Assembly (NCBI RefSeq): GCF_024746835.1
Contig: NZ_CP080531.1
Coordinates: forward strand, 744,001 to 808,000
Origin: Mesorhizobium sp. AR02
Lineage (GTDB): Bacteria > Pseudomonadota > Alphaproteobacteria > Rhizobiales > Rhizobiaceae
Direction of reading: 5' to 3'
DNA: 64,000 bases
The translations under genes were made by a program, and so were the position numbers. The notes under the pieces were generated by a model. The model made no database searches and had not been told where the DNA came from. It saw nothing but the letters and a program-made list of their open reading frames with translations. This document shows positions 1-64,000 of this stretch, piece by piece (the first letter of the stretch is position 1; each line of letters opens with the position of its first letter).

Positions 1-87
1 CCCGTGAACGGGGAGAGGGACGCTTTCATCGGCGATTTCGCCAATCGCCAACGTTGCAGGATGAGCGCCGAGATTGCGGACAGCCCT

Positions 88-139
88 CTTCTCCCCGTTT
101 ACGGGGAGAAGGTGCCGGCAGGCGGATGAGGGGCAGCGC
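88..139. repeat. Palindromic intergenic mosaic repeat, copy 1
   Basis: A perfect hairpin (CTTCTCCCC at 88-96 pairing with GGGGAGAAG at 103-111) is followed by a GC-rich tail ending in GATGAGGGGCAGCGC. The same hairpin and tail recur at 2322-2502, and a further half copy (CCCGTGAACGGGGAGA) lies at 1-16. Several copies in intergenic positions point to a dispersed rhizobial mosaic repeat of the RIME/BIME type. It lies just downstream of eutA on that gene's strand and could act as an mRNA 3' end. The stretch 17-87 shows no gene. Confidence 0.7.
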
Positions 140-146
140 CGACGCA

Positions 147-947
147 TCAGACCAAGCCCCTTTGCAAAGCAACTTCCGGCAATGCCAGCGTCATCAGACG
201 GCCGAATTCGGGATGGTCTGTCTCGTCGCCGCAAAGCCGCAAACAATTCCAGGCGGTCGCCTGATTGCTGGTGACCACCGGCCGGCCGATCGCCTGTTCC
301 ATCCCTGTAACCACAAGCGCGCCGCGCAGCGCCGTGCAGGACACGAACAGGGCTTCGGCGCTCGCGTCGGTGGCCTCACGTGCGAGATCGACAAGCACTG
401 GCGGCGGAATGCGCGCCATCTCGCGGTCATCCTCGAAGCCGAGACAGGTGAAGCTGAGGATGTCGAAACCTCGCTCGGCGAAATACTCAGCCATCGGCCT
501 GGAGGTTTCGACCGTGTAGGGGGTGAGGATACTGATCTTCTTCGCCCCGAGCGCCTTCAATCCGCGGACGCCGGCCATCGGCGGCGTGACGACGGGAATG
601 CCGGGTTTGGCGGCCTGGATCGCCGCCTCGATCTCGGCATCGCCGATGACCACCGAGGCCGAGGTGCAGGAATAGCAGATGGCATCGAGATTCTCGTCGG
701 GCAGGATCAAGGCCGCGCCCGCCGTCAGCGCCGGCTGCATCTTGCGCAGATTTTCCGGCGTCGTCGGATTGGCGTAGGGAATGCGCGCGACATAGACGCC
801 GATGCGTTCGCTCGCCACCATGCGGCGGAAATCCGGTTCGCTGGTGTGATCGGTGGCGAGGATGATCAGGCCGACGCGCTTTTCCAGAGGGCGCGCATCC
901 AACGCTGGCCGTTTCGGGTGGACCTTGATCTCAGGCAATGGTTTCAC
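147..947 (-). CDS. eutA: Ectoine utilization protein EutA (Asp/Glu racemase / maleate isomerase family)
   Basis: A 266-residue cytoplasmic protein of the Asp/Glu racemase, maleate isomerase and arylmalonate decarboxylase superfamily. The family's first cysteine region is visible as CYSCTSASVVIG near residues 90-100, and the second as SCTALRG near 203-209. In ectoine-degrading bacteria the homologue EutA is encoded with the ehu importer and eutBCDE. It is proposed to act with EutB/EutC in hydroxyectoine breakdown, but its exact reaction is not settled. The start is GTG at 947 with GAGGTAA upstream, only 3 bases after the ehuD stop, so it is the fifth gene of the ehu operon. No eutB follows inside the window; a repeat separates eutA from the left edge. 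Confidence 0.8.
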   Translation of the reverse strand: MKPLPEIKVHPKRPALDARPLEKRVGLIILATDHTSEPDFRRMVASERIGVYVARIPYANPTTPENLRKMQPALTAGAALILPDENLDAICYSCTSASVVIGDAEIEAAIQAAKPGIPVVTPPMAGVRGLKALGAKKISILTPYTVETSRPMAEYFAERGFDILSFTCLGFEDDREMARIPPPVLVDLAREATDASAEALFVSCTALRGALVVTGMEQAIGRPVVTSNQATAWNCLRLCGDETDHPEFGRLMTLALPEVALQRGLV

Positions 948-950
948 GGA

Positions 951-1610
951 TTACCTCTCGATCTTGCCGTAGCGGCGTTCCAGCCAGCGCAGCAGCACGA
1001 CCGAACAAAGACTGATAGCGAGGAAGAAGGCGCCGACCAGCGTGATCGGCTCGATATAGCGGTAGTAGGTGTTGGCAACGCTTTTCGCCTGGTTCATCAG
1101 CTCCAGCACGGTGATCGCCGACAACAGCGGCGTCTCCTTGAACATGGCGATGAAATAATTGGCCAGAGCCGGGATCATCGGCGGGATGGCTTGCGGAATG
1201 ATGATGTGGGTCCAGGTCTGCGTGGCGCTGAGATTGCAGGCCTTGGCGGCCTCCCATTGGCCGCGCGGCACATTGTCGATGCCGGCGCGGTAGACCTCCG
1301 CCGTGTAGGTGCCGTAGTGCAGCCCAAGCCCGATAACGCCGGCGACGAGCGGCGGTAAAAGAATGCCGATATCGGGCAGCACGTAGAAGATGAAATAGAG
1401 CTGCACCAGAAGCGGCGTGCCGCGGATGAATTCGGCCGCCCAGCCGACGGTGCGCGACAAGGCCTTGTTGGTCGAGCGGCGCGCCAGCGCGATGCCAAGC
1501 CCGACGATCGCCGCCAGCACCGAGCCGAGCAGCGTCGCCAGGATGGTGATCTTCACCCCCTGGATCAGCGTCGGCATGATCTGCCAGACAAAATCCCAAT
1601 CCCATTCCAT
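951..1610 (-). CDS. ehuD: Ectoine/hydroxyectoine ABC transporter permease EhuD
   Basis: A 219-residue HisM/GlnP-type inner-membrane permease. It has several hydrophobic segments and the EAA loop region (GQWEAAKACNLS near residues 140-150), where the ATPase docks. It should pair with EhuC to form the membrane channel of the ectoine importer. I chose ATG at 1610 (MEWDWDF), which matches the usual EhuD N-terminus and avoids overlapping ehuC. An upstream start at 1646 would add 12 residues overlapping the ehuC end. The operon position between ehuC and eutA is the rhizobial order. Confidence 0.85.
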   Translation of the reverse strand: MEWDWDFVWQIMPTLIQGVKITILATLLGSVLAAIVGLGIALARRSTNKALSRTVGWAAEFIRGTPLLVQLYFIFYVLPDIGILLPPLVAGVIGLGLHYGTYTAEVYRAGIDNVPRGQWEAAKACNLSATQTWTHIIIPQAIPPMIPALANYFIAMFKETPLLSAITVLELMNQAKSVANTYYRYIEPITLVGAFFLAISLCSVVLLRWLERRYGKIER

Positions 1611-1626
1611 CAGCGAGCCCACTCCA

Positions 1627-2286
1627 TCAGACGCGCACCCCATCAAGGCCGCGCGCCAGCCGGCGCTCCAGCGAGCGCACGCCCCATGAGATGAGCAGCG
1701 CCAGGATGAAATAGATGATGAGGATGGTGGTGAACGGCACCATAGTGTTGCCGGTCTGGGCGCGCACCACCTGCGCCTGGAACGTGAGGTCGGCGAGCGA
1801 GATCAGCGAGACCACCGACGTGGCCTTCAGCAGCTCGATGGCGTTGTTGCCGAAGGTCGGCAGCATCACCAGAAATGCCTGCGGCAGGATGACGTGGCGC
1901 AGACCTTGCCAACGGCCGAGATTAAGGGCGATGCAGGCCTCGTGCTGTTCGCGGCCGATCGATTGCACCGCGCCGCGCACCACTTCGGCGGCATAGGCGC
2001 CGACGTTCAAGCCGAGCGCCAGCACGCCGGCCTGCAGCGGGGTCAATTCGAGGCCCACCAGCGGCAGCACGAAATAGGCGAAGAACAGCTGCACGAAGAT
2101 CGATGTGCCGCGAAAGAATTCGATATAGGCGGTGGCGAGCGCCCGCAGCAGAAAGAAGCGCGACAGCCGCCCCATGCCGGCAAAGAAGGCCATGATCAGG
2201 GCAAGCACCGACCCCATCAGCGTCAGCTCGATGGTGACAAGCGCTCCCTGCACTATCAGGCCGAGATAGCCGGACCACTGGGTCAT
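1627..2286 (-). CDS. ehuC: Ectoine/hydroxyectoine ABC transporter permease EhuC
   Basis: A 219-residue permease paralogous to EhuD, with hydrophobic helices and an EAA-type loop (REQHEACIALNLG). It forms the inner-membrane channel for ectoine and hydroxyectoine with EhuD. I chose ATG at 2286 (MTQWSGYLG). The frame stays open to 2460, but that extension reads through the palindromic repeat at 2322-2502 and gives an implausible N-terminus. The gene is 221 bases from ehuB because the repeat lies between them. The gap to ehuD is 16 bases. Confidence 0.85.
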   Translation of the reverse strand: MTQWSGYLGLIVQGALVTIELTLMGSVLALIMAFFAGMGRLSRFFLLRALATAYIEFFRGTSIFVQLFFAYFVLPLVGLELTPLQAGVLALGLNVGAYAAEVVRGAVQSIGREQHEACIALNLGRWQGLRHVILPQAFLVMLPTFGNNAIELLKATSVVSLISLADLTFQAQVVRAQTGNTMVPFTTILIIYFILALLISWGVRSLERRLARGLDGVRV

Positions 2287-2321
2287 TCGATTAGAGGTTC
2301 CAACGTTGGCGGTTCTTGGGT

Positions 2322-2502
2322 CCTTCTCCCCGTTCACGGGGAGTTGAGGAGCGGTCCGCGTAGCGGGCGAAAAGCCAATTGCTTGGCTTTTCGAGCGACG
2401 AAAGGCGGCAGGCAGATGAGGGGCAGCGCTAGCCTGTCCAAACTTGGCGCCGCCCCTCATCCGTCACTTCGTGACACCTTCTCCCCGTAAACGGGGAGAA
2501 GG
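2322..2502. repeat. Palindromic mosaic repeat inside the ehuB-ehuC gap
   Basis: This 181-base element is bounded by CTTCTCCCCGT-containing hairpins at both ends (2322-2341 imperfect; 2477-2502 near perfect). Inside it are a hairpin GAAAAGCCAA/TTGGCTTTTC near 2369-2392 and the opposed tails GATGAGGGGC and GCCCCTCATC. It carries the same modules as the copy at 88-139. It follows the ehuB stop on the minus strand by only a few bases, so it would be transcribed within the operon. Confidence 0.75.
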
Positions 2503-2507
2503 AAAAA

Positions 2508-3359
2508 TCACTTCGCCGAGCAGAGCTTGTCGCGCGTCGTCGACATCGCGGCGGCTGCCGAGAAGCCGTAGGGCTCGATGATCTTGGCGAACTCGCCTGA
2601 TTTCTTCATCTTGGCCAATTCGACGTCGTAGGCGTCACGCATCGCCTCGTCGCCCTTCTTGAAGGCGGCGCCGTCGCAATAGACCGGGGCGCCCTGCACC
2701 GGCGCGATGACTTCGAGGCTCGGATCATTGGCCTTTTTCATCAGATCGTTGATCGACAGAACCGGCAGCGAATAGGCGTCGATGCGGCCGTCCTGCACCA
2801 TCTTCAGGCCGCTTTGCCCATCCGGCACGACGATGATACGTTCGCGCGGCACGCCGGCGTTGAGGGCCAGCTTCTCCTCGGTGCCACCGCCGGGCGCGCC
2901 GATCGTGGCGGTCGTGTCCTTGGCGACATCCTCGTAGCTCTTGAAACCTTTCGGATTGCCTTTCTTCACCAGCATCGCCTCGGCGTCGCACAGCACCGGT
3001 TCGGAATAGGCGACAGCCGCGCAACGCTCCGGCTTCATGAACAGGCCGGCGGTGACGACATCGAAACGGCCGGCCTTCAGGCCGGGGATCATGGCGCCAT
3101 ATTCCGAGATGGAAGCGACGATGTCGGAGACACCGAGGCGTTTGAAGATCTCGCGCGCCACGTCGGGCGCCGCGCCAGAAACCTTGCCGTCGGCGGCGAC
3201 GGCCGTGTAGGGCGGCTCGTTGGCGATGGCGACACGGGCGAAGCCCTGTGCCTTCAACTGCTCGAGCTTGCTGTCGTCGGCCGACCCCGCGGTCGAGGCG
3301 GCCAGCACCGCCGTCAGTGCAAGGCCGGCGACGCCGGCCAGAATGCCAAGTTTCTTCAT
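2508..3359 (-). CDS. ehuB: Ectoine/hydroxyectoine-binding protein EhuB
   Basis: A 283-residue periplasmic solute-binding protein of the SBP_bac_3 (polar amino acid) family. It has a typical Sec signal (MKKLG, then a long Ala/Leu/Val stretch, cleavage near AGSA-DD). The mature part begins with a KAQGFARVAIANEPPY segment, the usual ligand-site start for this family, and later has KAGRFDVVTAGLFMKPERC. I chose ATG at 3359 because AAGGAG lies 9 bases upstream; a TTG at 3368 is the only alternative. Its neighbours ehuA, ehuC, ehuD and eutA make ectoine the likely ligand. Confidence 0.85.
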   Translation of the reverse strand: MKKLGILAGVAGLALTAVLAASTAGSADDSKLEQLKAQGFARVAIANEPPYTAVAADGKVSGAAPDVAREIFKRLGVSDIVASISEYGAMIPGLKAGRFDVVTAGLFMKPERCAAVAYSEPVLCDAEAMLVKKGNPKGFKSYEDVAKDTTATIGAPGGGTEEKLALNAGVPRERIIVVPDGQSGLKMVQDGRIDAYSLPVLSINDLMKKANDPSLEVIAPVQGAPVYCDGAAFKKGDEAMRDAYDVELAKMKKSGEFAKIIEPYGFSAAAAMSTTRDKLCSAK

Positions 3360-3447
3360 TGTTCCCAACTCCTTGTTTCTTGTCTTGGTTTGTTCGAGGC
3401 AGCTTTCCCGCCCCTTGAGGACGGCGTTGTCGCCTCGGGCATGACGG

Positions 3448-4242
3448 TCAGACGCGATGTCCGGCCGCGATGATCTTCTTCAGGAAGCCTTGCGTGCGCT
3501 CCTGCTTGGGATGGCGGAAAATCTCGTCGGGCTTGCCTTCCTCAACGATCTTGCCGCGATCGAAGAACAGCACCCGGTCGGCGAAGTCGTGGGCAAACCC
3601 CATCTCGTGCGTGACCAGCAGCATGGTCATGTCGGTCTCGGCGCAGAGCCGCCACAGAACGTTGAGCACCTCCTCGACCAGTTCCGGATCTAGCGCCGAC
3701 GTCACTTCGTCGAACAGCATGATCTTCGGCTGCAAAGCGAGCGCGCGGGCGATCGCCACGCGCTGTTTCTGGCCGCCGGACAGCTGCGCCGGCATGGCCT
3801 TGGCCTTGTCGGCCATGCCGACCATGTCGAGCAGTTCCATCGCCCGTTTTTCGGCGGCGGCGCGTGGCGTGCCCTTGGTCAGCATCGGCGCCAGCGTCAC
3901 ATTGTCGATGACGCTCTTGTGCGGAAACAGGTTGAACAGCTGGAAGACCATGCCGATCTTCTGGCGCATCCGGGCCAGATGCCGCTCGTCGGCCGGCAGC
4001 AGCTGACCGTTGCGCTCCATGTGGTAGAGCTGCTCGCCCTCGATCTGGATGTGGCCGCCATCGATGCGCTCCAGCGTCATCAGGATGCGCAGGATCGTCG
4101 TCTTGCCCGAGCCGGACGGGCCGATCAGCGCCAGCTTCTCGCGCGGCATGACCTGCATCGACAGGCCGTCCAGCACCTTGAAGCTGCCAAAGCTCTTCGA
4201 GATGCCGTCGATCTTGATGATGGGCGCGGTGGTTGCGGACAA
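3448..4242 (-). CDS. ehuA: Ectoine/hydroxyectoine ABC transporter ATPase EhuA
   Basis: A 264-residue cytoplasmic ABC ATPase of the polar amino-acid class. It has Walker A GPSGSGKTT near residue 40, signature [15 protein letters not shown], and Walker B IMLFDEVTSALD. It energizes the EhuCD channel. The start is TTG at 4242 with GGGGA about 8 bases upstream. It is the first gene of the ehu operon, and 78 bases separate it from ehuB. The upstream region to 4386 carries short palindromes that may be EnuR sites. Confidence 0.85.
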   Translation of the reverse strand: MSATTAPIIKIDGISKSFGSFKVLDGLSMQVMPREKLALIGPSGSGKTTILRILMTLERIDGGHIQIEGEQLYHMERNGQLLPADERHLARMRQKIGMVFQLFNLFPHKSVIDNVTLAPMLTKGTPRAAAEKRAMELLDMVGMADKAKAMPAQLSGGQKQRVAIARALALQPKIMLFDEVTSALDPELVEEVLNVLWRLCAETDMTMLLVTHEMGFAHDFADRVLFFDRGKIVEEGKPDEIFRHPKQERTQGFLKKIIAAGHRV

Positions 4243-4301
4243 ATGAATTTCCCCGTGCTGGAGAAGCCTGTGCCCTTAACGATGCGGAACGCGCCAAATC
4301 A

Positions 4302-4353
4302 TGTCAATTGGGAAAATAATATCATGACAATATTTCCCATTCCGCACAATTGT
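4302..4353. promoter_or_regulatory. Candidate EnuR operator cluster upstream of ehuA
   Basis: Within about 50 bases upstream of the ehu operon lie TGTCAATTG (4302-4310), GGGAAAATA opposed to TATTTCCC, ATGACAAT (4324-4331) and the perfect palindrome ACAATTGT (4346-4353). The word TGTCAATTG recurs on the opposite strand at 5798-5806, in the gap between enuR and the AsnC gene. A site shared by the two promoter regions of an ectoine cluster fits regulation by the MocR protein encoded between them. This is inference from sequence only. Confidence 0.4.
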
Positions 4354-4386
4354 TGAGCAATCGGTGCCCGAAGAGCGGCGCACTCG

Positions 4387-5772
4387 CTAGATGGCCAACA
4401 GCAGATGTTCCGGATCGCCAAGCAAGAGCTTGGTGACAACGCCGAGGCCGGCGCGCAGTTCCCCTTCGGTGGTCGAGCCCAGCGAGATGCGCACCGCCGG
4501 ATGCCAGGGCGCGTCGGAAATGCGGAAGGATGTGCCGGGCGCGATCGCCACGCCCTGCAGCCGGGCCTGGGCGACAAAGCCCTCCTCGGTACGGTCGTCG
4601 GGCAATTGCAGCCAGACGTGCAGCCCGTCGCGCCGGGCGCGATAGTCGATCCCGGCAAGCACCTCGGCGGCGATGTCCTGCCGCCGTCGAAGTGCGGCGC
4701 GCTGCCAACGCACGAGTTCCATCGCGGTGCCGTCGGTCACCCATTTGGTCGCGATCTCGGCCACCAGCGGCGTTGCCATCCAGTTCGAGACCAGGTGCCG
4801 GTTGGCGACGGCGGCGACATAGCGGTCGGGCGCGGCGAGATAGCCGATGCGCAGGCCGGGCACGGTGATCTTGGTGAAGGAAGTGACGTAGAGCGTGCGC
4901 TCCGGCGCGAAGGCGGCCACCGGCGGCGGCCGGTCTTCGACCAACGGCCCCAGCACATCGTTCTCGATGATGGCGATGTCGTGCTTGCGCGCAACCGCGG
5001 CGATCTCTTCGCGCCGCCGTGCATCCATCAGGGTTGCCGTGGGGTTGATCACCGAAGGCTGTACGAACACCGCGCGGATGTCGGACAGCCGGCAGGCCTC
5101 GTCCAGCGCCTCCGGGATCAGGCCGTTGTCGTCGATCGGCAGACCTTCGAGGTTGAAGCCGAGATAGCGCGCCAGCGGTACCAGCGTGTGGTGGCCGATC
5201 GCCTCGGTGGCGACAGTGGAGCCGGGCGGCGCCACGCTCATCAGCGCCACCGTCATGCCGGCGGTGGCGCCGTTGGTCAGGCTGATATTCTGCGCGGAGA
5301 CATCCAGCCCGCACAGTTTCAGCCATTCGACGGCGACCGCTCGATGGCGCGGGAACACCATGTTGGGCCGGAACGACAGCGCCGAGCTCGACGGCAGGTT
5401 TTCGGCCAGCCAGCCCAGCGCCTGCTTCAGCCGCTCCAGATGCATCGGCTCGCAGACCGGCTTCAGGATGGACAGGTCGATGACCTCGCCGAGGCGCTCC
5501 GGCAGATAGGGTGGCTCCGGCTCGCGGCGTTGCGTCTGGACAAAGCTGCCACGGCCGATCTCGCCGGAAATCAAGCCGCGGCGAATCAATTCCTCATAGG
5601 CACGGCTGACGGTCTGCACCGAGAGTTTGAGATCGTCCGCCAGCCGGCGATGCGTCGGCAGCCGCGCGCCATTGGCCAAACGCCCGTCATGGATGGCGCG
5701 CGCGAACTGGTCGGCCAGCGATTGATAGGCTGGCCGCCGAATGAGCGCGGGGTCGGGTTGCCACAATGTCAT
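4387..5772 (-). CDS. enuR: MocR/PdxR-type GntR regulator of ectoine catabolism (EnuR/EutR)
   Basis: A 461-residue two-domain regulator. Residues 10-80 form a GntR winged helix (LPTHRRLADDLKLSVQTVSRAYEELIRRG). Residues about 110-455 form a type-I aminotransferase fold. The PLP-binding lysine is K301 in SFTKITVPGLRIGY, matching the lysine position described for EnuR (K302 in Ruegeria pomeroyi). EnuR represses ectoine catabolic genes and is released by ectoine-derived inducers (alpha-ADABA, DABA) bound through PLP. The gene sits next to ehuA and diverges from the AsnC gene, the arrangement seen in ectoine clusters. Confidence 0.85.
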   Translation of the reverse strand: MTLWQPDPALIRRPAYQSLADQFARAIHDGRLANGARLPTHRRLADDLKLSVQTVSRAYEELIRRGLISGEIGRGSFVQTQRREPEPPYLPERLGEVIDLSILKPVCEPMHLERLKQALGWLAENLPSSSALSFRPNMVFPRHRAVAVEWLKLCGLDVSAQNISLTNGATAGMTVALMSVAPPGSTVATEAIGHHTLVPLARYLGFNLEGLPIDDNGLIPEALDEACRLSDIRAVFVQPSVINPTATLMDARRREEIAAVARKHDIAIIENDVLGPLVEDRPPPVAAFAPERTLYVTSFTKITVPGLRIGYLAAPDRYVAAVANRHLVSNWMATPLVAEIATKWVTDGTAMELVRWQRAALRRRQDIAAEVLAGIDYRARRDGLHVWLQLPDDRTEEGFVAQARLQGVAIAPGTSFRISDAPWHPAVRISLGSTTEGELRAGLGVVTKLLLGDPEHLLLAI

Positions 5773-5797
5773 GACTTATTAGAGATCGAAATCAGTG

Positions 5798-5806
5798 CAA
5801 TTGACA
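5798..5806 (-). promoter_or_regulatory. Second TGTCAATTG word, enuR/asnC intergenic region
   Basis: CAATTGACA on the plus strand (TGTCAATTG on the minus strand) lies in the roughly 80-base gap between the divergent enuR and AsnC-type genes. It matches the word at 4302-4310 upstream of ehuA base for base. It is a candidate half-site for EnuR or the AsnC-type protein. Nine bases are weak evidence on their own. Confidence 0.3.
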
Positions 5807-5855
5807 ATCGAAATAATGCGCCATCATGGTACTGTGGACGAAAAAGTGGGCAACG

Positions 5856-6347
5856 ATGACTGCTGCTAAACTCGACCCGATCGACCTCAAAATCCTCGAC
5901 GCCATCCAGCGCGACGGGCGCATCACCAAGCTGGCGCTGGCCGAGCAGGTCGGGCTGTCGCCGACCCCATGCTGGATGCGGCTGCGCAAGCTGGAGAAGG
6001 CCGGCATCGTCTCGGGTTATCACGCCAGGATCGCCATGCGTGTCGTGGCGCCGGTCGCTACCGTGCTTATGGAGGTGACGCTGGCCAGCCACCGCCAGGC
6101 CGATTTCGACCGCTTCGAGCGCGTCATCCGAGACATCCCCGAGATCGTTGCCTGCTGGTCGGTGGGTGGCGGCGTCGACTATGTGCTGAAGGTGATGGCG
6201 CGCGACATCGACGCCTACCAGCGGCTGGTCGACGGCTTGCTCGAGCGCGAGATCGGCATCGACCGCTACTTCACCTACATCGTCATCAAGACGGTGAAGG
6301 ACGATATCGCGCTGCCCATAGCCGACCTGTTGCCGGTATCGCCGTAG
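5856..6347 (+). CDS. Lrp/AsnC-family regulator of the ectoine cluster
   Basis: About 163 residues. The N-terminal AsnC-type helix-turn-helix (LDPIDLKILDAIQRDGRITK, then LAEQVGLSPTPCWMRLRKLEKAGIV) is followed by a RAM ligand-binding domain (residues about 65-150, with WSVGGGVDYVLKV). AsnC genes with an ssd and an aminotransferase gene downstream are a standard part of ectoine catabolic clusters. The Halomonas equivalent is called DoeX. I prefer ATG at 5856; an ATG at 5826 would add 10 residues without a clear ribosome-binding site. It likely activates or fine-tunes the ectoine genes in response to intermediates. Confidence 0.8.
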   Translation: MTAAKLDPIDLKILDAIQRDGRITKLALAEQVGLSPTPCWMRLRKLEKAGIVSGYHARIAMRVVAPVATVLMEVTLASHRQADFDRFERVIRDIPEIVACWSVGGGVDYVLKVMARDIDAYQRLVDGLLEREIGIDRYFTYIVIKTVKDDIALPIADLLPVSP

Positions 6348-6378
6348 CGCCGGAGAGATCGTCTGCCCGACCGGTGCA

Positions 6379-6397
6379 ATAGAGAGAGACTCTCTAT
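6379..6397. promoter_or_regulatory. Perfect palindrome upstream of the ssd gene
   Basis: ATAGAGAG-AGA-CTCTCTAT is an 8-base perfect inverted repeat with a 3-base centre, between the AsnC gene (ends 6347) and the aldehyde dehydrogenase (starts 6478). Its position suits an operator for transcription of the ssd-aminotransferase pair. Its half-sites do not resemble the TGTCAATTG word near enuR. Confidence 0.4.
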
Positions 6398-6477
6398 CAG
6401 CGCGTGCCCAAACAGCCTCTCTGTCTGTCCGCGATGGATAATCTCCCGGCATCAGACCGCACCGGGAGGCTTCGACC

Positions 6478-7971
6478 ATGTCCGCGCATTTCGCCCGCTC
6501 GCATCGCCATGAAGCGCTCGACCGCCTCGCCGACCGCCGCCTGCTGCGCGAACTCGCCTATGTCGATGGACACTGGACGGCAAGCGAGGCCGCTGAAAGT
6601 TTTGAGGTCACCGATCCGGCGACTGGCACTACTGTCGCGTTTGTCGCCGCGCTGGATGCGCGGCAAACGACAAAAGCGATCGATGCCGCCGTCAGCGCCT
6701 TCCCGGCCTGGCGGTCGCTGATGCCGCAGGAGCGCTCGAAAATTCTGCGAAAATGGTTCGAACTGATCATCGCCGCGAAAGACGACCTCGCTCTGCTGAT
6801 GACACTGGAACAAGGCAAGCCGCTGCAGGAATCGCTCGGCGAGATCGATTATGCCGCCTCCTTCGTCGAATGGTACGCGGAGGAAGCAAAACGTCTCAAC
6901 GCCGAGAGCGTCACCAGCCATCTGCCTGATGCGGAAATGATGGTTCGGCGCGAGCCGCTTGGCGTCGTCGGTGTCGTCACGCCGTGGAATTTCCCCTCGG
7001 CCATGCTGACCCGCAAGGCGGCCGCCGCCCTTGCCGCCGGCTGTACCATCGTCGCGCATCCCTCCTCCGAGACGCCGCTGTCGGCGCTGGCGCTGGCTGA
7101 GCTTGGTGAGCGCGCCGGCCTGCCCGCAGGCGTTTTCAACATCGTCACTGGCAAGGCCGCGACGATCGTCGGCCGGATGTGCGAGGACGCACGCGTCCGC
7201 GCCATGAGTTTTACGGGCTCGACCGAGATCGGCCGGCTGATCGCGGCCCAGAGCGCGCCGACGATGAAGCGGCTGGTGATGGAGCTTGGCGGCCACGCGC
7301 CACTGATCGTCTTTGCCGACGCGGATCTGGACAAAGCGGTGGGCATTGCCATCGATGCCAAATTCGCCACGTCGGGCCAGGACTGCCTTGCCGCCAATCG
7401 CATCTACGTCCAGCGGCCTCTCTACGACCGCTTCTGCGCCGCCTTCGCCAGGCGCATCGAGGCGCTGCGGATCGGCAATGGGCTCGCCGACAAGATTGAT
7501 ATCGGGCCGCTGATGCATGAGCGAGCCGTCCAGAAAGTCGAGGAACAGGTCGCCAACGCCCTCGCCCAGGGCGCGCGCTGCCTCAATGGCGGCAAGCGGC
7601 ATCAGGCCGGGCCGCTGTTCTATCAGCCGACGCTGCTGGTCGATGTGCCCGACGAGGCGTTGATCATGCGCGAAGAGACTTTTGGACCGGTCGCCGCCGT
7701 CACGCCTTTCGACAGCGAGGACGAGGTGATCGCGCGCGCCAACGCCACCGAATATGGCCTCGTCGCCTATATCGTGACCGAGAATGGCGCCCGCCAGCAG
7801 CGCCTGGGCCGCGCGCTCGACTACGGCATGGTTGCCATCAACCGCGTCAAGATCACCGGCGCGCCGATACCCTTCGGCGGCGTCAAGCAATCCGGCATCG
7901 GCCGCGAAGGCTCGCGCCACGGGCTCGAAGCTTTCACCGATCTAAAATATCTCTGCCTGGACGTAGCCTAA
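6478..7971 (+). CDS. NAD(P)-dependent aldehyde dehydrogenase of the ectoine pathway (succinate/aspartate-semialdehyde dehydrogenase type)
   Basis: A 497-residue ALDH of the GabD group. The catalytic cysteine is in SGQDCLAANR and the general-base glutamate in VMELGGHAP; the cofactor region is TPWNFPSAM and FTGSTEIG. In ectoine catabolism the ssd/doeC product oxidizes aspartate semialdehyde to aspartate. GabD-like enzymes otherwise use succinate semialdehyde. The start is ATG at 6478 with GGGAGG upstream. Gene order asnC-ssd-aminotransferase supports the ectoine role. The substrate cannot be fixed from sequence. Confidence 0.85.
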   Translation: MSAHFARSHRHEALDRLADRRLLRELAYVDGHWTASEAAESFEVTDPATGTTVAFVAALDARQTTKAIDAAVSAFPAWRSLMPQERSKILRKWFELIIAAKDDLALLMTLEQGKPLQESLGEIDYAASFVEWYAEEAKRLNAESVTSHLPDAEMMVRREPLGVVGVVTPWNFPSAMLTRKAAAALAAGCTIVAHPSSETPLSALALAELGERAGLPAGVFNIVTGKAATIVGRMCEDARVRAMSFTGSTEIGRLIAAQSAPTMKRLVMELGGHAPLIVFADADLDKAVGIAIDAKFATSGQDCLAANRIYVQRPLYDRFCAAFARRIEALRIGNGLADKIDIGPLMHERAVQKVEEQVANALAQGARCLNGGKRHQAGPLFYQPTLLVDVPDEALIMREETFGPVAAVTPFDSEDEVIARANATEYGLVAYIVTENGARQQRLGRALDYGMVAINRVKITGAPIPFGGVKQSGIGREGSRHGLEAFTDLKYLCLDVA

Positions 7972-8111
7972 GATGTGTCGATATTCAGGTGATGCCGGCC
8001 TGCAAATGCCAGGCTTCTGCGCTTCCGGTGCTCACGTACTTGAGTACGCTCCGCTCCGGTTCTCGAAACCTGACATTTTCGGCTCGGCCTGACCTGAATC
8101 TCAACACATCT
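7971..8111. repeat. RIME-like palindromic intergenic element between ssd and aminotransferase genes
   Basis: The ends form an imperfect inverted repeat of about 20 bases (AGATGTGTCGATATTCAGGT at the left; ACCTGAATCTCAACACATCT at the right). The centre has an inner palindrome around GTACTTGAGTAC and the opposed words GCTTCCGGTGC and GCTCCGGTTC. The whole 141-base unit folds on itself and starts inside the ssd stop region. This is typical of short non-coding mosaic repeats of rhizobia. It sits inside an apparent operon and may reduce downstream expression or protect mRNA. Confidence 0.65.
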
Positions 8112-8146
8112 TAAGTCGCGTTCGCTTTCCTCAAGGAGTAGAAAAA

Positions 8147-9526
8147 ATGCTCGACCAGTCCAATGAACTCGCCGCCTGGGATCGCGACCACTTCTTCCAT
8201 CCCTCGACCCATATGGGCACGCATGCACGGGGCGAGAGCCAGACCCGCATCATGGCCGGTGGTGAAGGCGTCACCGTCTGGGACAACAATGGCAGGAAGA
8301 GCATCGATGCCTTCGCCGGCCTCTATTGCGTCAATGTCGGCTATGGCCGCCAGAAGATCGCCGATGCCATCGCCACCCAGGCCAGGAATCTCGCCTACTA
8401 CCACGCCTATGTCGGGCACGGCACCGAGGCCTCGATCACTCTGGCCAAGATGATCGTCGATCGCGCACCGAAAGGCATGTCGAGGGTCTATTTCGGCCTC
8501 TCCGGCTCGGATGCCAACGAAACCAACATCAAGCTGATCTGGTACTACAACAACGTGCTCGGCCGGCCGGAGAAGAAGAAGATCATCTCGCGCTGGCGCG
8601 GCTATCACGGTTCGGGCGTGATGACAGGGTCGCTGACCGGGCTCGACCTGTTCCACAACGCCTTCGACCTGCCGCGCGCGCCCATCCTGCACACCGAAGC
8701 GCCCTACTATTTCCGCCGCGCCGACCGCTCGATGAGCGAGGAGCAGTTTTCGCAGCATTGCGCCGACAAGCTCGAGGAGACGATCCTGGCCGAAGGGCCC
8801 GAAACCGTCGCCGCCTTCATCGGCGAGCCGATCCTCGGCACCGGCGGCATCGTGCCGCCGCCGGCCGGTTATTGGGAAAAGATCCAGGCGGTGCTGAAGA
8901 AATATGATGTGCTACTGGTCGCCGACGAGGTGGTCACGGGCTTTGGGCGGCTGGGCACCATGTTCGGCTCCGACCACTACGGCATCAAGCCGGATTTGAT
9001 CACCATCGCCAAGGGTCTGACCTCGGCCTATGCGCCCCTATCGGGCGTCATTGTCGCCGACAAGATGTGGCAGGTGTTGGTGCAGGGCTCCGACAAGCTC
9101 GGCTCGCTCGGCCATGGCTGGACCTATTCGGCGCATCCGATCTGCGTTGCCGCCGGTGTCGCCAATCTCGAACTGATCGACGAGATGGACCTTGTGACCA
9201 ATGCCAAGGAGATCGGCGCCTATTTCCGCGCCGAGCTGGCCAAGGCCGTCGGCGGGCATAAGAACGTCGGCGATGTGCGCGGCGACGGCATGCTGGCGGC
9301 GGTCGAGTTCGTCGCCGATCGGGATGACCGGGTGTTCTTCGAGGCTTCGCAGAAGATCGGACCGCAAGTGGCGACAGCGCTGGCCGCCAGCGGCGTCATC
9401 GGCCGCGCCATGCCGCAGGGCGACATCCTTGGCTTTGCGCCGCCGCTTTGCCTGACGCGTGAAGAAGCCGATATCGTCGTGTCGAAGACCGCCGATGCGG
9501 TGAAGAGCGTGTTTGCCAATCTCTGA
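8147..9526 (+). CDS. Class III PLP aminotransferase of the ectoine pathway (DoeD/Atf type)
   Basis: A 459-residue class III (omega) aminotransferase. The PLP lysine lies in ITIAKGLTSAYAPLSG, the aspartate in LLVADEVVTGFGR, and the phosphate-binding part in LSGSDANETNIK. In ectoine degradation this enzyme (atf, doeD) converts L-2,4-diaminobutyrate to aspartate semialdehyde, which the preceding ALDH oxidizes. The start is ATG at 8147 with AAGGAG close upstream. It resembles other omega-aminotransferases such as those for beta-alanine or putrescine, so the substrate call rests on neighbours. Confidence 0.8.
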   Translation: MLDQSNELAAWDRDHFFHPSTHMGTHARGESQTRIMAGGEGVTVWDNNGRKSIDAFAGLYCVNVGYGRQKIADAIATQARNLAYYHAYVGHGTEASITLAKMIVDRAPKGMSRVYFGLSGSDANETNIKLIWYYNNVLGRPEKKKIISRWRGYHGSGVMTGSLTGLDLFHNAFDLPRAPILHTEAPYYFRRADRSMSEEQFSQHCADKLEETILAEGPETVAAFIGEPILGTGGIVPPPAGYWEKIQAVLKKYDVLLVADEVVTGFGRLGTMFGSDHYGIKPDLITIAKGLTSAYAPLSGVIVADKMWQVLVQGSDKLGSLGHGWTYSAHPICVAAGVANLELIDEMDLVTNAKEIGAYFRAELAKAVGGHKNVGDVRGDGMLAAVEFVADRDDRVFFEASQKIGPQVATALAASGVIGRAMPQGDILGFAPPLCLTREEADIVVSKTADAVKSVFANL

Positions 9527-9534
9527 GATCGACC

Positions 9535-10638
9535 ATGAATGCGATAACCAGAACCATCCCCGCCACCATGGCCGCCGTGCTGCTCACCGGGCACGGCGGA
9601 CCGGAAAAGCTTGTCTACCGCACCGATGTGAAAGTGCCCGTACCTGCCGCCGCCGAAGTGCTGGTCAAGGTCACCGCTTGCGGCATGAACAACACCGATG
9701 TCTGGGTGCGCCAGGGCGCCTATGGCACGGAAGAGGATGCTGCCGCCGTGTCGACCTGGCGGAGGCAGGGCAACACGCTTGTTTTCCCGCGCATCCAGGG
9801 CACCGACACGGTGGGCACCATCGTTGCTGTCGGCGAAGGCGTCTCGCCGGACCGTGTCGGCGAACGGGTGATGGTCGATTTCTCCATCTACAACCGCGAC
9901 GACGATTCGCTGGCCGACATCGACTATATGGGCCATGGCCGCGATGGCGGTTACGCCGAGTACCAGACCGTGCCGGCACAGAATGCGCATGTTGTCGACA
10001 CGGATATGAGCGATATCGAACTCGCCACCTTCTGCTGTGCGTATCTCACCGGTGAACAGATGCTGGAACGCGCTGGCTTGAAGGCTGGCGAGCGCGTGCT
10101 GGTCACTGGCGCCTCGGGTGGCGTTGGCTCCGGCATCGTGCAACTGGCGCGGGCGCGCGACGCGATCCCCTATGCAATCGTCGGCAAGGGCAAGGAACAG
10201 GCGGTGCTCAACATCGGCGCCGAGGCCGTGATCACCCGCGGCGTCGCCGACCTGCCGCAAGCCGTGACTGAGGCGACCGGCGGCAAGCCGATCGACGTCG
10301 TGGCCGACCTCGTCGGCGGCGCGATCTTCAACGACCTGCTGCGTATCCTGCGGCCCGAGGGCCGCTACACCACCGCCGGCGCGATCGCCGGCCCGGTTGT
10401 GCAGCTTGATCTCAGGACCATGTATCTCAAGCAGTTGCAGTTGCATGGTTCGAGCCAGGGCACGCGCGCCGATTTCCGCCGCATCGTCGGCTATATCGAG
10501 GCGAAGAAAATCCGGCCGCTGGTCGGCGGCGTCTACAAGCTCTCCGATTTTCACCACGCGCAAGCCGATTTCATCGCCAAGGATTTTGTCGGCAAGCTGG
10601 TGGTGGTGCCCGACGCCGTCGCGGAGCGGTCGGCGTAG
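9535..10638 (+). CDS. Medium-chain dehydrogenase, quinone-oxidoreductase (zeta-crystallin) type
   Basis: A 367-residue MDR protein. An N-terminal GroES-like part (CGMNNTDVWVRQGAYG) is followed by a Rossmann cofactor domain with VTGASGGVGSGIVQLAR near residues 185-201. It lacks the four-cysteine structural zinc lobe of true zinc alcohol dehydrogenases, which fits the NADPH:quinone reductase or enoyl reductase group. It follows the aminotransferase by 8 bases and could belong to the ectoine transcript, but no role there is known to me. The region 10639-10775 shows no gene. Confidence 0.7.
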   Translation: MNAITRTIPATMAAVLLTGHGGPEKLVYRTDVKVPVPAAAEVLVKVTACGMNNTDVWVRQGAYGTEEDAAAVSTWRRQGNTLVFPRIQGTDTVGTIVAVGEGVSPDRVGERVMVDFSIYNRDDDSLADIDYMGHGRDGGYAEYQTVPAQNAHVVDTDMSDIELATFCCAYLTGEQMLERAGLKAGERVLVTGASGGVGSGIVQLARARDAIPYAIVGKGKEQAVLNIGAEAVITRGVADLPQAVTEATGGKPIDVVADLVGGAIFNDLLRILRPEGRYTTAGAIAGPVVQLDLRTMYLKQLQLHGSSQGTRADFRRIVGYIEAKKIRPLVGGVYKLSDFHHAQADFIAKDFVGKLVVVPDAVAERSA

Positions 10639-10775
10639 TTCAGAAATCCAGGCATCCTCGCTTCTGCCCGCTGCCATAATCGGAATGGCTTGCAGTCCAG
10701 CCGGCAAGCCGCCACAAACGGTGACGCCCGCCGCGCCGCAGGTCCGGGCCTCTGGTCACAAGATACAGGCGAGAC

Positions 10776-12272
10776 ATGACAGCCCGGATGATACTGCTCG
10801 ACGCCAAGCCGCTCGGCGTGGCCGATGTCGCCGAGATCGCACGCCGCAACGCCCGGCTGATGCTGGGCGAAGACGCGATGCGCCGCGTCCAGGCGAGCCG
10901 CGCCCTCATCGAACATCTCACTGGGCTTGGCAAGCCGATGTACGGCGTCACCACGGGCCTCGGCGCTTGTGTCGACACGCCGCTGGCGCAGGCCGACCTG
11001 ATCGCCTTCCAGCACAGCGTGCCGCTCAGCCACAGCATGGGCATCGGACCGGCGCTGCCAACCGAGGCAGTGCGGGCGATGATGATCGCGCGCATTTCAG
11101 GCATGGCCGCCGGTGGCACCGGCACCTCCGAGCGCGTGGTCATGGGCCTTGTGGCGGCGCTGAACGCCGGCGTCCATCCGGTGATCCCGACCTGGGGATC
11201 GATCGGCGCGGCAGACCTTGCCCATCTCGGCCATATGGCAAGGTCGCTACGCGGCGATGGCGAGGCGGAGTTCCAGGGCAGGATCATGCCCTCCGCCGAG
11301 GCGCTTGCGCTCGCCGGTCTAGAACCGCTCGACCTGCGCGAAAAGGACGGCCACGCCATCATCGTCGCCAACAGCCTGTCGACCGGAACAGCATGCCTGT
11401 GCCTCGAAGACGTCGCCCATCTCATCGACTGGGCGCTGGCAGCGGTCGCCCTCAACTATGAGGCATTCCGCTCTTCCCTCACCGCGATCGACGAGGATGC
11501 CCTGGCGGCCCGGCCGGCCTTCGGCCAGCGCGAGATCGGCGCGCGGCTGCGCACAGAACTGGCCGGTAGCGGCCTGTGGAAGGACAGAGCGGCGCGGCGT
11601 CTGCAGGATCCGCTCAGCTATCGCTGCGTGCCGCAGGTCTGGGGTGGCCTGCTCAATGCGTTCGAACAGGCGCGGCGGGCGACCGAAATCGAACTGACCC
11701 ATTCGGGCGACAACCCCGTGATCCTGGCCGAGGGAGAACGGGTGATTTCCAACGGCAATTTCGACCTCACGGCGATGACGCTGGCCTTTGAACAGCTCGG
11801 CCAGGCCCTCGCGCATTGCGCGGTCGGCACCGCCAACCGCTGCATGAAACTGATGTCGCCGACCATCGCCGACCTGCCACGCTTCCTGTCGGCCAGGGGT
11901 GGCAGCCGCCAGGGCTACGCGGAACTGCAGAAGCCGTTGTCCGCGCTGGAAGCCGAAATCCGGCATCTCGCCAACCCGATGTCGCTCAGCCCGCTCGCCG
12001 TTTCGGACGGCATCGAGGATCAGTCGTCGATGGCACCGCGGGTGGTGGCCAAGACCGCCGAGATCATCGAGCGCATGCGTTATCTCGTGGCGATGGAGCT
12101 GATCTTCGCGGCGACGGGCGTCGAACTGCGCGGCGTCGTCGACAGCATGGGCGAAGGGCCGCAGCGCACCTTCGCCGCCGTGCGCGCGCTCGTCAGCCCG
12201 CTCGACGACGACCGCGAGATGAGCACCGACATGACACGGATGGCGCGGATGGTGGCAGGACCAAGATACTGA
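10776..12272 (+). CDS. Histidine/phenylalanine ammonia-lyase-fold protein with altered MIO motif
   Basis: A 498-residue protein of the HAL/PAL/TAL family by overall pattern: YGVTTGLGACVD near residue 52, the GS.GA region at 141-147, HSGDNPV and GNFDLTAMTLAFEQL in the central part, and SLSPLAVSDGIEDQSSMAP near the C-terminus. These enzymes deaminate aromatic amino acids using MIO, a cofactor formed from an internal Ala-Ser-Gly. Here the expected GS-V/I-GASGDLA reads GSIGAADLA, one residue shorter and without the serine. Standard MIO cannot form. It may use other chemistry, be a non-catalytic homologue, or belong to a subgroup I do not recognise. Confidence 0.7.
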   Translation: MTARMILLDAKPLGVADVAEIARRNARLMLGEDAMRRVQASRALIEHLTGLGKPMYGVTTGLGACVDTPLAQADLIAFQHSVPLSHSMGIGPALPTEAVRAMMIARISGMAAGGTGTSERVVMGLVAALNAGVHPVIPTWGSIGAADLAHLGHMARSLRGDGEAEFQGRIMPSAEALALAGLEPLDLREKDGHAIIVANSLSTGTACLCLEDVAHLIDWALAAVALNYEAFRSSLTAIDEDALAARPAFGQREIGARLRTELAGSGLWKDRAARRLQDPLSYRCVPQVWGGLLNAFEQARRATEIELTHSGDNPVILAEGERVISNGNFDLTAMTLAFEQLGQALAHCAVGTANRCMKLMSPTIADLPRFLSARGGSRQGYAELQKPLSALEAEIRHLANPMSLSPLAVSDGIEDQSSMAPRVVAKTAEIIERMRYLVAMELIFAATGVELRGVVDSMGEGPQRTFAAVRALVSPLDDDREMSTDMTRMARMVAGPRY

Positions 12273-12328
12273 GCGAGGCTCCCATCCGACAGCTGCCGTT
12301 TTTAAATCCGCGCGGCGGCAGGCCGATA

Positions 12329-13768
12329 TTATTGATAAGGCCCCCTGAGGTTCAGGCTCTCGGCCAGAAGGCAGAAGCGGTCGATCAGCCGGACAAGCTC
12401 CTCGCCCTGTTCGGCGACGATCGTGCCGCGCTCGGCGGGCGGCGTGTCCGACAGAGCCTGCCACAGCCGGCTTTGCCGATCGCAGACATCCGCCAGCTCG
12501 GAGCATTCGCCTGAGGTCAATTTCAAAAGGTGGTCCGCCGTCACCGGCCCGATGCCTTGGGGCGTTGTCGCCCCACGGGAAAGATAGCCCGGCGGTACGG
12601 TGCCCTTCGCATTCGCCACCGATTTGCGGCAGATGACGTCGAACAGTTGGTCGACGGCCTGTTTGGCGCCGGCAACGCGCGAGGGATGGTCCGTGTCGGC
12701 GGCGGCATGCGGCAGAAGTTCGAGTTTGTCGCCATGCCTTTCGACGAGGTCGAGATAAGGCAGCATCGGACCGGAAAGAGCGTCGGTCGAGGCATTCTTG
12801 AACAGGTCGGCATCGATTGCCGCATGGCGCACCCGGCCTGCATCCAGCGCGTCGCCAAGGGCCGCCACGTCGACAAGCTCGCCGCGATCGTAATTGACCA
12901 GCACCGCGCCCTTGTTCATGCGGGAGAGGACGTCCGCGCCGATGAGCCCGGCATTGGCGTAGCGGCCGCTTTGCGCATCCTGCTTGCCCAGTCCGACATG
13001 GACGCTGAGCACATCCGCGCCTTCGGCCGCGTCGCCGAGGTCCGCCGCAAAGGCGAAGCCCTCGGCTTCTATCCAGTCGCGGTGCCGTGGCCGTGCATGG
13101 ATCACCACGCGCATGCCGAAGGCGCGGGCAAGCTTGGCCACCTCGCGGCCGATATTGCCGTAGCCGATGACGGCAATCGTCTTGCCTTCGAGCTTCTCGG
13201 TCGGGAAATCGCGCAGTTCCCTGCCGGTGTCGAAAGCGCCGCGCGCCACCCGCTCGTGAAGCCTGTCGACCGGCAGGTCTGGCAGCACTTTGAGGATCGC
13301 CTTCATCACCATCTGCGCCGTGGCACGGCTGTTGATACCGGGCGTGTTCATCAGCACCGCAGTGCCGCCCTCGCCGCTGCCGCCACCCCAGGAGCGCGAG
13401 CCCATATTGCCGGTGCCGGCGCCGATCCGCACGCCCGCCAGCGGAAAGACGGTCTCTGCGGGCAGAAAGGTCGCGGCGGCGATGACGGCGTCATAGCGCC
13501 CGTCGCCCGCGGCTTCGATCAGCTCTTCGCGCGTGCTGAGGTCCGGCCGGTAGAAGAAATGCACCCGGCCACGTTCGAGGCCTGCTTTGTCGCCAAGTGC
13601 TGCCGCATGAAAGCGGCCACCCTTGGCCTCGATATGCGCGCGCACTTCGCTCGGGTCGGGCTTGCCGTCGGGCCCGAAACGCAGGCCGACCAGATCGCAG
13701 ATCAGCACGGCGTAGACGCTTTGCGGGTCGATTGGCTCCACGGCCTGTGTATTGGTGTTCGCGGTCAC
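12329..13768 (-). CDS. D-isomer-specific 2-hydroxyacid dehydrogenase (SerA-like)
   Basis: A 479-residue cytoplasmic NAD-dependent dehydrogenase. The catalytic part runs to about residue 370. It has the Rossmann motif VIGYGNIGREVAKLARAFGM, the catalytic arginine region VNYDRGELVD and the histidine in LLPHAAADT. A C-terminal extension of about 80 residues has no family I can name. Such enzymes interconvert 2-hydroxy and 2-oxo acids. I chose GTG at 13768, which has GAGGGA upstream; the longer frame begins at a TTG at 13795. It is the last gene of the long leftward operon from 23.3 kb and may handle a 2-oxo acid made by the flavoprotein upstream. Confidence 0.75.
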   Translation of the reverse strand: MTANTNTQAVEPIDPQSVYAVLICDLVGLRFGPDGKPDPSEVRAHIEAKGGRFHAAALGDKAGLERGRVHFFYRPDLSTREELIEAAGDGRYDAVIAAATFLPAETVFPLAGVRIGAGTGNMGSRSWGGGSGEGGTAVLMNTPGINSRATAQMVMKAILKVLPDLPVDRLHERVARGAFDTGRELRDFPTEKLEGKTIAVIGYGNIGREVAKLARAFGMRVVIHARPRHRDWIEAEGFAFAADLGDAAEGADVLSVHVGLGKQDAQSGRYANAGLIGADVLSRMNKGAVLVNYDRGELVDVAALGDALDAGRVRHAAIDADLFKNASTDALSGPMLPYLDLVERHGDKLELLPHAAADTDHPSRVAGAKQAVDQLFDVICRKSVANAKGTVPPGYLSRGATTPQGIGPVTADHLLKLTSGECSELADVCDRQSRLWQALSDTPPAERGTIVAEQGEELVRLIDRFCLLAESLNLRGPYQ

Positions 13769-13826
13769 GTCGTTTCCCTCATGCAAGAGCGGCAAGGCCT
13801 GCTGCGACAGCAGGTGTCCTGAACAA

Positions 13827-15092
13827 TCAGAACCTATCCGTCCGGAAGGGCGTCAGATCGATCACCGGCGGCAAACCGGCGGCAAGTTGCGACACGATCT
13901 TGCCGGTGACAGCGCCGCCAATGAGGCCCTGATGGCCGTGGCCGAAGGCATAGATGACATTCCTGGCCCGCGACGCCCGGTCGATGACCGGAATGCTGTC
14001 GGGCGTGCCTGGCCGATGTCCCATCCAGCGCGTGACCTCGCCAACCTCGAGTTTCCTGAACATCGGCCTCGCCTGCTTCAGGAGAACATCCGCGCGGTTC
14101 ATGTTGGCGGGTGCCTTCAGGCCGGCGAATTCGACATTGCCGGCGATCCGCAGTCCATCCTCCATCGGTGAGGCGACGAACTTGCGGTCGGCCGAAATGG
14201 TCTGGATGCGCAGGCCGGTATCGGCCCCCTTGACCATGATATGGTAGCCACGCTCGCTCTCGAGCGGAATACGGTCGCCAAGCTTGCGGGCGAGATCGCC
14301 CGACCAGGCCCCCGCGCACAGCACCACGGTTTCGACAGGCATGCGCCCGCCACCTTCAAGCCGCAGCGCCGAGGGACCATTGGGGCCCATGTCGAATCCG
14401 ATCACTTTCGCCCTGATGAAGCGCGCACCCTGGCGCGCCGCATGTTCGGCGAGCTTCGCAACAAGCCGGCCGGGATTGGGACACTGCCCCTGTTCGGGCA
14501 AATAGACCGCGCTCTTGAAAATCGGTGCCAGGGCCGGTTCGAGCTGGCGGATCTCGTCGGCATCGAGGATGTCGACCTTGACGCCATGCTCGCGCCGCAG
14601 CCCGAGCCCATAGGCGCTCTTCGACGGGCCGTCGGCGGTTTCATGGACGAAGAGCTGGCCGCGCTTCTGCAGAAGATCCTCGCAGCCGGCGGCCTTGATC
14701 AGCGGCTCGTAGCACTCGAATGTGTAACGGTGCAGAGAGCGCATCGCCGCCGATATCTCCTCGGCGCGCGGCTTGCGGCTGGCGGCGAGGAAGCGCAGCA
14801 GCCAGGGCAGCGCGTGCGGCAGATAGGCGAGCCGCACGATCAACGGACCTTCGGGATCCATCAGCCATTTCGGCACGTTGCGAAGCACGCCCGGCATCGC
14901 GTTCGGGATGCAGGAGCCCGGGCAGATGCCGCCGGCATTGCCGAATGAGCATTGTTCCTCGGACCCCGGCAAGGCCGGATCGACCACCTCGACGGCAAAA
15001 CCCTGATCGAGCAGGTAATTCGCGGTGCAGACGCCGATGATGCCGGCGCCGATGACCGTCACCTTGCCGCGCGGCGTGCTTGTCGATGCCAT
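13827..15092 (-). CDS. DadA-like FAD-dependent D-amino acid dehydrogenase
   Basis: A 421-residue DAO-family flavoprotein. The FAD-binding dinucleotide fold is at residues 10-40 (VTVIGAGIIGVCTANYLLDQG), followed by SFGNAGGICPGS, which resembles DadA. The C-terminus has the second FAD contact AFGHGHQGLIGGAVTG. Members oxidize D-amino or imino acids to 2-oxo acids and pass electrons to the respiratory chain. With a proline-racemase-family epimerase in the same operon, a D-hydroxyproline-type substrate is a fair inference. It lies 19 bases downstream of the aldolase gene. Confidence 0.75.
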   Translation of the reverse strand: MASTSTPRGKVTVIGAGIIGVCTANYLLDQGFAVEVVDPALPGSEEQCSFGNAGGICPGSCIPNAMPGVLRNVPKWLMDPEGPLIVRLAYLPHALPWLLRFLAASRKPRAEEISAAMRSLHRYTFECYEPLIKAAGCEDLLQKRGQLFVHETADGPSKSAYGLGLRREHGVKVDILDADEIRQLEPALAPIFKSAVYLPEQGQCPNPGRLVAKLAEHAARQGARFIRAKVIGFDMGPNGPSALRLEGGGRMPVETVVLCAGAWSGDLARKLGDRIPLESERGYHIMVKGADTGLRIQTISADRKFVASPMEDGLRIAGNVEFAGLKAPANMNRADVLLKQARPMFRKLEVGEVTRWMGHRPGTPDSIPVIDRASRARNVIYAFGHGHQGLIGGAVTGKIVSQLAAGLPPVIDLTPFRTDRF

Positions 15093-15111
15093 GATCGATC
15101 CGTTGTGCCGG

Positions 15112-15894
15112 TCAGGGTGCGATCGCGCTCGGCGTGCCGGCGCGGAAGGCCGGCAGCGACCGCGCCACCATCTGCTGCAGCATGCGGAAGTCGGAGAGAT
15201 AGGCCATGAAGCGATAGCCCAGCTTGCGCATGTCGACGCCGTAAGCGACCGAGCCGCAATGGATGCCAGGAATGACGCCAGCTTCCTTGCACTTGGCGGC
15301 GATGTATTCGATCGCCTCGTAGACGGCGGGATAGCGCGGGTCGAAACCGGGTGCCTCGCCCATGGTCACCGCAAGGTCCGACGGACCGACGAAGATGGCG
15401 TCGAGATTCGGCGTCTTCAGTATGTCTTCCAGGTTCTTCACCGCCTGCTCGCTCTCGATCATCGCCATGGTGATGATGGTGTCGTTGGCGTGCTGGAAAT
15501 AGTCCGCGCCGGCATAGAGTGAGGCGCGCAGCGGACCGACGCTGCGGCCGCCCTTAGGGAAATAGCGGCAGGCCTTGACGAAGGCATCCGCTTCCTCGGC
15601 GGTGTTGACCATCGGGCAGATCACACCATAGGCGCCGGCATCGAGCACCTTGCCGATGATCGCCGGGTCGTTCCACGGCACGCGCACCATCGGCGTCGTG
15701 TCCGTCGTCGAGATCGCCTGCAGCATCGGCACCGCGTCGACATAGTCCGTCGCGCCATGCTGGAGGTCGACAGTCAGCGCGTCCCAGCCCTGCTGGGCCA
15801 TCAGTTCCGCCGAGATCGACGACGGAATGCCGAGCCAGCCCGTCACCACTTCGCCGCCGGCGGCCCAGATGTCCTTCACCTTGTTCTTGCGCAT
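15112..15894 (-). CDS. HpcH/HpaI class II aldolase
   Basis: A 260-residue metal-dependent aldolase of the HpcH/HpaI family, including 2-keto-3-deoxy-glucarate and 4-hydroxy-2-oxoheptanedioate aldolases. Family landmarks are VDLQHGATDY near residue 42 (catalytic His area), PMVRVPWNDP, MAMIESEQAVKNLEDIL (metal-binding Glu) and DAIFVGPSDLAVTMG (metal-binding Asp). It should cleave a 4-hydroxy-2-oxo acid to pyruvate or a similar unit plus an aldehyde. It lies between GMC oxidoreductase and flavoprotein genes in one operon, so it is the likely carbon-carbon cleavage step. Confidence 0.8.
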   Translation of the reverse strand: MRKNKVKDIWAAGGEVVTGWLGIPSSISAELMAQQGWDALTVDLQHGATDYVDAVPMLQAISTTDTTPMVRVPWNDPAIIGKVLDAGAYGVICPMVNTAEEADAFVKACRYFPKGGRSVGPLRASLYAGADYFQHANDTIITMAMIESEQAVKNLEDILKTPNLDAIFVGPSDLAVTMGEAPGFDPRYPAVYEAIEYIAAKCKEAGVIPGIHCGSVAYGVDMRKLGYRFMAYLSDFRMLQQMVARSLPAFRAGTPSAIAP

Positions 15895-15911
15895 AGTCTT
15901 GAGGTCCTTTG

Positions 15912-17606
15912 CTATTGTCGAGAATTCAAAATCAAGTCCGCCGCCTTTTCAGCGATGGCGATGGTCGTGATGTTGGTGTTGGCGGCGACGATCGTCGGCA
16001 TGATCGAGGCGTCGACGACGCGCAGGCCCTGCACGCCGCGCACGCGGCATTCGGCATCGAGCACCGCCAGCGGATCGCCGTCGGCGCCCATCTTGCAAGT
16101 GCCGGAGACATGCCAGCCCGACCAGACGGATTGCTTGACCCAGTCGGCGATCAGCTCTTCATTGCCGAGCATCGCCTGGATGCGGTCGGTGGTGCCGAAC
16201 TTGCGCTTGAGCAAGGTCTCGCGGAAGAAGGGCGCGTAGTCGAACAGGTAGGCCGCGGTCGCGGTCTTGACCCAGTTCGATGGCTTGCGGACGCTGAGCG
16301 CTCGCGCCTCGTCGCTGTAGCCGGCCAGGAACCAGGTGTTGACGTGCTGCTGGACATCGGGCGATTGCATGATCTTGCAGATGCGCCTGAAGCCATCGAC
16401 CAGGCGCATCAGGTCGCGGCCGTCGGAGGCCATGTTCAGATCGACGATCGGTTCATCGGTCTGGACCGCAGACTTCAACGTCACCGTGCCGCGCGAATAG
16501 GATTTGTTGACGCAGACATTGAGCGCGCCCATCGCCTTGCCGAGCGGATGCCAACCGGCGCGGTTGACCGGCATCAGCAGCATGTCGCCCGGATGGCAGT
16601 CGGCATAGTTGGAAGAATATCTGACGCCCAGGAAGATGTGGCGCCGCTGACCGGGCTTGAGCCGCGCGGATTTCTTGAAATGCGCGCCGACGGCTATATG
16701 CGGATGATCGGTCAGGTTCTCGCCGACGCCGGGGCGATCGGCGACCACTTCGATGCCCAGCCGCTTCAGCTGCGCCGCCGGCCCGATGCCGGCACGAAGC
16801 AGGATGGCTGGCGAATGCAGGGCGCCGGCTGAAACGATCGTCTCGTTGGCGTTGTAGATCTGTGTGCGGCCAGCGATCGTGACCTCGACGCCGGTGATGC
16901 GCGTCCCCTTGGTCACCAGTCTCTCAACGAAGGCATTGGCGAAGATGTGCAGGTTCTTGCGCGCGCGCGCCTCGGCGTCGAGATAGCCGATCGCCGTCGA
17001 CACGCGGCGGTCGTTCTCGTTCGACAAAGGCAGCGGGAACGAGCCGTCCTCGAAACTGCCATTGTAGTCCGGCCGGTAGGGATATTCGCTTTCCGTCTGC
17101 TTGAGCACGGATCTGGTGAAGCCGGCCCAATCCTTTGGAAAGACGCGGCGGATCGGAATCCGGCCGGTCTTGTTGTGAAGCTCGCCATCGAAATCGAGAT
17201 CGCGCTCGAGCTTCTTGAGGTAGGGCAGCATGCCGTCCCATCCCCAGCCGGGCAGGCCGAGACCTTCCCATTCGTCATAGTCATGCGGCAGGCCGCGCAC
17301 GGCGAACTGGCCGTTGATGCTGGAGCCGCCGCCCATCACCTTGGCCTGTTCGAGCTTGGCCGTCTTGACCACCTGCGCATTTTGCTTGGGCGAGCGGTTG
17401 AAGACGCGCAGTTCCGTCCAATGGTATTTCGGGTCGAAATAGGAGAGGCCGGGATAGCTGTCGGCGATCACCTCCGGGACGTCGTCCGGCGGCGTGTCGG
17501 GTCCGGCTTCGAAAAGCGCGACCTGTTTCGTCCCGTTCTCCGAGAGACGGCTGGCGAGCACGGCGCCTGCCGAGCCGCCGCCGACAATGATGTAATCGAA
17601 TTGCAT
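15912..17606 (-). CDS. GMC-family FAD oxidoreductase (choline/alcohol dehydrogenase-like)
   Basis: A 564-residue glucose-methanol-choline oxidoreductase. The N-terminal FAD fold is DYIIVGGGSAGAVLASRLSENG (residues 4-25), and the GMC signature surrounds GGGSSINGQFAVRG. The catalytic histidine is in GWHVSGTCKMG near residue 492, and the C-terminal FAD part is MPTIVAANTNITT. It has no signal peptide. It should oxidize a primary alcohol to an aldehyde, and the ALDH encoded 14 bases upstream could take the product to an acid. Choline itself is less likely, as no betaine genes are nearby. Confidence 0.8.
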   Translation of the reverse strand: MQFDYIIVGGGSAGAVLASRLSENGTKQVALFEAGPDTPPDDVPEVIADSYPGLSYFDPKYHWTELRVFNRSPKQNAQVVKTAKLEQAKVMGGGSSINGQFAVRGLPHDYDEWEGLGLPGWGWDGMLPYLKKLERDLDFDGELHNKTGRIPIRRVFPKDWAGFTRSVLKQTESEYPYRPDYNGSFEDGSFPLPLSNENDRRVSTAIGYLDAEARARKNLHIFANAFVERLVTKGTRITGVEVTIAGRTQIYNANETIVSAGALHSPAILLRAGIGPAAQLKRLGIEVVADRPGVGENLTDHPHIAVGAHFKKSARLKPGQRRHIFLGVRYSSNYADCHPGDMLLMPVNRAGWHPLGKAMGALNVCVNKSYSRGTVTLKSAVQTDEPIVDLNMASDGRDLMRLVDGFRRICKIMQSPDVQQHVNTWFLAGYSDEARALSVRKPSNWVKTATAAYLFDYAPFFRETLLKRKFGTTDRIQAMLGNEELIADWVKQSVWSGWHVSGTCKMGADGDPLAVLDAECRVRGVQGLRVVDASIMPTIVAANTNITTIAIAEKAADLILNSRQ

Positions 17607-17620
17607 GTGCTTGCGCTCGC

Positions 17621-19099
17621 TCAGGCGTAATTGGCCCAGATGGCCTTCTGGCGCAGGAACGCCTCGATGCCGGCACGGCCCATATCCTTGCCGAAGCCGG
17701 ATCCCTTGTAACCGCCGGCCGGATAGGTGAACTCCGGGCCGCGCCCGTGCTGGTTGATCCAGACCATGCCGGCCTCGATCGAATCCGCTGCCTTGAGCGC
17801 CTTCTTCAAATCCGTGGTGTGGACGCTGGCGGCGAGCCCGTAGACCGGATGCGCCGCCTGAGCGAGGCCTTCCTCGAGATCAGCAAAGGTGCGTACGGTC
17901 AGCACCGGACCAAAAAACTCTTCCTTGAAACCGATATTGTCGTCGGAGACATTTTCGAGGATCGTCGGGGCGTAGAAACTACCCTCGTTGCGGCCTTCCA
18001 GCACCGTGCCGCCGGTGACCACCGAGGCGCCCTCGCCGATGCTGGCGCGGACCATCGTATCGATGTGCTCGAGCTGCTTGCGGCTGATGATCGGCGCGAA
18101 GGTCGTCGCCTCGTCCCAGGTCGGGCCAGCCTTGATCACCTTGGTCCGGGCGATGACGCGTTCGACAAGCTGATCGGCAATCTTGTCCTCGACGATCAGC
18201 CGCGAACCGGCCGTGCAGACCTGGCCGGCATTGTCCATGAATGCCGCCGCGACCCGGCCGGCCACGACATCGATATCACCGGCATCGGCCAGCACCAATT
18301 GCGGACTCTTGCCGCCGAGTTCAAGCGTGACGGGTTTGATGCCGGACTGGGCGGCCAGCGTCATGATGGCCACACCGGTCTGCGTGGAGCCGGTAAAGGA
18401 GATTTTCAATATATCGGGATGGCGCACGATCGCCGCTCCCGTCGTGTGCCCGTAACCGTTGACGACATTGAACAGGCCGGCCGGAATGCCGGCCTTGGCC
18501 GCGAGCTCCGCCAGCGCCAGAAGGCTGTGCGGGGTCAGCTCCGAGGTCTTCATCAGCACCGCATTGCCGGCGGCCAGCGCCGGGGCGAATTTCCAGGCCG
18601 CCGTGATCATCGGGAAGTTCCAGGGAACGATCGCGCCGACAATGCCGTAGGGCTCATGCTTGACGATGCTGAGCGCATTCGCCTCGGTCGAAGTGACCGT
18701 GCCTTCGATCTTGTCGCAGAATTCGGCGTAGTAGCGCACGACGCCAGCGGTGCGGACCGCGTCTCGAGCAATCGTCATCGAGATCAGCCGGCTCGATCCC
18801 ATCGCTTCCAGTTGGCCGAGATAGGTCGCGTTCTCCTCGATCAGCGCCGCGAGGCGCATCAGCGCGGCGGCACGATCGCGTGGCGCGATCTTCGCCCAGC
18901 GGCTCTGCGCCAGCGCCTTTTTGGCGGCATCGACGGCTTGCTGCACCGCCGCTTCGCCGCCATCGGTGATCACGCCCATGGGCTGGAGATCGGAGGGGCG
19001 GAGAACCTCGATTTCCGCGCCAGGCAGTTCAACGTACTGCCCGCCAATGTGATGGCCCCTGGGGACGGCGATTGTGGCCGGATCGAAACTCAGTGTCAT
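17621..19099 (-). CDS. NAD(P)-dependent aldehyde dehydrogenase
   Basis: A 492-residue class I/II ALDH. The catalytic cysteine is in NAGQVCTAGSRL and the glutamate in TLELGGKSPQ; the cofactor motifs are VPWNFPMITAAW and FTGSTQTGVAI. The start is ATG at 19099 with AAGGAAG upstream; the frame extends to 19189 without a better site. It is encoded directly upstream of the GMC oxidoreductase, so it probably oxidizes the aldehyde that enzyme makes. The 83-base gap to the transporter ATPase gene shows no other feature. Confidence 0.8.
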   Translation of the reverse strand: MTLSFDPATIAVPRGHHIGGQYVELPGAEIEVLRPSDLQPMGVITDGGEAAVQQAVDAAKKALAQSRWAKIAPRDRAAALMRLAALIEENATYLGQLEAMGSSRLISMTIARDAVRTAGVVRYYAEFCDKIEGTVTSTEANALSIVKHEPYGIVGAIVPWNFPMITAAWKFAPALAAGNAVLMKTSELTPHSLLALAELAAKAGIPAGLFNVVNGYGHTTGAAIVRHPDILKISFTGSTQTGVAIMTLAAQSGIKPVTLELGGKSPQLVLADAGDIDVVAGRVAAAFMDNAGQVCTAGSRLIVEDKIADQLVERVIARTKVIKAGPTWDEATTFAPIISRKQLEHIDTMVRASIGEGASVVTGGTVLEGRNEGSFYAPTILENVSDDNIGFKEEFFGPVLTVRTFADLEEGLAQAAHPVYGLAASVHTTDLKKALKAADSIEAGMVWINQHGRGPEFTYPAGGYKGSGFGKDMGRAGIEAFLRQKAIWANYA

Positions 19100-19182
19100 T
19101 GATGTCTTCCTTTTGCGGCCAGCTCGAAAGGGGGGCGCATTCGACGATGTCCGCTTGACTGTTTGCGTGAAGCGGCGTGCCG

Positions 19183-20043
19183 TCAGCACGCCTTCTCGGC
19201 TTCACGCGCCTCGAGGAACGGGCGAAGCAGATCCGCCGATTCATGAAAGCGTCCGACAAATGTCTTCAGACGCGGATGTTCGGGATGAAGCAGCACCTTG
19301 GCAGGCGGCCCCTGCTCGGCGACCAACCCCTGGTCGAGAAACACGACCCGATCGGCGACTTCGAAGGCAAAGCCCAGTTCGTGGGTGACGATCACCATGG
19401 TCATGCCGCTCCTGGCCAGTTCGACCATCGCCTTCATGACTTCGCCGACCAGTTCGGGGTCGAGTGCGGAGGTCGGCTCGTCGAACAGCATCACCTTGGG
19501 CTGCATGGCCATGGCTCTGGCGATCGCGACGCGCTGCTGCTGGCCGCCGGAAAGCTGGCGCGGATATTTTTCGACGTGCTGCGCCAGCCCCATCAGGTCG
19601 AGAAGCTTCAGCGCCGTTTGACGCGCCTGCTCCTTCGGCTCTTTCTTGACGATGACCGGGCCTTCCATGACGTTTTCGAGCGCCGTCATATGCGGGAAGA
19701 GATTGAACTGCTGGAAGACCATGCCGGTCTTGGAGCGGATGCGGTTGACCTCCTGGGCCGGTATCTGGGCGCCCTTGCCATCGGCCTGCCTGTCGAACAG
19801 CGTCTCGTCACCGATGACGATGCTGCCGCTGGTCGGAATGTTGAGCAGGTTGATGCAGCGCAGCAGCGAGGTCTTGCCCGATCCGCTGGCACCGATCAGG
19901 ACGACCACCTCGCCTTCGACGACCGAGAGGTGGATGCCGTTCAGCACACGCTTGTCGCCGAACTTCAGGCAGATGCCATCCAGCCGCAGGACAGGCTTGT
20001 CGCTCTTCTCCGGCACGGCAGAGTTGGTTTGGGTGGTGCTCAT
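19183..20043 (-). CDS. Polar amino-acid ABC transporter ATPase (GlnQ/HisP class)
   Basis: A 286-residue cytoplasmic ABC ATPase with Walker [10 protein letters not shown] near residue 51, signature [15 protein letters not shown] and Walker [13 protein letters not shown]. The Q-loop is FQQFNLFPH. It couples to the permease whose stop lies 1 base upstream of its start. Substrate specificity comes from the binding protein at 20770-21612. With an epimerase and several amino-acid and alcohol oxidizing enzymes in the operon, it probably imports a hydroxylated amino acid or related compound. Confidence 0.85.
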
Positions 20044-20044
20044 T

Positions 20045-20695
20045 TTACGCTGGCCCGCTCTTTTCGAGTTTCCGGGACAGCAGCGTCAGCGGCACCAGGA
20101 TGATCAGGAAGATGGCGCCGACGGCGGTGTAAACCTCCATCGGCCGATAGGTGAAACTCGAGATATAGCTCGCCTGATAGAGAAGGTCCGGAACCGTGAT
20201 CATCGACAGCAGCGTCGTGTTCTTCATCTGGATGATCGACTGGCCGGCGAGTGGCGGGATCATCTTGCGGAAGGCCTGCGGCAGGATGATGCGGCGCATG
20301 CGCTGGCCATAGGACATGCCGATGGCGGTTGCCGCATCGGTCTGGCCTGGGTCGACCGACTGGACGCCGGCGCGCAGGATTTCAGCGTAGAAGGAGCCGA
20401 CATAGCAGCTCAGCCCGATGAAGCCGGCCCAGAATTTCGTGACATTGATGCCGGCGAAGATCGGGAAGGCGTAATAGACCCACAGAAGCGTGACGAGCAG
20501 CGGAATGTTGCGGAAGAACTCGACATAGATCTGGCCGAGGACGACCAGCGGCTTGAACGTGCTCAGTTGGATAAGCCCGATGAACAGGCCGATCAGCATG
20601 CCCGCACCGATGGTGATGACGGTGAAGTAGAGCGTCATCAGCAGGCCCTGCCAGAGCAGCCCGATATTGTTGGTTATGACTGTATAGTCGAACAT
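20045..20695 (-). CDS. Polar amino-acid ABC transporter permease
   Basis: A 216-residue HisM-type inner-membrane permease with about five hydrophobic helices. The ATPase-docking loop contains [24 protein letters not shown] near residues 135-158. I chose ATG at 20695 (MFDYTVITN), which has GAGGA upstream. Only one permease gene is present, so the channel is probably a homodimer. A strong hairpin precedes it on the transcript. Confidence 0.85.
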
Positions 20696-20731
20696 GGCGT
20701 CCTCACTGGTTCGATGCACGTCCAGTGGTGG

Positions 20732-20762
20732 CCTGACCGCCGCACCAGGCGGCGGTCAGGCT
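20732..20762. terminator. Strong intercistronic hairpin after the solute-binding protein gene
   Basis: GCCTGACCGCCG (20732-20743) and CGGCGGTCAGGC (20751-20762) form a perfect 12-base stem with a 7-base loop. On the minus strand it starts 7 bases after the binding-protein stop and lies before the permease gene. There is no T-run. In operons of this kind such hairpins stabilize the upstream mRNA or partly terminate, giving more binding protein than permease. Confidence 0.7.
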
Positions 20763-20769
20763 GTTGCGA

Positions 20770-21612
20770 TCAGAAGGAGAAACCTGCCGGAAGGATCGAC
20801 AGGTCGATGCCGCGGGCTTCCCAGGAACGGGCAAGCTTGCCCTGGGCGAGGCCGAGCGAGCGCTCCTGCAGGATCCAGTTGGTCAGGAAGTTGATGAAGC
20901 CGGCATTACCGGGCTTGCGGGCGACGGCCAGCGTTGCCGGATTGCGCAGGATCGGCTCAGGCAACGAGACATTGCCGATCTTCTGGTTGGTGATCTGCAG
21001 CGCATCGAAAATGGAGAGCACGACGCCATCGGCGCGGCCGGCTTGCAATTCCATCAGCGCCAGGCCACGATCTTCGACCGGCGTGATCTTGGCCTTCGGC
21101 AGCAGCGCTTCGGCGACCACCTGCATGGTGCTGCCCTTCTGCACGACGACGGTCTTGTCCGGCGAATTGAGCTCGGCCCAGGTCTTGACCGGCTTGCCGG
21201 GAGGCGTCAGCACGGCCCAGGCGTCGGTGAACAGCGGCTCCCAGAGATAGTCGACGACGAGGCCACGCTTCGGGTTCGGATTGACGCCGATGGCGATATC
21301 GATCTTGTTGGCCTGGAAGTCGGCGGCCAGATTGCCCCAGGTCGTCTCGACAGGTTCGAGCTTGACGCCGAGCTGGGTTGCGATCTCGCCCAGGAATTCG
21401 TAGTAGAAGCCGCTCCACTGGCCGGTGGCCGGATCCTTGATATAGCCCGGCTCCTCGCCGGTCATCACTGGCACCTTGAGCACACCGCTGGCGCGGATCT
21501 GGTCGATGACGGCGGACGGATTGTCGTCCGCGGAAGCCGCGATCGGCGCCGTGAGCAGGCCAAGGCCAATGGTCAAAGCGGCCATGAACGTACGCATTAC
21601 TGTCAATTTCAT
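20770..21612 (-). CDS. Polar amino-acid ABC transporter substrate-binding protein
   Basis: A 280-residue periplasmic SBP_bac_3 protein. The signal peptide covers about residues 1-28 (MKLTVMRTF, then Ala/Leu-rich, cleavage near AASA-DD). The mature domain has the family pattern SGVLKVPVMTGEEPGY, FYYEFLGEIATQLGVKLE and NKIDIAIGVNPNPKR. The start is ATG at 21612 with AAGGGGAA upstream. It delivers substrate to the permease and ATPase that follow. It lies 29 bases downstream of the hydroxyproline-epimerase-like gene, suggesting the two share a substrate. Confidence 0.85.
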   Translation of the reverse strand: MKLTVMRTFMAALTIGLGLLTAPIAASADDNPSAVIDQIRASGVLKVPVMTGEEPGYIKDPATGQWSGFYYEFLGEIATQLGVKLEPVETTWGNLAADFQANKIDIAIGVNPNPKRGLVVDYLWEPLFTDAWAVLTPPGKPVKTWAELNSPDKTVVVQKGSTMQVVAEALLPKAKITPVEDRGLALMELQAGRADGVVLSIFDALQITNQKIGNVSLPEPILRNPATLAVARKPGNAGFINFLTNWILQERSLGLAQGKLARSWEARGIDLSILPAGFSF

Positions 21613-21641
21613 GTCATTCCCCTTTTCTGAGTTTTTGGTGA

Positions 21642-22634
21642 TTACCGGGCTAGAAATCCCTTCGAGAGAGGGTCGCCCTTCTCGAAGTAGATCGTCTGGG
21701 TCGAGGTGATGAAGGCCGAGCCCTCGATCTCGATGATCATCGCCTCGCGGCCTTGCTCCTCGACGCGCCGTTGCAGGCGCGCCTCGAACGGAATGCCGAA
21801 GATGTTCCGGGCGTGGTAAGTCTGGTCGGGACCGATCAGCCCCTTCTCCAGCAGATAGGTCAGGCGCGCCGACGTGCCGGTGCCGCAAGGCGAGCGGTCG
21901 AACTTGTTGGATTCCAGGACAAGAAAATGCGTCGCCGAGTGCTCGCTGTCGGCATCGTGGAACAGCACGCTCGGCGCGGCCGCGCCCGCCAGCAGCGGCA
22001 GGTCCTTCGTCGCCGCCTTGATCGCGGCCTTGATCCTGGCGCCGGCCAGCATCAGGGCCGATGCATTGTCCGGGACCAGCTTGAAGCCGAGTGGCGCAGC
22101 ATTCACCAGCGCGTACCACATGCCGGCATAGACAATCGCGGCATCGACCTTGCCGACACCTTCAACGGAGACGCTCAGGTGCTCCAGTCCGACATAGCTC
22201 GGGACGTTGGCGATCCGCACGCGGTCCAGCGAGCCGTCTTCGTTCCAGATCAGGTGAACGGTCACCACTCCGGCTGGCGTTTCCAACGTGAAGCTGTCGC
22301 CCGTTTCGACAGAAATCTGGCCTGTGAAGGCCAGCGTCCTGGCAAGGCCGATCGTGCCGTGACCGCACATATCGAGATAGACATAGGACGAGATGAAGAA
22401 CGCGCCATAGTCGGCGACTTCAGAGGCGACCGGCACGAGACCGACCATGGCGGCATGGCCGCGCGGCTCATGCAGCAGTGCGGCGCGCAGATGGTCGAAG
22501 TGCTGGCGGAAATGGTCCCGCTTCTCCCGCACGCTCGAGCCGGAGAGTTTCGGAATACCACTTAGGATGACGCGCGTCGGGTGGCCGGCTGTGTGGGAAT
22601 CGATGACGCTGAACGCTGACGAGAAGCTGGACAC
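21642..22634 (-). CDS. Proline racemase family protein, 4-hydroxyproline 2-epimerase type
   Basis: A 330-residue cytoplasmic member of the proline racemase family. Both active-site positions are cysteine: DMCGHGTIG near residue 90 and DRSPCGTGTSA near 252. Having both cysteines favours racemase or epimerase activity; trans-3-hydroxyproline dehydratases have threonine at the second site. The usual role is conversion of trans-4-hydroxy-L-proline to cis-4-hydroxy-D-proline for later oxidation. The start is GTG at 22634. It lies 3 bases after the GntR stop, so regulator and enzyme are co-transcribed. Confidence 0.75.
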   Translation of the reverse strand: MSSFSSAFSVIDSHTAGHPTRVILSGIPKLSGSSVREKRDHFRQHFDHLRAALLHEPRGHAAMVGLVPVASEVADYGAFFISSYVYLDMCGHGTIGLARTLAFTGQISVETGDSFTLETPAGVVTVHLIWNEDGSLDRVRIANVPSYVGLEHLSVSVEGVGKVDAAIVYAGMWYALVNAAPLGFKLVPDNASALMLAGARIKAAIKAATKDLPLLAGAAAPSVLFHDADSEHSATHFLVLESNKFDRSPCGTGTSARLTYLLEKGLIGPDQTYHARNIFGIPFEARLQRRVEEQGREAMIIEIEGSAFITSTQTIYFEKGDPLSKGFLAR

Positions 22635-22637
22635 GAA

Positions 22638-23318
22638 CTAGCCCTCTCCGAAGGCGTCGCGAATGCCGGCCCGCATGCTCTGCCAGATTTCCCGGATGAG
22701 GTTTTCGGTCATCGCCTTGGCGCTTTCGCCATCGCCTGCGGTGATCGCATTATAGATGCGGGCGGTGTCGTCCAGCGACAGCTGGATGATCTTCGGATCT
22801 TGCTCATAGGCGTGATAGCGGTAGCGCAAGGCCTGCTTTTCCAACCCGCCGAGCAGGCGCGTCAGCGTCTTGTTGCCGGCCAGCGTGTAGGTCAGGAAAG
22901 AGCCGCGCACGTCGACGATGAAGAACTGCCTTGCATCGTTCCTGGCCTGGGCCTGCTTCAGCTCCGACAAAAGGTTCTTGAACTCGGCCTTCTTATCGAT
23001 GTCGGCGGATTCGGCCGCCTGCTTGGCGACCAGCCCTTCGAGTTCGATGCGGCAAGTATAGACCTCGTCGAAATCGCGTTGCGACATCGGCGAGACCCAG
23101 ATGCCGCGCCTGGCCTCGCGCATCACCAGACCGTCGCGCTCGAGCAGCCTCAGCGCCTCGCGCACCGGCGACCGGCTGACGCCGTAGCGCGCGGCGACCA
23201 TTTCCTCGGTCAACCGTTCCCGCGACTTGAGGCGGCCGAAGATGATCTCTTCCTCGAGCATCTCGGCGAGATTCTCCGGGATGGCGACCGACAATTTCTG
23301 GATGCGCGCTAAAATCAT
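22638..23318 (-). CDS. GntR family (FadR/FCD) transcriptional regulator
   Basis: A 226-residue regulator. The winged helix lies at residues about 15-80 (LTEEMVAARYGVSRSPVREALRLLERDGLV). The all-alpha FCD ligand domain follows, with its typical metal-binding positions spread over residues 95-215. It is the first gene of the leftward hydroxy-amino-acid operon. The start region overlaps a palindrome-rich 23329-23347 site that also faces the divergent ALDH gene at 23430, so it probably controls both directions. Confidence 0.8.
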   Translation of the reverse strand: MILARIQKLSVAIPENLAEMLEEEIIFGRLKSRERLTEEMVAARYGVSRSPVREALRLLERDGLVMREARRGIWVSPMSQRDFDEVYTCRIELEGLVAKQAAESADIDKKAEFKNLLSELKQAQARNDARQFFIVDVRGSFLTYTLAGNKTLTRLLGGLEKQALRYRYHAYEQDPKIIQLSLDDTARIYNAITAGDGESAKAMTENLIREIWQSMRAGIRDAFGEG

Positions 23319-23328
23319 GTCGACACCA

Positions 23329-23347
23329 TACTGTATACAATGTACAG
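23329..23347. promoter_or_regulatory. Candidate FCD-GntR operator between gntR and ALDH genes
   Basis: The sequence TACTGTATACAATGTACAG contains the palindromes TGTATACA (23332-23339) and TGTACA (23341-23346). The half-sites resemble the TnGTnnACnA pattern of FadR-family operators. It lies 11 bases upstream of the GntR start codon and about 85 bases upstream of the divergent ALDH gene. Confidence 0.5.
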
Positions 23348-23429
23348 GTCAAGCCATCGCGGAAACTTTCTTGTGACGTGCAATCTGCCGGCGGCTTTCC
23401 GCGCCCCGTCGGGCTGAAAGGGCCAGGAC

Positions 23430-24860
23430 ATGTATCCAGAGACGATCGAGCTGCTGATTGACGGCGTGTGGTGCCAGGGGGCGGACGGCAAGTCCGAACC
23501 ATTGATCAACCCCGCCACCGAGGAGGTGCTGGCCAGCGTGCCGCATGCCACACAGGCCGATCTCGACCATGCTCTCGCGGCCGCGCTCAAAGGCTTCAAG
23601 CTGTGGAAGACGATGACCGCGATGCAGCGCTGGGCGATCATGGACAAGGCGGCCGACCTGATCGAGCAGCGCAAGGACACCATCGCCCGCATCCTGACGA
23701 TGGAAAACGGCAAGGCACTGGCCGAGGCGACTGGCGAGGTGCAGTTCGCGGCGGACGCGACCCGCTGGTATGCGGAGGAAGGCAAGCGCGCCTATGGCCG
23801 CATCGTCCCTGCCCGGCTGCCCGGCGTGCGGCAGATGGTGTTCAAGGAGCCGGTCGGCCCGGTCGTCGCCTTCGCCGCCTGGAACTTCCCGGCCAGCAAT
23901 GTCATCCGCAAGATCTCGGGCGCGCTCGGCGCCGGCTGCTCGATCATCCTGAAGCCGGCGGAAGAAACGCCGGGAACCGCCGTCGCCATCGCCCGCTGCT
24001 TCCAGGACGCCGGACTGCCGGCAGGCGTGCTGAACATCGTGTTCGGCGAGCCGGCCAAGGTCTCGTCCTATCTCATCGCCTCACCGATCCCGAAGAAGGT
24101 TTCGCTGACGGGGTCGACCGCGGTTGGCAAGCTGTTGCAGAAGCAGGCGGCGGACACGCTCAAGCGCTGCACCATGGAGCTGGGCGGCCACGCCCCGGTC
24201 ATCGTCTATGAGGATGCCGACCTCGACAAGACGCTCGATACGGTCGTTACCTTCAAGTTCCGCAATGCCGGCCAGGTATGCACCTCACCGACCCGCTTCT
24301 ATGTGCATGAGGCTGTCTATGACCGTTTCATCGACGGTTTCGCCTCGCGCGCCGAAAAGCTCAAGATCGGCGACGGCCTCGACACGAGCGTGCAGATGGG
24401 CCCGATGATCGCGCCGCGGCGGCTCGACGCCATGGACGGTTTCGTCAGCGATGCTACGGCGAAGGGCGCGAGCGTCGTCACCGGCGGCAAGCGGATCGGC
24501 AACAAGGGTTATTTCTACGGGCCGACATTGTTGAAGGACGTGCCGGATACGGCGCGCATCATGTCGGAGGAGCCGTTCGGGCCGATCGCGCCAACCACCA
24601 CCTTTTCAACCTTCGACGATATGATCGAGCGGGCGAACGCCCTGCCTTACGGCCTGGCTTCCTTCGTCTTCACCCGCAATCTCAGCCTCGCCCAAAAGAC
24701 CGAGGCGGCGCTGGAGGCCGGCATGGTCGGCGTCAACCACATGATGGTGTCGACACCGGAAACGCCGTTCGGCGGCGTCAACGAATCCGGCTATGGCTCG
24801 GAGAGCGGTATCGAAGGCCTCGATGCCTATCTGCGGACGAAGTTCGTGACTGAGATGTAA
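23430..24860 (+). CDS. Semialdehyde dehydrogenase, NAD(P)-dependent (GabD/2-oxoglutarate-semialdehyde type)
   Basis: A 476-residue ALDH. The catalytic cysteine is in NAGQVCTSPTRFYV and the glutamate in TMELGGHAPVIV; the cofactor region is FAAWNFPASN and LTGSTAVG. It diverges from the GntR regulator of the hydroxy-amino-acid operon. In hydroxyproline breakdown the last step is oxidation of 2-oxoglutarate semialdehyde, a plausible role here. Succinate-semialdehyde dehydrogenase is an equally usual annotation for this group. Confidence 0.8.
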   Translation: MYPETIELLIDGVWCQGADGKSEPLINPATEEVLASVPHATQADLDHALAAALKGFKLWKTMTAMQRWAIMDKAADLIEQRKDTIARILTMENGKALAEATGEVQFAADATRWYAEEGKRAYGRIVPARLPGVRQMVFKEPVGPVVAFAAWNFPASNVIRKISGALGAGCSIILKPAEETPGTAVAIARCFQDAGLPAGVLNIVFGEPAKVSSYLIASPIPKKVSLTGSTAVGKLLQKQAADTLKRCTMELGGHAPVIVYEDADLDKTLDTVVTFKFRNAGQVCTSPTRFYVHEAVYDRFIDGFASRAEKLKIGDGLDTSVQMGPMIAPRRLDAMDGFVSDATAKGASVVTGGKRIGNKGYFYGPTLLKDVPDTARIMSEEPFGPIAPTTTFSTFDDMIERANALPYGLASFVFTRNLSLAQKTEAALEAGMVGVNHMMVSTPETPFGGVNESGYGSESGIEGLDAYLRTKFVTEM

Positions 24861-24866
24861 GGCGGC

Positions 24867-24888
24867 GGGCCGCTACACGCGGCGGCCC
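24867..24888. terminator. Bidirectional terminator-like hairpin between convergent genes
   Basis: GGGCCGC and GCGGC-GGCCC flank the loop TACAC in the 31-base gap between the ALDH gene (ends 24860, plus) and the flavoprotein gene (ends 24892, minus). The stem is GC-rich with a small bulge and has no clear T-run. Position between convergent stops supports a shared transcript end. Confidence 0.5.
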
Positions 24889-24891
24889 GAT

Positions 24892-26211
24892 CTAGAGACT
24901 GGGGCCCAGCTCGATCGGGCTGCCGTCGCTGAACCGGGCTTGACGGAACCTGTGAAGATTATGTCCGATCTCGTTTCCCTGGACGAGGTCGGACACGATA
25001 CGGCCCATCCCGGGTCCGATGCCGAAGCCGTGGCCACTCATCCCGGTGGCGATAACGAGACCCGGAATTTCAACGGCACGATCGACGATTGGGACGACAT
25101 CCGGCATCGCATCGATCATGCCCGCCCAGCTCGCCTTGATCGGCACTGCCTTGAATTGTGGGAAAAGTGCCGTGAATTCGCGGTCGATATCACGCAGCGC
25201 CGAGGCTTTGGGAGCGGGATTGAGGATGCGCATCCGTTCGAACGGGCTTTCCTCGTCCGCGTTCCATTTGCGTGGGGTTGACCAGCTGTCCGGATAGCCT
25301 CGCGGCGCCGCCGGCAAATAGTGGGTGCCAAAAGGATTGGCCATCAGGGCGGGACCGTATTTGCGCGCGTGACGAAACGCGTCAGGCCCGACATAGAGCT
25401 GATTGGAGCCTCCCGATGCGAGCGTATAACCGCCATCCTGCCGGCGCCGGAATGCGATATGGTCGTCGGCGACGGCGCCCGCATGGATTTCGGGCATGGG
25501 TTCGGTCGCGGCGACGGTCGCCCTGACGCTGAGCTGCGGGATGGAGACGCCGTGTGCGCGCAGGAAGAGCGACGTCCACGCACCGCTTGCCACGACAGCG
25601 TTCGAGGTGGCGATACGACCCTGCTCGGTCCAGACGCCGCCGATGCGTCCAGCCGATATGTCGAGCATACGCGCCGCACAATTCTCGATGATCGTGACGC
25701 CCTGTCGGGCGGCCAGGCGGGCAAGCGCGGGCACCGCGACCCTGGGCTCGGCGCGCATGTCCGACGGGGTGGTCATTGCGCCCTTGAAGGAGCGCGACAT
25801 GGCCGGGATCAGCTTGGCTGTCTCGCCTTGGTCAAGGAGACGCGTGTCGACGCCGTGGATCTCAGCGATCTTCAGGAATTTGGCGAAGCCGGCCATCTCC
25901 TTGTCGGTTCGCGCAAGATAGGTGACGCCCGTCTGCTTCAGTCCGATGTCCTCGCAGCATTCCTCGGCCAGTTGACGCCACAGGCGTTGCGCTTCGATGA
26001 CAACAGGCAGTTCAGCGGCATCGCGACCCTGCTGCCGGATCCAGCCCCAGTTGCGCGACGATTGCTCGCCGGCGATCCGCCCCTTTTCCACCAACGTCAC
26101 TGAAATGTTCCGTCGCGCCAAGAACAAGGCCGTCGTCACGCCGATGACGCCACCGCCGATGATCACAACCTCCGAAGCCTTCGGCAACGGCGCTTGAAAC
26201 TGGATCGGCAT
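24892..26211 (-). CDS. FAD-dependent amino-acid oxidoreductase (DAO family)
   Basis: About 439 residues. The N-terminal FAD fold is EVVIIGGGVIGVTTALFLARRN, followed by the conserved GEQSSRNWGWIRQQGRD, typical of a DadA/SoxB-like subgroup. The second FAD contact near the C-terminus is GMSGHGFGIGPGMGRIVSD. It should oxidize an amino or imino acid. It is the second such flavoprotein in this region (see 13827-15092). I chose ATG at 26211; a TTG at 26238 would add 9 residues. It converges on the ALDH gene and is not in the long operon. Confidence 0.7.
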   Translation of the reverse strand: MPIQFQAPLPKASEVVIIGGGVIGVTTALFLARRNISVTLVEKGRIAGEQSSRNWGWIRQQGRDAAELPVVIEAQRLWRQLAEECCEDIGLKQTGVTYLARTDKEMAGFAKFLKIAEIHGVDTRLLDQGETAKLIPAMSRSFKGAMTTPSDMRAEPRVAVPALARLAARQGVTIIENCAARMLDISAGRIGGVWTEQGRIATSNAVVASGAWTSLFLRAHGVSIPQLSVRATVAATEPMPEIHAGAVADDHIAFRRRQDGGYTLASGGSNQLYVGPDAFRHARKYGPALMANPFGTHYLPAAPRGYPDSWSTPRKWNADEESPFERMRILNPAPKASALRDIDREFTALFPQFKAVPIKASWAGMIDAMPDVVPIVDRAVEIPGLVIATGMSGHGFGIGPGMGRIVSDLVQGNEIGHNLHRFRQARFSDGSPIELGPSL

Positions 26212-26593
26212 GGCCTCGGTGAACGGAAAACGTGTCAAGGAAGACGGCCCTCTTAGTATTCACGGCGGTGCCGGCTCTCGCTGCCGGACTGGCCGCTTGC
26301 GTGGAATGTCGGCGATGCGTGACAGAACTGATAGGGGGCGAGCTGGAGAATCTGTGCGTCAATGCGGTGAATTGTTTGTGCCAGCGAATGTCGCCTCGAC
26401 ACTCCTCGCATGAACTTTGGCGGCAACGCCGCAAGCGCCCAGCGACGCCAGTAGCGGCACCGCCTGTCAGGCACAGTGCGACGGCGCCATTGGCCCCTTG
26501 AAGGGGCAAGTCGGACACGCGTAACATTGCACCATCAGAACTGAGTCTGCTTCATTCGTCCGGGCTAATGTCCGGATTGGACTGGATATTTCC
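26212..26593. other. Intergenic region, no gene seen
   Basis: These 382 bases separate the divergent flavoprotein and ABC exporter genes. They contain a short palindrome GCCCCTTGAAGGGGC (26493-26507) and no frame with convincing coding character. Promoters for both directions should lie here, but I cannot place them. Confidence 0.5.
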
Positions 26594-28450
26594 TTGGCAA
26601 CGGATGCAACCAGCGGCGCGGCGAAGCGCGGCAAATCGTTTGCCCATGTGGCGGAAGCCTCCTGGGGCAAGGGCCTCAGCACCTTGCTGCGTATCGTGCG
26701 CATGACGCTGCGCCATCCCTGGCAGGTTGCGATCACCCTCGTCTCGACCTTCATCGCCGCGACGCTGCAGCTTTTCATTCCGCGCCTCCTGGGACGCGCC
26801 ATCGACCAGGCGCAAGGCGTGATGGCCGCGGGTGCCGGCACCGCTGCCGAACAGGCGCTGTGGAACACGGCGCTGACGCTGCTGGTCGTCAGCATCCTGC
26901 GCGGCCTCTTCACCATGGCGCAGAACTACTATGGCGAGGCGGTCGGCCACCGGACCGGCTATGAGCTTCGCCTGGCTTTCTACGAGAAGATCCAGCGGCT
27001 GAGCTTCGCCTACCACGACAAGGTCCATACCGGTGATCTCATCACGCTCGGGCTGCTCGATCTCGACGGCGTGCGCATGTTCTTTGCCACCGGCATCCTG
27101 CGCGTGGTGCTGCTCGGCGTGCTGATCGGCGTCGGCGCCTATCTCCTGATCAGCACCGACCTCGTGCTTGGGCTGCTCAGCCTGAGCTTCGTGCCGTTCG
27201 TCGCCTGGCGCTCCTCGGTGACCCAGCTCAAGCTGCGCAGCACCTGGCTGACGCTGCAGGAGCGGCTGTCGGTGCTGAGCCGGGTGATGGACGAGAATCT
27301 CGGCGGCATCCGCGTCGTGCGTGCCTTCGCCGCGCAGCGCCATGAGCTCAAAAAATTCGACCGCGCCAAGCAGGATGCGCTGGAGCTGGCCAATGAGCGC
27401 GTCGACATCCGCGTCTCCAACACCAGCGCCATGAACTTTTCCTTCCTGGCCGCCATGGGGCTGGTGCTGTGGTTCGGCGGCCAGAAGGTGATTGCGGGCC
27501 AGATCAGCGTCGGCACGCTGGCGCAGTTCCTCACCTTCATGACCATCCTGCAGATGCCGGTGCGCCAGCTCGGCCTGATGGTCAATTCGTTCGCGCGTGC
27601 CTCGACCTGCGGCACGCGGCTGTTCGAACTGCTCGACACCGAACTCGACATCAAGGATGCGCCCGATGCCAGGGATCTCGTCATCACCGAGGGCGTGCTG
27701 CGTTTCGACAATGTCGGCTTCCGCTATGAGGGCGCGGGCGACCGCCAGACCCTGACCGGCATCTCCTTCGAGGCCAGGCCCGGCGAGACGATCGGCATTG
27801 TCGGCCCGCCGGGCAGCGGCAAGTCGACGATCGCGCATCTGATCCCACGCTTCTACGACGTGACTTCAGGCGCGATCACCATCGACGGACAGGACATCCG
27901 AAAGGTCACGTTGCAGTCGCTGCGCAAGGTGGTCGGCGTCGTGCAACAGGACGCCTTCCTGTTCACCACCTCGATCGAGAACAACATCGCCTATGGCAAC
28001 CCCTGGGCGCGCGAGACCCGCATCGGGCAGGCAGCCGAGTACGCCCAGCTGCACAACTACATCATCGGGCTTCCGGCCGGCTACACCACGGTCGTCGGCG
28101 AACGCGGCGCGTCGCTTTCCGGCGGCCAGCGCCAGCGCCTGACCATTGCGCGCAGCCTGATGCTGCGGCCATCGGTTCTGGTCTTCGACGATTCCACCGC
28201 GGCCATCGATGCTGGCACCGAGCAGCGCATCCGGGCGGCGATGAAGCGCTTCGCCAAAGATCGCGTGACGCTGATCATCTCGCACCGGCTGAGTTCGCTG
28301 ATGCATGCCGACCAGATCCTGTTCGTCGAGGGCGGCCGCATTGTCGAGCGTGGCACGCATGAGGAACTGCTGGCGCTCGGCGGGCGCTATCGGGCGCTTT
28401 ACGACCTGCAACTGCGGCCGGACGACGACCGGCTCGAGGGAGCCGCGTGA
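26594..28450 (+). CDS. Heterodimeric ABC exporter, half 1 (degenerate catalytic site)
   Basis: A 618-residue fused membrane-ATPase protein. An ABC type-1 exporter membrane domain (about residues 40-330, six helices) is followed by an ATPase domain. The Walker A is GPPGSGKSTIAHL and the signature LSGGQRQRLTIARSL. Walker B reads LVFDDSTAAID, with aspartate where the catalytic glutamate normally stands. This is characteristic of one half of heterodimeric exporters such as TM287/288 and BmrCD. The start appears to be TTG at 26594. The substrate is unknown; lipids, peptides or drugs are typical. Confidence 0.85.
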   Translation: MATDATSGAAKRGKSFAHVAEASWGKGLSTLLRIVRMTLRHPWQVAITLVSTFIAATLQLFIPRLLGRAIDQAQGVMAAGAGTAAEQALWNTALTLLVVSILRGLFTMAQNYYGEAVGHRTGYELRLAFYEKIQRLSFAYHDKVHTGDLITLGLLDLDGVRMFFATGILRVVLLGVLIGVGAYLLISTDLVLGLLSLSFVPFVAWRSSVTQLKLRSTWLTLQERLSVLSRVMDENLGGIRVVRAFAAQRHELKKFDRAKQDALELANERVDIRVSNTSAMNFSFLAAMGLVLWFGGQKVIAGQISVGTLAQFLTFMTILQMPVRQLGLMVNSFARASTCGTRLFELLDTELDIKDAPDARDLVITEGVLRFDNVGFRYEGAGDRQTLTGISFEARPGETIGIVGPPGSGKSTIAHLIPRFYDVTSGAITIDGQDIRKVTLQSLRKVVGVVQQDAFLFTTSIENNIAYGNPWARETRIGQAAEYAQLHNYIIGLPAGYTTVVGERGASLSGGQRQRLTIARSLMLRPSVLVFDDSTAAIDAGTEQRIRAAMKRFAKDRVTLIISHRLSSLMHADQILFVEGGRIVERGTHEELLALGGRYRALYDLQLRPDDDRLEGAA

Positions 28451-30342
28451 TGTCGACGCAGGACGACGACGAGAAAGACGACAAGAGCGGGCGGCCGACC
28501 AAGGCGGTCGTCGGCTCGCATCGCGACGAGGAAGAGGTTTTCGGCAAGGCCTATGATCCGCGTATTGTCAGGCGCATCTGGAGCTTCGTCAGACCGTATC
28601 AGGGCCGGATCTTCATCTCGGTCGCGGCGGTGCTGGTGTTCACGCTGACGCAGCTGGCGATTCCGCTGGTCATTCGCTACGCCATCGACCACGGCATGGC
28701 TCCGGGCAGGCTCGACCGCTCGGTGATGATCTCCGCGATCGTCACGTTCACCGTGATCATCCTGATCAACTACGCCGCCAGCCATGTGCAGGAGAGCGTC
28801 GTCGGCAAGGTGGCCGAAAACGTGCTGTCCGACTTGCGCCGTGCCATGTTCAGCCATCTGCAACGTGTGTCGCTCAGCTTCATGGACAAGACCGAGGTCG
28901 GCCGGCTGATGTCGCGCCTGCAGGGCGACGTCAATTCGATGCAGGAATTCCTCGAAACCTCAGTCATGTCGGTGGGCGACATCGTGCTGCTGTTCGGCAT
29001 CGTCACCGTGCTTTTGTGGCTCGATTTCCGGCTCGGATTGCTGACGCTGTCGACCATGCCGGTGCTGTTCATCGTGCGCCTGTTCTGGCTGCCGCGCGCC
29101 AAGGTCGCCTTCATGGCCGCGCACGAGACCAATTCCATCGCCAATGGCGCTCTGGCCGAAGGCATCCATGGCGTGCGCACCGTGCAGAGCCTGGAGCGCC
29201 AGCACGTCAATTTCGAGCTCTATGACGAGAAGGTGCTGGCCAATCTCAACGCGCATCTGCGGTCGGCCAGATACGCGCAGGTGATGGTGCCGATCGTCGA
29301 CACGCTGACCGGCATCGCCATGGCGACGGTCATCGTCGTCGGTGGTTCGATGGTGCTGTCGCACAGCCTCGATGTCGGCGTCATGGTGGCGTTCCTGTTC
29401 TACATCCAGCGCTTCTTCGACCCGATCCGCTCGCTCACCATGCAGTACAGCGTCATGCAGCGCGCCATGGCTTCGGGCCAGCGCATCTCCGAAGTGCTCG
29501 ACGTGCCGGTGGATGTCAGCGACAAGGAAAATGCGCTGACGCTGTCGCGCGACATGGACGGCTCGGTCGAGTTCAGGAACGTCACCTTCGGCTACCGGCA
29601 GAACCAGCCGGTGCTGAAGAACATCTCCTTCCGCGTCAACCCGGGCGAGACGGTCGCCCTTGTCGGCCCGACCGGGTCGGGCAAATCGAGCTCGATGGCG
29701 CTTGTGCACCGCTTCTACGATGTCTGGTCGGGTGAGGTGCTGGTCGGCGGCCATGACGTACGCGACCTGACGCAGGATTCACTCGGCGACCAGGTGGCGA
29801 TGGTGCTGCAGGAACCGTTCCTGTTCTCCGGCACGGTGTTGGAGAACATCCGCTATCACAAGACATCAGCCAGTCGCGAAGAGGTCGTCCGCGCCGCACA
29901 AGCCGTCGGCGCGCACGACTTCATCGAGCAACTGCCCGATGGCTACGACACCGAGCTCGAGCAGCGCGGCGGCAACCTCTCGCTCGGCCAGCGCCAGTTG
30001 ATCAGCTTTGCGCGCGCGCTGGTCGCCGACGCCAAGATCCTCGTGCTCGACGAAGCCACGGCCAGCATCGATTCCTACACCGAGATGCTGATCCAGAAGG
30101 CACTGATCAAACTGCTGGAGGGCCGCACCGGGCTGGTCATCGCCCACCGGCTGGCCACCATCCGCGGCGCCGACCGCATCATCGTCCTACAGAATGGCGA
30201 GATCGTCGAGAGCGGCAACCACGAACAGCTGATGCAGAGGAAGGGTCTCTACGCCCGCCTCTACAACATGAATTACGCCTCGTTCGACGACATTTCGCAG
30301 GAAGAGATGGGAATGGACGCGGCGGTCGGCAAAGCGACGTGA
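28450..30342 (+). CDS. Heterodimeric ABC exporter, half 2 (intact catalytic glutamate)
   Basis: A 630-residue partner of the preceding protein, whose stop codon overlaps its ATG. The N-terminus is charged (DDDEKDDKSGRPTK) and is followed by a six-helix exporter membrane domain and an ATPase domain. Walker A is GPTGSGKSSSMALV and Walker B ILVLDEATASID with the normal glutamate. The signature reads LSLGQRQLISFARAL, with leucine replacing the third-position glycine. The altered signature would pair with the altered Walker B of half 1, leaving one normal and one degenerate ATP site. Confidence 0.85.
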   Translation: MSTQDDDEKDDKSGRPTKAVVGSHRDEEEVFGKAYDPRIVRRIWSFVRPYQGRIFISVAAVLVFTLTQLAIPLVIRYAIDHGMAPGRLDRSVMISAIVTFTVIILINYAASHVQESVVGKVAENVLSDLRRAMFSHLQRVSLSFMDKTEVGRLMSRLQGDVNSMQEFLETSVMSVGDIVLLFGIVTVLLWLDFRLGLLTLSTMPVLFIVRLFWLPRAKVAFMAAHETNSIANGALAEGIHGVRTVQSLERQHVNFELYDEKVLANLNAHLRSARYAQVMVPIVDTLTGIAMATVIVVGGSMVLSHSLDVGVMVAFLFYIQRFFDPIRSLTMQYSVMQRAMASGQRISEVLDVPVDVSDKENALTLSRDMDGSVEFRNVTFGYRQNQPVLKNISFRVNPGETVALVGPTGSGKSSSMALVHRFYDVWSGEVLVGGHDVRDLTQDSLGDQVAMVLQEPFLFSGTVLENIRYHKTSASREEVVRAAQAVGAHDFIEQLPDGYDTELEQRGGNLSLGQRQLISFARALVADAKILVLDEATASIDSYTEMLIQKALIKLLEGRTGLVIAHRLATIRGADRIIVLQNGEIVESGNHEQLMQRKGLYARLYNMNYASFDDISQEEMGMDAAVGKAT

Positions 30343-30598
30343 CTGATGCAGGTTAAGGTCGCAGCGGGGCAAGCTCGCAAGGACGATGGCGCGTTGTATT
30401 CAGCCAAGCGACAGGCAGCTATGTCCTATGGATTGTGGTCGCAGCGCCTTAGTAGGCAGGCCGGCTATAGGTCGAAAGATCGTTGTTCAGCCGGTCGAGC
30501 AGATCGGGCATGTTCCAGAACGAAAGCCCGTGCCGCTGGCGAAGGGCGCGGGCCGATCGAGTGCGGGTTCCAGCAGCAATATCGGGGGACATCGCGGT

Positions 30599-30700
30599 TC
30601 ACGTAAGGATCAGGCCGGCCAAAACGACTGTAAGGACAAGCGAGAAGGGTACAGCAAGAAGCCAACGAGCCTCCAAAATGCTGTTGTGACGATCGTCCAT
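30599..30700 (-). CDS. Small predicted membrane protein, 33 residues
   Basis: A short frame begins ATG GAC GAT CGT at 30700 and ends TGA at 30599. It has a charged N-terminus (MDDRHNSILEAR) and one strongly hydrophobic helix of about 20 residues ending at LILT. AGAGG lies about 11 bases upstream. No family is recognised. It is supported by composition and start signal only. The stretch 30343-30598 shows no other gene. Confidence 0.4.
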   Translation of the reverse strand: MDDRHNSILEARWLLAVPFSLVLTVVLAGLILT

Positions 30701-30784
30701 TAGCTCGTGCCTCTTGATTTATTTCTCCACACTATAACGGAGTGCGTAACCGAGAGGTTCCGGGTTCGATGATGACCTTCGTTG

Positions 30785-30871
30785 TTAGTACCAGCGTCCA
30801 CGGCCGTAGAAGCCGCCGCCTCCTACCAGAAAAACTATGAGAACGATGACCAGAATTGTGGTGATGTTCAT
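30785..30871 (-). CDS. Small hydrophobic Gly-rich protein, 28 residues
   Basis: The frame starts at ATG 30871 with an excellent ribosome-binding site (CAGGAGG, 5 bases before ATG) and ends at 30785. It has one hydrophobic helix (MNITTILVIVLIVFLVGGGG) and a short basic aromatic tail (FYGRGRWY). It resembles the N-terminal half of the small DUF3309-type membrane proteins common in rhizobia, but is shorter. The function is unknown. Confidence 0.6.
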   Translation of the reverse strand: MNITTILVIVLIVFLVGGGGFYGRGRWY

Positions 30872-31338
30872 ATGCGCCTCCTGAGCGCGCCCGGCGGCGT
30901 TCGCCGTTCGCGGCTCTTGCCCTGTAGGGCATGAATTGTTCCTGTCACTTTGACATCCACCAACGTTCCGCGCGGCATTCTTGTTCCAGTGGATCTTTCA
31001 GGCATGACCGGCCCCAACGGAACCGCTGGCCCCACCTCGGCTGGAAAGGTTTCAGAAACCATGTCCGGGTTCACCAAGGAACCAACCGGCCTGACGATTT
31101 CTTTAGCTGCATGAAAAAACCTGGCACGCTCGGAACGGAAGATCACGACCACACCGGTTCGGTCCGCACGCCGCCCGAATTTCCATCCCAACATCGGGAT
31201 GCTGAAGGCGATTTCGGCGGTCGATTTGGATATGGGCATCCCGCTCACAAGCCGGATCCCTTTGCCACATACACGTTTTCGGCGGGGGCTGTTCGTCCTC
31301 TGCCGCTCGATAAAAAGAAGAGATGGCGCTAGCCTGCT
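30872..31338. other. Intergenic region, no convincing gene
   Basis: These 467 bases have open frames on both strands, but none shows a ribosome-binding site, a recognisable motif or the codon pattern of the neighbours. Codon use looks less GC3-rich than in the catabolic operons. It may be old intergenic sequence or eroded coding sequence. Confidence 0.4.
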
Positions 31339-31539
31339 GTGCAAAAACCCTATGAAACAGCCTATTTCGCCAGGAAGCACGGGATCACACAGGCCCAGGC
31401 ACGACGGATCACCAAGGACTTCGGCCCCTCACGTGTCAGGTGCGACACAGCCGCCCAGGATCTGAACTTGGCCCTGACATGGCTCATCGACTTGCATAAG
31501 CGTCGGGCAGCATCCGTGTCTTCGATATCGAAGGAATAG
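31339..31539 (+). CDS. Small conserved-type protein, paralogue of 31589-31783
   Basis: A 66-residue protein from GTG at 31339, with a stop just upstream in frame and no clear ribosome-binding site. Its core (KPYETAYFARKHGITQAQAR, then a GPSR motif) aligns with the convergently encoded protein at 31589-31783: 17 of 40 positions are identical in my hand alignment. The YFARKHGIT part resembles small DUF3606-like proteins of rhizobia, possibly a small helix-turn-helix. The function is unknown. Confidence 0.55.
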   Translation: MQKPYETAYFARKHGITQAQARRITKDFGPSRVRCDTAAQDLNLALTWLIDLHKRRAASVSSISKE

Positions 31540-31588
31540 CTGATTCTGGACGCAGACTACCAAAGCCGATGCATTGGTCTTGGCACAA

Positions 31589-31783
31589 TCAGCGAAGCCA
31601 CTTCCTGAACCTCGCGGCTTTATTCCGGACAAATGCAGCAGCTGCCGCATCAGACGCCCTTCGCGATGGCCCATTCGCTGCAATGATGAACTTGGCATCT
31701 TTCAGCGTGAGACCGTACTTCTTTGCAAAGTAGATTGCTCCATAAGGCTCGTCTTGGGGTATGCCCGCGTTCGTGTAGGCCAT
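31589..31783 (-). CDS. Small conserved-type protein, paralogue of 31339-31539
   Basis: A 64-residue protein starting at ATG 31783 (MAYTNAGIPQDEPYGAIYFA) with GAGG about 6 bases upstream. Its core shares PY..YFA.K.G.T, A..I and GPSR...D.AA with the protein encoded opposite it 50 bases away. It has a basic C-terminus (NKAARFRKWLR). It looks like a small regulatory or DNA-binding protein, with DUF3606-like similarity. The function is unknown. Confidence 0.6.
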   Translation of the reverse strand: MAYTNAGIPQDEPYGAIYFAKKYGLTLKDAKFIIAANGPSRRASDAAAAAFVRNKAARFRKWLR

Positions 31784-31915
31784 TTGTGCCTCGCATGACG
31801 GATAGCCTGGCTCGGCTTCGGCCACGCTCCAGTCTGGCTACATCAACCTTCGACAACAGCCGATGGTTCCGATCAGACGTGGAACCTCCGGCCATCGCCA
31901 AGGTTTAGATCCCTG

Positions 31916-32776
31916 ATGTTCGAAGGTTTTCAGCTTGAGACAATCCGGCTGCCCGAAGCCACGCTTCGGGTCAGATACGGTGGCTCTGGACCGCCGGTCC
32001 TGCTTTTGCATGGCCACCCTCGTACACATGCCACCTGGCACCGCGTGGCGCCGCTTCTCGCCCACACCCATACAGTGGTTTGTCCTGACCTTCGCGGTTT
32101 CGGGCAGTCATCAATTCCCGAGGACAGCCATGATCATGCGGGCTCATCCAAGCGCGCCAAGGCAAGAGATTGTGTCGCGCTCATGCACCATCTGGGTTTT
32201 GGCCGATTTGCCGTCGCCGGGCACGATCGCGGAAGCTACACCGCTTTCCGGACGGCGATGGATAATCCAACCGTGGTAACGCATCTCATCGTTCTAGACG
32301 GCATTCCGATCCTGGAAGCCCTTGAGCGATGTGACGCCCACTTCGCTGCCGAGTGGTGGCACTGGTTCTTCTTTGCCCAGCCCGACAAGCCGGAACAGGC
32401 GATCATGGCCAACCCCGAGGCCTGGTATGGCGGCTCCGTTGATCAGATGGGGGCGGAGGCGTTTGCGGATTACAGGGCGGCAATTTTCGACGCTCGTGTC
32501 ATCCATGGGATGGTCGAGGATTATAGGGCAGGCCTCTCAATCGACCATCTGCACGACGCGGATGACCGGAGGGCGGGCCGGCGGGTCCTATGTCCCACTA
32601 TGGTTCTATGGTCGATCCGCGATGATCTGGAACGGCTTTATGGCGATGTTCTCGGCGTATGGCGCCCGTGGACGAAAGGCTTGCAAGGTAAAGGCATCGA
32701 CTGTGGACATCATATGGCTGAAGAGGCACCAGAGGCGCTCGCTGCGGAGATACTTGCCTTCCTCCATCACACCTAG
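31916..32776 (+). CDS. Alpha/beta hydrolase, haloacetate dehalogenase-like
   Basis: A 286-residue alpha/beta hydrolase. The oxyanion region is LLLHGHPRTHATWHRVAPLL, the nucleophile elbow GHDRGSYTAFR (Asp nucleophile), and the cap motif WHWFFFAQPDKPEQ. The catalytic histidine lies in DCGHHMAEEAPE near the C-terminus. This set matches the fluoroacetate dehalogenase and epoxide hydrolase group. One carboxylate-binding arginine of true fluoroacetate dehalogenases (RxxR after the nucleophile) is replaced by tyrosine, so dehalogenation is uncertain. No linked pathway is visible. Confidence 0.65.
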   Translation: MFEGFQLETIRLPEATLRVRYGGSGPPVLLLHGHPRTHATWHRVAPLLAHTHTVVCPDLRGFGQSSIPEDSHDHAGSSKRAKARDCVALMHHLGFGRFAVAGHDRGSYTAFRTAMDNPTVVTHLIVLDGIPILEALERCDAHFAAEWWHWFFFAQPDKPEQAIMANPEAWYGGSVDQMGAEAFADYRAAIFDARVIHGMVEDYRAGLSIDHLHDADDRRAGRRVLCPTMVLWSIRDDLERLYGDVLGVWRPWTKGLQGKGIDCGHHMAEEAPEALAAEILAFLHHT

Positions 32777-32841
32777 ATTCGAGGTCTATCCTCCAGACGC
32801 GTTGGCCAGTCAGTCAGACTAGGGAGCCCTACGTCACTCGG

Positions 32842-33207
32842 TTAGCCAGAAAGCAGGCCTTCGAGCTTGGTGGTCAGTTCTTCAAAGCTGAACGGCTTGC
32901 GAAGGACGGCACGGTTGCTGAAACCTTCGCGCATGTCGCGGCCGGTGTTGCCGGTCGAATAGATGAACGGCACGCCGCGCTCAGCAAGCGCGTCGGCCAC
33001 GGTATTGCTGTCGTCGCTGTCCAGATTCATGTCCAGCATGGCGGCATCGAAAGCCTGCGTTTCGATAAGGGCGATCGCCTTTTCTATCGTGGCGGCTGAG
33101 GTGACGGACTCGCACCCAAGATCGCCGAGCATGTCCTCAATCATCATCAGGACCAGAATCTCGTCCTCGACAACGAGAAAGCGTCGGCCAGAAAGCAGTT
33201 TATCCAT
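32842..33207 (-). CDS. Single-domain response regulator
   Basis: A 121-residue receiver domain without an output domain. The acidic pocket is VVEDEILVL, the phospho-acceptor aspartate lies in AAMLDMNLDSD near residue 56, and the conserved lysine is in AVLRKPFSFEEL. Its start overlaps the histidine kinase gene by 8 bases, so the two are partners. Stand-alone receivers next to HWE kinases are common in Rhizobiales and often act as phosphate sinks or in the general stress pathway. Confidence 0.85.
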   Translation of the reverse strand: MDKLLSGRRFLVVEDEILVLMMIEDMLGDLGCESVTSAATIEKAIALIETQAFDAAMLDMNLDSDDSNTVADALAERGVPFIYSTGNTGRDMREGFSNRAVLRKPFSFEELTTKLEGLLSG

Positions 33208-34252
33208 CGCGAATTCCCGGTAGCGGAATGTTCATCGTGCAGATCAACCCGTCCGGGCGATAGTCAAGTTGCACAGTGCCTTCGAGTTCGTGGGTCAGGC
33301 CGCGCTCGATCACGCGCGAGCCGAACCCCTGTCGCGACGGTGACGTAACCGGCGGACCGCCCTGCTCTCGCCAGGACAGGATCAACCTACGGCCCTCCGA
33401 CATCGGCTCGATCGTCCAGTCGATCCGGATCGAACCCTTGTCATTGGAAAACGCACCGTATTTCACCGCGTTGGTGGCGAGTTCGTTGAAGGCAATGCCG
33501 AGCGCCAGCGCCGCTCTTATCGAGAGGCGGATGTTCTCGCCTGATATCACCAGGCGCTCCGTCCGTCCGTGGCTGACGCCAAACGGTTCCAGGGCGTCGT
33601 GGAGCACATCGAGCAGCCCTGCGCTATGCCAATTTTCACGGGTCAGCAAATTGTGCGATCGGGAGAGCGCAAACAGCCGGGACTCGACCGCTTCGCGGAT
33701 CGCCTTCGGATCGGAATTGGCTCGCGATGCCTGCCAGACGATCGACTGCACCGTTGCCAGCGTGTTCTTCACGCGATGGTTCAGCTCGTCGATGAGCATT
33801 TTGGATTGTGCCTGCTCCTCCTTGTGTCTGGTCAGGTCGACGAAGGAGGTAAAATATTGGACGATGGCGCCGCTCTTGTCCTGGACGGGACTGGCGAAAA
33901 GCGCCGCCCAGAATTCGCTGCCATCCTTGCGCCTGTAAAGGATTTCCGTACCCGCCTCCACATTGGCTTCAAACTCGACCTTGATGCGTTTCAACGCCCC
34001 GGCGTCGGTGCCGTCCGCCATCAGGAAATTGAAGGGCTGAGCGAGGACCTCTTCCCTGGCGTATCCGGTCAGGGCGAGGAAGGCGTCATTGGCGAATATA
34101 ATGGGATTGCCGGGCTCTTTCGCGTCGGTGAAAACCATGGCCATTCGTGTTGTCTCGGCGGCGACCACGAACGGGCCAAGGTCGTGCTGAAAGCCCTCGA
34201 CTTCGGCTTCGGCATCCTGCTGCTCTACGGACTTGTCTTTTATCTTCGGCAT
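33200..34252 (-). CDS. PAS (LOV-like) sensor histidine kinase, HWE family
   Basis: A 350-residue soluble kinase. A PAS domain of LOV type lies at residues about 30-143 (FLALTGYAREEVL, YRRKDGSEFWAAL, SPVQD, YFTSFVDLT). The LOV cysteine motif GRNCRFLQ reads AQPFNFLM (residues 71-78), so the flavin-adduct cysteine is phenylalanine 74. The H-box ELNHRVKNTLATVQSI has His159, followed by an HWE-type N-box NELATNAVKYG and WREQGG. It probably phosphorylates the adjacent receiver. Without the cysteine, normal LOV photochemistry is not expected. Confidence 0.85.
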   Translation of the reverse strand: MPKIKDKSVEQQDAEAEVEGFQHDLGPFVVAAETTRMAMVFTDAKEPGNPIIFANDAFLALTGYAREEVLAQPFNFLMADGTDAGALKRIKVEFEANVEAGTEILYRRKDGSEFWAALFASPVQDKSGAIVQYFTSFVDLTRHKEEQAQSKMLIDELNHRVKNTLATVQSIVWQASRANSDPKAIREAVESRLFALSRSHNLLTRENWHSAGLLDVLHDALEPFGVSHGRTERLVISGENIRLSIRAALALGIAFNELATNAVKYGAFSNDKGSIRIDWTIEPMSEGRRLILSWREQGGPPVTSPSRQGFGSRVIERGLTHELEGTVQLDYRPDGLICTMNIPLPGIRDG

Positions 34253-34332
34253 GTTGAAGATCGATCCTGCCCTTAGCGCAAACCGATCTTGCAGCTTATC
34301 CGACCTGAGGACTCCGCGCCATAGACACGACG

Positions 34333-34369
34333 TTTTGTGCCCGCGCCGGAACCGTTCCGGGGCGCAAAA
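34333..34369 (-). terminator. Terminator-like hairpin after the ABC ATPase gene
   Basis: An inner stem CCGGAA/TTCCGG (34346-34351 and 34355-34360) is enclosed by TTTTGTGC and GCGCAAAA. On the minus strand the structure follows the ATPase stop at 34373 by 3 bases and ends in a T-run, the form of a factor-independent terminator. Confidence 0.6.
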
Positions 34370-34372
34370 GCG

Positions 34373-35164
34373 TCACCCCACCAAGGCCATTTCGGGGCGT
34401 CTTGATGCCTCGCGGATCGCCTTGTGCACGCCGCGCTGCAAATCCATGAAGGCCGGGGTTTCCATCACCTCTTCCCGACGCGGGCGCTCGATGTCGACAT
34501 TGAAGGTCTGCATGATGCGTCCCGGGCCGATCCCCATGACGACGATCCGGTCCGACAGATAGACCGCCTCCTCCACATCATGCGTGACGAAGAGCACGGT
34601 CAACCTGTGTTCCTCCCAGATCTGGGTCAGCAGCTCCTGCATCTGATGCCGGGTCAGAGCATCGAGCGCGCCGAAGGGTTCATCCATCAGCAGCATCTTG
34701 GGACGATAGGACAGCGCGCGCGCAATGGCGACGCGCTGTTTCATGCCGCCCGACAGTTCGGACGGATAGCGGTCGGCACTCTGCGACAGCTTGACGAGGT
34801 CGAGATGCTCGAGCGCGATCTCGCGGCAGGCCGTGCGATCGTAGCCGGCGGCCTTGAGGGCGAACTCGATGTTCTGCCGCGCCGTCAGCCAGGGAAGCAG
34901 CGTGTAGGACTGGAAGACGACGCCACGGTCGAGACCCGGCTGCAGGATCGGCGCGCCATCGATGCTGAGATCGCCGGCGTCGAAGTCCTGCAGTCCGGCG
35001 ACGATCGACAGCAGCGTGCTCTTGCCGCAGCCCGACGTGCCGACAAGCGAGACGAACTCATTGTCGGCAAGATCGAGGTTGATGTCGCGCAGCACTTCCG
35101 TGCGCCGCTCTCCCGTGCCGAAGCTCTTGTCGAGGCCGGCGATGCGCAATTTGGGAACAGTCAT
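34373..35164 (-). CDS. ABC transporter ATPase, nitrate/sulfonate/taurine class
   Basis: A 263-residue SsuB/TauB-type ATPase. Walker A is GTSGCGKSTLLS, the signature [15 protein letters not shown] and Walker B MLLMDEPFGALDALTR. GM in the signature and the DALTR tail are characteristic of this class. I chose ATG at 35164 (MTVPKLRIAG) because GAGGAA precedes it; the longer frame starts inside the permease end. It powers the importer encoded just upstream. Confidence 0.85.
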   Translation of the reverse strand: MTVPKLRIAGLDKSFGTGERRTEVLRDINLDLADNEFVSLVGTSGCGKSTLLSIVAGLQDFDAGDLSIDGAPILQPGLDRGVVFQSYTLLPWLTARQNIEFALKAAGYDRTACREIALEHLDLVKLSQSADRYPSELSGGMKQRVAIARALSYRPKMLLMDEPFGALDALTRHQMQELLTQIWEEHRLTVLFVTHDVEEAVYLSDRIVVMGIGPGRIMQTFNVDIERPRREEVMETPAFMDLQRGVHKAIREASRRPEMALVG

Positions 35165-35174
35165 CGGCGGTTCC

Positions 35175-36050
35175 TCATTGCGAGTGGCCATCCTGCCGGA
35201 ACAGCACCTTTTCCAGGGCCTTCATGACCTGATCGGTGATGAGGCCGAGCACGCCCAAAAGCAGGATGTAGCCGATGATGGTGTTGGTCTGGAAATAGCG
35301 CTGCGACACGGTGATGCGATAGCCGAGGCCAGATGTCGCCGCGACAAGCTCGGCCAGCACCAGCCAGGTCCATGCCCAGCCGAGGCTGATGCGCAGCGTG
35401 TCCCAGATGCCCGGCAAGGCGCTGGGCACGACGATGCGCGTCAAGATCTTGCGGTCCGGCAGGCCGAGCGTGCGGCCGAGGCCGATGAAATCGGTGGGAA
35501 CCCGTTTCACGTTGTCCATGATCATCAGCACCTGCTGGAAGAAGGTGCCGATGAAGATGATCAGGAATTTCTGCGTGTCACCGGTACCGGCCCACAGGAT
35601 GGAGAGCGGCACGAAAGCGACGACCGGCATGTAGCGGATGAAATCGACCAGCGGCTCGATACCAGCCTCCCATGAGCGGAAACTGCCGATCAGCACGCCG
35701 ATCGGGATCGACAAAGCCGAGGCGATGAGGAAGCCGATGGAAATGCGATACGCCGAGGCGCTGAGGTCCACCCACAACGTGCCGTCCGTGGCGAGCTTGG
35801 CGATCTGGGTCGCGACGCTGCCGGGCGACGGCAGGAAGATGGGTTTTACCCATTCCAGCCCGGTCGCCGCCCACCAGGCAAGGCCAAGCCCGACAAAGAC
35901 CGCCACCGCGATCATCAGGAAACGCGACCTGGCGATGGGCACGCCGATCCCGGAGGATCGGCGGCGCCTCGCCTGTTTCGTGACCGGCCCTGATGAGGGA
36001 AGAGCCAGACCCGTTTTCGCGGGGGGCTTTGCGGACATCTGCGCTACCAC
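35175..36050 (-). CDS. ABC transporter permease, nitrate/sulfonate/taurine class
   Basis: A 291-residue SsuC/TauC-type permease. A 40-residue Arg/Pro-rich cytoplasmic N-terminus is followed by six hydrophobic helices. The ATPase-docking loop contains TDFIGLGRTLGLPDRKILTRIVVPSALPG. It forms a homodimeric channel with the ATPase downstream and the binding protein upstream (16-base gap). Transporters of this class carry sulfonates, nitrate, pyrimidine precursors or aromatic acids. Confidence 0.85.
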   Translation of the reverse strand: MVAQMSAKPPAKTGLALPSSGPVTKQARRRRSSGIGVPIARSRFLMIAVAVFVGLGLAWWAATGLEWVKPIFLPSPGSVATQIAKLATDGTLWVDLSASAYRISIGFLIASALSIPIGVLIGSFRSWEAGIEPLVDFIRYMPVVAFVPLSILWAGTGDTQKFLIIFIGTFFQQVLMIMDNVKRVPTDFIGLGRTLGLPDRKILTRIVVPSALPGIWDTLRISLGWAWTWLVLAELVAATSGLGYRITVSQRYFQTNTIIGYILLLGVLGLITDQVMKALEKVLFRQDGHSQ

Positions 36051-36066
36051 CGCGATCCGGCCTTGG

Positions 36067-37077
36067 TCATTGCGCCGCCTTGACGAAGGACGGGTCGATC
36101 ATCTGCTCCGGCGTCACATCGGCCTGCAGCAGCTTGGCGTTCTTGGCGGCCGCTTCGACATCGGCGAAGGTCTTGGTGGTGAAATCGCCGGTGAGCACCG
36201 TCTTGTTTTCGGCGAGCGAGTAGTAGCGCACGCCGTCGAAGGCGGTGTTGAGGTCCTTGACGTCGGAACCGACCGCCTTGGCGATGATGGCGCGGCCACC
36301 GGGCGTGTCGGCATTATAGTCCTTGAGTGCGGCGTCCCAGCTCTTGATCATGGCCAACACCTGGCCGGGTCGCGACTTGATCACCTCGTCGCGCACCACC
36401 AGCACGTCGCTGATCAGGCCGGGATCCTCGCCGGCGGTGAACAGCAGCTTGACGTCCTTGTTCTGCGCCATGGCGACGGTGAGGTATGGTTCGTAAGTGA
36501 CCGCGACCGGCACCTGACCCGCGATCAGCGCGCCGCCGGCGTCGGACGCCGGCATCGGAACAGCTTTCACATCGTCGATCGACATGCCGTTCTTGGCGAG
36601 CGCGTATTTGAGCAGGATGTCGCTCGTCGTGCCTTCCTCGAAGGCGACCTGCTTGCCCTTGAGGTCCTTGATGGAGGTGACGTCCTTGCCGGCGATGATG
36701 GCGTCGGCCGTCATGGAAACATCGAGCAGCAGCACGATCTTCACCGGCAGGCCGGCGGCAACCATGCCCATCGCCGTGTGGGTGGCGATGTTGGCGGCGT
36801 CGAGCTGGCCGCTGGCGAGCGCGGCGTTGATGTCTTTGTCCTCGGCGAAGTTGACGATCTGGACGTCCGACAGGCCGTTTGCCTTGAACAGGCCCTTGGC
36901 GTCGGCGACATGCCACTGGCCATAGCCGAGCCAGGGCTCGATGCCGATCTTGAACGATCCGGCCTCGGGCGTCGTGGGAATGGCCGCATCGGCCGCGTGG
37001 GCCGCCGGCGCGGCGGCGAGCCCGATGGCGGCGGCCATCATGAGCGCGCGAAATTGTCCTGCTAGGTTACGCATCAT
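36067..37077 (-). CDS. ABC transporter substrate-binding protein, NMT1/SsuA-like
   Basis: A 336-residue periplasmic protein with a signal peptide (MMRNLAGQFRALMMAAAIG, cleavage near AHA-AD). The mature part has the NMT1/SsuA pattern: IGIEPWLGYGQWHVADAKGLF, ALASGQLDAANIATHTAMGM, LKGKQVAFEEGTTSDILLKYAL and VPVAVTYEPYLT. Such proteins bind sulfonates, taurine or thiamine precursors. Its promoter region carries the GntR-type motif at 37241-37260 shared with two other promoters of this unit, so its substrate is probably the one degraded by the neighbouring dehydrogenases. Confidence 0.85.
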   Translation of the reverse strand: MMRNLAGQFRALMMAAAIGLAAAPAAHAADAAIPTTPEAGSFKIGIEPWLGYGQWHVADAKGLFKANGLSDVQIVNFAEDKDINAALASGQLDAANIATHTAMGMVAAGLPVKIVLLLDVSMTADAIIAGKDVTSIKDLKGKQVAFEEGTTSDILLKYALAKNGMSIDDVKAVPMPASDAGGALIAGQVPVAVTYEPYLTVAMAQNKDVKLLFTAGEDPGLISDVLVVRDEVIKSRPGQVLAMIKSWDAALKDYNADTPGGRAIIAKAVGSDVKDLNTAFDGVRYYSLAENKTVLTGDFTTKTFADVEAAAKNAKLLQADVTPEQMIDPSFVKAAQ

Positions 37078-37240
37078 CTAGTTCCCCTTGATGATCAGAC
37101 CGCTTTTTTACCCAGGCATCCGGTCTGGTGAGACTGTGGGGTTCTGCTCTCGCGGCACTGTGCCCCGGCGTCTTGCCCACCACTTCATGGTGAAGTGCAG
37201 GGATATTTCAGCGTCAGTGGAAGCGGATGTCAAGGCTAAA

Positions 37241-37260
37241 ATACATACATGCATATACAA
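37241..37260 (-). promoter_or_regulatory. Candidate GntR/HutC site 1, upstream of the binding-protein gene
   Basis: The minus strand reads TTGTATATGCATGTATGTAT, about 165 bases upstream of the binding-protein start. It matches the site at 42761-42780 at 16 of 20 positions and shares TGTATRTRCATGTA with the site at 38661-38680. The rest of the 246-base gap 37078-37323 shows no gene. Confidence 0.5.
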
Positions 37261-37323
37261 GTTAGAGTGACTCAATTTTTCATTGTGACCGAGTGCATTT
37301 GCCCGCCTCTCCGCGACACCAGT

Positions 37324-38613
37324 TCATGCTCTTTCAGGATCGATCCGGTCGAGGAAATCGCTTACCCGATCGGCCCCGGCATCGGGCTCGCTGCCGACCA
37401 TGACCGCGACTGAAAAGGCAATGAGGGAAGAGACCGGCGTGTGGCTGCGCGCGCCGGCGCGCAGGTTCATGACCAGGGTTGGCGACAGAAAGAGCCCTGA
37501 GCGCAGCACCGCCCGCCAGTCCACTGGCAGCATGCCGCGCCGTTTGAGCTCCAGCAGCAATGGCCGCCACAAGGCTGTCGCCTTGACTTCCAGCAGGTCG
37601 CGACGGACCGGGCTCAAGTCCCAGTCCGTGTCGACATGGAGCAGGTTTCCGTCCAGCCGCGCCTGGGCGCGAAACGCTTCCGTCGCGATGGCCGGATCGT
37701 AGAGCCAGAACGGATGGGCGAAGATGTTGTGGAACGTCGCCTTCACCTCCGCCAGCAGCGTCGGGATATGCGAACCGGCAAAGGCGGGATCGAAGAAGGA
37801 CAGTTCCGCCCTCCCCGCTTTCCCAGTGTACCAGACATTGGCGTTGTGGGCGTCGCCATGCGCGACCACGCCGCCGGCATCGGCAAGCCGGTCCGGCCGC
37901 AGGCGTGCTGAAGCCGCGTCGAAAAGCTCACCGATGCTGCTGACGTAAAGCCGGCCGTTGATGACGAATTTCAACCAGGAAAACTGATCCCAACCTAACT
38001 CCGCGCCGGGGAAGACAAACCGCTTGCCGACATAGAAATCGGCCAGCCGGCCGCCCGGCGAGGAGCGTGTCTCGGCGTCAATCAACCGCTCATAGAACAG
38101 CCGGTGGATCGGCTCCGCCGAGACCTCCGAGACGGTCACGGGATGCAGCGTCTCGAGATAGACCTCGAGCAGCCTGGTGGACAGGTCGCGCTCGGCAAGA
38201 ACCGCCTCGCGCCGCTTGCCGGCATCGTCCTCAGCATCCAGCGCGAACAGCACATCCGAAAATCTCGGATCCGTGCGCCGGCGATAGACAAGGATCTGCT
38301 CGCCGGGCTGGGCGGACATATGGACAGGCTGATCGACCGGCAGGCCGGCACGCGACAGGATCTCGGCCCGGTAGTACTCGCCGGTCATGCCCTCTTCGCG
38401 TTCTTCCTGATGGAATTTGAAGAAGTAGGCCTGGCCGTCGCTGTCGAAGAAGCCGTTCAACGAATTGAGGCTGTATTTGTCGACATTGATGCGGACGTTG
38501 CTGGGGGCCATTGCGAACAAGTCGCCCAGCAAGGCCGACAGCGCACGCTGCGCCTCGCCGACATCGTGCTGCGCGAGAACGCGGATCCGCGCCGTGCGGC
38601 TCGGTATCGTCAT
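37324..38613 (-). CDS. Phosphotransferase of the APH/choline-kinase fold
   Basis: A 429-residue cytoplasmic kinase-fold protein. The catalytic loop is VVAHGDAHNANVWY near residue 267, matching HGDxHxxN, and the metal-binding aspartate is in LSFFDPAFAG. An N-terminal lobe with KYSLNSLNGFF and AYFFKFHQEE may hold ATP. Relatives phosphorylate hydroxyls of small molecules. I chose ATG at 38613 (MTIPSRTARI); the frame runs to 38775 without a better start. It follows the GntR gene, with a shared operator-like motif in the gap. The substrate is unknown. Confidence 0.65.
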   Translation of the reverse strand: MTIPSRTARIRVLAQHDVGEAQRALSALLGDLFAMAPSNVRINVDKYSLNSLNGFFDSDGQAYFFKFHQEEREEGMTGEYYRAEILSRAGLPVDQPVHMSAQPGEQILVYRRRTDPRFSDVLFALDAEDDAGKRREAVLAERDLSTRLLEVYLETLHPVTVSEVSAEPIHRLFYERLIDAETRSSPGGRLADFYVGKRFVFPGAELGWDQFSWLKFVINGRLYVSSIGELFDAASARLRPDRLADAGGVVAHGDAHNANVWYTGKAGRAELSFFDPAFAGSHIPTLLAEVKATFHNIFAHPFWLYDPAIATEAFRAQARLDGNLLHVDTDWDLSPVRRDLLEVKATALWRPLLLELKRRGMLPVDWRAVLRSGLFLSPTLVMNLRAGARSHTPVSSLIAFSVAVMVGSEPDAGADRVSDFLDRIDPERA

Positions 38614-38660
38614 CGGTCGCCCCTTCTGGCCAGGCCGCCCACCGAGGGCGAGATCATCAT

Positions 38661-38680
38661 CAGTACATGTACATACATCT
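38661..38680 (-). promoter_or_regulatory. Candidate GntR/HutC site 2, upstream of the kinase gene
   Basis: The minus strand reads AGATGTATGTACATGTACTG and includes the perfect palindrome GTACATGTAC. It lies 48 bases upstream of the kinase ATG. TGTATGTACATGTA matches the site at 37241-37260 at 12 of 14 core positions. Confidence 0.45.
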
Positions 38681-38719
38681 ATGGAAAAACCTCTGCGAGC
38701 CGCCTTAGCCCTGTTGTCG

Positions 38720-39451
38720 TCAGTTGGTCTTGGAGGGGGAATAGCGGCTGCCGAGCGAGTAGCGGCTGCCGACATAGGTCAGCTTGCTGATCGTGGCGAC
38801 GATCGCGCCCGTCCATGTGCGACGGTGCAGAAACAGGCAGCAGCTGCCGACATCGATGTTCAGATGCCGCGCCGTCTCGGCGTCGGCCGGGATCGCGGAG
38901 ATGATGTGCTCGACCTCGGTCACCGGGGTCTTCTGCATGAGGTAGTCGTAGGTCGCCGTCTTCGAAAAATCCTGCTTGTCGTAGTCGGGGATCAGGCTCG
39001 GATTGACGAAGCGCTCTTCCAATTGCACCGGCAGGTCGTTCTCGAAATTGACGACGACGGAGTGATAGATCGAGACACGCTTCGGAAACTCGAAGGACAA
39101 AGCGAGTTCCTTGGTCGGCGTGATGGTTTCGAGGACGAGCACTTCGGAGCGATGCCGGTTGCCGCGCTCGACGATCTCGGCCGCGATATTGTTGATCTCG
39201 ATCAGCGTCGATTGCGGCCTGGGCGGCGCGATGAACGTGCCCACACCTTGCAGCCGGATCAGGAATCCCGCCGAGGTCAGTTCCCGCAAGGCCCGGTGAA
39301 CCGTCATGCGTGAGACACCCAGCGAGACCACCAGCTCATTCTCGGACGGCAGCTTGCGATCCTTGCCCCACCGGCCCGTTCCGATGTTGGTCAGGATGTA
39401 GTCCTTCACCTTCTCGTAGAGGGGGCTCGCCGTATCGGGCAAATCGATCAT
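38720..39451 (-). CDS. GntR/HutC-family transcriptional regulator (UTRA domain)
   Basis: A 243-residue regulator. The winged helix lies at residues 10-75 (KLPSENELVVSLGVSRMTVHRALRELTSAGFL) and is followed by a UTRA ligand domain (residues about 85-235, with HSVVVNFENDLPVQLEERFVNP and LFLHRRTW). The C-terminus has a short tandem SRYSLGSRYSP. HutC-type proteins are usually repressors released by a pathway metabolite. The gene sits inside the dehydrogenase-kinase-importer cluster. Three promoter regions of that cluster share a motif, so it is the likely local regulator. Confidence 0.85.
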   Translation of the reverse strand: MIDLPDTASPLYEKVKDYILTNIGTGRWGKDRKLPSENELVVSLGVSRMTVHRALRELTSAGFLIRLQGVGTFIAPPRPQSTLIEINNIAAEIVERGNRHRSEVLVLETITPTKELALSFEFPKRVSIYHSVVVNFENDLPVQLEERFVNPSLIPDYDKQDFSKTATYDYLMQKTPVTEVEHIISAIPADAETARHLNIDVGSCCLFLHRRTWTGAIVATISKLTYVGSRYSLGSRYSPSKTN

Positions 39452-39482
39452 TTCAAAATCCTTTCCGGCAATTTATCGGAAA

Positions 39483-40508
39483 TCACGCCGGCTCAACAGG
39501 TTGCCGCATGCGGATGATTGTTTTCAAGCCGTCGCTTTGCCCCGCCAACAGCCGCTCATAGGCGGCGGGAACCTCATCCAGGCCGATCTCGCGATCGATC
39601 AGGGCGAGCAGCGGCCCGCTCAATTCACCCAGCATCCCGACGGCATCGGGCAGTTCATCGGCGAAGGCATGGCATCCCAGCAATGCGATCTCGCGTTCGA
39701 CCAGGAGATTGGGGTCGATGTCGAGACGGCCGTGGAAGATGCCGACCATCGCCACCGCGCTGCCGGAATCGAGAACGCCGAGCAACTGAGTGAATGCGGC
39801 GATGCTGCCGGTCGCCTCGACGGCTGCCAGCAACGGGGCATTGGTGGTCGCGGCGGCAATGGTATCGCGGTCGAGGTCGACGATTGTTGCGCCGGTCACC
39901 CGCGCCACGCGGGCAGAGCGCGCCTGGTTACGGTCGGCGACAAGCACGGTGCCGGCGAAGCTTCGCGACAGCAGCAGCGCGGCAAGACCGCCGATCGGCC
40001 CGCAGCCGACGACAAGCACGGAGCCTGCCGTCTTCGGCAGCCGGCGCACCGCGTGCAACGCCACCGCGAGCGGCTCGGCCATGGCAGCGACCCGCTCATC
40101 CAGCGCCGGATCGACGACATGCAGCAGGCGCGCGGGCAACACCGCCTGTTCGGCGAAGCCGCCGTCGCAGACTTCGCCGACGAAGCCTAGCGAAGCGCAG
40201 AGATGGCGCCTGCCGGCACGGCACTGCGCGCAGTCCCCGCACCAGAAACGGGAATCGGCAACCACCCTGTCGCCGACGGCGACTGTGTCGACGCCCTCGC
40301 CGAGCGCGATCACCGTGCCGGTCAGTTCGTGGCCGGCCGTCGAAGGCGACCGGCTTATCCATTGGCCGGTGCGGAAATTGTGCAGGTCCGAACCGCAAAT
40401 GCCGGCGGCATCGACCCTGAGCTTCACCCAGCCCGCATCCGGCACGCCCGGCGAAGCGATATCCTCCACGCGCAGATCACCGGGTCCATAAAGCCGTGCC
40501 GCCTTCAT
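39483..40508 (-). CDS. Zinc-dependent alcohol dehydrogenase (MDR; HpsP-like position)
   Basis: A 341-residue zinc MDR dehydrogenase. The catalytic zinc site is AAGICGSDLHNFRTG with GHELTGTV, and the structural zinc cysteines lie in CGDCAQCRAGRRHLC. The cofactor motif is VLVVGCGPIGGLAALLL. It should oxidize a secondary or primary alcohol with NAD(P)+. It is encoded 15 bases after the HisD-like gene. In dihydroxypropanesulfonate clusters a zinc dehydrogenase accompanies a HisD-like enzyme and an SDR, the same trio as here. Confidence 0.8.
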   Translation of the reverse strand: MKAARLYGPGDLRVEDIASPGVPDAGWVKLRVDAAGICGSDLHNFRTGQWISRSPSTAGHELTGTVIALGEGVDTVAVGDRVVADSRFWCGDCAQCRAGRRHLCASLGFVGEVCDGGFAEQAVLPARLLHVVDPALDERVAAMAEPLAVALHAVRRLPKTAGSVLVVGCGPIGGLAALLLSRSFAGTVLVADRNQARSARVARVTGATIVDLDRDTIAAATTNAPLLAAVEATGSIAAFTQLLGVLDSGSAVAMVGIFHGRLDIDPNLLVEREIALLGCHAFADELPDAVGMLGELSGPLLALIDREIGLDEVPAAYERLLAGQSDGLKTIIRMRQPVEPA

Positions 40509-40523
40509 CGCGATCGTCTCCGC

Positions 40524-41846
40524 TCAGCCGGCGAGGTAGCGGTCGCGGATCTCCGAGACCGCGTTTTCATGCGAGCTGAAGCCCTCGTAACGGGCGAGCC
40601 TGCGGGCATGCTTCGCCAGTTCCGGATAGGCGGCCGAGGTGACATAGCCGACCGATGAGCGCTTGACGAAATCCGTCACCGAGAGCGGCCCATAGGTCCG
40701 CGCCCAGCGGCTGGTCGGCAGCACCGCATTGGGCCCAAGGACGAAGTTGGCAAGCGTCACCGGCGTATGCGGGCCCATGAGGATTTCGGCCGCCTCGGTG
40801 ATGTGCCCGAGATGCGCGAATGGCTCCTTCGACAGGATCTCGAGATGTTCGGGCGCATAGTCGTTGATGAAGCGGTAGCTGTCTTCCAGTGATACGGTCA
40901 GCACGATGCCACCGCGTTTTCCCGTCAGCACCGCGCGCGAGAACTCCACACGCTGTTCGGTCATCCGCGACCAGTGTTCGGGAAGTGCCGCGAGTGCTGC
41001 TTCGGCAACCTTGCGGCTGTGCGTCACGAGATAGGCCGAGGAATCCGGCCCGTGCTCGGCCTCGATCAACAGGTCGAGTGCGGCAAGGCCGCCGTCGACA
41101 CTGTCATCGGCAAAGATGATGGCTTCGGACGGACCGGCCGGGAGACCGGTGTTGATGATCGACGACAGCACACTTTTGGCCGCCACCACCCAGGGGCTGC
41201 CTGGGCCGACGATCTTGAGCGCAGGCTTCACCGTCTCGGTGCCGTAGGCGACGGCGGCGACGGCCTGGGCGCCGCCGCATTTGTAGACGGTGTGCACGCC
41301 GGCGAGGCGGGCGGCGACGAGCGTTGCCGCATCCACCGAACCGTCCGCTGTCGGCGGCGTCACGATGGCGATCTGCGGCACGCCGGCAATGACGGCCGGA
41401 ACCGAGGTCATCATCGTCACCGATGGAAAGGCACCCTTGCCGCGCGGCACGTAAAGCGCGACGGAGGCGATCGGCGTGTACCGGTCGCCGGCATAGGCGC
41501 CCGGCCGGACTTCCTTGAGCCACATCGTTTCCGGCTTCTGCTCTTCATGGAAACGCCTGATGTTGTCGATGCCGAAGCCGATGCTCTCCACGACATCCTT
41601 TTCGACCTTGTCGAAGGCCGCGTCGAACTCGGCTTCCGAAACCTTCAGCCCGCCCCCAGCCACATTGGCCTTGTCGAGTTCCCTGGCGAAGCGGATCAGC
41701 GCGGCGTCGCCCTCGTCCTTGACGGCCTGGATGATCGGGCGGACCTTTTCGACAAAGACCGACAGATCGCTCTCGGCGCGTTTCAGCAAGCCGGCCCGCT
41801 GGGTGGCGTCGAGCGATGACAGATCGTGGAAGCTGATGTCGGACAT
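40524..41846 (-). CDS. Histidinol dehydrogenase-family enzyme, HpsN (sulfopropanediol 3-dehydrogenase)-like
   Basis: A 440-residue HisD-family protein with the catalytic Glu-His pair in NDYAPEHLEIL, GPSEAIIFADD in the central region and the C-terminal metal histidine in SSHENAV. The first zinc-ligand segment reads LLIEAEHGPDSS, with glutamate where HisD normally has glutamine (SQAEH). It lies outside any histidine operon, beside an SDR and a zinc dehydrogenase. These points fit a catabolic HpsN-type enzyme oxidizing a terminal alcohol to an acid. The start is ATG at 41846 with AGAGGAA upstream. Confidence 0.75.
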   Translation of the reverse strand: MSDISFHDLSSLDATQRAGLLKRAESDLSVFVEKVRPIIQAVKDEGDAALIRFARELDKANVAGGGLKVSEAEFDAAFDKVEKDVVESIGFGIDNIRRFHEEQKPETMWLKEVRPGAYAGDRYTPIASVALYVPRGKGAFPSVTMMTSVPAVIAGVPQIAIVTPPTADGSVDAATLVAARLAGVHTVYKCGGAQAVAAVAYGTETVKPALKIVGPGSPWVVAAKSVLSSIINTGLPAGPSEAIIFADDSVDGGLAALDLLIEAEHGPDSSAYLVTHSRKVAEAALAALPEHWSRMTEQRVEFSRAVLTGKRGGIVLTVSLEDSYRFINDYAPEHLEILSKEPFAHLGHITEAAEILMGPHTPVTLANFVLGPNAVLPTSRWARTYGPLSVTDFVKRSSVGYVTSAAYPELAKHARRLARYEGFSSHENAVSEIRDRYLAG

Positions 41847-41928
41847 GGATATTCCTCTTTGTTGGAACGCGACGTGCCGGCCGGTCACATTGCGCAAGAC
41901 GTTGATTTCGAACCTGTGGCGAGCTGCC

Positions 41929-42702
41929 TCAAATCGATGCCAGGAACCCGCCATCCACCGGAATGGACTGGCCGGTTATGTAGGCCGCCGCATCCGAGGC
42001 AAGGAACACGGCGACGCCGTGCAGGTCGCCGAGATCGCCGAAACGGTGCTGCGGGATCTTGGCCAGCATCGACTGCTGCCATGCCTCGTTGCTGTAGAAC
42101 ACATCCGTCATCGCCGTCCTGAAGTAGCCCGGAGCGATGGCGTTGACCCTGATGCCGAGATCCGCCCACTCCGCGGCGAGCGCACGCGTCATGCCGAGCA
42201 GGCCCGACTTCGATGAGCCATAGGGCACCGCGGTCGGAATGCCGACTTCGGAAGTCAGCGAGCAGAGATTGATGATGGCGCCGGAGCGGCCGGCGTCGCG
42301 CATCTGCCGCGCCGCGGCCTGGGCGCAGAAGAACGCGCCCTTGAGGTTGGTATCGACGATCCGGTCCCACAGCGCTTCGTCGACATCGAGCGAAGGCCGG
42401 ACCTCTTCCATCCCGGCATTGTTGACGAGGATGTCGAGACCGCCAAGCAGGCTCGCGGCTTCGGCGGTGGCCGCATGGCAGCGGCCGACATCGGTGACAT
42501 CAAGGGCAACGGCATGCGCCACCCCGCCGGCCGCACGGATGGCCGCTATCGTCTCATCGAGGGAGGCCAGGCTGCGCGCGGTGATCGCGACGTCGGCGCC
42601 GGCGGCGCTCAGCGCCTCGGCGATGCTGCGCCCGATGCCGCGGCTGGCGCCGGTGATGAGCGCCTTCCTGCCGGCGAGATCGAAGAGAGAAGCATTGCGC
42701 AT
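41929..42702 (-). CDS. Short-chain dehydrogenase/reductase (HpsO-like position)
   Basis: A 257-residue classical SDR. The cofactor motif is ITGASRGIGRSIAEAL at residues 16-31, with NNAG at 91-94 and the catalytic serine in NLCSLTSE. The YxxxK reads YGSSK, and the C-terminal region is YITGQSIPVDGGF. It should interconvert an alcohol and a ketone with NAD(P). It is the first gene of the leftward dehydrogenase set, with the GntR-type motif 59 bases upstream. The 81-base gap to the HisD-like gene has no feature I recognise. Confidence 0.8.
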   Translation of the reverse strand: MRNASLFDLAGRKALITGASRGIGRSIAEALSAAGADVAITARSLASLDETIAAIRAAGGVAHAVALDVTDVGRCHAATAEAASLLGGLDILVNNAGMEEVRPSLDVDEALWDRIVDTNLKGAFFCAQAAARQMRDAGRSGAIINLCSLTSEVGIPTAVPYGSSKSGLLGMTRALAAEWADLGIRVNAIAPGYFRTAMTDVFYSNEAWQQSMLAKIPQHRFGDLGDLHGVAVFLASDAAAYITGQSIPVDGGFLASI

Positions 42703-42760
42703 GTGATCCTCCTTGCCGGTGTCGGTTCCTGCTTCAATACCGAGACTATCAGATCAGGTT

Positions 42761-42780
42761 ACATATACAAGCATATACAA
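42761..42780 (-). promoter_or_regulatory. Candidate GntR/HutC site 3, SDR/HisC divergent promoter
   Basis: ACATATACAAGCATATACAA on the plus strand contains CATATACAA twice in direct repeat. The minus strand reads TTGTATATGCTTGTATATGT, matching site 1 (37241-37260) at 16 of 20 positions. It lies between the SDR gene (starts 42702) and the aminotransferase gene (starts 42934) and could control both. Confidence 0.5.
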
Positions 42781-42933
42781 ACCGTTTCGGCTACGCTACT
42801 CCTGACAAAAATTCGCCGCACCAGCGCGCCCGTCGGTGACATGGCTTGCCCCGGGGACGATGCAGCGAAACCCAGTGTTTGAGAACCCGGCCGAAGGCGG
42901 AAGTCGCTCGGCCAACCGCAGAGGAGCCCGCTC

Positions 42934-44037
42934 GTGTCGAAAGCTTCAGACATGGTCCGAACCGAAGTCACACGCCTGTCGCCTTACAATTCCGGACTGA
43001 CCATCGCCGAGGTCATGCAGCGATACGCGCCAGTCAGGATCGCCAAGCTGGGTTCGAATGAAAACCCGCTTGGCCCGAGCCCGACCCTGGCCACGATGAT
43101 GCAGGGCGGCGCCGAGATGTTCCGGCTCTATCCGGATCCGGCCGGGCGCGCGCTGCGCCAGGCCATCGCCGCTAAATATGAAGTCGGCGAGGATCAGGTC
43201 ACCCTCGGCAATGGCTCGGAGGATCTTCTTTCCGTCATCAGCCGCGCCGTGCTGCGGCCGGGCGACGCCGTCGTCACCCTCTATCCGTCGTTCCCGCTGC
43301 ATGAGGACTATGCGACGCTGATGGGCGCGAGCATCAAACGTGTAGCCGTCAACGACGATCTCACCATCAACGTCGACGCGCTGATCGAGGCGGTGCGCGA
43401 ACGACCCCGCATGCTGCTGTTCTCGAACCCGATGAACCCGGTCGGCAGTTGGCTGTCGAGCAGCGATCTGTCGCGGGTTCTGGATGCAGTCGGCGACGAG
43501 ACGCTGATCGTCGTCGATGAGGCCTATGCCGAATATGCGGAGGGCGACGACTACGCCTCGTCCCTGCCCGACCTCGGCAAGCGCGACCGGTCCTGGATCG
43601 TGCTGCGCACATTTTCCAAGGCGTTCGGGCTTGCCGGATTGCGCATCGGCTTCGGCATCGTCGGTGACCCGGAATTGCGCGCGCTGCTCGACAGGGTGCG
43701 CACGCCCTTCAACGCCAATGGCGTTGCACAGGCCGCCGCGCTGGCCGCGCTCGCGGACGAGGAACACCTTGCAAGGGTCGTGGCGCTGGCCAAGGCGGAG
43801 AGAGTTCGTGTCGAGAATTTCCTCGCAAGCAACGGCCTCGAAGTCGCCGCTTCTCGAGGCAATTTTCTGTTCTTCAACTGCCGGCAAAACGCCAGCGCAT
43901 TCGTCGAAGGCCTGCTGCGCGAAGGCGTCATCGTCAAACCCTGGAAGCAGGAAGGTTTCGACAGCTATGTGCGTGTCAGCATCGGCGCACCATCGGAGAA
44001 CGACCACTTCATGACCGCGCTGTCGCAGCTGTTGTGA
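42934..44037 (+). CDS. HisC-like class I/II aminotransferase
   Basis: A 367-residue PLP enzyme of the histidinol-phosphate aminotransferase group. Landmarks are LGSNENPLGPS near residue 38, the PLP-contacting YPSFPLHEDY, FSNPMNPVGS, VVDEAYAEYAEGD and the lysine segment TFSKAFGLAGLRIGF. It moves an amino group between 2-oxoglutarate/glutamate and an amino alcohol phosphate or amino acid. The start is GTG at 42934 with GAGGAG upstream. It is not next to other histidine-biosynthesis genes but faces a HisD-like gene, which suggests catabolic use on an amino alcohol or similar substrate. Confidence 0.8.
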   Translation: MSKASDMVRTEVTRLSPYNSGLTIAEVMQRYAPVRIAKLGSNENPLGPSPTLATMMQGGAEMFRLYPDPAGRALRQAIAAKYEVGEDQVTLGNGSEDLLSVISRAVLRPGDAVVTLYPSFPLHEDYATLMGASIKRVAVNDDLTINVDALIEAVRERPRMLLFSNPMNPVGSWLSSSDLSRVLDAVGDETLIVVDEAYAEYAEGDDYASSLPDLGKRDRSWIVLRTFSKAFGLAGLRIGFGIVGDPELRALLDRVRTPFNANGVAQAAALAALADEEHLARVVALAKAERVRVENFLASNGLEVAASRGNFLFFNCRQNASAFVEGLLREGVIVKPWKQEGFDSYVRVSIGAPSENDHFMTALSQLL

Positions 44038-44193
44038 TTTCCCGAAAGCCATGCTGAATTGCGTGGCGCGCCAGGCACGATATTCGAGAGTCTGCCGTTT
44101 CCCTCATGGAGTTTCTCGCAGGTGACGCATCGTCTTTCGTCCAATGCTTCCCTCCAGCCTCTCTGACCTGCGCCCTTACCGGTCACTTTGACG

Positions 44194-45485
44194 ATGTCCA
44201 ATATGCTCGAAAGCAACCCGCCCCGCAGCCTCTATCGCGAAACGGCCGGCGGCATCGGCGATTACCCCGCCCTTGCCGGCGCGCAGCGGGCAAGGGTCGC
44301 CATTGTCGGCGGCGGCTTCACAGGCCTCTCGACCGCCTTGCACTTGGCGGAGGCCGGCGACGACGTTGCCGTGCTCGAGGCCCAACAGCCGGGCTGGGGC
44401 GCGTCGGGCAGGAATGGCGGCCAGGTCAATCCCGGCCTCAAATACGATCCCGACACGATCGAGGCGATGTTCGGCCCTGAGCTTGGGCCGCGCATGATCG
44501 ATTTCTCCTATGGCGCGCCGGATTTCACCTTCGGTCTCATCCGGCGCCTGTCGATCGCCTGCGAGGCGCGGCAGAACGGCACCATACGCGCGGCCATCCG
44601 GCCGAAGCCGGAAACCGCGGTGCGAACCACGGCCGCGCAATGCGAACGACGGGGTATGCCGGTCAGCCTGTTGGACGCGCAGGCGATGGCGGCGCGTACC
44701 GGAACCGACAGATACATATCCGGCATGTTCGACGCCCGCGGCGGCGACCTCCACCCCTTGAAATACACGATCGGCCTGGCAGCCGCAGCCAAGAGCGCCG
44801 GCGCGCGGATATTCGGCAACAGCGAAGTCCTGTCGCTGAAGAGGGAGGCCGGACGATGGGTCCTCAAAACCGCGAACGGCTCTGTCGGCGCCGAGAAGGT
44901 TCTTATCGCAACCAATGGCTACACCGGGCCTCTTTGGCCGGACCTCGAGCAGTCTCTCGTCCCGGTGTTCAGCGCGATTGCAGCAACCGAACCGCTTGCG
45001 CCGGCAGTCGCGGCCGCGATTCTCCCGAAAGGCCCGTCGTCTACGAGGCCGGGAACATCACCGTGTACTACCGCATCGACGCCGAAGGGCGCCTGCTCAT
45101 GGGCGGCCGCGGACCGATGAAACCGATTGGAGATGCTTCCGCCATCCGCTACCTCACCGACTATGCGCTGCGGCTCTGGCCAGCACTTGCGGGAACACGC
45201 TGGACGCACGCCTGGAACGGCCGGGTTGCGATCACCAAGGACCATCTTCTGCACATTCATGAGCCGGAAGACGGCGTCCTGATCTGCCTTGGCTACAATG
45301 GCCGTGGCGTCGCCATGGCCTCGGCGATGGGCGCTGCGTTGGCGCAGCGCCTGCAAGGCAACGAGACGTCGCCATTTCCCATGCCGATATCACCGCTCAA
45401 GCCAATCCGGTTTCACCGTTTCTGGCCGCTCGGGGTGAAGGCCGCGATCCTTTCGGGGCGATTGAAGGACCGCTTCGGCCTCTGA
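44194..45485 (+). pseudogene. DadA-like FAD oxidoreductase, interrupted by a single-base frameshift
   Basis: The first frame (44194 to about 45027) encodes an FAD fold (RVAIVGGGFTGLSTALHLAEAG) and SGRNGGQVNPGLKY, typical of gamma-glutamylputrescine oxidase/DadA-like flavoproteins. After ILP it loses similarity. The next frame resumes at ERPVVYEAGNITVYYRIDA and runs to the proper C-terminus (CLGYNGRGVAMASAMG), ending at 45485. Adding one G at 45027 (CTCCCGAAAGG to CTCCCGGAAAGG) restores one frame of about 430 residues. This is either a real inactivating deletion or a sequencing error. It follows the HisC-like gene. Confidence 0.75.
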
Positions 45486-45491
45486 CGCGAA

Positions 45492-45513
45492 GGGCCGCCC
45501 GGCCTGACGGCCC
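45492..45513. terminator. Hairpin between convergent genes
   Basis: GGGCCG (45492-45497) and CGGCCC (45508-45513) can pair around a GC-rich 10-base loop, in the 47-base gap between the flavoprotein pseudogene and the convergent SDR gene. There is no T-run, so this is a weak call. Confidence 0.3.
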
Positions 45514-45532
45514 GTGGGATGGCACCAGCTTC

Positions 45533-46339
45533 TTATCGAAATTTCGGAAAGGCGTCGCCGGCCGGCGCGTTGGCCCAGCTTTGCAAGGTCTGGCCGCCGT
45601 CGATCAGCCAGTCGACACCAGTGACATGCCTTGCCTCGTCCGAAGCGAGGAACGCCACGGCGGCCGCGACATCGTCCGGCTGGCCGATGCGGCGCAACGG
45701 GATGCGGTCGGCGAAATGCTGGACGCTGCTCTTGAAATCGCCAGCGCCGGAAGCCGGCACGCCGAGCGTCGTCTCGATCACGCCGGGGCAGATGGCATTG
45801 ACGCGAATGCCGTAGGGCGCGGCATCGAGCGCCGCGACCCGCGTCAGTCCGACCACGCCATGTTTCGAGGCGACGTACCCGGCACCGCCCGCAAGCACGT
45901 CCCAACCGGCCATGGACGAGCCCATATTGACGATCGAGCCACCGGTCCCGGCCTTGATCATCGTCTGAAGCGACGCCTGCAGGACGAGGAAGATGCCGCG
46001 CAGATTGATGCGGATGATGGTGTCCCAGTCCTCGACCGGCAGCTCGTGAACGGGAGCGACGACACCGGAAATGCCGGCATTGTTGAACACGACGTCCAGC
46101 CCGCCGAATGTGTCGACGGTGGTTTCGACGGCGCCGCGCACATTCTTCTCGTCGGTGACGTCGGCTTCGATGGCGATGGTGTTGCCGCCGAGAGAGCGAG
46201 CCAGCTCGTGCGCCGCGGCGCCGTTGCGGTCGACAATGGCGACACGCGCGCCTTCGTCGAGGAAACGCCGGACCGCGGCACTGCCAATGGCGCCGGCGCC
46301 GCCGGTGACAAGGACCTTCTTCTGGTCGAACCGTTTCAT
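45533..46339 (-). CDS. Short-chain dehydrogenase/reductase of the nucleoside-like cluster
   Basis: A 268-residue classical SDR. The cofactor motif is VTGGAGAIGSAAVRRFL, with NNAG near residue 89, the catalytic serine in NMGSSMAGW, and YVASK. The C-terminus has HVTGVDWLIDGGQ. Its ATG (46339) overlaps the stop of the epimerase-like gene by 4 bases, so the two are translationally coupled. It probably oxidizes a sugar or sugar acid released from the imported compound. Redox direction and substrate cannot be read from sequence. Confidence 0.8.
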   Translation of the reverse strand: MKRFDQKKVLVTGGAGAIGSAAVRRFLDEGARVAIVDRNGAAAHELARSLGGNTIAIEADVTDEKNVRGAVETTVDTFGGLDVVFNNAGISGVVAPVHELPVEDWDTIIRINLRGIFLVLQASLQTMIKAGTGGSIVNMGSSMAGWDVLAGGAGYVASKHGVVGLTRVAALDAAPYGIRVNAICPGVIETTLGVPASGAGDFKSSVQHFADRIPLRRIGQPDDVAAAVAFLASDEARHVTGVDWLIDGGQTLQSWANAPAGDAFPKFR

Positions 46340-47190
46340 TCCTCGGTCTCCGGCTTTGGATAGGAACGCCATGAATGCTCCGGCTCGAAGCCTAGCGCTT
46401 CGCGCGCATGGACCGTGTCGAGCACGGAACCGAAACCGGCAATCGGCCGCGACAGGGCAACGCCTGGATAGACCCGGCGCACCAGCGCGTCGGTTTCCTC
46501 CTCCATGAAGGTGTCGGCGGCGCTGAGCAGGACGCGCAGATGACCCTCGCCTTGCCATTCGAGCGCCCGCAGGAAGCCCTGCCCGGCATCGCGCGCGTCA
46601 AGATAGGCCCACAGGTCGCGGGCACTGTCGGCGGTGGCGCGGCGCGGACCGACGCCGGCGAAGAAGGATTGCGGGGTCTGAATCCATGGCATGCGGATGC
46701 TGACCGCCGAAAAGGCACCGCGGCGCACCGCCGCGTCGACGATTTCCTCGCCCAGCCATTTCGACAGGCCGTACGGATCCTGCGCACCGACCGGGTGGTT
46801 CATGTCGACCGGCAGATAGGGCGGAATGACCGTCTTCTCGAAGAAGGGATAGCCGAAAACGCTGAAGGACGAGGCATAGATAAAGCGCCCGATACCAGCC
46901 ATGGCGGCAGCCTCGACGACATTGTAGGCGGTCGCGACGTTGGTTCGGAACACCTCGCCGCCGGCGCGCCCGGTCGGCCGCGGAATGGCCGCGACATGCA
47001 CGACCGCATCGCAATCGCGCACCAGTTGCAGGGTCGATCCCAGATCCGTCAGGTCGGCGGTGGCGTGGCGCCATGCGCCCTCGACCGGCGCCACAGTATC
47101 GATGCCCAGCACATCATGGCCGGCGGCAAGCAGAGCCTCCGCCACGTGGCGGCCAAGCAGGCCACTCGCACCGGTGACGATCGTCCTCAT
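46336..47190 (-). CDS. NAD-dependent epimerase/dehydratase family protein (extended SDR)
   Basis: A 284-residue extended SDR. The N-terminal cofactor motif is MRTIVTGASGLLGRHVAEAL, the catalytic serine/threonine region FIYASSFSVFG and the YxxxK is YGLSK. This size fits sugar epimerases, uronate dehydrogenases or NDP-sugar enzymes. I chose ATG at 47190 with GAGGG upstream; a longer frame to 47232 would run into the MARR-type motif at 47229-47246. It starts the leftward two-gene operon opposite the cysteine hydrolase gene. Confidence 0.75.
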   Translation of the reverse strand: MRTIVTGASGLLGRHVAEALLAAGHDVLGIDTVAPVEGAWRHATADLTDLGSTLQLVRDCDAVVHVAAIPRPTGRAGGEVFRTNVATAYNVVEAAAMAGIGRFIYASSFSVFGYPFFEKTVIPPYLPVDMNHPVGAQDPYGLSKWLGEEIVDAAVRRGAFSAVSIRMPWIQTPQSFFAGVGPRRATADSARDLWAYLDARDAGQGFLRALEWQGEGHLRVLLSAADTFMEEETDALVRRVYPGVALSRPIAGFGSVLDTVHAREALGFEPEHSWRSYPKPETEE

Positions 47191-47228
47191 ATCACGGCCC
47201 TCGGCTCGCAAGCACAGAGGCTTGGATA

Positions 47229-47246
47229 TCATTGATGGTCATACAA
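47229..47246 (-). promoter_or_regulatory. Candidate MarR site, epimerase promoter
   Basis: The minus strand reads TTGTATGACCATCAATGA, 39 bases upstream of the epimerase ATG. It matches the site at 47388-47405 at 15 of 18 positions and the site at 51233-51250 at 15 of 18. The TTG and CAA ends are inverted copies. Confidence 0.5.
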
Positions 47247-47387
47247 ATCGAGCACATGGTTGCCGACCCTTGTCAAGGCCATTTCGCGTTGAACAAATAG
47301 CGCATACGCTTGTGCGAGCGGCGTGCGCAAGGCCGGTGACCAAAGCTTTGCGTCGAACGGGATTGACTTGGCATCCGCCAGGGTTTT

Positions 47388-47405
47388 TTGTATGAGTATC
47401 AACGA
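47388..47405 (+). promoter_or_regulatory. Candidate MarR site, cysteine hydrolase-marR promoter
   Basis: TTGTATGAGTATCAACGA lies 20 bases upstream of the cysteine hydrolase ATG at 47425. The MarR gene is second in that operon, so the site would give autoregulation. Three similar sites occur upstream of other genes of the cluster. Confidence 0.5.
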
Positions 47406-47424
47406 TCGACCAAAGGAGTCCGCC

Positions 47425-48069
47425 ATGGCCGTGGACGTTTTTTCCTCACATCGGCATGACGACGCGATGCGCCTTGATCCGCAACGCGCAGCCATTATCG
47501 TCATCGACATGGTCAACGAGTTCTGCAAACCGGGCGGAGCGATGGTCCTGCCGGGATATGAGACGCTGGTGGCGCCGCAACTGGCCGTTATCGAGGCGGC
47601 GCGCGCCAGCGGCGTGCCGGTGATCTGGGTTCACGATGCGCACCGGCCGGGCATGCGCCGCGAGCGCGAATGGGTCAAGCGCACGCCGCATTGCGTGGAA
47701 GGCAGCTGGGGACCGGAGATCATCGAGGATCTCGGCGCCCGCGATGACGAGATCCATGTCATCAAGCGGCGCTACTCGGCCTTCTTTCAGACCGATCTCG
47801 ATCTGACGCTCAAGGATATGCAGGTCGACCAATTGGTCATCTTCGGCGTGGTCACCAACATTTGCGTGCGTTCGACCGTCCACGACGCGTTTTTCCAGGG
47901 CTATGAGGTGGTGGTGCCGAGCGATTGCTGCGCCGCGACCGGACCGCGCGAGCAGGAAAGCTCGCTCTACGACATAGCGACGCATTTCGGCGTGGTCAGC
48001 GATTCGGCTGATGTCGTCGCGGCCCTTCGCGATGGGACGTCGCTGCAACCGACCGAAGTCGCGGCTTGA
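47425..48069 (+). CDS. Isochorismatase-family cysteine hydrolase (amidohydrolase type)
   Basis: A 214-residue cysteine hydrolase. The catalytic aspartate is in IIVIDMVNEFC, the lysine in HVIKRRYSAFFQT and the cysteine in GVVTNICVRSTVHDA with the usual cis-peptide VVTN. This triad is that of nicotinamidase, N-carbamoylsarcosine amidase and the ureidoacrylate amidase RutB. It should hydrolyse an amide or carbamoyl group, and is not a true isochorismatase. The start is ATG at 47425 with AAAGGAG upstream. Being beside an amidohydrolase and nucleoside hydrolases, it may release ammonia or carbamate after ring opening. Confidence 0.8.
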   Translation: MAVDVFSSHRHDDAMRLDPQRAAIIVIDMVNEFCKPGGAMVLPGYETLVAPQLAVIEAARASGVPVIWVHDAHRPGMRREREWVKRTPHCVEGSWGPEIIEDLGARDDEIHVIKRRYSAFFQTDLDLTLKDMQVDQLVIFGVVTNICVRSTVHDAFFQGYEVVVPSDCCAATGPREQESSLYDIATHFGVVSDSADVVAALRDGTSLQPTEVAA

Positions 48070-48115
48070 ACGATCCAGAGCCAGCGGCATCCGAGACAGG
48101 CAAAAGGAGTGCGGT

Positions 48116-48649
48116 TTGACGACCGAAAAGAAATCCGAGAAAAGCGCGACACCGAAGCGGGAACCACCGACCCGCGAGCAGGTGCTGGAGCGCTACGCTG
48201 AGACCGGATACGCGTTGGACCAGCATCCGGCGCACGTCATCCGCAAGGCGCATCAGCGCGCGACGCTGCGTTTCCAGCAGGTCATGGCCGGCGAAGATCT
48301 GTCGCCGACCCAGTTCGCAGCCCTTGCCACGATCCTCAAACATGGCGAGGTCTCGCAGAACCATCTCGGACGGCTGACGGCGATGGACCCGTCGACCATC
48401 AGCATCGTCATGCGTAAATTGCTCAAGCACGGGCTGATCACGCGCAGCGCTTCCGACACCGACCAGCGCCTGTCGATGATCGCACTGACCGAAAAAGGCA
48501 CCGAATACACGCTCGAGCGGCTCGCACGCAGCGTCGAGGTCGGACGGCGTTTCCTGTCACCGCTGTCACCCGCCGAGCAGGCGACGCTGCTTCGCCTGCT
48601 CAAGCGCATCAATGACGACGATCCATCGAATGGCGACGGCGGCAAGTAG
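48116..48649 (+). CDS. MarR-family transcriptional regulator
   Basis: A 177-residue winged-helix protein. The MarR core runs over residues about 35-160, with QFAALATILKHGEVSQNHLG, then PSTISIVMRKLLKHGLITR and a wing containing SDTDQRLSMIALTEKG. The start is TTG at 48116 with AAAAGGAG upstream. It follows the cysteine hydrolase by 46 bases. MarR proteins are usually repressors released by small aromatic or heterocyclic ligands. Four similar inverted motifs in the promoters of this cluster make it the likely local regulator. Confidence 0.85.
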   Translation: MTTEKKSEKSATPKREPPTREQVLERYAETGYALDQHPAHVIRKAHQRATLRFQQVMAGEDLSPTQFAALATILKHGEVSQNHLGRLTAMDPSTISIVMRKLLKHGLITRSASDTDQRLSMIALTEKGTEYTLERLARSVEVGRRFLSPLSPAEQATLLRLLKRINDDDPSNGDGGK

Positions 48650-48692
48650 GCCGCGTCCAGACCCTTTTCCGTACCAGCAGAAGTGAGAACCG

Positions 48693-49889
48693 ATGCCGTC
48701 CGACCCCAAGTCGTCTGCCAACACGCTCGTCGTCCGCAATATCGGCCTCATGCTGAGCGGCGACCTCGGCCAGCCGATCCTCGACGCCGACACCATCGTC
48801 GTGACCGACGGGCGCATATCAGGCATTGGCAAGGCTGGTGATGTCGACACCGGTAATGCGGCGACGATCATCGATGCGATGGGCTGCGCGGTGGCGCCGG
48901 GGCTGATCGACAACCATGCCCATCCGGTGGCCGGCGACTGGACGCCGCGGCAGAACCAGATCGGCTGGATGGATTCGACCGTGCATGGCGGCGTCACCAC
49001 GATCATTTCGGCCGGAGAGGTCCACACGCCAGGGCGCCCGCGCGACCTGGTCGGGCTGAAGGCATTGGCGATCGCGGCGCAGCGGACCTTCTCCAATTTC
49101 CGCCCCAACGGCATGAAGATCCTGGCCGGCGCCCCCATCCTGGAACACGGCCTGGTCGAGGATGACTTCCGATATCTCGCCGAAGCCGGCGTGACACTTG
49201 TCGGCGAGGTCGGCCTCGGTGGCGTCAAGGATGGTCCGACCGGCCGGCAGATGATCGGCTGGGCGCGCAAATACGGCATGACCTCGATGACCCATACGGG
49301 TGGCCCATCCCTGCCCGGTTCCGGCCGCATCGGCGCGGACGTCGTGCTGGAGGTCGACGCCGACATCGTTGCCCACGTCAACGGCGGGCCGACGGCGCTT
49401 CCCGAAGCCGAGATCAGGCAGATCTGCGAGAACGGCACGCGTGCGCTTGAAATCGTCCACAACGGCAATCTGCGCACCGGACTGTTCGTGCTCGACCTGG
49501 CCAGGCAGCGCGGCGAACTTGCGCGCGTCATCCTCGGCACCGACAGCCCGGCCGGATCCGGCGTGCAGCCGCTCGGCATCCTGCGGACGCTGACCATGCT
49601 GGCTTCGCTGGGCGGTGTCGCGCCGGAAGTGGCGTTCTGTCTCGCCAGCGGCAACACGGCGCGGGTGCGCGGACTGACCGACCGCGGCATCATCGAAATC
49701 GGCCGCGCCGCCGACCTGATCTTCATCGACCAGGCGATGGGCGGCGCTGGCGACGGGCTCCTCGACAGCGTGGCGCTCGGCAATCTGCCGGGCATCGGCA
49801 TGGTCGTCATCGACGGCGAGGTGCGCACTGGCCGGAGCCGCAACACCCCGCCGGCGATGCGGGTGCCGGAAGTTCGGGCTGCGCAGTGA
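48693..49889 (+). CDS. Amidohydrolase, enamidase-like
   Basis: A 398-residue metal-dependent amidohydrolase (TIM barrel with N-terminal beta-sandwich). The HxH motif is GLIDNHAHPVAGDWTPRQ near residue 70. Further metal ligands appear in LVGEVGLGGVK (Glu, in the place of the carboxylated Lys), MTHTGG, VAHVNGGPTA and the aspartate in LGTDSPAGSG. The DNHAHPV..GDW..RQ and GEVGLGG segments recall enamidase, the 6-oxo-tetrahydronicotinate-opening enzyme. It may therefore open a partly reduced nitrogen heterocycle. It follows marR by 43 bases. Confidence 0.7.
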   Translation: MPSDPKSSANTLVVRNIGLMLSGDLGQPILDADTIVVTDGRISGIGKAGDVDTGNAATIIDAMGCAVAPGLIDNHAHPVAGDWTPRQNQIGWMDSTVHGGVTTIISAGEVHTPGRPRDLVGLKALAIAAQRTFSNFRPNGMKILAGAPILEHGLVEDDFRYLAEAGVTLVGEVGLGGVKDGPTGRQMIGWARKYGMTSMTHTGGPSLPGSGRIGADVVLEVDADIVAHVNGGPTALPEAEIRQICENGTRALEIVHNGNLRTGLFVLDLARQRGELARVILGTDSPAGSGVQPLGILRTLTMLASLGGVAPEVAFCLASGNTARVRGLTDRGIIEIGRAADLIFIDQAMGGAGDGLLDSVALGNLPGIGMVVIDGEVRTGRSRNTPPAMRVPEVRAAQ

Positions 49890-49907
49890 CGATGGCCTTC
49901 TGGCCCG

Positions 49908-50492
49908 TCAGCTAACTCCATCCTTGCCGATGACCTTGTCCTTGGTCAGCCCGCCGACGCGCGGGTGCGGCCGGCCGGAATCGGTGACGGCGATGGCGAC
50001 GACGATCTCGTCGGCGCGCGGTGCATCTGGGACGCGGACCTCCATGCCGTCGAAATGGCTGCGCACCTTCGCCGCGTCTTTGTGGCCGAGCGGAATGTCG
50101 AGCGGCACGCCGAGACCGCCGCGCTTCTTCGATGAGGGAATGAGCGCGGCGCCCTTGCCCAGCACGTCGCGGAACGGGGCGCCAAGCGTTGGGTGAAGAA
50201 TGGCGGCGGCATGTTCAAGCTCGCCGTCGGCGCCGACGGCGGCTGCCTTGCCGAAGCTCTCGACCTGGTCGCCGGCAATGCCAAGAGCAGCCACCGCACG
50301 CCTGGGCAAGATATCGCCCAGCGCTTCGCCAATATCGCTCAACGCCGACAGATCCTCGACAAACGTGCCGGCATAGGGATTGCGGATCACCGCGATCGCC
50401 GCGGCACGCCGGGTCGGCGGGTCGACGGGGCGGCCGCCTTCGATCCGGGTTTCCTCAACGATGGTGATGATGCGGCGGATTTCCATGCTCAT
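49908..50492 (-). CDS. DUF1185 / amino acid synthesis family protein, paralogue A
   Basis: A 194-residue protein of the AA_synth (DUF1185) family. It shares with its neighbour the pattern PTRRAAAIAVIRNPYAGTFVEDLS, then GELEHAAAILHPTLG, RSHFDGMEVRV and a C-terminal ARVGGLTKD-like end. The biochemical role of the family is unknown to me. Its ATG overlaps the stop of the following paralogue by 4 bases, so the pair is co-translated. It converges on the amidohydrolase gene, 18 bases away. Confidence 0.75.
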   Translation of the reverse strand: MSMEIRRIITIVEETRIEGGRPVDPPTRRAAAIAVIRNPYAGTFVEDLSALSDIGEALGDILPRRAVAALGIAGDQVESFGKAAAVGADGELEHAAAILHPTLGAPFRDVLGKGAALIPSSKKRGGLGVPLDIPLGHKDAAKVRSHFDGMEVRVPDAPRADEIVVAIAVTDSGRPHPRVGGLTKDKVIGKDGVS

Positions 50493-51073
50493 CGCAATCC
50501 GTCCTCGCCCTTGATGTCGGCCGCCGCCAGGCCGCCGACCCGCGCATGAACGCGGGCACCGGTGGTCATCGCCAGGATCACCGCCATCTCGTCGCTGCGC
50601 GGTGCATCGCCAACGCCGATCTCGATCGCGTCGAAATGGCTGCGCACATAGGAGGCGTTGATGTGGGTGATCGGAATATCGATACGCGTCCCGGGGCCGC
50701 CGACCTTCTTGGTCGAGGGCACGATGGCCTTGGCGTCGCCAAGAAGTTCGCGCATCGCGTAGCCGCCTGGATTGTGCCAGAGCGCACCATGTTCAAGCTC
50801 GCCGGCGGCGCCGACGATGGCCCCCTTGCCATAGCCTTCGACAGCGGCGACGCCATCGCCTATGGCATCGATCAGGCGCCGCGCCATTTCGAGGCCGAGC
50901 GGCTTCAGATCCTCCATGAAGCCGGTGATCTCTTCGACGTAGCGTCCGGCAAAAGGGTTGGCGATGACGGCGACGATCGCGCCACGCTTGGGCGGGCGTG
51001 CGGCGGGGGGCCCGCCCTCATGGAATATCTCCTCGACCTGGACCAGAAATTTCCTGACCACCACAGCTGGCAT
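50489..51073 (-). CDS. DUF1185 / amino acid synthesis family protein, paralogue B
   Basis: A 194-residue protein, the same length as its partner. Shared blocks are PKRGAIVAVIANPFAGRYVEEI, GELEHGALWHNPGG, IPITHINASYVRSHFD and RVGGLAAADIKGEDG. I chose ATG at 51073 (MPAVVVRKF) with GAAGGA upstream. A candidate MarR site lies about 35 bases upstream. Two adjacent paralogues suggest a heteromer or two linked steps. The function is not known. Confidence 0.75.
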   Translation of the reverse strand: MPAVVVRKFLVQVEEIFHEGGPPAARPPKRGAIVAVIANPFAGRYVEEITGFMEDLKPLGLEMARRLIDAIGDGVAAVEGYGKGAIVGAAGELEHGALWHNPGGYAMRELLGDAKAIVPSTKKVGGPGTRIDIPITHINASYVRSHFDAIEIGVGDAPRSDEMAVILAMTTGARVHARVGGLAAADIKGEDGLR

Positions 51074-51107
51074 TGCGCGTATCCTTCGTCCCGTCACTCA
51101 TGAAAAC

Positions 51108-51125
51108 TCGTTAGAGTATCAACAA
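51108..51125 (+). promoter_or_regulatory. Candidate MarR site, DUF1185 promoter
   Basis: TCGTTAGAGTATCAACAA lies 35 bases upstream of the DUF1185 operon start. GAGTATCAAC is identical to the word at 47394-47403 before the cysteine hydrolase. It matches that site at 14 of 18 positions. Confidence 0.45.
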
Positions 51126-51232
51126 TTATGCATCGCCGATATTTGTCAAGCGGCGAGGTGGAGGACGCGGATGACAGGCCCAAGAAAACTGCATCGGATG
51201 ACGATTGACAGCCTGTTTAGCCGCTCCTAAAC

Positions 51233-51250
51233 TCATATGACCATCAACGA
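51233..51250 (+). promoter_or_regulatory. Candidate MarR site, BMP transporter promoter
   Basis: TCATATGACCATCAACGA lies about 80 bases upstream of the solute-binding protein gene at 51330. It matches the epimerase-promoter site (47229-47246) at 15 of 18 positions. The rest of 51074-51329 shows no gene. Confidence 0.45.
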
Positions 51251-51329
51251 ACTCGCCGGCATTCCGGCGATATGTGGGGGATGGTCAAGGCGTGGCTTCA
51301 AAAGCTGAAAAAAGCTGAAGGGGAATAAC

Positions 51330-52334
51330 ATGACAAGGGCGCTCAAGAGTTTGTTTCTGGCCGGCACGATGCTGGCCGTTTCGTTGGGATCGGCCGCCGC
51401 ACAGGCCAAGGTTTCGGTGGCCGCCATCTCGGGATATTTCGCCCAGGGTTTTGGCGTTTCGATCGTCAACGGCCTCAACAAGGCCAAGGCCGATTTCGGC
51501 ATCGACCTCAAGCTGGTCGACACCGGCAATCGCGCATTGGACTATCAGGAGCAGTTCGAAAACCTCGCCAAGGGCAAACAGTACGACCTCATCTTCGTGA
51601 TGGGCTGGGAGCTGGTGGATTCGCTGCAGAAGGTCAGCAAGGAATATCCAGACCAGCGCTTCGTCTTCATCGACGGCGTGCTCGACAATCCCAAGATGAT
51701 CTACGCCAACTTCGCCGAAGAACAGGGCTCCTTCGTCGCCGGCGCGCTGGCCAGCATGATCGAGGCCAAGGGCAGCGAATTTCCCAAGATCGGCGACGGC
51801 AAGGCAATCGGCTTCGTCGGCGGCCGCGACATCCCGGTGATCCGCAACTTCCTTGGCGGCTATGAGCAGGGCGCCAAATACGCCGCGCCCGACGTGAAGG
51901 TGAATTCCGTCTTCGCCGGCACTTTCGATGATCCGGCCAAGGGCAGCGAGCTTGCCCAGGCGCTTTACGGCCAGGGCTCCGACATCGTCTATAACGTCGC
52001 CGGCCCGACCGGCGAAGGCGTGATGCAGGCCAGTGCCGCCGCCGACAAATATTCGATCGGCGTCGATATCGACATGTGCGGCACGGCCCCCGGAAATGTG
52101 CTCGGCAGCATGCTGAAGCGCGGCGACATCGCCGTCTACACGCTAATCAAGGACGAGGTCGGCGGCAACAAGGTCACCGCCGGCACTCGCACCTTCGACC
52201 TCGCATCGGGCGGCGTCGAGTTCAAGGTCTGCGACGACATCGCGCCGAAGATCCCGGCCGACGTCACGACCAAGCTCGACGAGATCAAGAAGGGCATCCT
52301 CGACGGCAAGATCGTGATCGCCAAGGCGAAATAG
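51330..52334 (+). CDS. BMP-family (basic membrane lipoprotein-like) nucleoside-type substrate-binding protein
   Basis: A 334-residue periplasmic protein of the Bmp/PnrA family. The signal peptide is MTRALKSLFLAGTMLAVSLG with cleavage near AAAQA-KV. The family signature appears as LIFVMGWELVDSLQKVSKEYPDQRF followed by FIDG, then FAEEQGSFVAGALASMIE and DIVYNVAGPTGEGVM. Members bind purine nucleosides. It is the first gene of a six-gene rightward operon ending in two nucleoside hydrolases, which supports a nucleoside-like ligand. Confidence 0.85.
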   Translation: MTRALKSLFLAGTMLAVSLGSAAAQAKVSVAAISGYFAQGFGVSIVNGLNKAKADFGIDLKLVDTGNRALDYQEQFENLAKGKQYDLIFVMGWELVDSLQKVSKEYPDQRFVFIDGVLDNPKMIYANFAEEQGSFVAGALASMIEAKGSEFPKIGDGKAIGFVGGRDIPVIRNFLGGYEQGAKYAAPDVKVNSVFAGTFDDPAKGSELAQALYGQGSDIVYNVAGPTGEGVMQASAAADKYSIGVDIDMCGTAPGNVLGSMLKRGDIAVYTLIKDEVGGNKVTAGTRTFDLASGGVEFKVCDDIAPKIPADVTTKLDEIKKGILDGKIVIAKAK

Positions 52335-52369
52335 GCCAGCAACAGCGCATCCCTCCCAAGAAAGCGCTA

Positions 52370-52405
52370 CACTGATCCGCCGCGGCTTGCCGCGGCGGAT
52401 CAGTG
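52370..52405. terminator. Very strong intercistronic hairpin after the BMP gene
   Basis: CACTGATCCGCCGCGG (52370-52385) and CCGCGGCGGATCAGTG (52390-52405) form a perfect 16-base stem around the loop CTTG. It lies 36 bases after the binding-protein stop and before the ATPase gene. There is no T-run. It should stabilize the binding-protein mRNA or attenuate transcription into the transporter genes. Confidence 0.75.
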
Positions 52406-52432
52406 TCCAATCTGCCAGTCTGCGAGAGCATC

Positions 52433-53995
52433 GTGTCGAACGCGCCGGAGTCCCCGACCCTGCACAGCACAGCCGCGATGGCCGTCGAGTTGACGGCTAT
52501 CACCAAGCGTTTTGGCGCCTTCATTGCCAATGACGGCATCGACCTTGCCGTGCGCCGGGGCGAAATCCACGCCATCATCGGCGAAAACGGCGCCGGCAAG
52601 ACAACGCTGATGAACATCCTGTTCGGCCTGCTGCAACCCGACGAAGGCTCGATCCGGCTGAATGGCGAGGCGACGGTGGTCGCCGACCCGGCGGCCGCCA
52701 TCAAGGCGGGCCTCGGCATGGTGCACCAGCATTTCAAGCTGGTGCCTTCGCTCTCGGTCGCCGACAATGTCTTTCTCGGCATGGAAATCCGCCGTCATGG
52801 GTTGATCGACCATGCCGCGCAGATCGCGCGCACACACGAACTGTCGAAGCGTTTCGGCCTGCATGTCGATCCGACCGAGCGCGTCGGGCTGCTCTCGGTC
52901 GGCATCGAGCAGCGCATCGAGATCCTGAAAGTTCTGGTGCGCGGCGCCCGCACCATCATCCTCGACGAGCCGACCGCGGTGCTGACGCCGCAGGAGAGCC
53001 GCGAACTGTTCCAGACGCTGCGCAGCTTCGTGGCCGAGGGCATGACGGTGATCTTCATCTCGCACCATCTGGAAGAGGTGATGGAGGTGTCCGACACGGT
53101 GACGGTGCTGCGCAACGGCCGCAAGGTCGCGACCCGCCCGACGTCGGAACTCAACAAGGACGAGTTGGTGCGCATGATGGTCGGCCGCGAGGTCAGTTTC
53201 GACCGGCGGCCGCGAGCAGCCCTGCACGGCGACATCGTGCTGGACGTCAAGGATCTGTGGGCTCGTGATGATCGCCGCTTGCCGGCCCTTCGCAACGCCA
53301 GTTTCACTGTCCGTTCCGGCGAGGTGGTGGGGATTGCGGGCGTCGCCGGCAATGGGCAGACGGAACTGGCGGAAGTGCTTTCGGGCCTGCGGCCGGCAAG
53401 CCATGGCGAGGCCCGGCTGAAGGGCCAGGACCTCACCACGCTCTCCCCCGCCGCAATCCGCGAGGCCGGCCTTGCCCATGTTCCGGGCGACCGCATGGTG
53501 CGCGGGGTCGATCGCAATGCCTCGATCGCGGCGAACACGCTGATGGGCCGCCAGCACCGCGCACCGTGGAGCCGCAGCGGCCTGCTCGATTGGAAGGCGA
53601 TCGCCGGGAATGCCGGAGCGCTGATCAAGAGCTTCGATATTCGCGCGCAAGGAGCGGGCGACGCCGTCAAGCGGCTTTCCGGCGGCAACATCCAAAAGGT
53701 CGTGCTGGCGCGCGAATTCACCAATGGCGCCGACTTCCTGCTGATCGATCAGCCGACGCGCGGCGTCGATATCGGCGCCCAGGAAGCCATCCATGACGAG
53801 ATCATGCGCCAGCGCGCGGCCGGCCGGGCGATCCTGCTGATTTCCGTGCAGCTTGACGAACTGGCGGCGCTCGCCGACCGCATCCTGGTGATGTTCAACG
53901 GGCGGATCATGGGTGAAGTCGCCGGCGACGATGCCGACGAAGACAGGATCGGCATGATGATGGCGGGCGTGTCGCCGCAACTGGAGCCCGCATGA
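52433..53995 (+). CDS. BMP-type nucleoside ABC transporter ATPase (two ATPase domains)
   Basis: About 520 residues with two ABC domains in tandem, as in RbsA and YufO. The first has Walker A GENGAGKTTLMNIL, signature LSVGIEQRIEI and Walker B TIILDEPTAVLTP. The second has GVAGNGQTELAEVL, signature LSGGNIQKVVLAREF and FLLIDQPTRGVD. The second Walker A lacks the normal Lys-Thr, as is usual for this class. The frame opens at a GTG at 52403 inside the hairpin, so I prefer GTG at 52433; ATG at 52478 is also possible. It powers both permeases downstream. Confidence 0.85.
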   Translation: MSNAPESPTLHSTAAMAVELTAITKRFGAFIANDGIDLAVRRGEIHAIIGENGAGKTTLMNILFGLLQPDEGSIRLNGEATVVADPAAAIKAGLGMVHQHFKLVPSLSVADNVFLGMEIRRHGLIDHAAQIARTHELSKRFGLHVDPTERVGLLSVGIEQRIEILKVLVRGARTIILDEPTAVLTPQESRELFQTLRSFVAEGMTVIFISHHLEEVMEVSDTVTVLRNGRKVATRPTSELNKDELVRMMVGREVSFDRRPRAALHGDIVLDVKDLWARDDRRLPALRNASFTVRSGEVVGIAGVAGNGQTELAEVLSGLRPASHGEARLKGQDLTTLSPAAIREAGLAHVPGDRMVRGVDRNASIAANTLMGRQHRAPWSRSGLLDWKAIAGNAGALIKSFDIRAQGAGDAVKRLSGGNIQKVVLAREFTNGADFLLIDQPTRGVDIGAQEAIHDEIMRQRAAGRAILLISVQLDELAALADRILVMFNGRIMGEVAGDDADEDRIGMMMAGVSPQLEPA

Positions 53996-55035
53996 TGAGC
54001 GACCGTTTGCGCGCCTTTTCCGGCCAGATCATCGCCGTGGGTGTAGCCTTGCTGCTGGGGGCGATCATCATCCTCCTGGTCGGCGAAAGCCCGGTGCGTG
54101 TCTTGATGACGCTGCTGCGCGGCGCATTCGGCGACCAGGAAAAGGTTGCCGGCACCCTGCTGCAGACCACGCCGATCCTGATCTGCGGCGTTGCGGCCTG
54201 CATCGGCCTGCGCGGCGGCATGTTCAATGTCGGCATCGAGGGCCAATTGTTCCTCGGCGGATTTGCCGCCGCCTGGGTCGGCTTCAGCTTTTCCCTGCCC
54301 GCGGGCATCCACACCCTGGCGGCGCTGGCGCTTGCTGTCGTCGCCGGTGCCGCCTGGGTCGCCATCCCTGCCTATTTCCGCGCCCGCTACAACACCAACG
54401 AAGTCGTCTCGACGATCCTGTCGAACTACATCGCCGTGCTGCTCACCTCCTACTTCACCATCTTCCTGTTCAAGCGGCCCGGCGGCTGGTCGGAGACGCC
54501 GCCGATCCTGGCGACAGCCTATCTGCCGGAGATCTTTGCCTTCTCGCGGCTGAACTGGGGGCTGGTGATTGGCCTGCTGCTGGCAGTCGGTGTCGCATTG
54601 GTCTTCCGCTACACCAGCTGGGGCTATGGTGTGACCATGGTCGGATCGGCGCCGAAATTCGCCGAATATGGCGGCGTCAACGTGAAGCGGCAGGGCTTTG
54701 TCGTGCTGCTGCTTTCGGGCGCCGTCGGCGGCCTGGCCGGTGGCGTCGAGACGCTCGGTGTGCATCACCGGTTCATGGAGGGCTTTGCTCCAGGCTTCGG
54801 CTTCGACGGGCTGATCGCCGCCCTGCTCGCCAACGGCTCGCCGGTCGCCACCATCGTCACGGCACTGTTTTTCGGCGCGCTGCGCAGCGGCTCGCTGCTG
54901 CTCGAGGTCGACACCAGCGCGTCGCGCGAAATCATCACCGTGATCCAGGCGCTGATCATCCTCAGTGTATCGGCGCAGGTCCTGATCAAACGCCGCGGCG
55001 ATAGCCAGGCGGGGGAGCGGCGATGGAAATTCTAG
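53992..55035 (+). CDS. BMP-type nucleoside ABC transporter permease 1 (YufP-like)
   Basis: A 347-residue polytopic permease with about nine hydrophobic segments, belonging to the branched-chain/simple-sugar permease family. Landmarks are RGGMFNVGIEGQLFLGGF near residue 72 and the loop GVTMVGSAPKFAEYGGVNVKR near 215. Its ATGATG start overlaps the ATPase stop, and its own end overlaps the second permease by 13 bases. It forms a heterodimeric channel with that protein. Confidence 0.85.
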   Translation: MMSDRLRAFSGQIIAVGVALLLGAIIILLVGESPVRVLMTLLRGAFGDQEKVAGTLLQTTPILICGVAACIGLRGGMFNVGIEGQLFLGGFAAAWVGFSFSLPAGIHTLAALALAVVAGAAWVAIPAYFRARYNTNEVVSTILSNYIAVLLTSYFTIFLFKRPGGWSETPPILATAYLPEIFAFSRLNWGLVIGLLLAVGVALVFRYTSWGYGVTMVGSAPKFAEYGGVNVKRQGFVVLLLSGAVGGLAGGVETLGVHHRFMEGFAPGFGFDGLIAALLANGSPVATIVTALFFGALRSGSLLLEVDTSASREIITVIQALIILSVSAQVLIKRRGDSQAGERRWKF

Positions 55036-56009
55036 ACAAGCTGATCAACGTCGCGCTGATCGCGGCGACGCTTCGCACCACCGCGCCAATTCTCCTGGTC
55101 GCGCTTGGCGGGTCGTTCACCACCAAGGCCGGCATCTTCAACATCGGGCTCGAGGGCCAGATGCTGGCCGGCGCCTTCTTTGCCGTCATCGGCTCGATCT
55201 GGACGGGTTCGGCATTCGCGGGGGTTGCTTGCGGCGTTGCCGCGGCGCTTGCCTTCGCGCTCGCCTTTGCCGTGCTGGTGGTGACGTTCCGGGCCAATGA
55301 AGTGGTCGTCGGCCTGGCGCTCAATATCCTTGCCGGCGGCATGACGATCTCGCTGATGAAAGCGATTTTCGGCACGCGCGGATCGATCGTCGGTCACGGC
55401 ATCGTCGGCCTGCCCAAGGTGCAGATACCTGGCGCCCAGGCGCTGCTCGGCTCGTGGGCGCCGCTGATTTCGGGCTTCACGCCGATTGTCTATGTCGCGT
55501 TCATCGCTGTGCCGCTGCTGGTGCTGTTCTACAACCGCACCCGGCTCGGCCTCTATATCCGCGTCGTCGGCGAAAAGCCCGAAGCCGCCGAGGCGCTCGG
55601 CATCTCGATCACCCGCGTCCGCTACACCGCCTCGCTGCTGTGCGGATTGCTGGCAGGCCTGGCCGGCGCGCATCTGTCGCTTGGCTACATCACCATGTTC
55701 ACCGAGAACATGTCCTCGGGCCGTGGCTTCATGGCGGTGGCCATCCTGATCTTCTCCAATGGCGATCCGCTGAAGGTGCTGGCCGGCTGCCTGCTTTTCG
55801 GTTTCGCCGATGCCTTCTCGCTGCGCCTGCAGACCTTTGGGTTTCCGTCCTATCTGGTGCTCACCGTGCCCTATGTCGTCGCGCTGACCGCCCTGTTCGC
55901 GCTGTCCTACCGGGCACGGCCAAGGATCATCAAGGAGACGCTGGCGTCGATGCAGAAACTGCTGTCGGTGGACAGGAACAACGCCCCGGTCGACAAAAAT
56001 CCGCAATGA
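55023..56009 (+). CDS. BMP-type nucleoside ABC transporter permease 2 (YufQ-like)
   Basis: A 328-residue polytopic permease paralogous to the preceding one. It has FTTKAGIFNIGLEGQMLAGAFFA near residue 35, the cytoplasmic loop LYIRVVGEKPEAAEALGISITR near 180 and GRGFMAVAILIFSNGDPLK. The 13-base overlap with permease 1 shows tight coupling. The next gene, a nucleoside hydrolase, starts 10 bases after its stop, so import and glycoside cleavage are co-expressed. Confidence 0.85.
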   Translation: MEILDKLINVALIAATLRTTAPILLVALGGSFTTKAGIFNIGLEGQMLAGAFFAVIGSIWTGSAFAGVACGVAAALAFALAFAVLVVTFRANEVVVGLALNILAGGMTISLMKAIFGTRGSIVGHGIVGLPKVQIPGAQALLGSWAPLISGFTPIVYVAFIAVPLLVLFYNRTRLGLYIRVVGEKPEAAEALGISITRVRYTASLLCGLLAGLAGAHLSLGYITMFTENMSSGRGFMAVAILIFSNGDPLKVLAGCLLFGFADAFSLRLQTFGFPSYLVLTVPYVVALTALFALSYRARPRIIKETLASMQKLLSVDRNNAPVDKNPQ

Positions 56010-56019
56010 AGGAACTCTC

Positions 56020-57033
56020 ATGGAACGCATAATCCTCGACGTGGATTCTGCCGGCGACGATATTCTCGCCGTGCTGTTTGCCGCGGCGAACCCGAATGTC
56101 CGGCTCGAAGGCGTCACCACAGTCACGGGTGCCGCCGGCCCGATCGAACAGGTCACCAATGTCGTCCTCAACACGCTGACGCTTGCCGGGCGCGACGACA
56201 TCCCGGTTCACGCCGGCGCGTGGCGGCCGATCGTCGGCAATGCCAAGGCCGACATGGAGGCGCCGGTGCATTTCGAAAAGCGGCTGGTTGCCCGCTTCGG
56301 CGACCGGCTGAAGAAGTTCAATCCACCAGCGCCGACCCCCTCACGCCAGGCGACGCCGGGGCATGCCGTCGACTTCATCATCAACACGGTGATGGCCAAC
56401 CCGGGTGAGATCACGCTGGTGACGACGGGGCCGCTGACCAATGCGGCGATGGCGCTGCTGCAGGAGCCGCGCCTGACGGGCGCACTCAAGCGGCTCTTGG
56501 TGCTAGGCGGCAACTTCCAGACGCCCGGCAACATGACGCCGCTGTCGGAGTACAACATCTGGGCCGATCCGGAGGCGTCGCGCATCGTGCTCAACGCCGA
56601 TGTCGACAAGATTCTGGTGCCGCTCGACATCTGCGAGGACAACCGCGTCGCCGCCTCGATGCTGACGCGCGACGACATTGCCGACATGCAGGCCGTTACG
56701 CGGAAGAATGCCGTCTTCGACATGATCGCCGACAGCTTCCCGATCTATATCGACATCTGGCGCGAGTTCTTCGACCTGGTCGGCTTTCCGATGGACGACG
56801 TGATCACCGTGGCGCTGGCCTTCGACCCGACGCTTGCCACCATGACCGAACCGCTCTTCGTCGATGTCGTGCTGGACGGGCGTCTCGCACGCGGACAGAC
56901 GGTTGCCCATCGCGGCCGGCAATTGCTGCCCGGCGGCGGGCCGAAGACCACGCGCATCTGCACCGATCTCGACGGCCGCCGCTTCCTGAACATCTTCAAG
57001 CAAACCATCGCGCGCTACGAACAAGCGGCGTGA
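56020..57033 (+). CDS. Nucleoside hydrolase-family protein with altered active-site motif
   Basis: A 337-residue IUNH-family protein. The N-terminal metal motif DxDxGxDD reads LDVDSAGDDILAV, keeping the aspartates but changing the Pro-Gly part. The asparagine/aspartate segment NIWADPEASRIVL is present. The C-terminal metal region, normally HDPLA, reads MDDVITVALAFDP, so histidine is replaced by aspartate. The family cleaves N-glycosidic bonds of nucleosides. The changes suggest an unusual base or sugar, or reduced activity. It is tightly followed by a more canonical paralogue. Confidence 0.8.
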   Translation: MERIILDVDSAGDDILAVLFAAANPNVRLEGVTTVTGAAGPIEQVTNVVLNTLTLAGRDDIPVHAGAWRPIVGNAKADMEAPVHFEKRLVARFGDRLKKFNPPAPTPSRQATPGHAVDFIINTVMANPGEITLVTTGPLTNAAMALLQEPRLTGALKRLLVLGGNFQTPGNMTPLSEYNIWADPEASRIVLNADVDKILVPLDICEDNRVAASMLTRDDIADMQAVTRKNAVFDMIADSFPIYIDIWREFFDLVGFPMDDVITVALAFDPTLATMTEPLFVDVVLDGRLARGQTVAHRGRQLLPGGGPKTTRICTDLDGRRFLNIFKQTIARYEQAA

Positions 57034-57044
57034 GGACCGATAAA

Positions 57045-57977
57045 ATGACCATTGCAACTCCCATCCTGTTCGATTGCGATCCCGGCCATGACGACGCCAT
57101 CGCGCTGGTCATGGCGCATCGTTCGCCGGCCATCGAACTCATCGGCGTCACCACCACCTGCGGCAATGCCGAGGTCGAGAAGACGACGGCCAATGCGCTG
57201 CGCATCCTCGAGTATATAGGCGCCGGCGACGTACCAGTCGCTCAAGGGTGCCATCGTCCGCTGGCGCGGCCGTTGGTGCTTGGCACCGCCGATGGTCCGA
57301 GCGGCCTCGAAGGCTCGCCCTACCTGCCGCAGGCCACAATCAAGCCGGTCGACCAGCACGCCATCGATTTCCTGGCCGACAAGCTGCGCGCCGCGCCCGA
57401 ACCGATCCTGGTCGTCGCCACCGGCCCACTGTCCAACATCGGCCTCATGATCCTCAAGCATCGCGACGTGCTGCCCAAGATCAAGGAATTGATCTGGATG
57501 GGCGGCGTCTTCTACCGCAAGAGCGAGATCATCACGCCGACGGAGTTCAATGCCTTCTGCGATCCGGAGGCGCTGAAGATCGTGCTGGACAGCGGCGTGC
57601 CGATCCTGATGGTCGGGCTCGATGTCACCATGCAGGTGCTGATCGAGGCGCCGCAATATGCCGAGCTCGCCACGATCGACACGCCGCTGGGCAGGCTCGT
57701 CAACGACTGGCTGCTGTTCTACGAGAAGCTGCACCGCAACTCGATGGGTGTCGGCGGCGCCATGCACGATCCGTTGGCGCTGGCGCTGGCCATCGACCCG
57801 ACGCTGGTGCGCACGCGCCCGGCCCATATCGGAGTCGATCTGTCCGGCACCTATGCCTTTGGCGCGACGGTTGCCGATTTCTGGGGCGAGCGCGGCGAGA
57901 AGGACAATGCCCGTATCGCCCATGAGGTCGACGCGGATCGTTTCTTCAAACTGATGTTCGACCTGCTGCGGGATTAG
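57045..57977 (+). CDS. Nucleoside hydrolase (canonical IUNH motif)
   Basis: A 310-residue IUNH-family N-ribohydrolase. The metal and catalytic motif is ILFDCDPGHDDAIAL at residues 7-21; the substrate asparagine/aspartate segment is NAFCDPEALKIVL and the C-terminal MHDPLALALAIDP keeps histidine and aspartate. It should release a base from an imported nucleoside. I chose ATG at 57045 with GAGGA upstream; a GTG at 57030 overlaps the previous stop. It is the last gene of the transporter operon. Confidence 0.85.
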   Translation: MTIATPILFDCDPGHDDAIALVMAHRSPAIELIGVTTTCGNAEVEKTTANALRILEYIGAGDVPVAQGCHRPLARPLVLGTADGPSGLEGSPYLPQATIKPVDQHAIDFLADKLRAAPEPILVVATGPLSNIGLMILKHRDVLPKIKELIWMGGVFYRKSEIITPTEFNAFCDPEALKIVLDSGVPILMVGLDVTMQVLIEAPQYAELATIDTPLGRLVNDWLLFYEKLHRNSMGVGGAMHDPLALALAIDPTLVRTRPAHIGVDLSGTYAFGATVADFWGERGEKDNARIAHEVDADRFFKLMFDLLRD

Positions 57978-57979
57978 GA

Positions 57980-57997
57980 GCCGCGAGAACCCGCGGC
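57980..57997. terminator. Hairpin between convergent nucleoside hydrolase and fghA genes
   Basis: GCCGCG (57980-57985) and CGCGGC (57992-57997) form a 6-base stem around AGAACC, directly after the nucleoside hydrolase stop at 57977. The opposite gene ends at 58015. There is no T-run; its position supports a shared transcript end. Confidence 0.45.
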
Positions 57998-58014
57998 CGA
58001 AACATTCCCTTGCT

Positions 58015-58887
58015 TCAGCGTGACCCGGTGCCGAGGACCGGGTCAGACAATCTTTCGGCATGCCATCTCAGATGGTCGTCCATGAATGTCGAAATGAAGA
58101 AATACGAGTGATCGTAGCCGTCCTGCATGCGCAGGGTCAGCGCAATACCGGCCTTGGCGCAGGCCGCTTCCAGAAGCCAGGGTCTCAGCCCGTCGTTGAG
58201 AAAACCGTCCGACGTCCCTTGGTCGACGAAAAGCTCGGGGAAGCGGTGGCCATCCTCGATGAGCAAGGTGGCATCGTAGCCCCGCCATGATGTCTCGTCC
58301 GCGCCGAGATATTTTTCGAGGGCCGGCCGCGACCAGCCGGCAGTGCTCGGCTGCACGATCGGCGCGAAGGCCGAGCAGCTTTTGAAGCGCTCGGGATTTT
58401 TGAGCGCGATCGTCAGTGCGCCATGCCCACCCATCGAGTGGCCGAAGATCGCCTGGCGCGTCATGTCGGCCGGAAATTCCTGTGCGATCAGCGCCGGCAA
58501 TTCCTCGGTGACATAGGAGTACATGCGGTAGTTCGTGGCGTAGGGCGCTTGCGTCGCATCGACGTAGAAGCCGGCGCCGCTGCCGAACTGCCAATTGTCC
58601 TTCTCGTCGGGAATGTCGGCGCCGCGCGGGCTGGTGTCGGGACAGACGACGATCAGGCCAAGCTCGGCGGCCATGCGCCTGTACTCACCCTTGTCCATCA
58701 CATTGGCATGGGTACAGGTGAGGCCGGAGAGATACCACACGACAGGGCAAGGCTTTTCACGGGCCTGCGGCGGCACGAAGACGGCGAAAATCATGTCGCA
58801 GGCGCAGACATCCGAAGCGTGGGAATAGACGCCCTGCACGCCGCCATGCGACCTGGCCGAGGAGATGGTCTTCATCCGGTCCGACAT
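58015..58887 (-). CDS. fghA: S-formylglutathione hydrolase
   Basis: A 290-residue esterase-D/FGH serine hydrolase. The nucleophile elbow is GHSMGGHGAL near residue 148, the catalytic aspartate is in LFVDQGTSD and the histidine in DGYDHSYFF. Length and these motifs match glutathione-dependent formaldehyde detoxification, where it splits S-formylglutathione to formate and glutathione. I chose ATG at 58887 with GGAG upstream; a start at 58911 is possible. It follows a TMADH-like demethylase gene by 74 bases on the same strand, a sensible source of formaldehyde. Confidence 0.85.
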   Translation of the reverse strand: MSDRMKTISSARSHGGVQGVYSHASDVCACDMIFAVFVPPQAREKPCPVVWYLSGLTCTHANVMDKGEYRRMAAELGLIVVCPDTSPRGADIPDEKDNWQFGSGAGFYVDATQAPYATNYRMYSYVTEELPALIAQEFPADMTRQAIFGHSMGGHGALTIALKNPERFKSCSAFAPIVQPSTAGWSRPALEKYLGADETSWRGYDATLLIEDGHRFPELFVDQGTSDGFLNDGLRPWLLEAACAKAGIALTLRMQDGYDHSYFFISTFMDDHLRWHAERLSDPVLGTGSR

Positions 58888-58961
58888 GTTCTTTTTCTCC
58901 GCCATCGGCAAACTTCAGGGCTGCCTGTCTAAGGACCATGGTTGCCAGGCGCAAGTCCCGC

Positions 58962-61031
58962 CTATTCCGCCGCCAGCGCCGTCACTTCCCGCCGGAACGG
59001 CAGCGCATCACCGATATCGTCTTCGTCCAGTTCGCGGGCGAAGCGGTGGCCGGCATAGGTTGCCCAGGCGATAGGACCCGGCGCCTCGGCATCGCCTATG
59101 ACCTTGATCGAGCGAATGCCGTTGTCGGCCCATTCGTCGCGCCGCGCTTTCAGGTCGCGCCAGACCTCGTCGTCCTGCTGGCGCGACGTCACCAGCACCA
59201 CGGCGTCGGCGGCGATGTCGCGTTCGGCGCCAGTGTAGGCGCAGGCGGTGGCAACGCCTCCCGGCACGACGCGCGTCACGGTCCGGTTGAGCACGATCTC
59301 GACGCCAAGCTCGGCCAGACGGCGGTGGATGGCGCCCTGCTCCAGCGTGTTGCGGGTCCAGTCCGACACATAGGCGGACGGCGTCACCAGCGTCACCCTA
59401 GCGCCGTTGCGCGCCATCAGCTCGGCCAGGACGCCGCCCATATAGTAGTGGTCGTCGTCGAACAGCACGACGTTGCCGGCAGGCACATTGCCGCCCATCA
59501 GGTCGTCCGGCGTGTAGACCGGCATGGCCGGGTCGACCGGCATCGGCACGACATGGGCGCGCGCCACGCCGTCGCGGCGCCATGTCGAGCCGGTGGCAAG
59601 CGCGATGTTCTGAAAACCGAAGGCCAGGATGTCTTCGGCCGACAAACGGCTTTCGAAATAGACATCGACATTGGACATCTGGCTGAGCTGGTACTGGCGA
59701 TAATCGCGCACGCGGCCCCAGGCCGACAGTCCAGGCAAGCGACACTCGCGCGCGACGCGGCCACCGAGTTCGGTGCCGGCTTCGGCAATGGCCACCTGAT
59801 AGCCGCGTAGGCCGAGCGCGCGGGCGGCCTCCAGTCCGGCGGGGCCGGCGCCGACGATCAGTACGCTGTCGCTGTCGCCCTTGGCCTGCATGCGCTCGGG
59901 ATGCCAATCCTTGCGCCATTCTTCCATGAAGGTCGGGTTCTGCGTGCAGCGCGAGATCGACATGGTCATGTCGCCGGTGATGCAGATGTTGCAGCCAATG
60001 CACTCGCGGATGTCCTCGATCCGCCCCTCCTCCACTTTCTTCGGCAGGAAGGGATCGGCGATCGACGGGCGGGCGCAGCCGATGAAATCAAGCGTGCCGG
60101 ACTTGATCATCCTGACCATGACGTCCGGCGAGGTGAAGCGGCCGACACCGACGACAGGCTTCGACGTCAGCGTCTTGATGCCGGAGACCAGGCTCTCTTG
60201 CGCGCCCTCCTCCTTGAAGCGCGACGGCCCCGAACAATCCTCCCAGGCACCATGCGCCAGGTCCCAGAGGTCGGGCAGCTCGGCATGCATCTCGATCATG
60301 TCGCGCACCTCGGAGTTGGCGAAGCCAAGCTCGCCGATCATCTCGTCCAGCGACAGCCGCAGTGTCAGGCCGCAGGTGTCGCCGATGGCATCCCTGCCTT
60401 CCTCGATCAGTTCACGCATCAGCCGCGAGCGGTTTTCCAGCGAGCCGCCATATTCGTCGCTGCGCTGGTTGGTGGCGGTGGACAGGAAGTGCTGGATGAT
60501 GCCGAAGCCATGCGCGCCGTAGAGACACACCAGGTCGAAGCCCGCCAGCTTGGCGCGTTTGAAGGCATTGCGGTGCCAGCGCCTGAGGTCGCGTATATCC
60601 TGCTTGTCCATGGCGCGGGCCTGAACCGGATCGTTGGTGAAAGTGCGGATGGGCAAGGCCGACGGTCCGCGTGGCACCTCCTTGGTGTAGAGGTTCGGGC
60701 CATTGATGCCGGAATAGGCCAGCTGGATGCCGGCCAGCGCGCCATGCTGGTGCATGGCCTTGGCCATTTTGGCCAGCGCCGGGATATCGGCGTCGTCCCA
60801 CAGCCGGAGTTCGATGAAGGGCGTGATCTCCGAAGTGTGGTGCATCTCGGTCTGCTCGGTGAAGATGACACCCCAGCCGCCTTCCGACTTGATGCGCCGC
60901 ATCTCGGCCGCGGCGGAGGGATCGCGATAGCCGCCGCCATTGCAGTGCGGCACCTGGTAGAAGCGGTTCTTGGCGGTCACCGGACCGATCTTCACAGGCT
61001 CGAACAGAATGTCGTAGCGTGGATCACGCAT
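58962..61031 (-). CDS. Trimethylamine/dimethylamine dehydrogenase-like FMN, 4Fe-4S flavoprotein
   Basis: A 689-residue protein of the TMADH, histamine dehydrogenase and 2,4-dienoyl-CoA reductase group. The FMN TIM barrel spans residues 1-340, with the active-site Tyr171 and His174 of TMADH (CLYGAHG). A 4Fe-4S cluster is bound by Cys344, 347, 350 and 362. A Rossmann domain follows (VLIVGAGPAGLEAARALGL near 390). Members demethylate methylated amines or N-methyl amino acids and release formaldehyde, matching the fghA gene downstream. I chose ATG at 61031 with GGAAGGAAG upstream. Confidence 0.8.
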   Translation of the reverse strand: MRDPRYDILFEPVKIGPVTAKNRFYQVPHCNGGGYRDPSAAAEMRRIKSEGGWGVIFTEQTEMHHTSEITPFIELRLWDDADIPALAKMAKAMHQHGALAGIQLAYSGINGPNLYTKEVPRGPSALPIRTFTNDPVQARAMDKQDIRDLRRWHRNAFKRAKLAGFDLVCLYGAHGFGIIQHFLSTATNQRSDEYGGSLENRSRLMRELIEEGRDAIGDTCGLTLRLSLDEMIGELGFANSEVRDMIEMHAELPDLWDLAHGAWEDCSGPSRFKEEGAQESLVSGIKTLTSKPVVGVGRFTSPDVMVRMIKSGTLDFIGCARPSIADPFLPKKVEEGRIEDIRECIGCNICITGDMTMSISRCTQNPTFMEEWRKDWHPERMQAKGDSDSVLIVGAGPAGLEAARALGLRGYQVAIAEAGTELGGRVARECRLPGLSAWGRVRDYRQYQLSQMSNVDVYFESRLSAEDILAFGFQNIALATGSTWRRDGVARAHVVPMPVDPAMPVYTPDDLMGGNVPAGNVVLFDDDHYYMGGVLAELMARNGARVTLVTPSAYVSDWTRNTLEQGAIHRRLAELGVEIVLNRTVTRVVPGGVATACAYTGAERDIAADAVVLVTSRQQDDEVWRDLKARRDEWADNGIRSIKVIGDAEAPGPIAWATYAGHRFARELDEDDIGDALPFRREVTALAAE

Positions 61032-61153
61032 GGTGCTTCCTTCCTGCCAGCGTCGCATCGCGGCATGCGCGGTGATGGTTTGGCGCAAGCCGGTCCGCCC
61101 GGTGGGTAGATGCCGTGAGCCTACTCATAAGTTGCGGCGCGTGCCGGAAAACT

Positions 61154-61190
61154 ACAGATTTCTTCTGTGCCGATTAGGACGCGCCTAATC
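61154..61190. promoter_or_regulatory. Tandem palindromes in the TMADH/argE divergent region
   Basis: ACAGA-TTTCT-TCTGT (61154-61168) and GATTAGG-ACGCG-CCTAATC (61172-61190) are two perfect inverted repeats close together, with a further GGATTAG at 61205-61211. They lie between the divergent TMADH-like and ArgE-like genes. They are operator candidates for an unknown regulator. The remaining 61032-61303 sequence shows no gene. Confidence 0.4.
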
Positions 61191-61303
61191 AGCCCTCGCC
61201 GCCTGGATTAGCATCCGGCAAATCCCGGCTGAGCCAAATGCGACTTCAAGGCTATGGCCACGCGATGCTAGATAGCGCACACGGCCAACGAGACGTGAGA
61301 CGC

Positions 61304-62470
61304 ATGGACAGCATCCAGATCCTTGAAAAGCTGATCGCCTTTCCGACGGTCAGCCGCGACTCGAACCTCGACCTCGTCGGCTACGTGACGGAGTTGCTGG
61401 CGGCACAGGGCATTGCTTGCCAGATTATCCGCAGCCCGGATGGCCACAAGGCGAACCTGTTCGCCACCATCGGGCCGGCCGACGCTCCTGGTGTCATGCT
61501 GTCCGGCCATACCGATGTCGTCCCCATCGACGGCCAGGACTGGACGCTGCCGCCTTTCGAGATGACCGCGCGCGACGGCAAGCTGTATGGCCGTGGTGCT
61601 GCCGACATGAAAGGTTTCGTGGCCTGCGCGCTTGCCGCGTGTCTCAAGGCCGCGAAAATGGGCCTGCAAACGCCGTTGCATCTGGCGCTTTCGTATGACG
61701 AGGAGGTCGGCTGCATCGGCGTGCACAGCCTGATCGACATGCTGCGGTCCGCGCCGCACCGGCCATTGCTGTGCATCGTCGGCGAGCCGACCAACATGCA
61801 GGTTGCGACCGGCCACAAGGGCAAGCTTGCGGCGCGCGCCATCTGCAATGGACGCGAAGGCCATTCGGCGCTCGCCCCCCTGGCGCTCAATGCCATTCAT
61901 CTCGGGTGCGACTTCGTCTCCGCACTGCGCCGAGAACAGGACCGGCTGGCGCGCGATGGCGCGCGAGACGGCGACTACGACATTCCCTACACGACCGTGC
62001 ACGTCGGCAAGATGAATGCCGGCGTGGCGCTCAACATCGTGCCGAACCTCTGCCAGCTCGACTTCGAGATCCGCAATGTCGCGGCCGACAATCCCGACCA
62101 AATCCTCGATGGCCTACGCGCGGAGGCCGCGCGTATTGCCGCGGCCGCGTCAACGATCGCGCCGGAGGCGGCCATCGACATCGATATCACCAACGCCTAT
62201 CCGGGCCTGGACACGCCGGCGAATTCGCAGGCCGTCGCCTTCGTCAAGTCATTGACCGGGGCCAACGATACCATCAAGGTTGCCTTCGGCACCGAAGGCG
62301 GATTGTTCAGCCGCGACCTCGGCACGCCGACCATCGTGTGCGGGCCGGGGTCGATGGCGCAAGGGCACAGGCCGGACGAATTCGTCAACGTCGAACAGAT
62401 GCGCCGCTGCGACGACATGCTGGACAATCTGCTGCAACGGCTTGCCGATCACCAACTGCAGGTCGCCTGA
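61304..62470 (+). CDS. M20 peptidase, acetylornithine deacetylase (ArgE)-like
   Basis: A 388-residue dizinc amidohydrolase of the M20 family. Metal and catalytic segments are SGHTDVVPIDGQDW near residue 66, RGAADMKGF, the glutamate pair in LSYDEEVGCIG and the C-terminal histidine in GSMAQGHRPDEFV. A dimerization domain with GHKGKLAARA lies in the middle. It removes an acyl group from an N-acyl amino acid. The start is ATG at 61304; the frame runs to 61238. No arginine genes lie near it, so it may serve catabolism of an N-acylated substrate. Confidence 0.75.
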   Translation: MDSIQILEKLIAFPTVSRDSNLDLVGYVTELLAAQGIACQIIRSPDGHKANLFATIGPADAPGVMLSGHTDVVPIDGQDWTLPPFEMTARDGKLYGRGAADMKGFVACALAACLKAAKMGLQTPLHLALSYDEEVGCIGVHSLIDMLRSAPHRPLLCIVGEPTNMQVATGHKGKLAARAICNGREGHSALAPLALNAIHLGCDFVSALRREQDRLARDGARDGDYDIPYTTVHVGKMNAGVALNIVPNLCQLDFEIRNVAADNPDQILDGLRAEAARIAAAASTIAPEAAIDIDITNAYPGLDTPANSQAVAFVKSLTGANDTIKVAFGTEGGLFSRDLGTPTIVCGPGSMAQGHRPDEFVNVEQMRRCDDMLDNLLQRLADHQLQVA

Positions 62471-62482
62471 CAGAGGTCGCCG

Positions 62483-63418
62483 CTATTCTACGACCCGCCC
62501 GCTGCCGAACACGCCCTGCTCGACGACAAAACGGCGGCAATGATCGATGAATGCCTGCACCGTCTGGGTGCGGTGCTCGGCATTGGGCAAGGCGACCCCC
62601 ATAGTCAAAGGCCGCAAATCCCCCGCCAGGGGCACGAAGACCAGCGGCTTGCCGTCCGGCGCCAGCGTGTTGAGCGGCCGCATGTTGGCGATGCCGTAGC
62701 CGAAGCCGTTGGCAACCATCGACCGCATCACCGCGATGTCGCCGGTGCGCTCGGCAATGTTCGGCCTGATGCCCCGCATCTGGAAGGCCGAGAGAAAATA
62801 TTCGCGGCTGTATGGCAGGTCGAGCAGCACCATCGGCTCGTCGACCAGTTCTTCCGTCGTGATCGAAGCCTTGCCGGCGAAGCGGTGCCCTTGCGGCAGC
62901 ATGACATAGGCCGGCACCAGCATCAGCGGTTCGAACGTCGTGTCCTGCGACAGTTCGAGATCGTAGGTCAGCGCCGCGTCGATTTCGCCTCGCTGCAACA
63001 TTTCGAGCAACTGGCCCTGGTTGCGCTCGAACTGCCGGAACCGCACCTCGGGATAGGCGCGCTCGAACTTCATGCGCAGCGTCGGCATGACGATCTGCGC
63101 GAAGGTCAGCAGGCATCCGACCGCCAGCGGCCCACGCACCTTCTCGGCGATGTCGCCGGCAATATCGTGCAGAGCGTCGGCGTCGGCCAGCAGCCTGGCG
63201 GCCTCCTTCAGGAAAACGCGCCCGCCAGCCGTGAGCGACAGGCCATGCGAATGCTTGCGCACAAAAAGCTGGACGCCGAATTCGGCCTCCAGCTGCGCGA
63301 TCGACGCCGAGATCGAGGGCGGCGAAACATTGACCTGTTCGGCCGCCTTGGTAATGGAGCCGGCTTCGCCGACGGCGACGAAATACTCCAGTTGTCTCAG
63401 CGTGAAGCGTAACGGCAT
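62483..63418 (-). CDS. LysR-family transcriptional regulator
   Basis: A 311-residue regulator. The N-terminal helix-turn-helix lies at residues 5-65 (LRQLEYFVAVGEAGSITKAAE, then PSISASIAQLEAEFG) and is followed by a periplasmic-binding-like effector domain (residues about 90-300). It lies 50 bases downstream of the ALDH gene on the same strand and converges on the ArgE-like gene with a 12-base gap. It might control either of them; LysR proteins usually act on neighbouring genes. Confidence 0.85.
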   Translation of the reverse strand: MPLRFTLRQLEYFVAVGEAGSITKAAEQVNVSPPSISASIAQLEAEFGVQLFVRKHSHGLSLTAGGRVFLKEAARLLADADALHDIAGDIAEKVRGPLAVGCLLTFAQIVMPTLRMKFERAYPEVRFRQFERNQGQLLEMLQRGEIDAALTYDLELSQDTTFEPLMLVPAYVMLPQGHRFAGKASITTEELVDEPMVLLDLPYSREYFLSAFQMRGIRPNIAERTGDIAVMRSMVANGFGYGIANMRPLNTLAPDGKPLVFVPLAGDLRPLTMGVALPNAEHRTQTVQAFIDHCRRFVVEQGVFGSGRVVE

Positions 63419-63468
63419 GGGCTTCTATGTTGCCGGTTTGGGCGCTGCGATCAAGCGATCGCTTTGCC

Positions 63469-64000
63469 TCAGTACTTGATCCATGTCGTTTTCAGCGCGG
63501 TGTACTTGTCCAGCGCATGCAGCGACAGGTCGCGGCCGAAGCCGGATTGCTTGATGCCGCCGAACGGCGTCATCGGGCTCAGCGCATCGACCGTGTTGAC
63601 GGAAACCGTGCCAGCGCGGAGCCGGCCCGCAACGCGGTGCGCGCGCGAAAGACTGTCGGTCCACAGCGATGCGGCCAGCCCGTACGGGCTGTCATTGGCG
63701 ATGCGGATAGCCTCCTCTTCACCGTCGAAGGCTATGACCGAGAGCACCGGCCCGAATATCTCATCCCTTGCAATCGGGTCGTCATGGGCAACGTTGTCGA
63801 AGATGGTGGGCTGTATGAAGCTGCCGCGACCATTGATCGTGACCCGATCGCCGCCGGCAACCAGGCGCGCGGTCTTCTTGCCGGCCTCGACGAAGCGCAT
63901 GACGTTGGCCGCGTGGCGAGCATCGACCATAGCGCCCATTTTCGAGGCCGGGTCGAGCGGATCGCCTGGCTGGGTGGCCGCCGCGCGCCCAGCCAGTTTC
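63469..64000 (-). CDS. Aldehyde dehydrogenase, C-terminal part (cut by right window edge)
   Basis: Only the last 176 residues or so are in the window. They read as an ALDH C-terminus: GDPLDPASKMGAMVD, FIQPTIFDNV, DEIFGPVLSVIAFDGEEEA, ANDSPYGLAASLWT, TVSVNTVD, then PFGGIKQSGFGRDLSLHALD and a final TTWIKY. This ending resembles gamma-glutamyl-gamma-aminobutyraldehyde dehydrogenases of the PuuC type. The catalytic cysteine lies outside the window. The frame is open to base 64000. Confidence 0.85.
   Translation of the reverse strand, partial: KLAGRAAATQPGDPLDPASKMGAMVDARHAANVMRFVEAGKKTARLVAGGDRVTINGRGSFIQPTIFDNVAHDDPIARDEIFGPVLSVIAFDGEEEAIRIANDSPYGLAASLWTDSLSRAHRVAGRLRAGTVSVNTVDALSPMTPFGGIKQSGFGRDLSLHALDKYTALKTTWIKY

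Follow-up and report, generated by a model that had tools for sequence, protein, structure and literature searches.

The genes described here lie in the window, a 64,000-nucleotide stretch of contig NZ_CP080531.1 of Mesorhizobium sp. AR02, and are arranged as follows (coordinates, strand, identity):

45533..46354, minus: SDR oxidoreductase (start approximate; Pfam adh_short_C2, 3e-64)
46336..47190, minus: NAD-dependent epimerase/dehydratase-type (extended SDR) enzyme (likely start 47190; Epimerase, 6.7e-28)
47229..47243, minus: operator-like site of the SDR/epimerase unit (exact, TATGANYATCAAYRA)
47391..47405, plus: operator-like site of the amidase-MarR-enamidase unit (exact match)
47425..48069, plus: isochorismatase-fold amidase, ISO (Isochorismatase, 1.4e-46)
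48113..48649, plus: MarR regulator (start approximate; MarR, 1.9e-12)
48693..49889, plus: enamidase homologue, ENA (2vun, 7.3e-110, 371 bits)
49908..50492, minus: DUF1185/AA_synth b (PF06684, 3.1e-73)
50489..51073, minus: DUF1185/AA_synth a (PF06684, 2.3e-72; 3byq, 192.8 bits)
51111..51125, plus: operator-like site near DUF1185a (2 mismatches; position computed from the motif scan)
51236..51250, plus: operator-like site of the BMP operon (exact match)
51330..52334, plus: BMP-type substrate-binding protein (Bmp, 5.3e-52)
52403..53995, plus: ABC ATPase (ABC_tran, 7.9e-49)
53992..55035, plus: ABC permease 2 (BPD_transp_2, 2.4e-32)
55023..56009, plus: ABC permease 1 (BPD_transp_2, 4.2e-34)
56020..57033, plus: nucleoside hydrolase NH1 (IU_nuc_hydro, 9.9e-74)
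57045..57977, plus: nucleoside hydrolase NH2 (IU_nuc_hydro, 8.9e-88)

AA_synth is the current Pfam name of the former DUF1185, and the ISO analyses were run with a start at 47419, two codons upstream of 47425. The genes that an earlier sequence-only reading had named were all found in place, and their Pfam families agree with the identities it proposed. The epimerase-like gene overlaps the SDR gene (46336 against 46354). The genes for the BMP protein, the ATPase, both permeases and the two hydrolases lie on a single strand and either overlap or are no more than 68 bp apart, so that the claimed co-transcription of importer and hydrolases, itself a prediction, is plausible. Each of the four transcription units is preceded by a copy of an operator-like motif, whose exact form occurs three times in the 8.9 Mb genome, every time inside this cluster. 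Six other loci (L024, L030, L031, L065, L066 and L069) have a site of the DUF1185a type at the corresponding position, with two to three mismatches, those of L031 and L066 being identical to each other. In another family the motif also precedes the BMP gene of L212, L214 and L215. At the thresholds applied no copy was found in several loci. The MarR protein is the putative binder of this motif, and the cluster genes are apparently co-regulated as one unit.

How well is this arrangement kept elsewhere? The ten core genes, namely those for the BMP protein, NH1, NH2, the RutB-like amidase, MarR, ENA, the DUF1185 pair, the SDR and the epimerase-like dehydrogenase, are complete in 25 of 36 related loci, and four further loci are interrupted by contig ends. 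The importer-hydrolase operon of Ochrobactrum sp. CM-21-5 and of a Rhizobiales isolate is flipped to the opposite flank and still adjoins the cluster. An NH1-seeded search of 297 genomes of the order found three carriers of the same genus, AR02 included, and seven in two other families; six of these seven have BMP, NH1, NH2, ISO, MarR, ENA and both DUF1185 genes together, and in five of the six the importer, hydrolases, ISO, MarR and ENA are consecutive on one strand. In the carrier G390 the 20 kb read contains the importer and hydrolases and no ENA, ISO or DUF1185. In G066 and G074 ISO, ENA and DUF1185 are accompanied by a UrtA-like importer, the hydrolases not being nearby, and in G074 ENA is on a separate contig from ISO and DUF1185; the UrtA-like importer of such related clusters scores under the UrtA cut-off. 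In G116 the ENA of this cluster is replaced by HyuA/HyuB; of the 17 carriers that were compared, with G390 left out, 16 have ENA. The sequence-only reading had proposed a search for conserved co-occurrence, and the core set does recur across genera and families and persists through inversion and relocation. It had also taken homologous clusters without importer and hydrolases as a sign of chance neighbouring. Such clusters occur, in the family sample only among remote enamidases: at 67% identity or above all ten retain importer and hydrolases, and the 12 genomes below it lack a close BMP protein altogether. Enamidases of 65–67% identity in other families likewise retain importer and hydrolases; L034–L036 (65–66% identical) are without them, and two of these three are short contigs. 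Recurrence in several genera and families, persistence through rearrangement and a common motif upstream of the four units show that the arrangement is not due to chance; the cluster genes form one conserved linked unit.

The nearest solved relative of the BMP protein is 7x0r (121 bits), with BmpD (6shu) and TmpC (2fqw) also matching; against the B6 transporter equivalog NF047927 it scored 42.3 bits, far below the cut-off of 400. Both hydrolases belong to the Pfam family and carry the DxDxxxDD motif, presumably the signature of IU nucleoside hydrolases. In 17 of 17 sequences NH1 preserves DVDSAGDD and has P[ML]DD instead of the PxHDP of RihA-like enzymes, and NH2, also in 17 of 17, preserves DCDPGHDD and has TADG instead of the NVHG of RihA. 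The closest relatives of NH2 are pyrimidine hydrolases, and neither enzyme reaches the NCBIfam equivalog compared (NH1 against UriH, 185.3 bits, cut-off 450; NH2 against RihA, 260.2 bits, cut-off 433). ISO is nearest to RutB (8bkd, 106 bits), followed by the lower-scoring biuret hydrolase and N-carbamoylsarcosine amidase, and stays below the RutB equivalog (118.7 bits, cut-off 377.95). Its Asp, Lys and Cys stretches, which we take to form the catalytic triad, are preserved across 16 sequences. The SDR, present in 12 of 12 full modules, barely clears the cut-off of the NCBIfam glucose-1-dehydrogenase subfamily (221.1 against 215), and the solved relatives of the epimerase-like enzyme are weak (4id9, 68.5 bits; the uronate dehydrogenases 6mfh, 54 bits, and 3rft, 44.5 bits). 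The DUF1185 pair matches PF06684 over the full domain (245.4 and 242.6 bits, gathering score 27), and the predicted model of DUF1185a has a pLDDT of 82. The statement that DUF1185 has no assigned role went too far: the family recurs in other pyridine-breakdown loci, of the nicotinate and vitamin B6 types (in AR02 a DUF1185 gene directly adjoins those for MHPCO and AAMS hydrolase), and TgnF of trigonelline breakdown and HcdD are members according to PMC7913881.

The label "enamidase-like" proved an understatement. Residues 12–393 of ENA align to 4–384 of the Eubacterium barkeri enamidase (2vun), that is over the full length, at 371 bits, and cyclic ureidohydrolases reached at most 28.4 bits in the solved-structure search. 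The motifs HAHP 75, VGEVG 170, HTGG 201, HVNGG 228 and GTDSP 282 match HVH, GEVG, HTGG, HINGG and GND of 2vun, so the HxH, Glu, His, His and Asp positions that we assume to bind metal are preserved. Near these motifs ENA is unlike the nicotinate-linked enzymes. W83/F133 is found in 13 of 13 BMP-linked sequences (two of them identical), in two ISO-linked ones and in L034 and L035, whereas Tyr/Tyr occupies these positions in E. barkeri and in eight of nine enamidases linked to HNR, the 6-hydroxynicotinate-reductase homologue (name taken from public sources), the exception being L036 with W/F. ENA also departs from the HNR-linked set at 197, 199, 200, 227 and 233, with E. barkeri agreeing with ENA at 233. 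The ring may therefore differ from tetrahydro-6-oxonicotinate (THON).

Which ring could it be? Neither a Mo-hydroxylase nor 6-hydroxynicotinate reductase was found in the stretches of the 12 full modules. Searched genome-wide (E 0.001), HNR was absent from seven of ten ENA-bearing carriers of the family, from G116 and from four of six ENA-bearing carriers of other families. The reductase is missing from 11 of 16 ENA-bearing carriers tested, which makes it probable that the ring is already reduced when it is taken up. An unrelated ring reductase is also compatible with the absence of HNR. Among the 151 genomes of the family sample 57 have HNR, 15 of these with ENA, 44 with a close HyuB (42 without enamidase), none with neither and two with both (G000 and G051, each carrying this cluster); close HyuB is found in only two of the 94 genomes without HNR. 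For this co-occurrence Fisher p is 4e-11 with no phylogenetic correction, and its counts are not independent because the genomes are related. In only 26 of the 44 are HyuB and HNR no more than 20 kb apart. This alternation of ENA with HyuA/HyuB, in nicotinate-type genomes and in G116, suggests a lactam ring like THON. HyuA/HyuB enzymes open hydantoins and oxoproline too.

We propose, with a probability of about 0.5, that the cluster is a MarR-controlled regulon which takes up a partly reduced pyridinone (a THON-type lactam) as its N-glycoside and degrades both halves. The BMP importer would take up the glycoside, NH1 and/or NH2 would hydrolyze the N-glycosidic bond, and ISO would remove a carboxamide or carbamoyl group, as the counterpart of the possible role of the nicotinamidase-like gene beside nicotinate loci. 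ENA would then hydrolyze the ring lactam, the DUF1185 pair might act, much as RutC does, on the enamine or 2-formyl-dicarboxylate so formed, and the SDR and epimerase-like dehydrogenase would oxidize the sugar or the hemiaminal ring form. Import, glycosidic cleavage and ring opening, claimed already from the sequence alone, are the natural reading of the linked genes; we infer the identity of every substrate and the order of the steps from the amidase onward. Against the proposal stand the W83/F133 and other differences of ENA from the E. barkeri and HNR-linked type, HNR in five of 16 ENA-bearing carriers, the limited proximity of HyuB to HNR, and G390. A narrower version, which we consider quite unlikely, is that the cluster feeds on hydrated, damaged NAD(P)H. 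The ring would be 6-hydroxy-1,4,5,6-tetrahydronicotinamide, imported as the NADHX nucleoside; the SDR or epimerase-like enzyme would oxidize the 6-hydroxyl, which as a hemiaminal resembles a sugar lactol, and so form the lactam; ribose would be taken off by the hydrolases, the amidase would yield tetrahydro-6-oxonicotinate, enamidase or HyuA/HyuB would open the ring, and the DUF1185 pair would deaminate the enamine to the formyl-dicarboxylate. This would account for a nicotinate-pathway ring opener without the ring reductase.

Could the nucleoside instead be a damaged or modified one, dihydrouridine for example, whose base is a ureide ring (a hydantoin or a dihydropyrimidine)? Opened by ENA or HyuA/HyuB, this ring would give an N-carbamoyl acid from which the isochorismatase-fold enzyme strips the carbamoyl group, the order of events in the creatinine/N-methylhydantoin route. 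The neighbours of ISO, the HyuA/HyuB of G116, the UrtA-like importer and the pyrimidine-hydrolase kinship of NH2 all fit. We nevertheless regard it as somewhat unlikely, for ENA is far closer to enamidase than to cyclic ureidohydrolases, NH1 and NH2 each lack one residue kept by RihA-like enzymes, and close HyuB tracks HNR, which links it in this family to nicotinate-type rings. It is improbable, too, that the cluster merely supplies ordinary reductive nicotinate catabolism. In that case nicotinate N-glycosides from plants would be imported and cleaved here, nicotinate would be hydroxylated and reduced elsewhere in the genome, and ENA would act afterwards. Plants do make such glycosides, tentatively including an N-pentoside and an N-rhamnoside (PMC6776627). 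A second locus of AR02 has a Mo-hydroxylase, HNR, DUF1185 and a nicotinamidase-like gene with no ENA in the 20 kb read, and in G118 and G074 the HNR locus is without DUF1185 and the DUF1185 pair is in the ENA/ISO cluster, as if the loci cooperate. However, most ENA-bearing carriers tested have no HNR, and AR02 has a close HyuB (C2:2574982), the stand-in for ENA in other HNR genomes. Finally, a general purine/pyrimidine salvage operon beside an unrelated amide-degradation cluster is very unlikely: BMP importers and nucleoside hydrolases are an ordinary combination, G390 shows that half alone and G066 and G074 the other half without nearby hydrolases, but the common motif of all four units, the co-directional gene order in another family and the repeated re-association after rearrangement speak against it.

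The THON-type lactam reading can be set against known systems. Reductive nicotinate catabolism (E. barkeri; the Azorhizobium caulinodans and Bradyrhizobiaceae SG-6C cluster) shares the full-length enamidase homologue, and related loci there also pair DUF1185 with ring-cleavage genes, many with a MarR gene; the present cluster lacks the Mo-hydroxylase and 6-hydroxynicotinate reductase, adds a glycoside importer, nucleoside hydrolases and sugar-type dehydrogenases, and has a RutB-like rather than nicotinamidase-like amidase. The Rut pyrimidine pathway also has an isochorismatase-fold amidase (RutB), together with a protein of chorismate-mutase-like fold (RutC) that the DUF1185 proteins may resemble in fold, but ISO falls well short of RutB, the cluster genes include no RutA-type oxygenase, and searching the PDB with DUF1185 gave no Rid protein as a sequence match. 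The creatinine/N-methylhydantoin route consists of HyuA/HyuB and N-carbamoylsarcosine amidohydrolase, and G116 similarly joins HyuA/HyuB with an isochorismatase-fold amidase, whereas the other carriers have ENA; the glycoside importer and hydrolases are further additions to that route. In the trigonelline and vitamin B6 routes the ring is opened by oxygenases, whereas the opening proposed here would be hydrolytic. DUF1185 is common to their last steps and this cluster (for TgnF, according to PMC7913881).

The cluster suggests a food source not yet described. If our proposal is true, soil and legume-associated bacteria use glycosides of already reduced nicotinamide-like rings, so that pyridine nucleosides which are reduced or damaged serve as a nutrient. 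The function of DUF1185 would become a testable question, and under the NADHX version the family would generally act downstream of amide hydrolysis when trigonelline, vitamin B6 or nicotinate is broken down. It would also become testable whether reductive nicotinate catabolism has a second ring-opening enzyme in HyuA/HyuB, unrelated to enamidase.

The cluster comprises four presumed transcription units between 45.5 and 58.0 kb of the window, which corresponds to positions 744001-808000 of contig C2 in the 8.9 Mb genome G000, and the loci closest to it are those of Mesorhizobium. Pfam and NCBIfam searches served to check its gene families; flanking genes (UPF0280, luciferase-type, CUT1/HAAT/UrtA-like and similar) were named by eye unless a family search is given.

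Presumed transcription units of the cluster
within 45.5-58.0 kb, minus strand: short-chain oxidoreductase (SDR) and epimerase-like dehydrogenase (EPI)
within 45.5-58.0 kb, plus strand: RutB-like amidase of the isochorismatase fold (ISO), MarR regulator and enamidase homologue (ENA)
within 45.5-58.0 kb, minus strand: DUF1185 pair
within 45.5-58.0 kb, plus strand: importer binding protein (BMP), ATPase, two permeases and the nucleoside hydrolases NH1 and NH2

ENA is related over its whole length to the enamidase of E. barkeri, with 371 bits to 2vun against 31 bits for the second-best solved structure. The solved structure closest to ISO is RutB; biuret hydrolase and N-carbamoylsarcosine amidase score lower, and ISO reaches no NCBIfam equivalog cut-off. 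Both hydrolases keep the DxDxxxDD motif. NH1 has 'P[ML]DD' at the place of 'PxHDP' in RihA-like enzymes and NH2 has 'TADG' at the place of RihA 'NVHG', each invariant in 17 sequences, some of which are near-duplicates. The histidine of PxHDP/NVHG is catalytic in pyrimidine hydrolases. The ENA metal ligands, the ISO triad and the histidine roles in the hydrolases are putative assignments.

The conserved co-occurrence of the BMP operon, the DUF1185 pair and the enamidase-like gene, which the sequence-only reading proposed as a check, was borne out. When GTDB genomes were found with the enamidase as query, 25 of 36 loci contained all ten core genes, four were interrupted by contig ends and seven were without the importer and hydrolases; the enamidase identity of these seven was 61-66% and three of the stretches were no longer than about 12 kb. 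At two non-Mesorhizobium loci the importer-hydrolase operon was inverted and lay on the opposite flank. In the Rhizobiaceae sample (151 genomes), ENA was found in 22 at 1e-40 and a close BMP protein (61% or more) in 11, the remaining BMP matches listed being at 40% or less. Wider stretches were inspected for 21 of the 22 ENA genomes (G056 was left out). All ten with an ENA of at least 67% identity had BMP, NH1, NH2, ISO, MarR, both DUF1185 genes, EPI and SDR, and the close BMP protein was absent in the other twelve. In G116, the eleventh genome with BMP, ENA gives no match at 1e-40; there BMP, a transporter, NH1, NH2, ISO, MarR and one DUF1185 gene are followed on the same strand by the hydantoinase-type genes HyuA and HyuB, with EPI and SDR divergent from them. 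As an independent test, 297 genomes of the order were searched with NH1 at 1e-110, giving ten matches, three in the genus of the window and seven in two other families. In six of these seven, NH1 was accompanied by BMP, NH2, ISO, MarR, ENA and the DUF1185 pair, and five of the six had the importer, hydrolases, ISO, MarR and ENA consecutive and in one direction. The seventh, G390 (stretch L211), had only the importer, NH1 and NH2, with ISO, ENA and DUF1185 absent in the 20 kb examined; it may hold a reduced cluster or the remaining genes may lie elsewhere.

Several neighbouring genes were seen as well. At 44188-45485 the window has an FAD-dependent oxidase similar to L-pipecolate oxidase, with 221 bits for the N-terminal part, below cut-off; it is apparently split into two overlapping frames (44188-45120 and 44640-45485) by a frameshift or sequencing error. 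An S-formylglutathione hydrolase and a fused OYE/FAD oxidoreductase (58015-61034) adjoin the cluster on the opposite strand. We do not count them as core members of the pathway because, among the 36 enamidase-found loci, several of which end nearby, the former occurred in 9 and the latter in 4 of those 9, with none in non-Mesorhizobium stretches. Sugar-type ABC importer genes (by eye) and a xylose-isomerase-like TIM barrel are found within or next to the module in L069, L070, L072, L212-L214 and L216, with a Gfo/Idh/MocA dehydrogenase in some, fitting a sugar half of the substrate. A second family of BMP-importer operons, with a remote isochorismatase-fold gene, a PfkB kinase, a nucleoside phosphorylase, a SIS-domain protein and an aldehyde dehydrogenase, was seen in L163-L170 (e.g. 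L166:5942-15113; Pfam for L166 only). In all 9 genomes with a weak ISO match, a weak BMP match was its neighbour; eight of these genomes were partly inspected.

All four units of the window have a 15-base motif, TATGASYATCAAYRA, in their upstream regions, mostly with TTG in front of it; the DUF1185 site has two mismatches. Since the pattern was derived from these sites, its exact matches in the window follow by construction and the informative part is that it recurs ahead of the corresponding genes at many other loci, in some as a near-perfect TTGTTTG...CAAACAA dyad. With N allowed at one place, its own genome contains three exact copies, all in this cluster, and twelve one-mismatch copies elsewhere; the reversed-motif control gave two. 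Mononucleotide shuffles of the upstream regions matched in 72 of 1340 cases at up to three mismatches. At the thresholds used the motif was not found in L032 and L033 (except for one site), L161, L171, L211, L213 and L216. We infer that MarR binds this motif. Altogether, this is a real, conserved catabolic module, almost certainly one unit and apparently a single regulon.

What ring does this unit open? According to PMC9304392, enamidase opens the ring of tetrahydro-6-oxonicotinate and deaminates it at the same time, which gives 2-formylglutarate. A homologue of 6-hydroxynicotinate reductase (HNR), so named for its relatives by public sources and without a match to any Pfam or NCBIfam model at the thresholds applied, lies near 9 of 17 remote enamidases, often in the company of a Mo-hydroxylase, the DUF1185 pair and a UPF0280-like protein. 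Even at E 0.001, HNR was absent in 7 of 10 family ENA carriers and in G116, using a query that matched 57 genomes of the family sample as positive control; it was also absent in 4 of 6 ENA carriers of other families. Thus 11 of these 16 ENA-bearing carriers are without it. The 25 GTDB loci stand outside this count, and so do two further same-genus NH1 carriers, G355 and G394, both of which have the reductase. When six stretches beside the cluster were inspected by eye, neither an HNR-like gene nor any other recurring reductase was conspicuous. As HNR is missing in most ENA carriers tested, the ring seems to arrive already reduced; that the substrate originates from an NAD(P)H hydrate we consider unlikely. 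A simple nicotinate cluster was rejected because the cluster has neither the reductase nor the Mo-hydroxylase, and most carriers tested have no reductase elsewhere in the genome either. The canonical Rut pathway and a B6 importer were likewise dismissed, as ISO is far below the RutB cut-off and BMP far below that of the B6 importer. A perfect link between W83/F133 of ENA and reductase absence was dropped because W/F occurs beside a reductase in L036, whereas L034 and L035 have W/F and their stretches show no reductase. G066 and G074 have clusters that combine ISO, DUF1185 and a UrtA-like importer without hydrolases, with HNR elsewhere in both genomes, as if direct uptake of the free ring were possible; both importers are present in G118, Ochrobactrum and another Rhizobiales genome. 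L-2-hydroxyglutarate oxidase matches beside the module (G094, L071, above cut-off; G083, L068, below) would fit a C5 dicarboxylate product, but little weight can be put on two genomes.

The replacement in G116 bears on the type of ring. HNR and ENA were counted at 1e-40; HyuB was found in 48 genomes at 1e-150, of which 46 with at least 66% identity to that of G116 were kept and G060 (42%) and G098 (54%) dropped. All 57 HNR genomes of the 151 had ENA (15) or such a HyuB (44): 13 ENA only, 42 HyuB only, two both (G000 and G051, which both carry the present cluster) and none neither. Within 20 kb of HNR lay HyuB in 26 of 44 and ENA in 6 of 15. Only 2 of 94 genomes without HNR had a close HyuB, one of them G116. 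In the window's own genome, the locus that belongs to this pattern is C2:2428000-2447900 (L086). Most likely, HyuA/HyuB performs the enamidase step in most of the sampled nicotinate-type genomes. Because it also replaces ENA in G116, this suggests that the ring of the present cluster is nicotinate-type, as in the HNR genomes; the chances that it is specifically tetrahydro-6-oxonicotinate-like are about even.

DUF1185 occurs in six copies in the window's genome. One adjoins the vitamin B6 ring-cleavage oxygenase MHPCO and AAMS hydrolase (L088:8355-11034, C2 at about 1.265 Mb), whose matches to the solved enzymes reach 852 and 568 bits. Two others lie, by eye, in stretches with luciferase-type monooxygenase, aldehyde dehydrogenase and alpha/beta-hydrolase genes, an arrangement which we take to resemble the Tgn gene order of trigonelline clusters. 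In the best 30 of the 57 HNR loci, DUF1185 followed HNR in 28; in the exceptions, G118 and G074, a DUF1185 pair is instead in the amidase cluster. From the chemistry, we infer that amide hydrolysis in the B6 and nicotinate pathways yields an aminomethylene-dicarboxylate enamine, and since this product is expected in both, DUF1185 is proposed to handle it, as RutC acts after RutB. PMC7913881 reports that TgnF stimulates succinic semialdehyde oxidation and that, despite attempts, HcdD could not be shown to do likewise, so the enamine role is a prediction, which structure comparison allows without strong support. DUF1185 as a ring-opening cyclic amide hydrolase was rejected, as its fold matches to that family are weak and are shared by Rid and chorismate mutase, and it is not needed as ring opener since a close HyuB is present in all 42 HNR genomes without ENA.

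Our searches of the open-licence PMC literature for this combination or its parts brought up no account of the pathway. We put the probability that the substrate is an N-glycoside whose ring is opened hydrolytically at about 0.75. The distribution in the family sample suggests that reductive nicotinate catabolism has an unrecognised ring opener in HyuA/HyuB, and the best reading of the present module is a variant of reductive nicotinate-type breakdown that is fed by a glycoside and does without the reductase.
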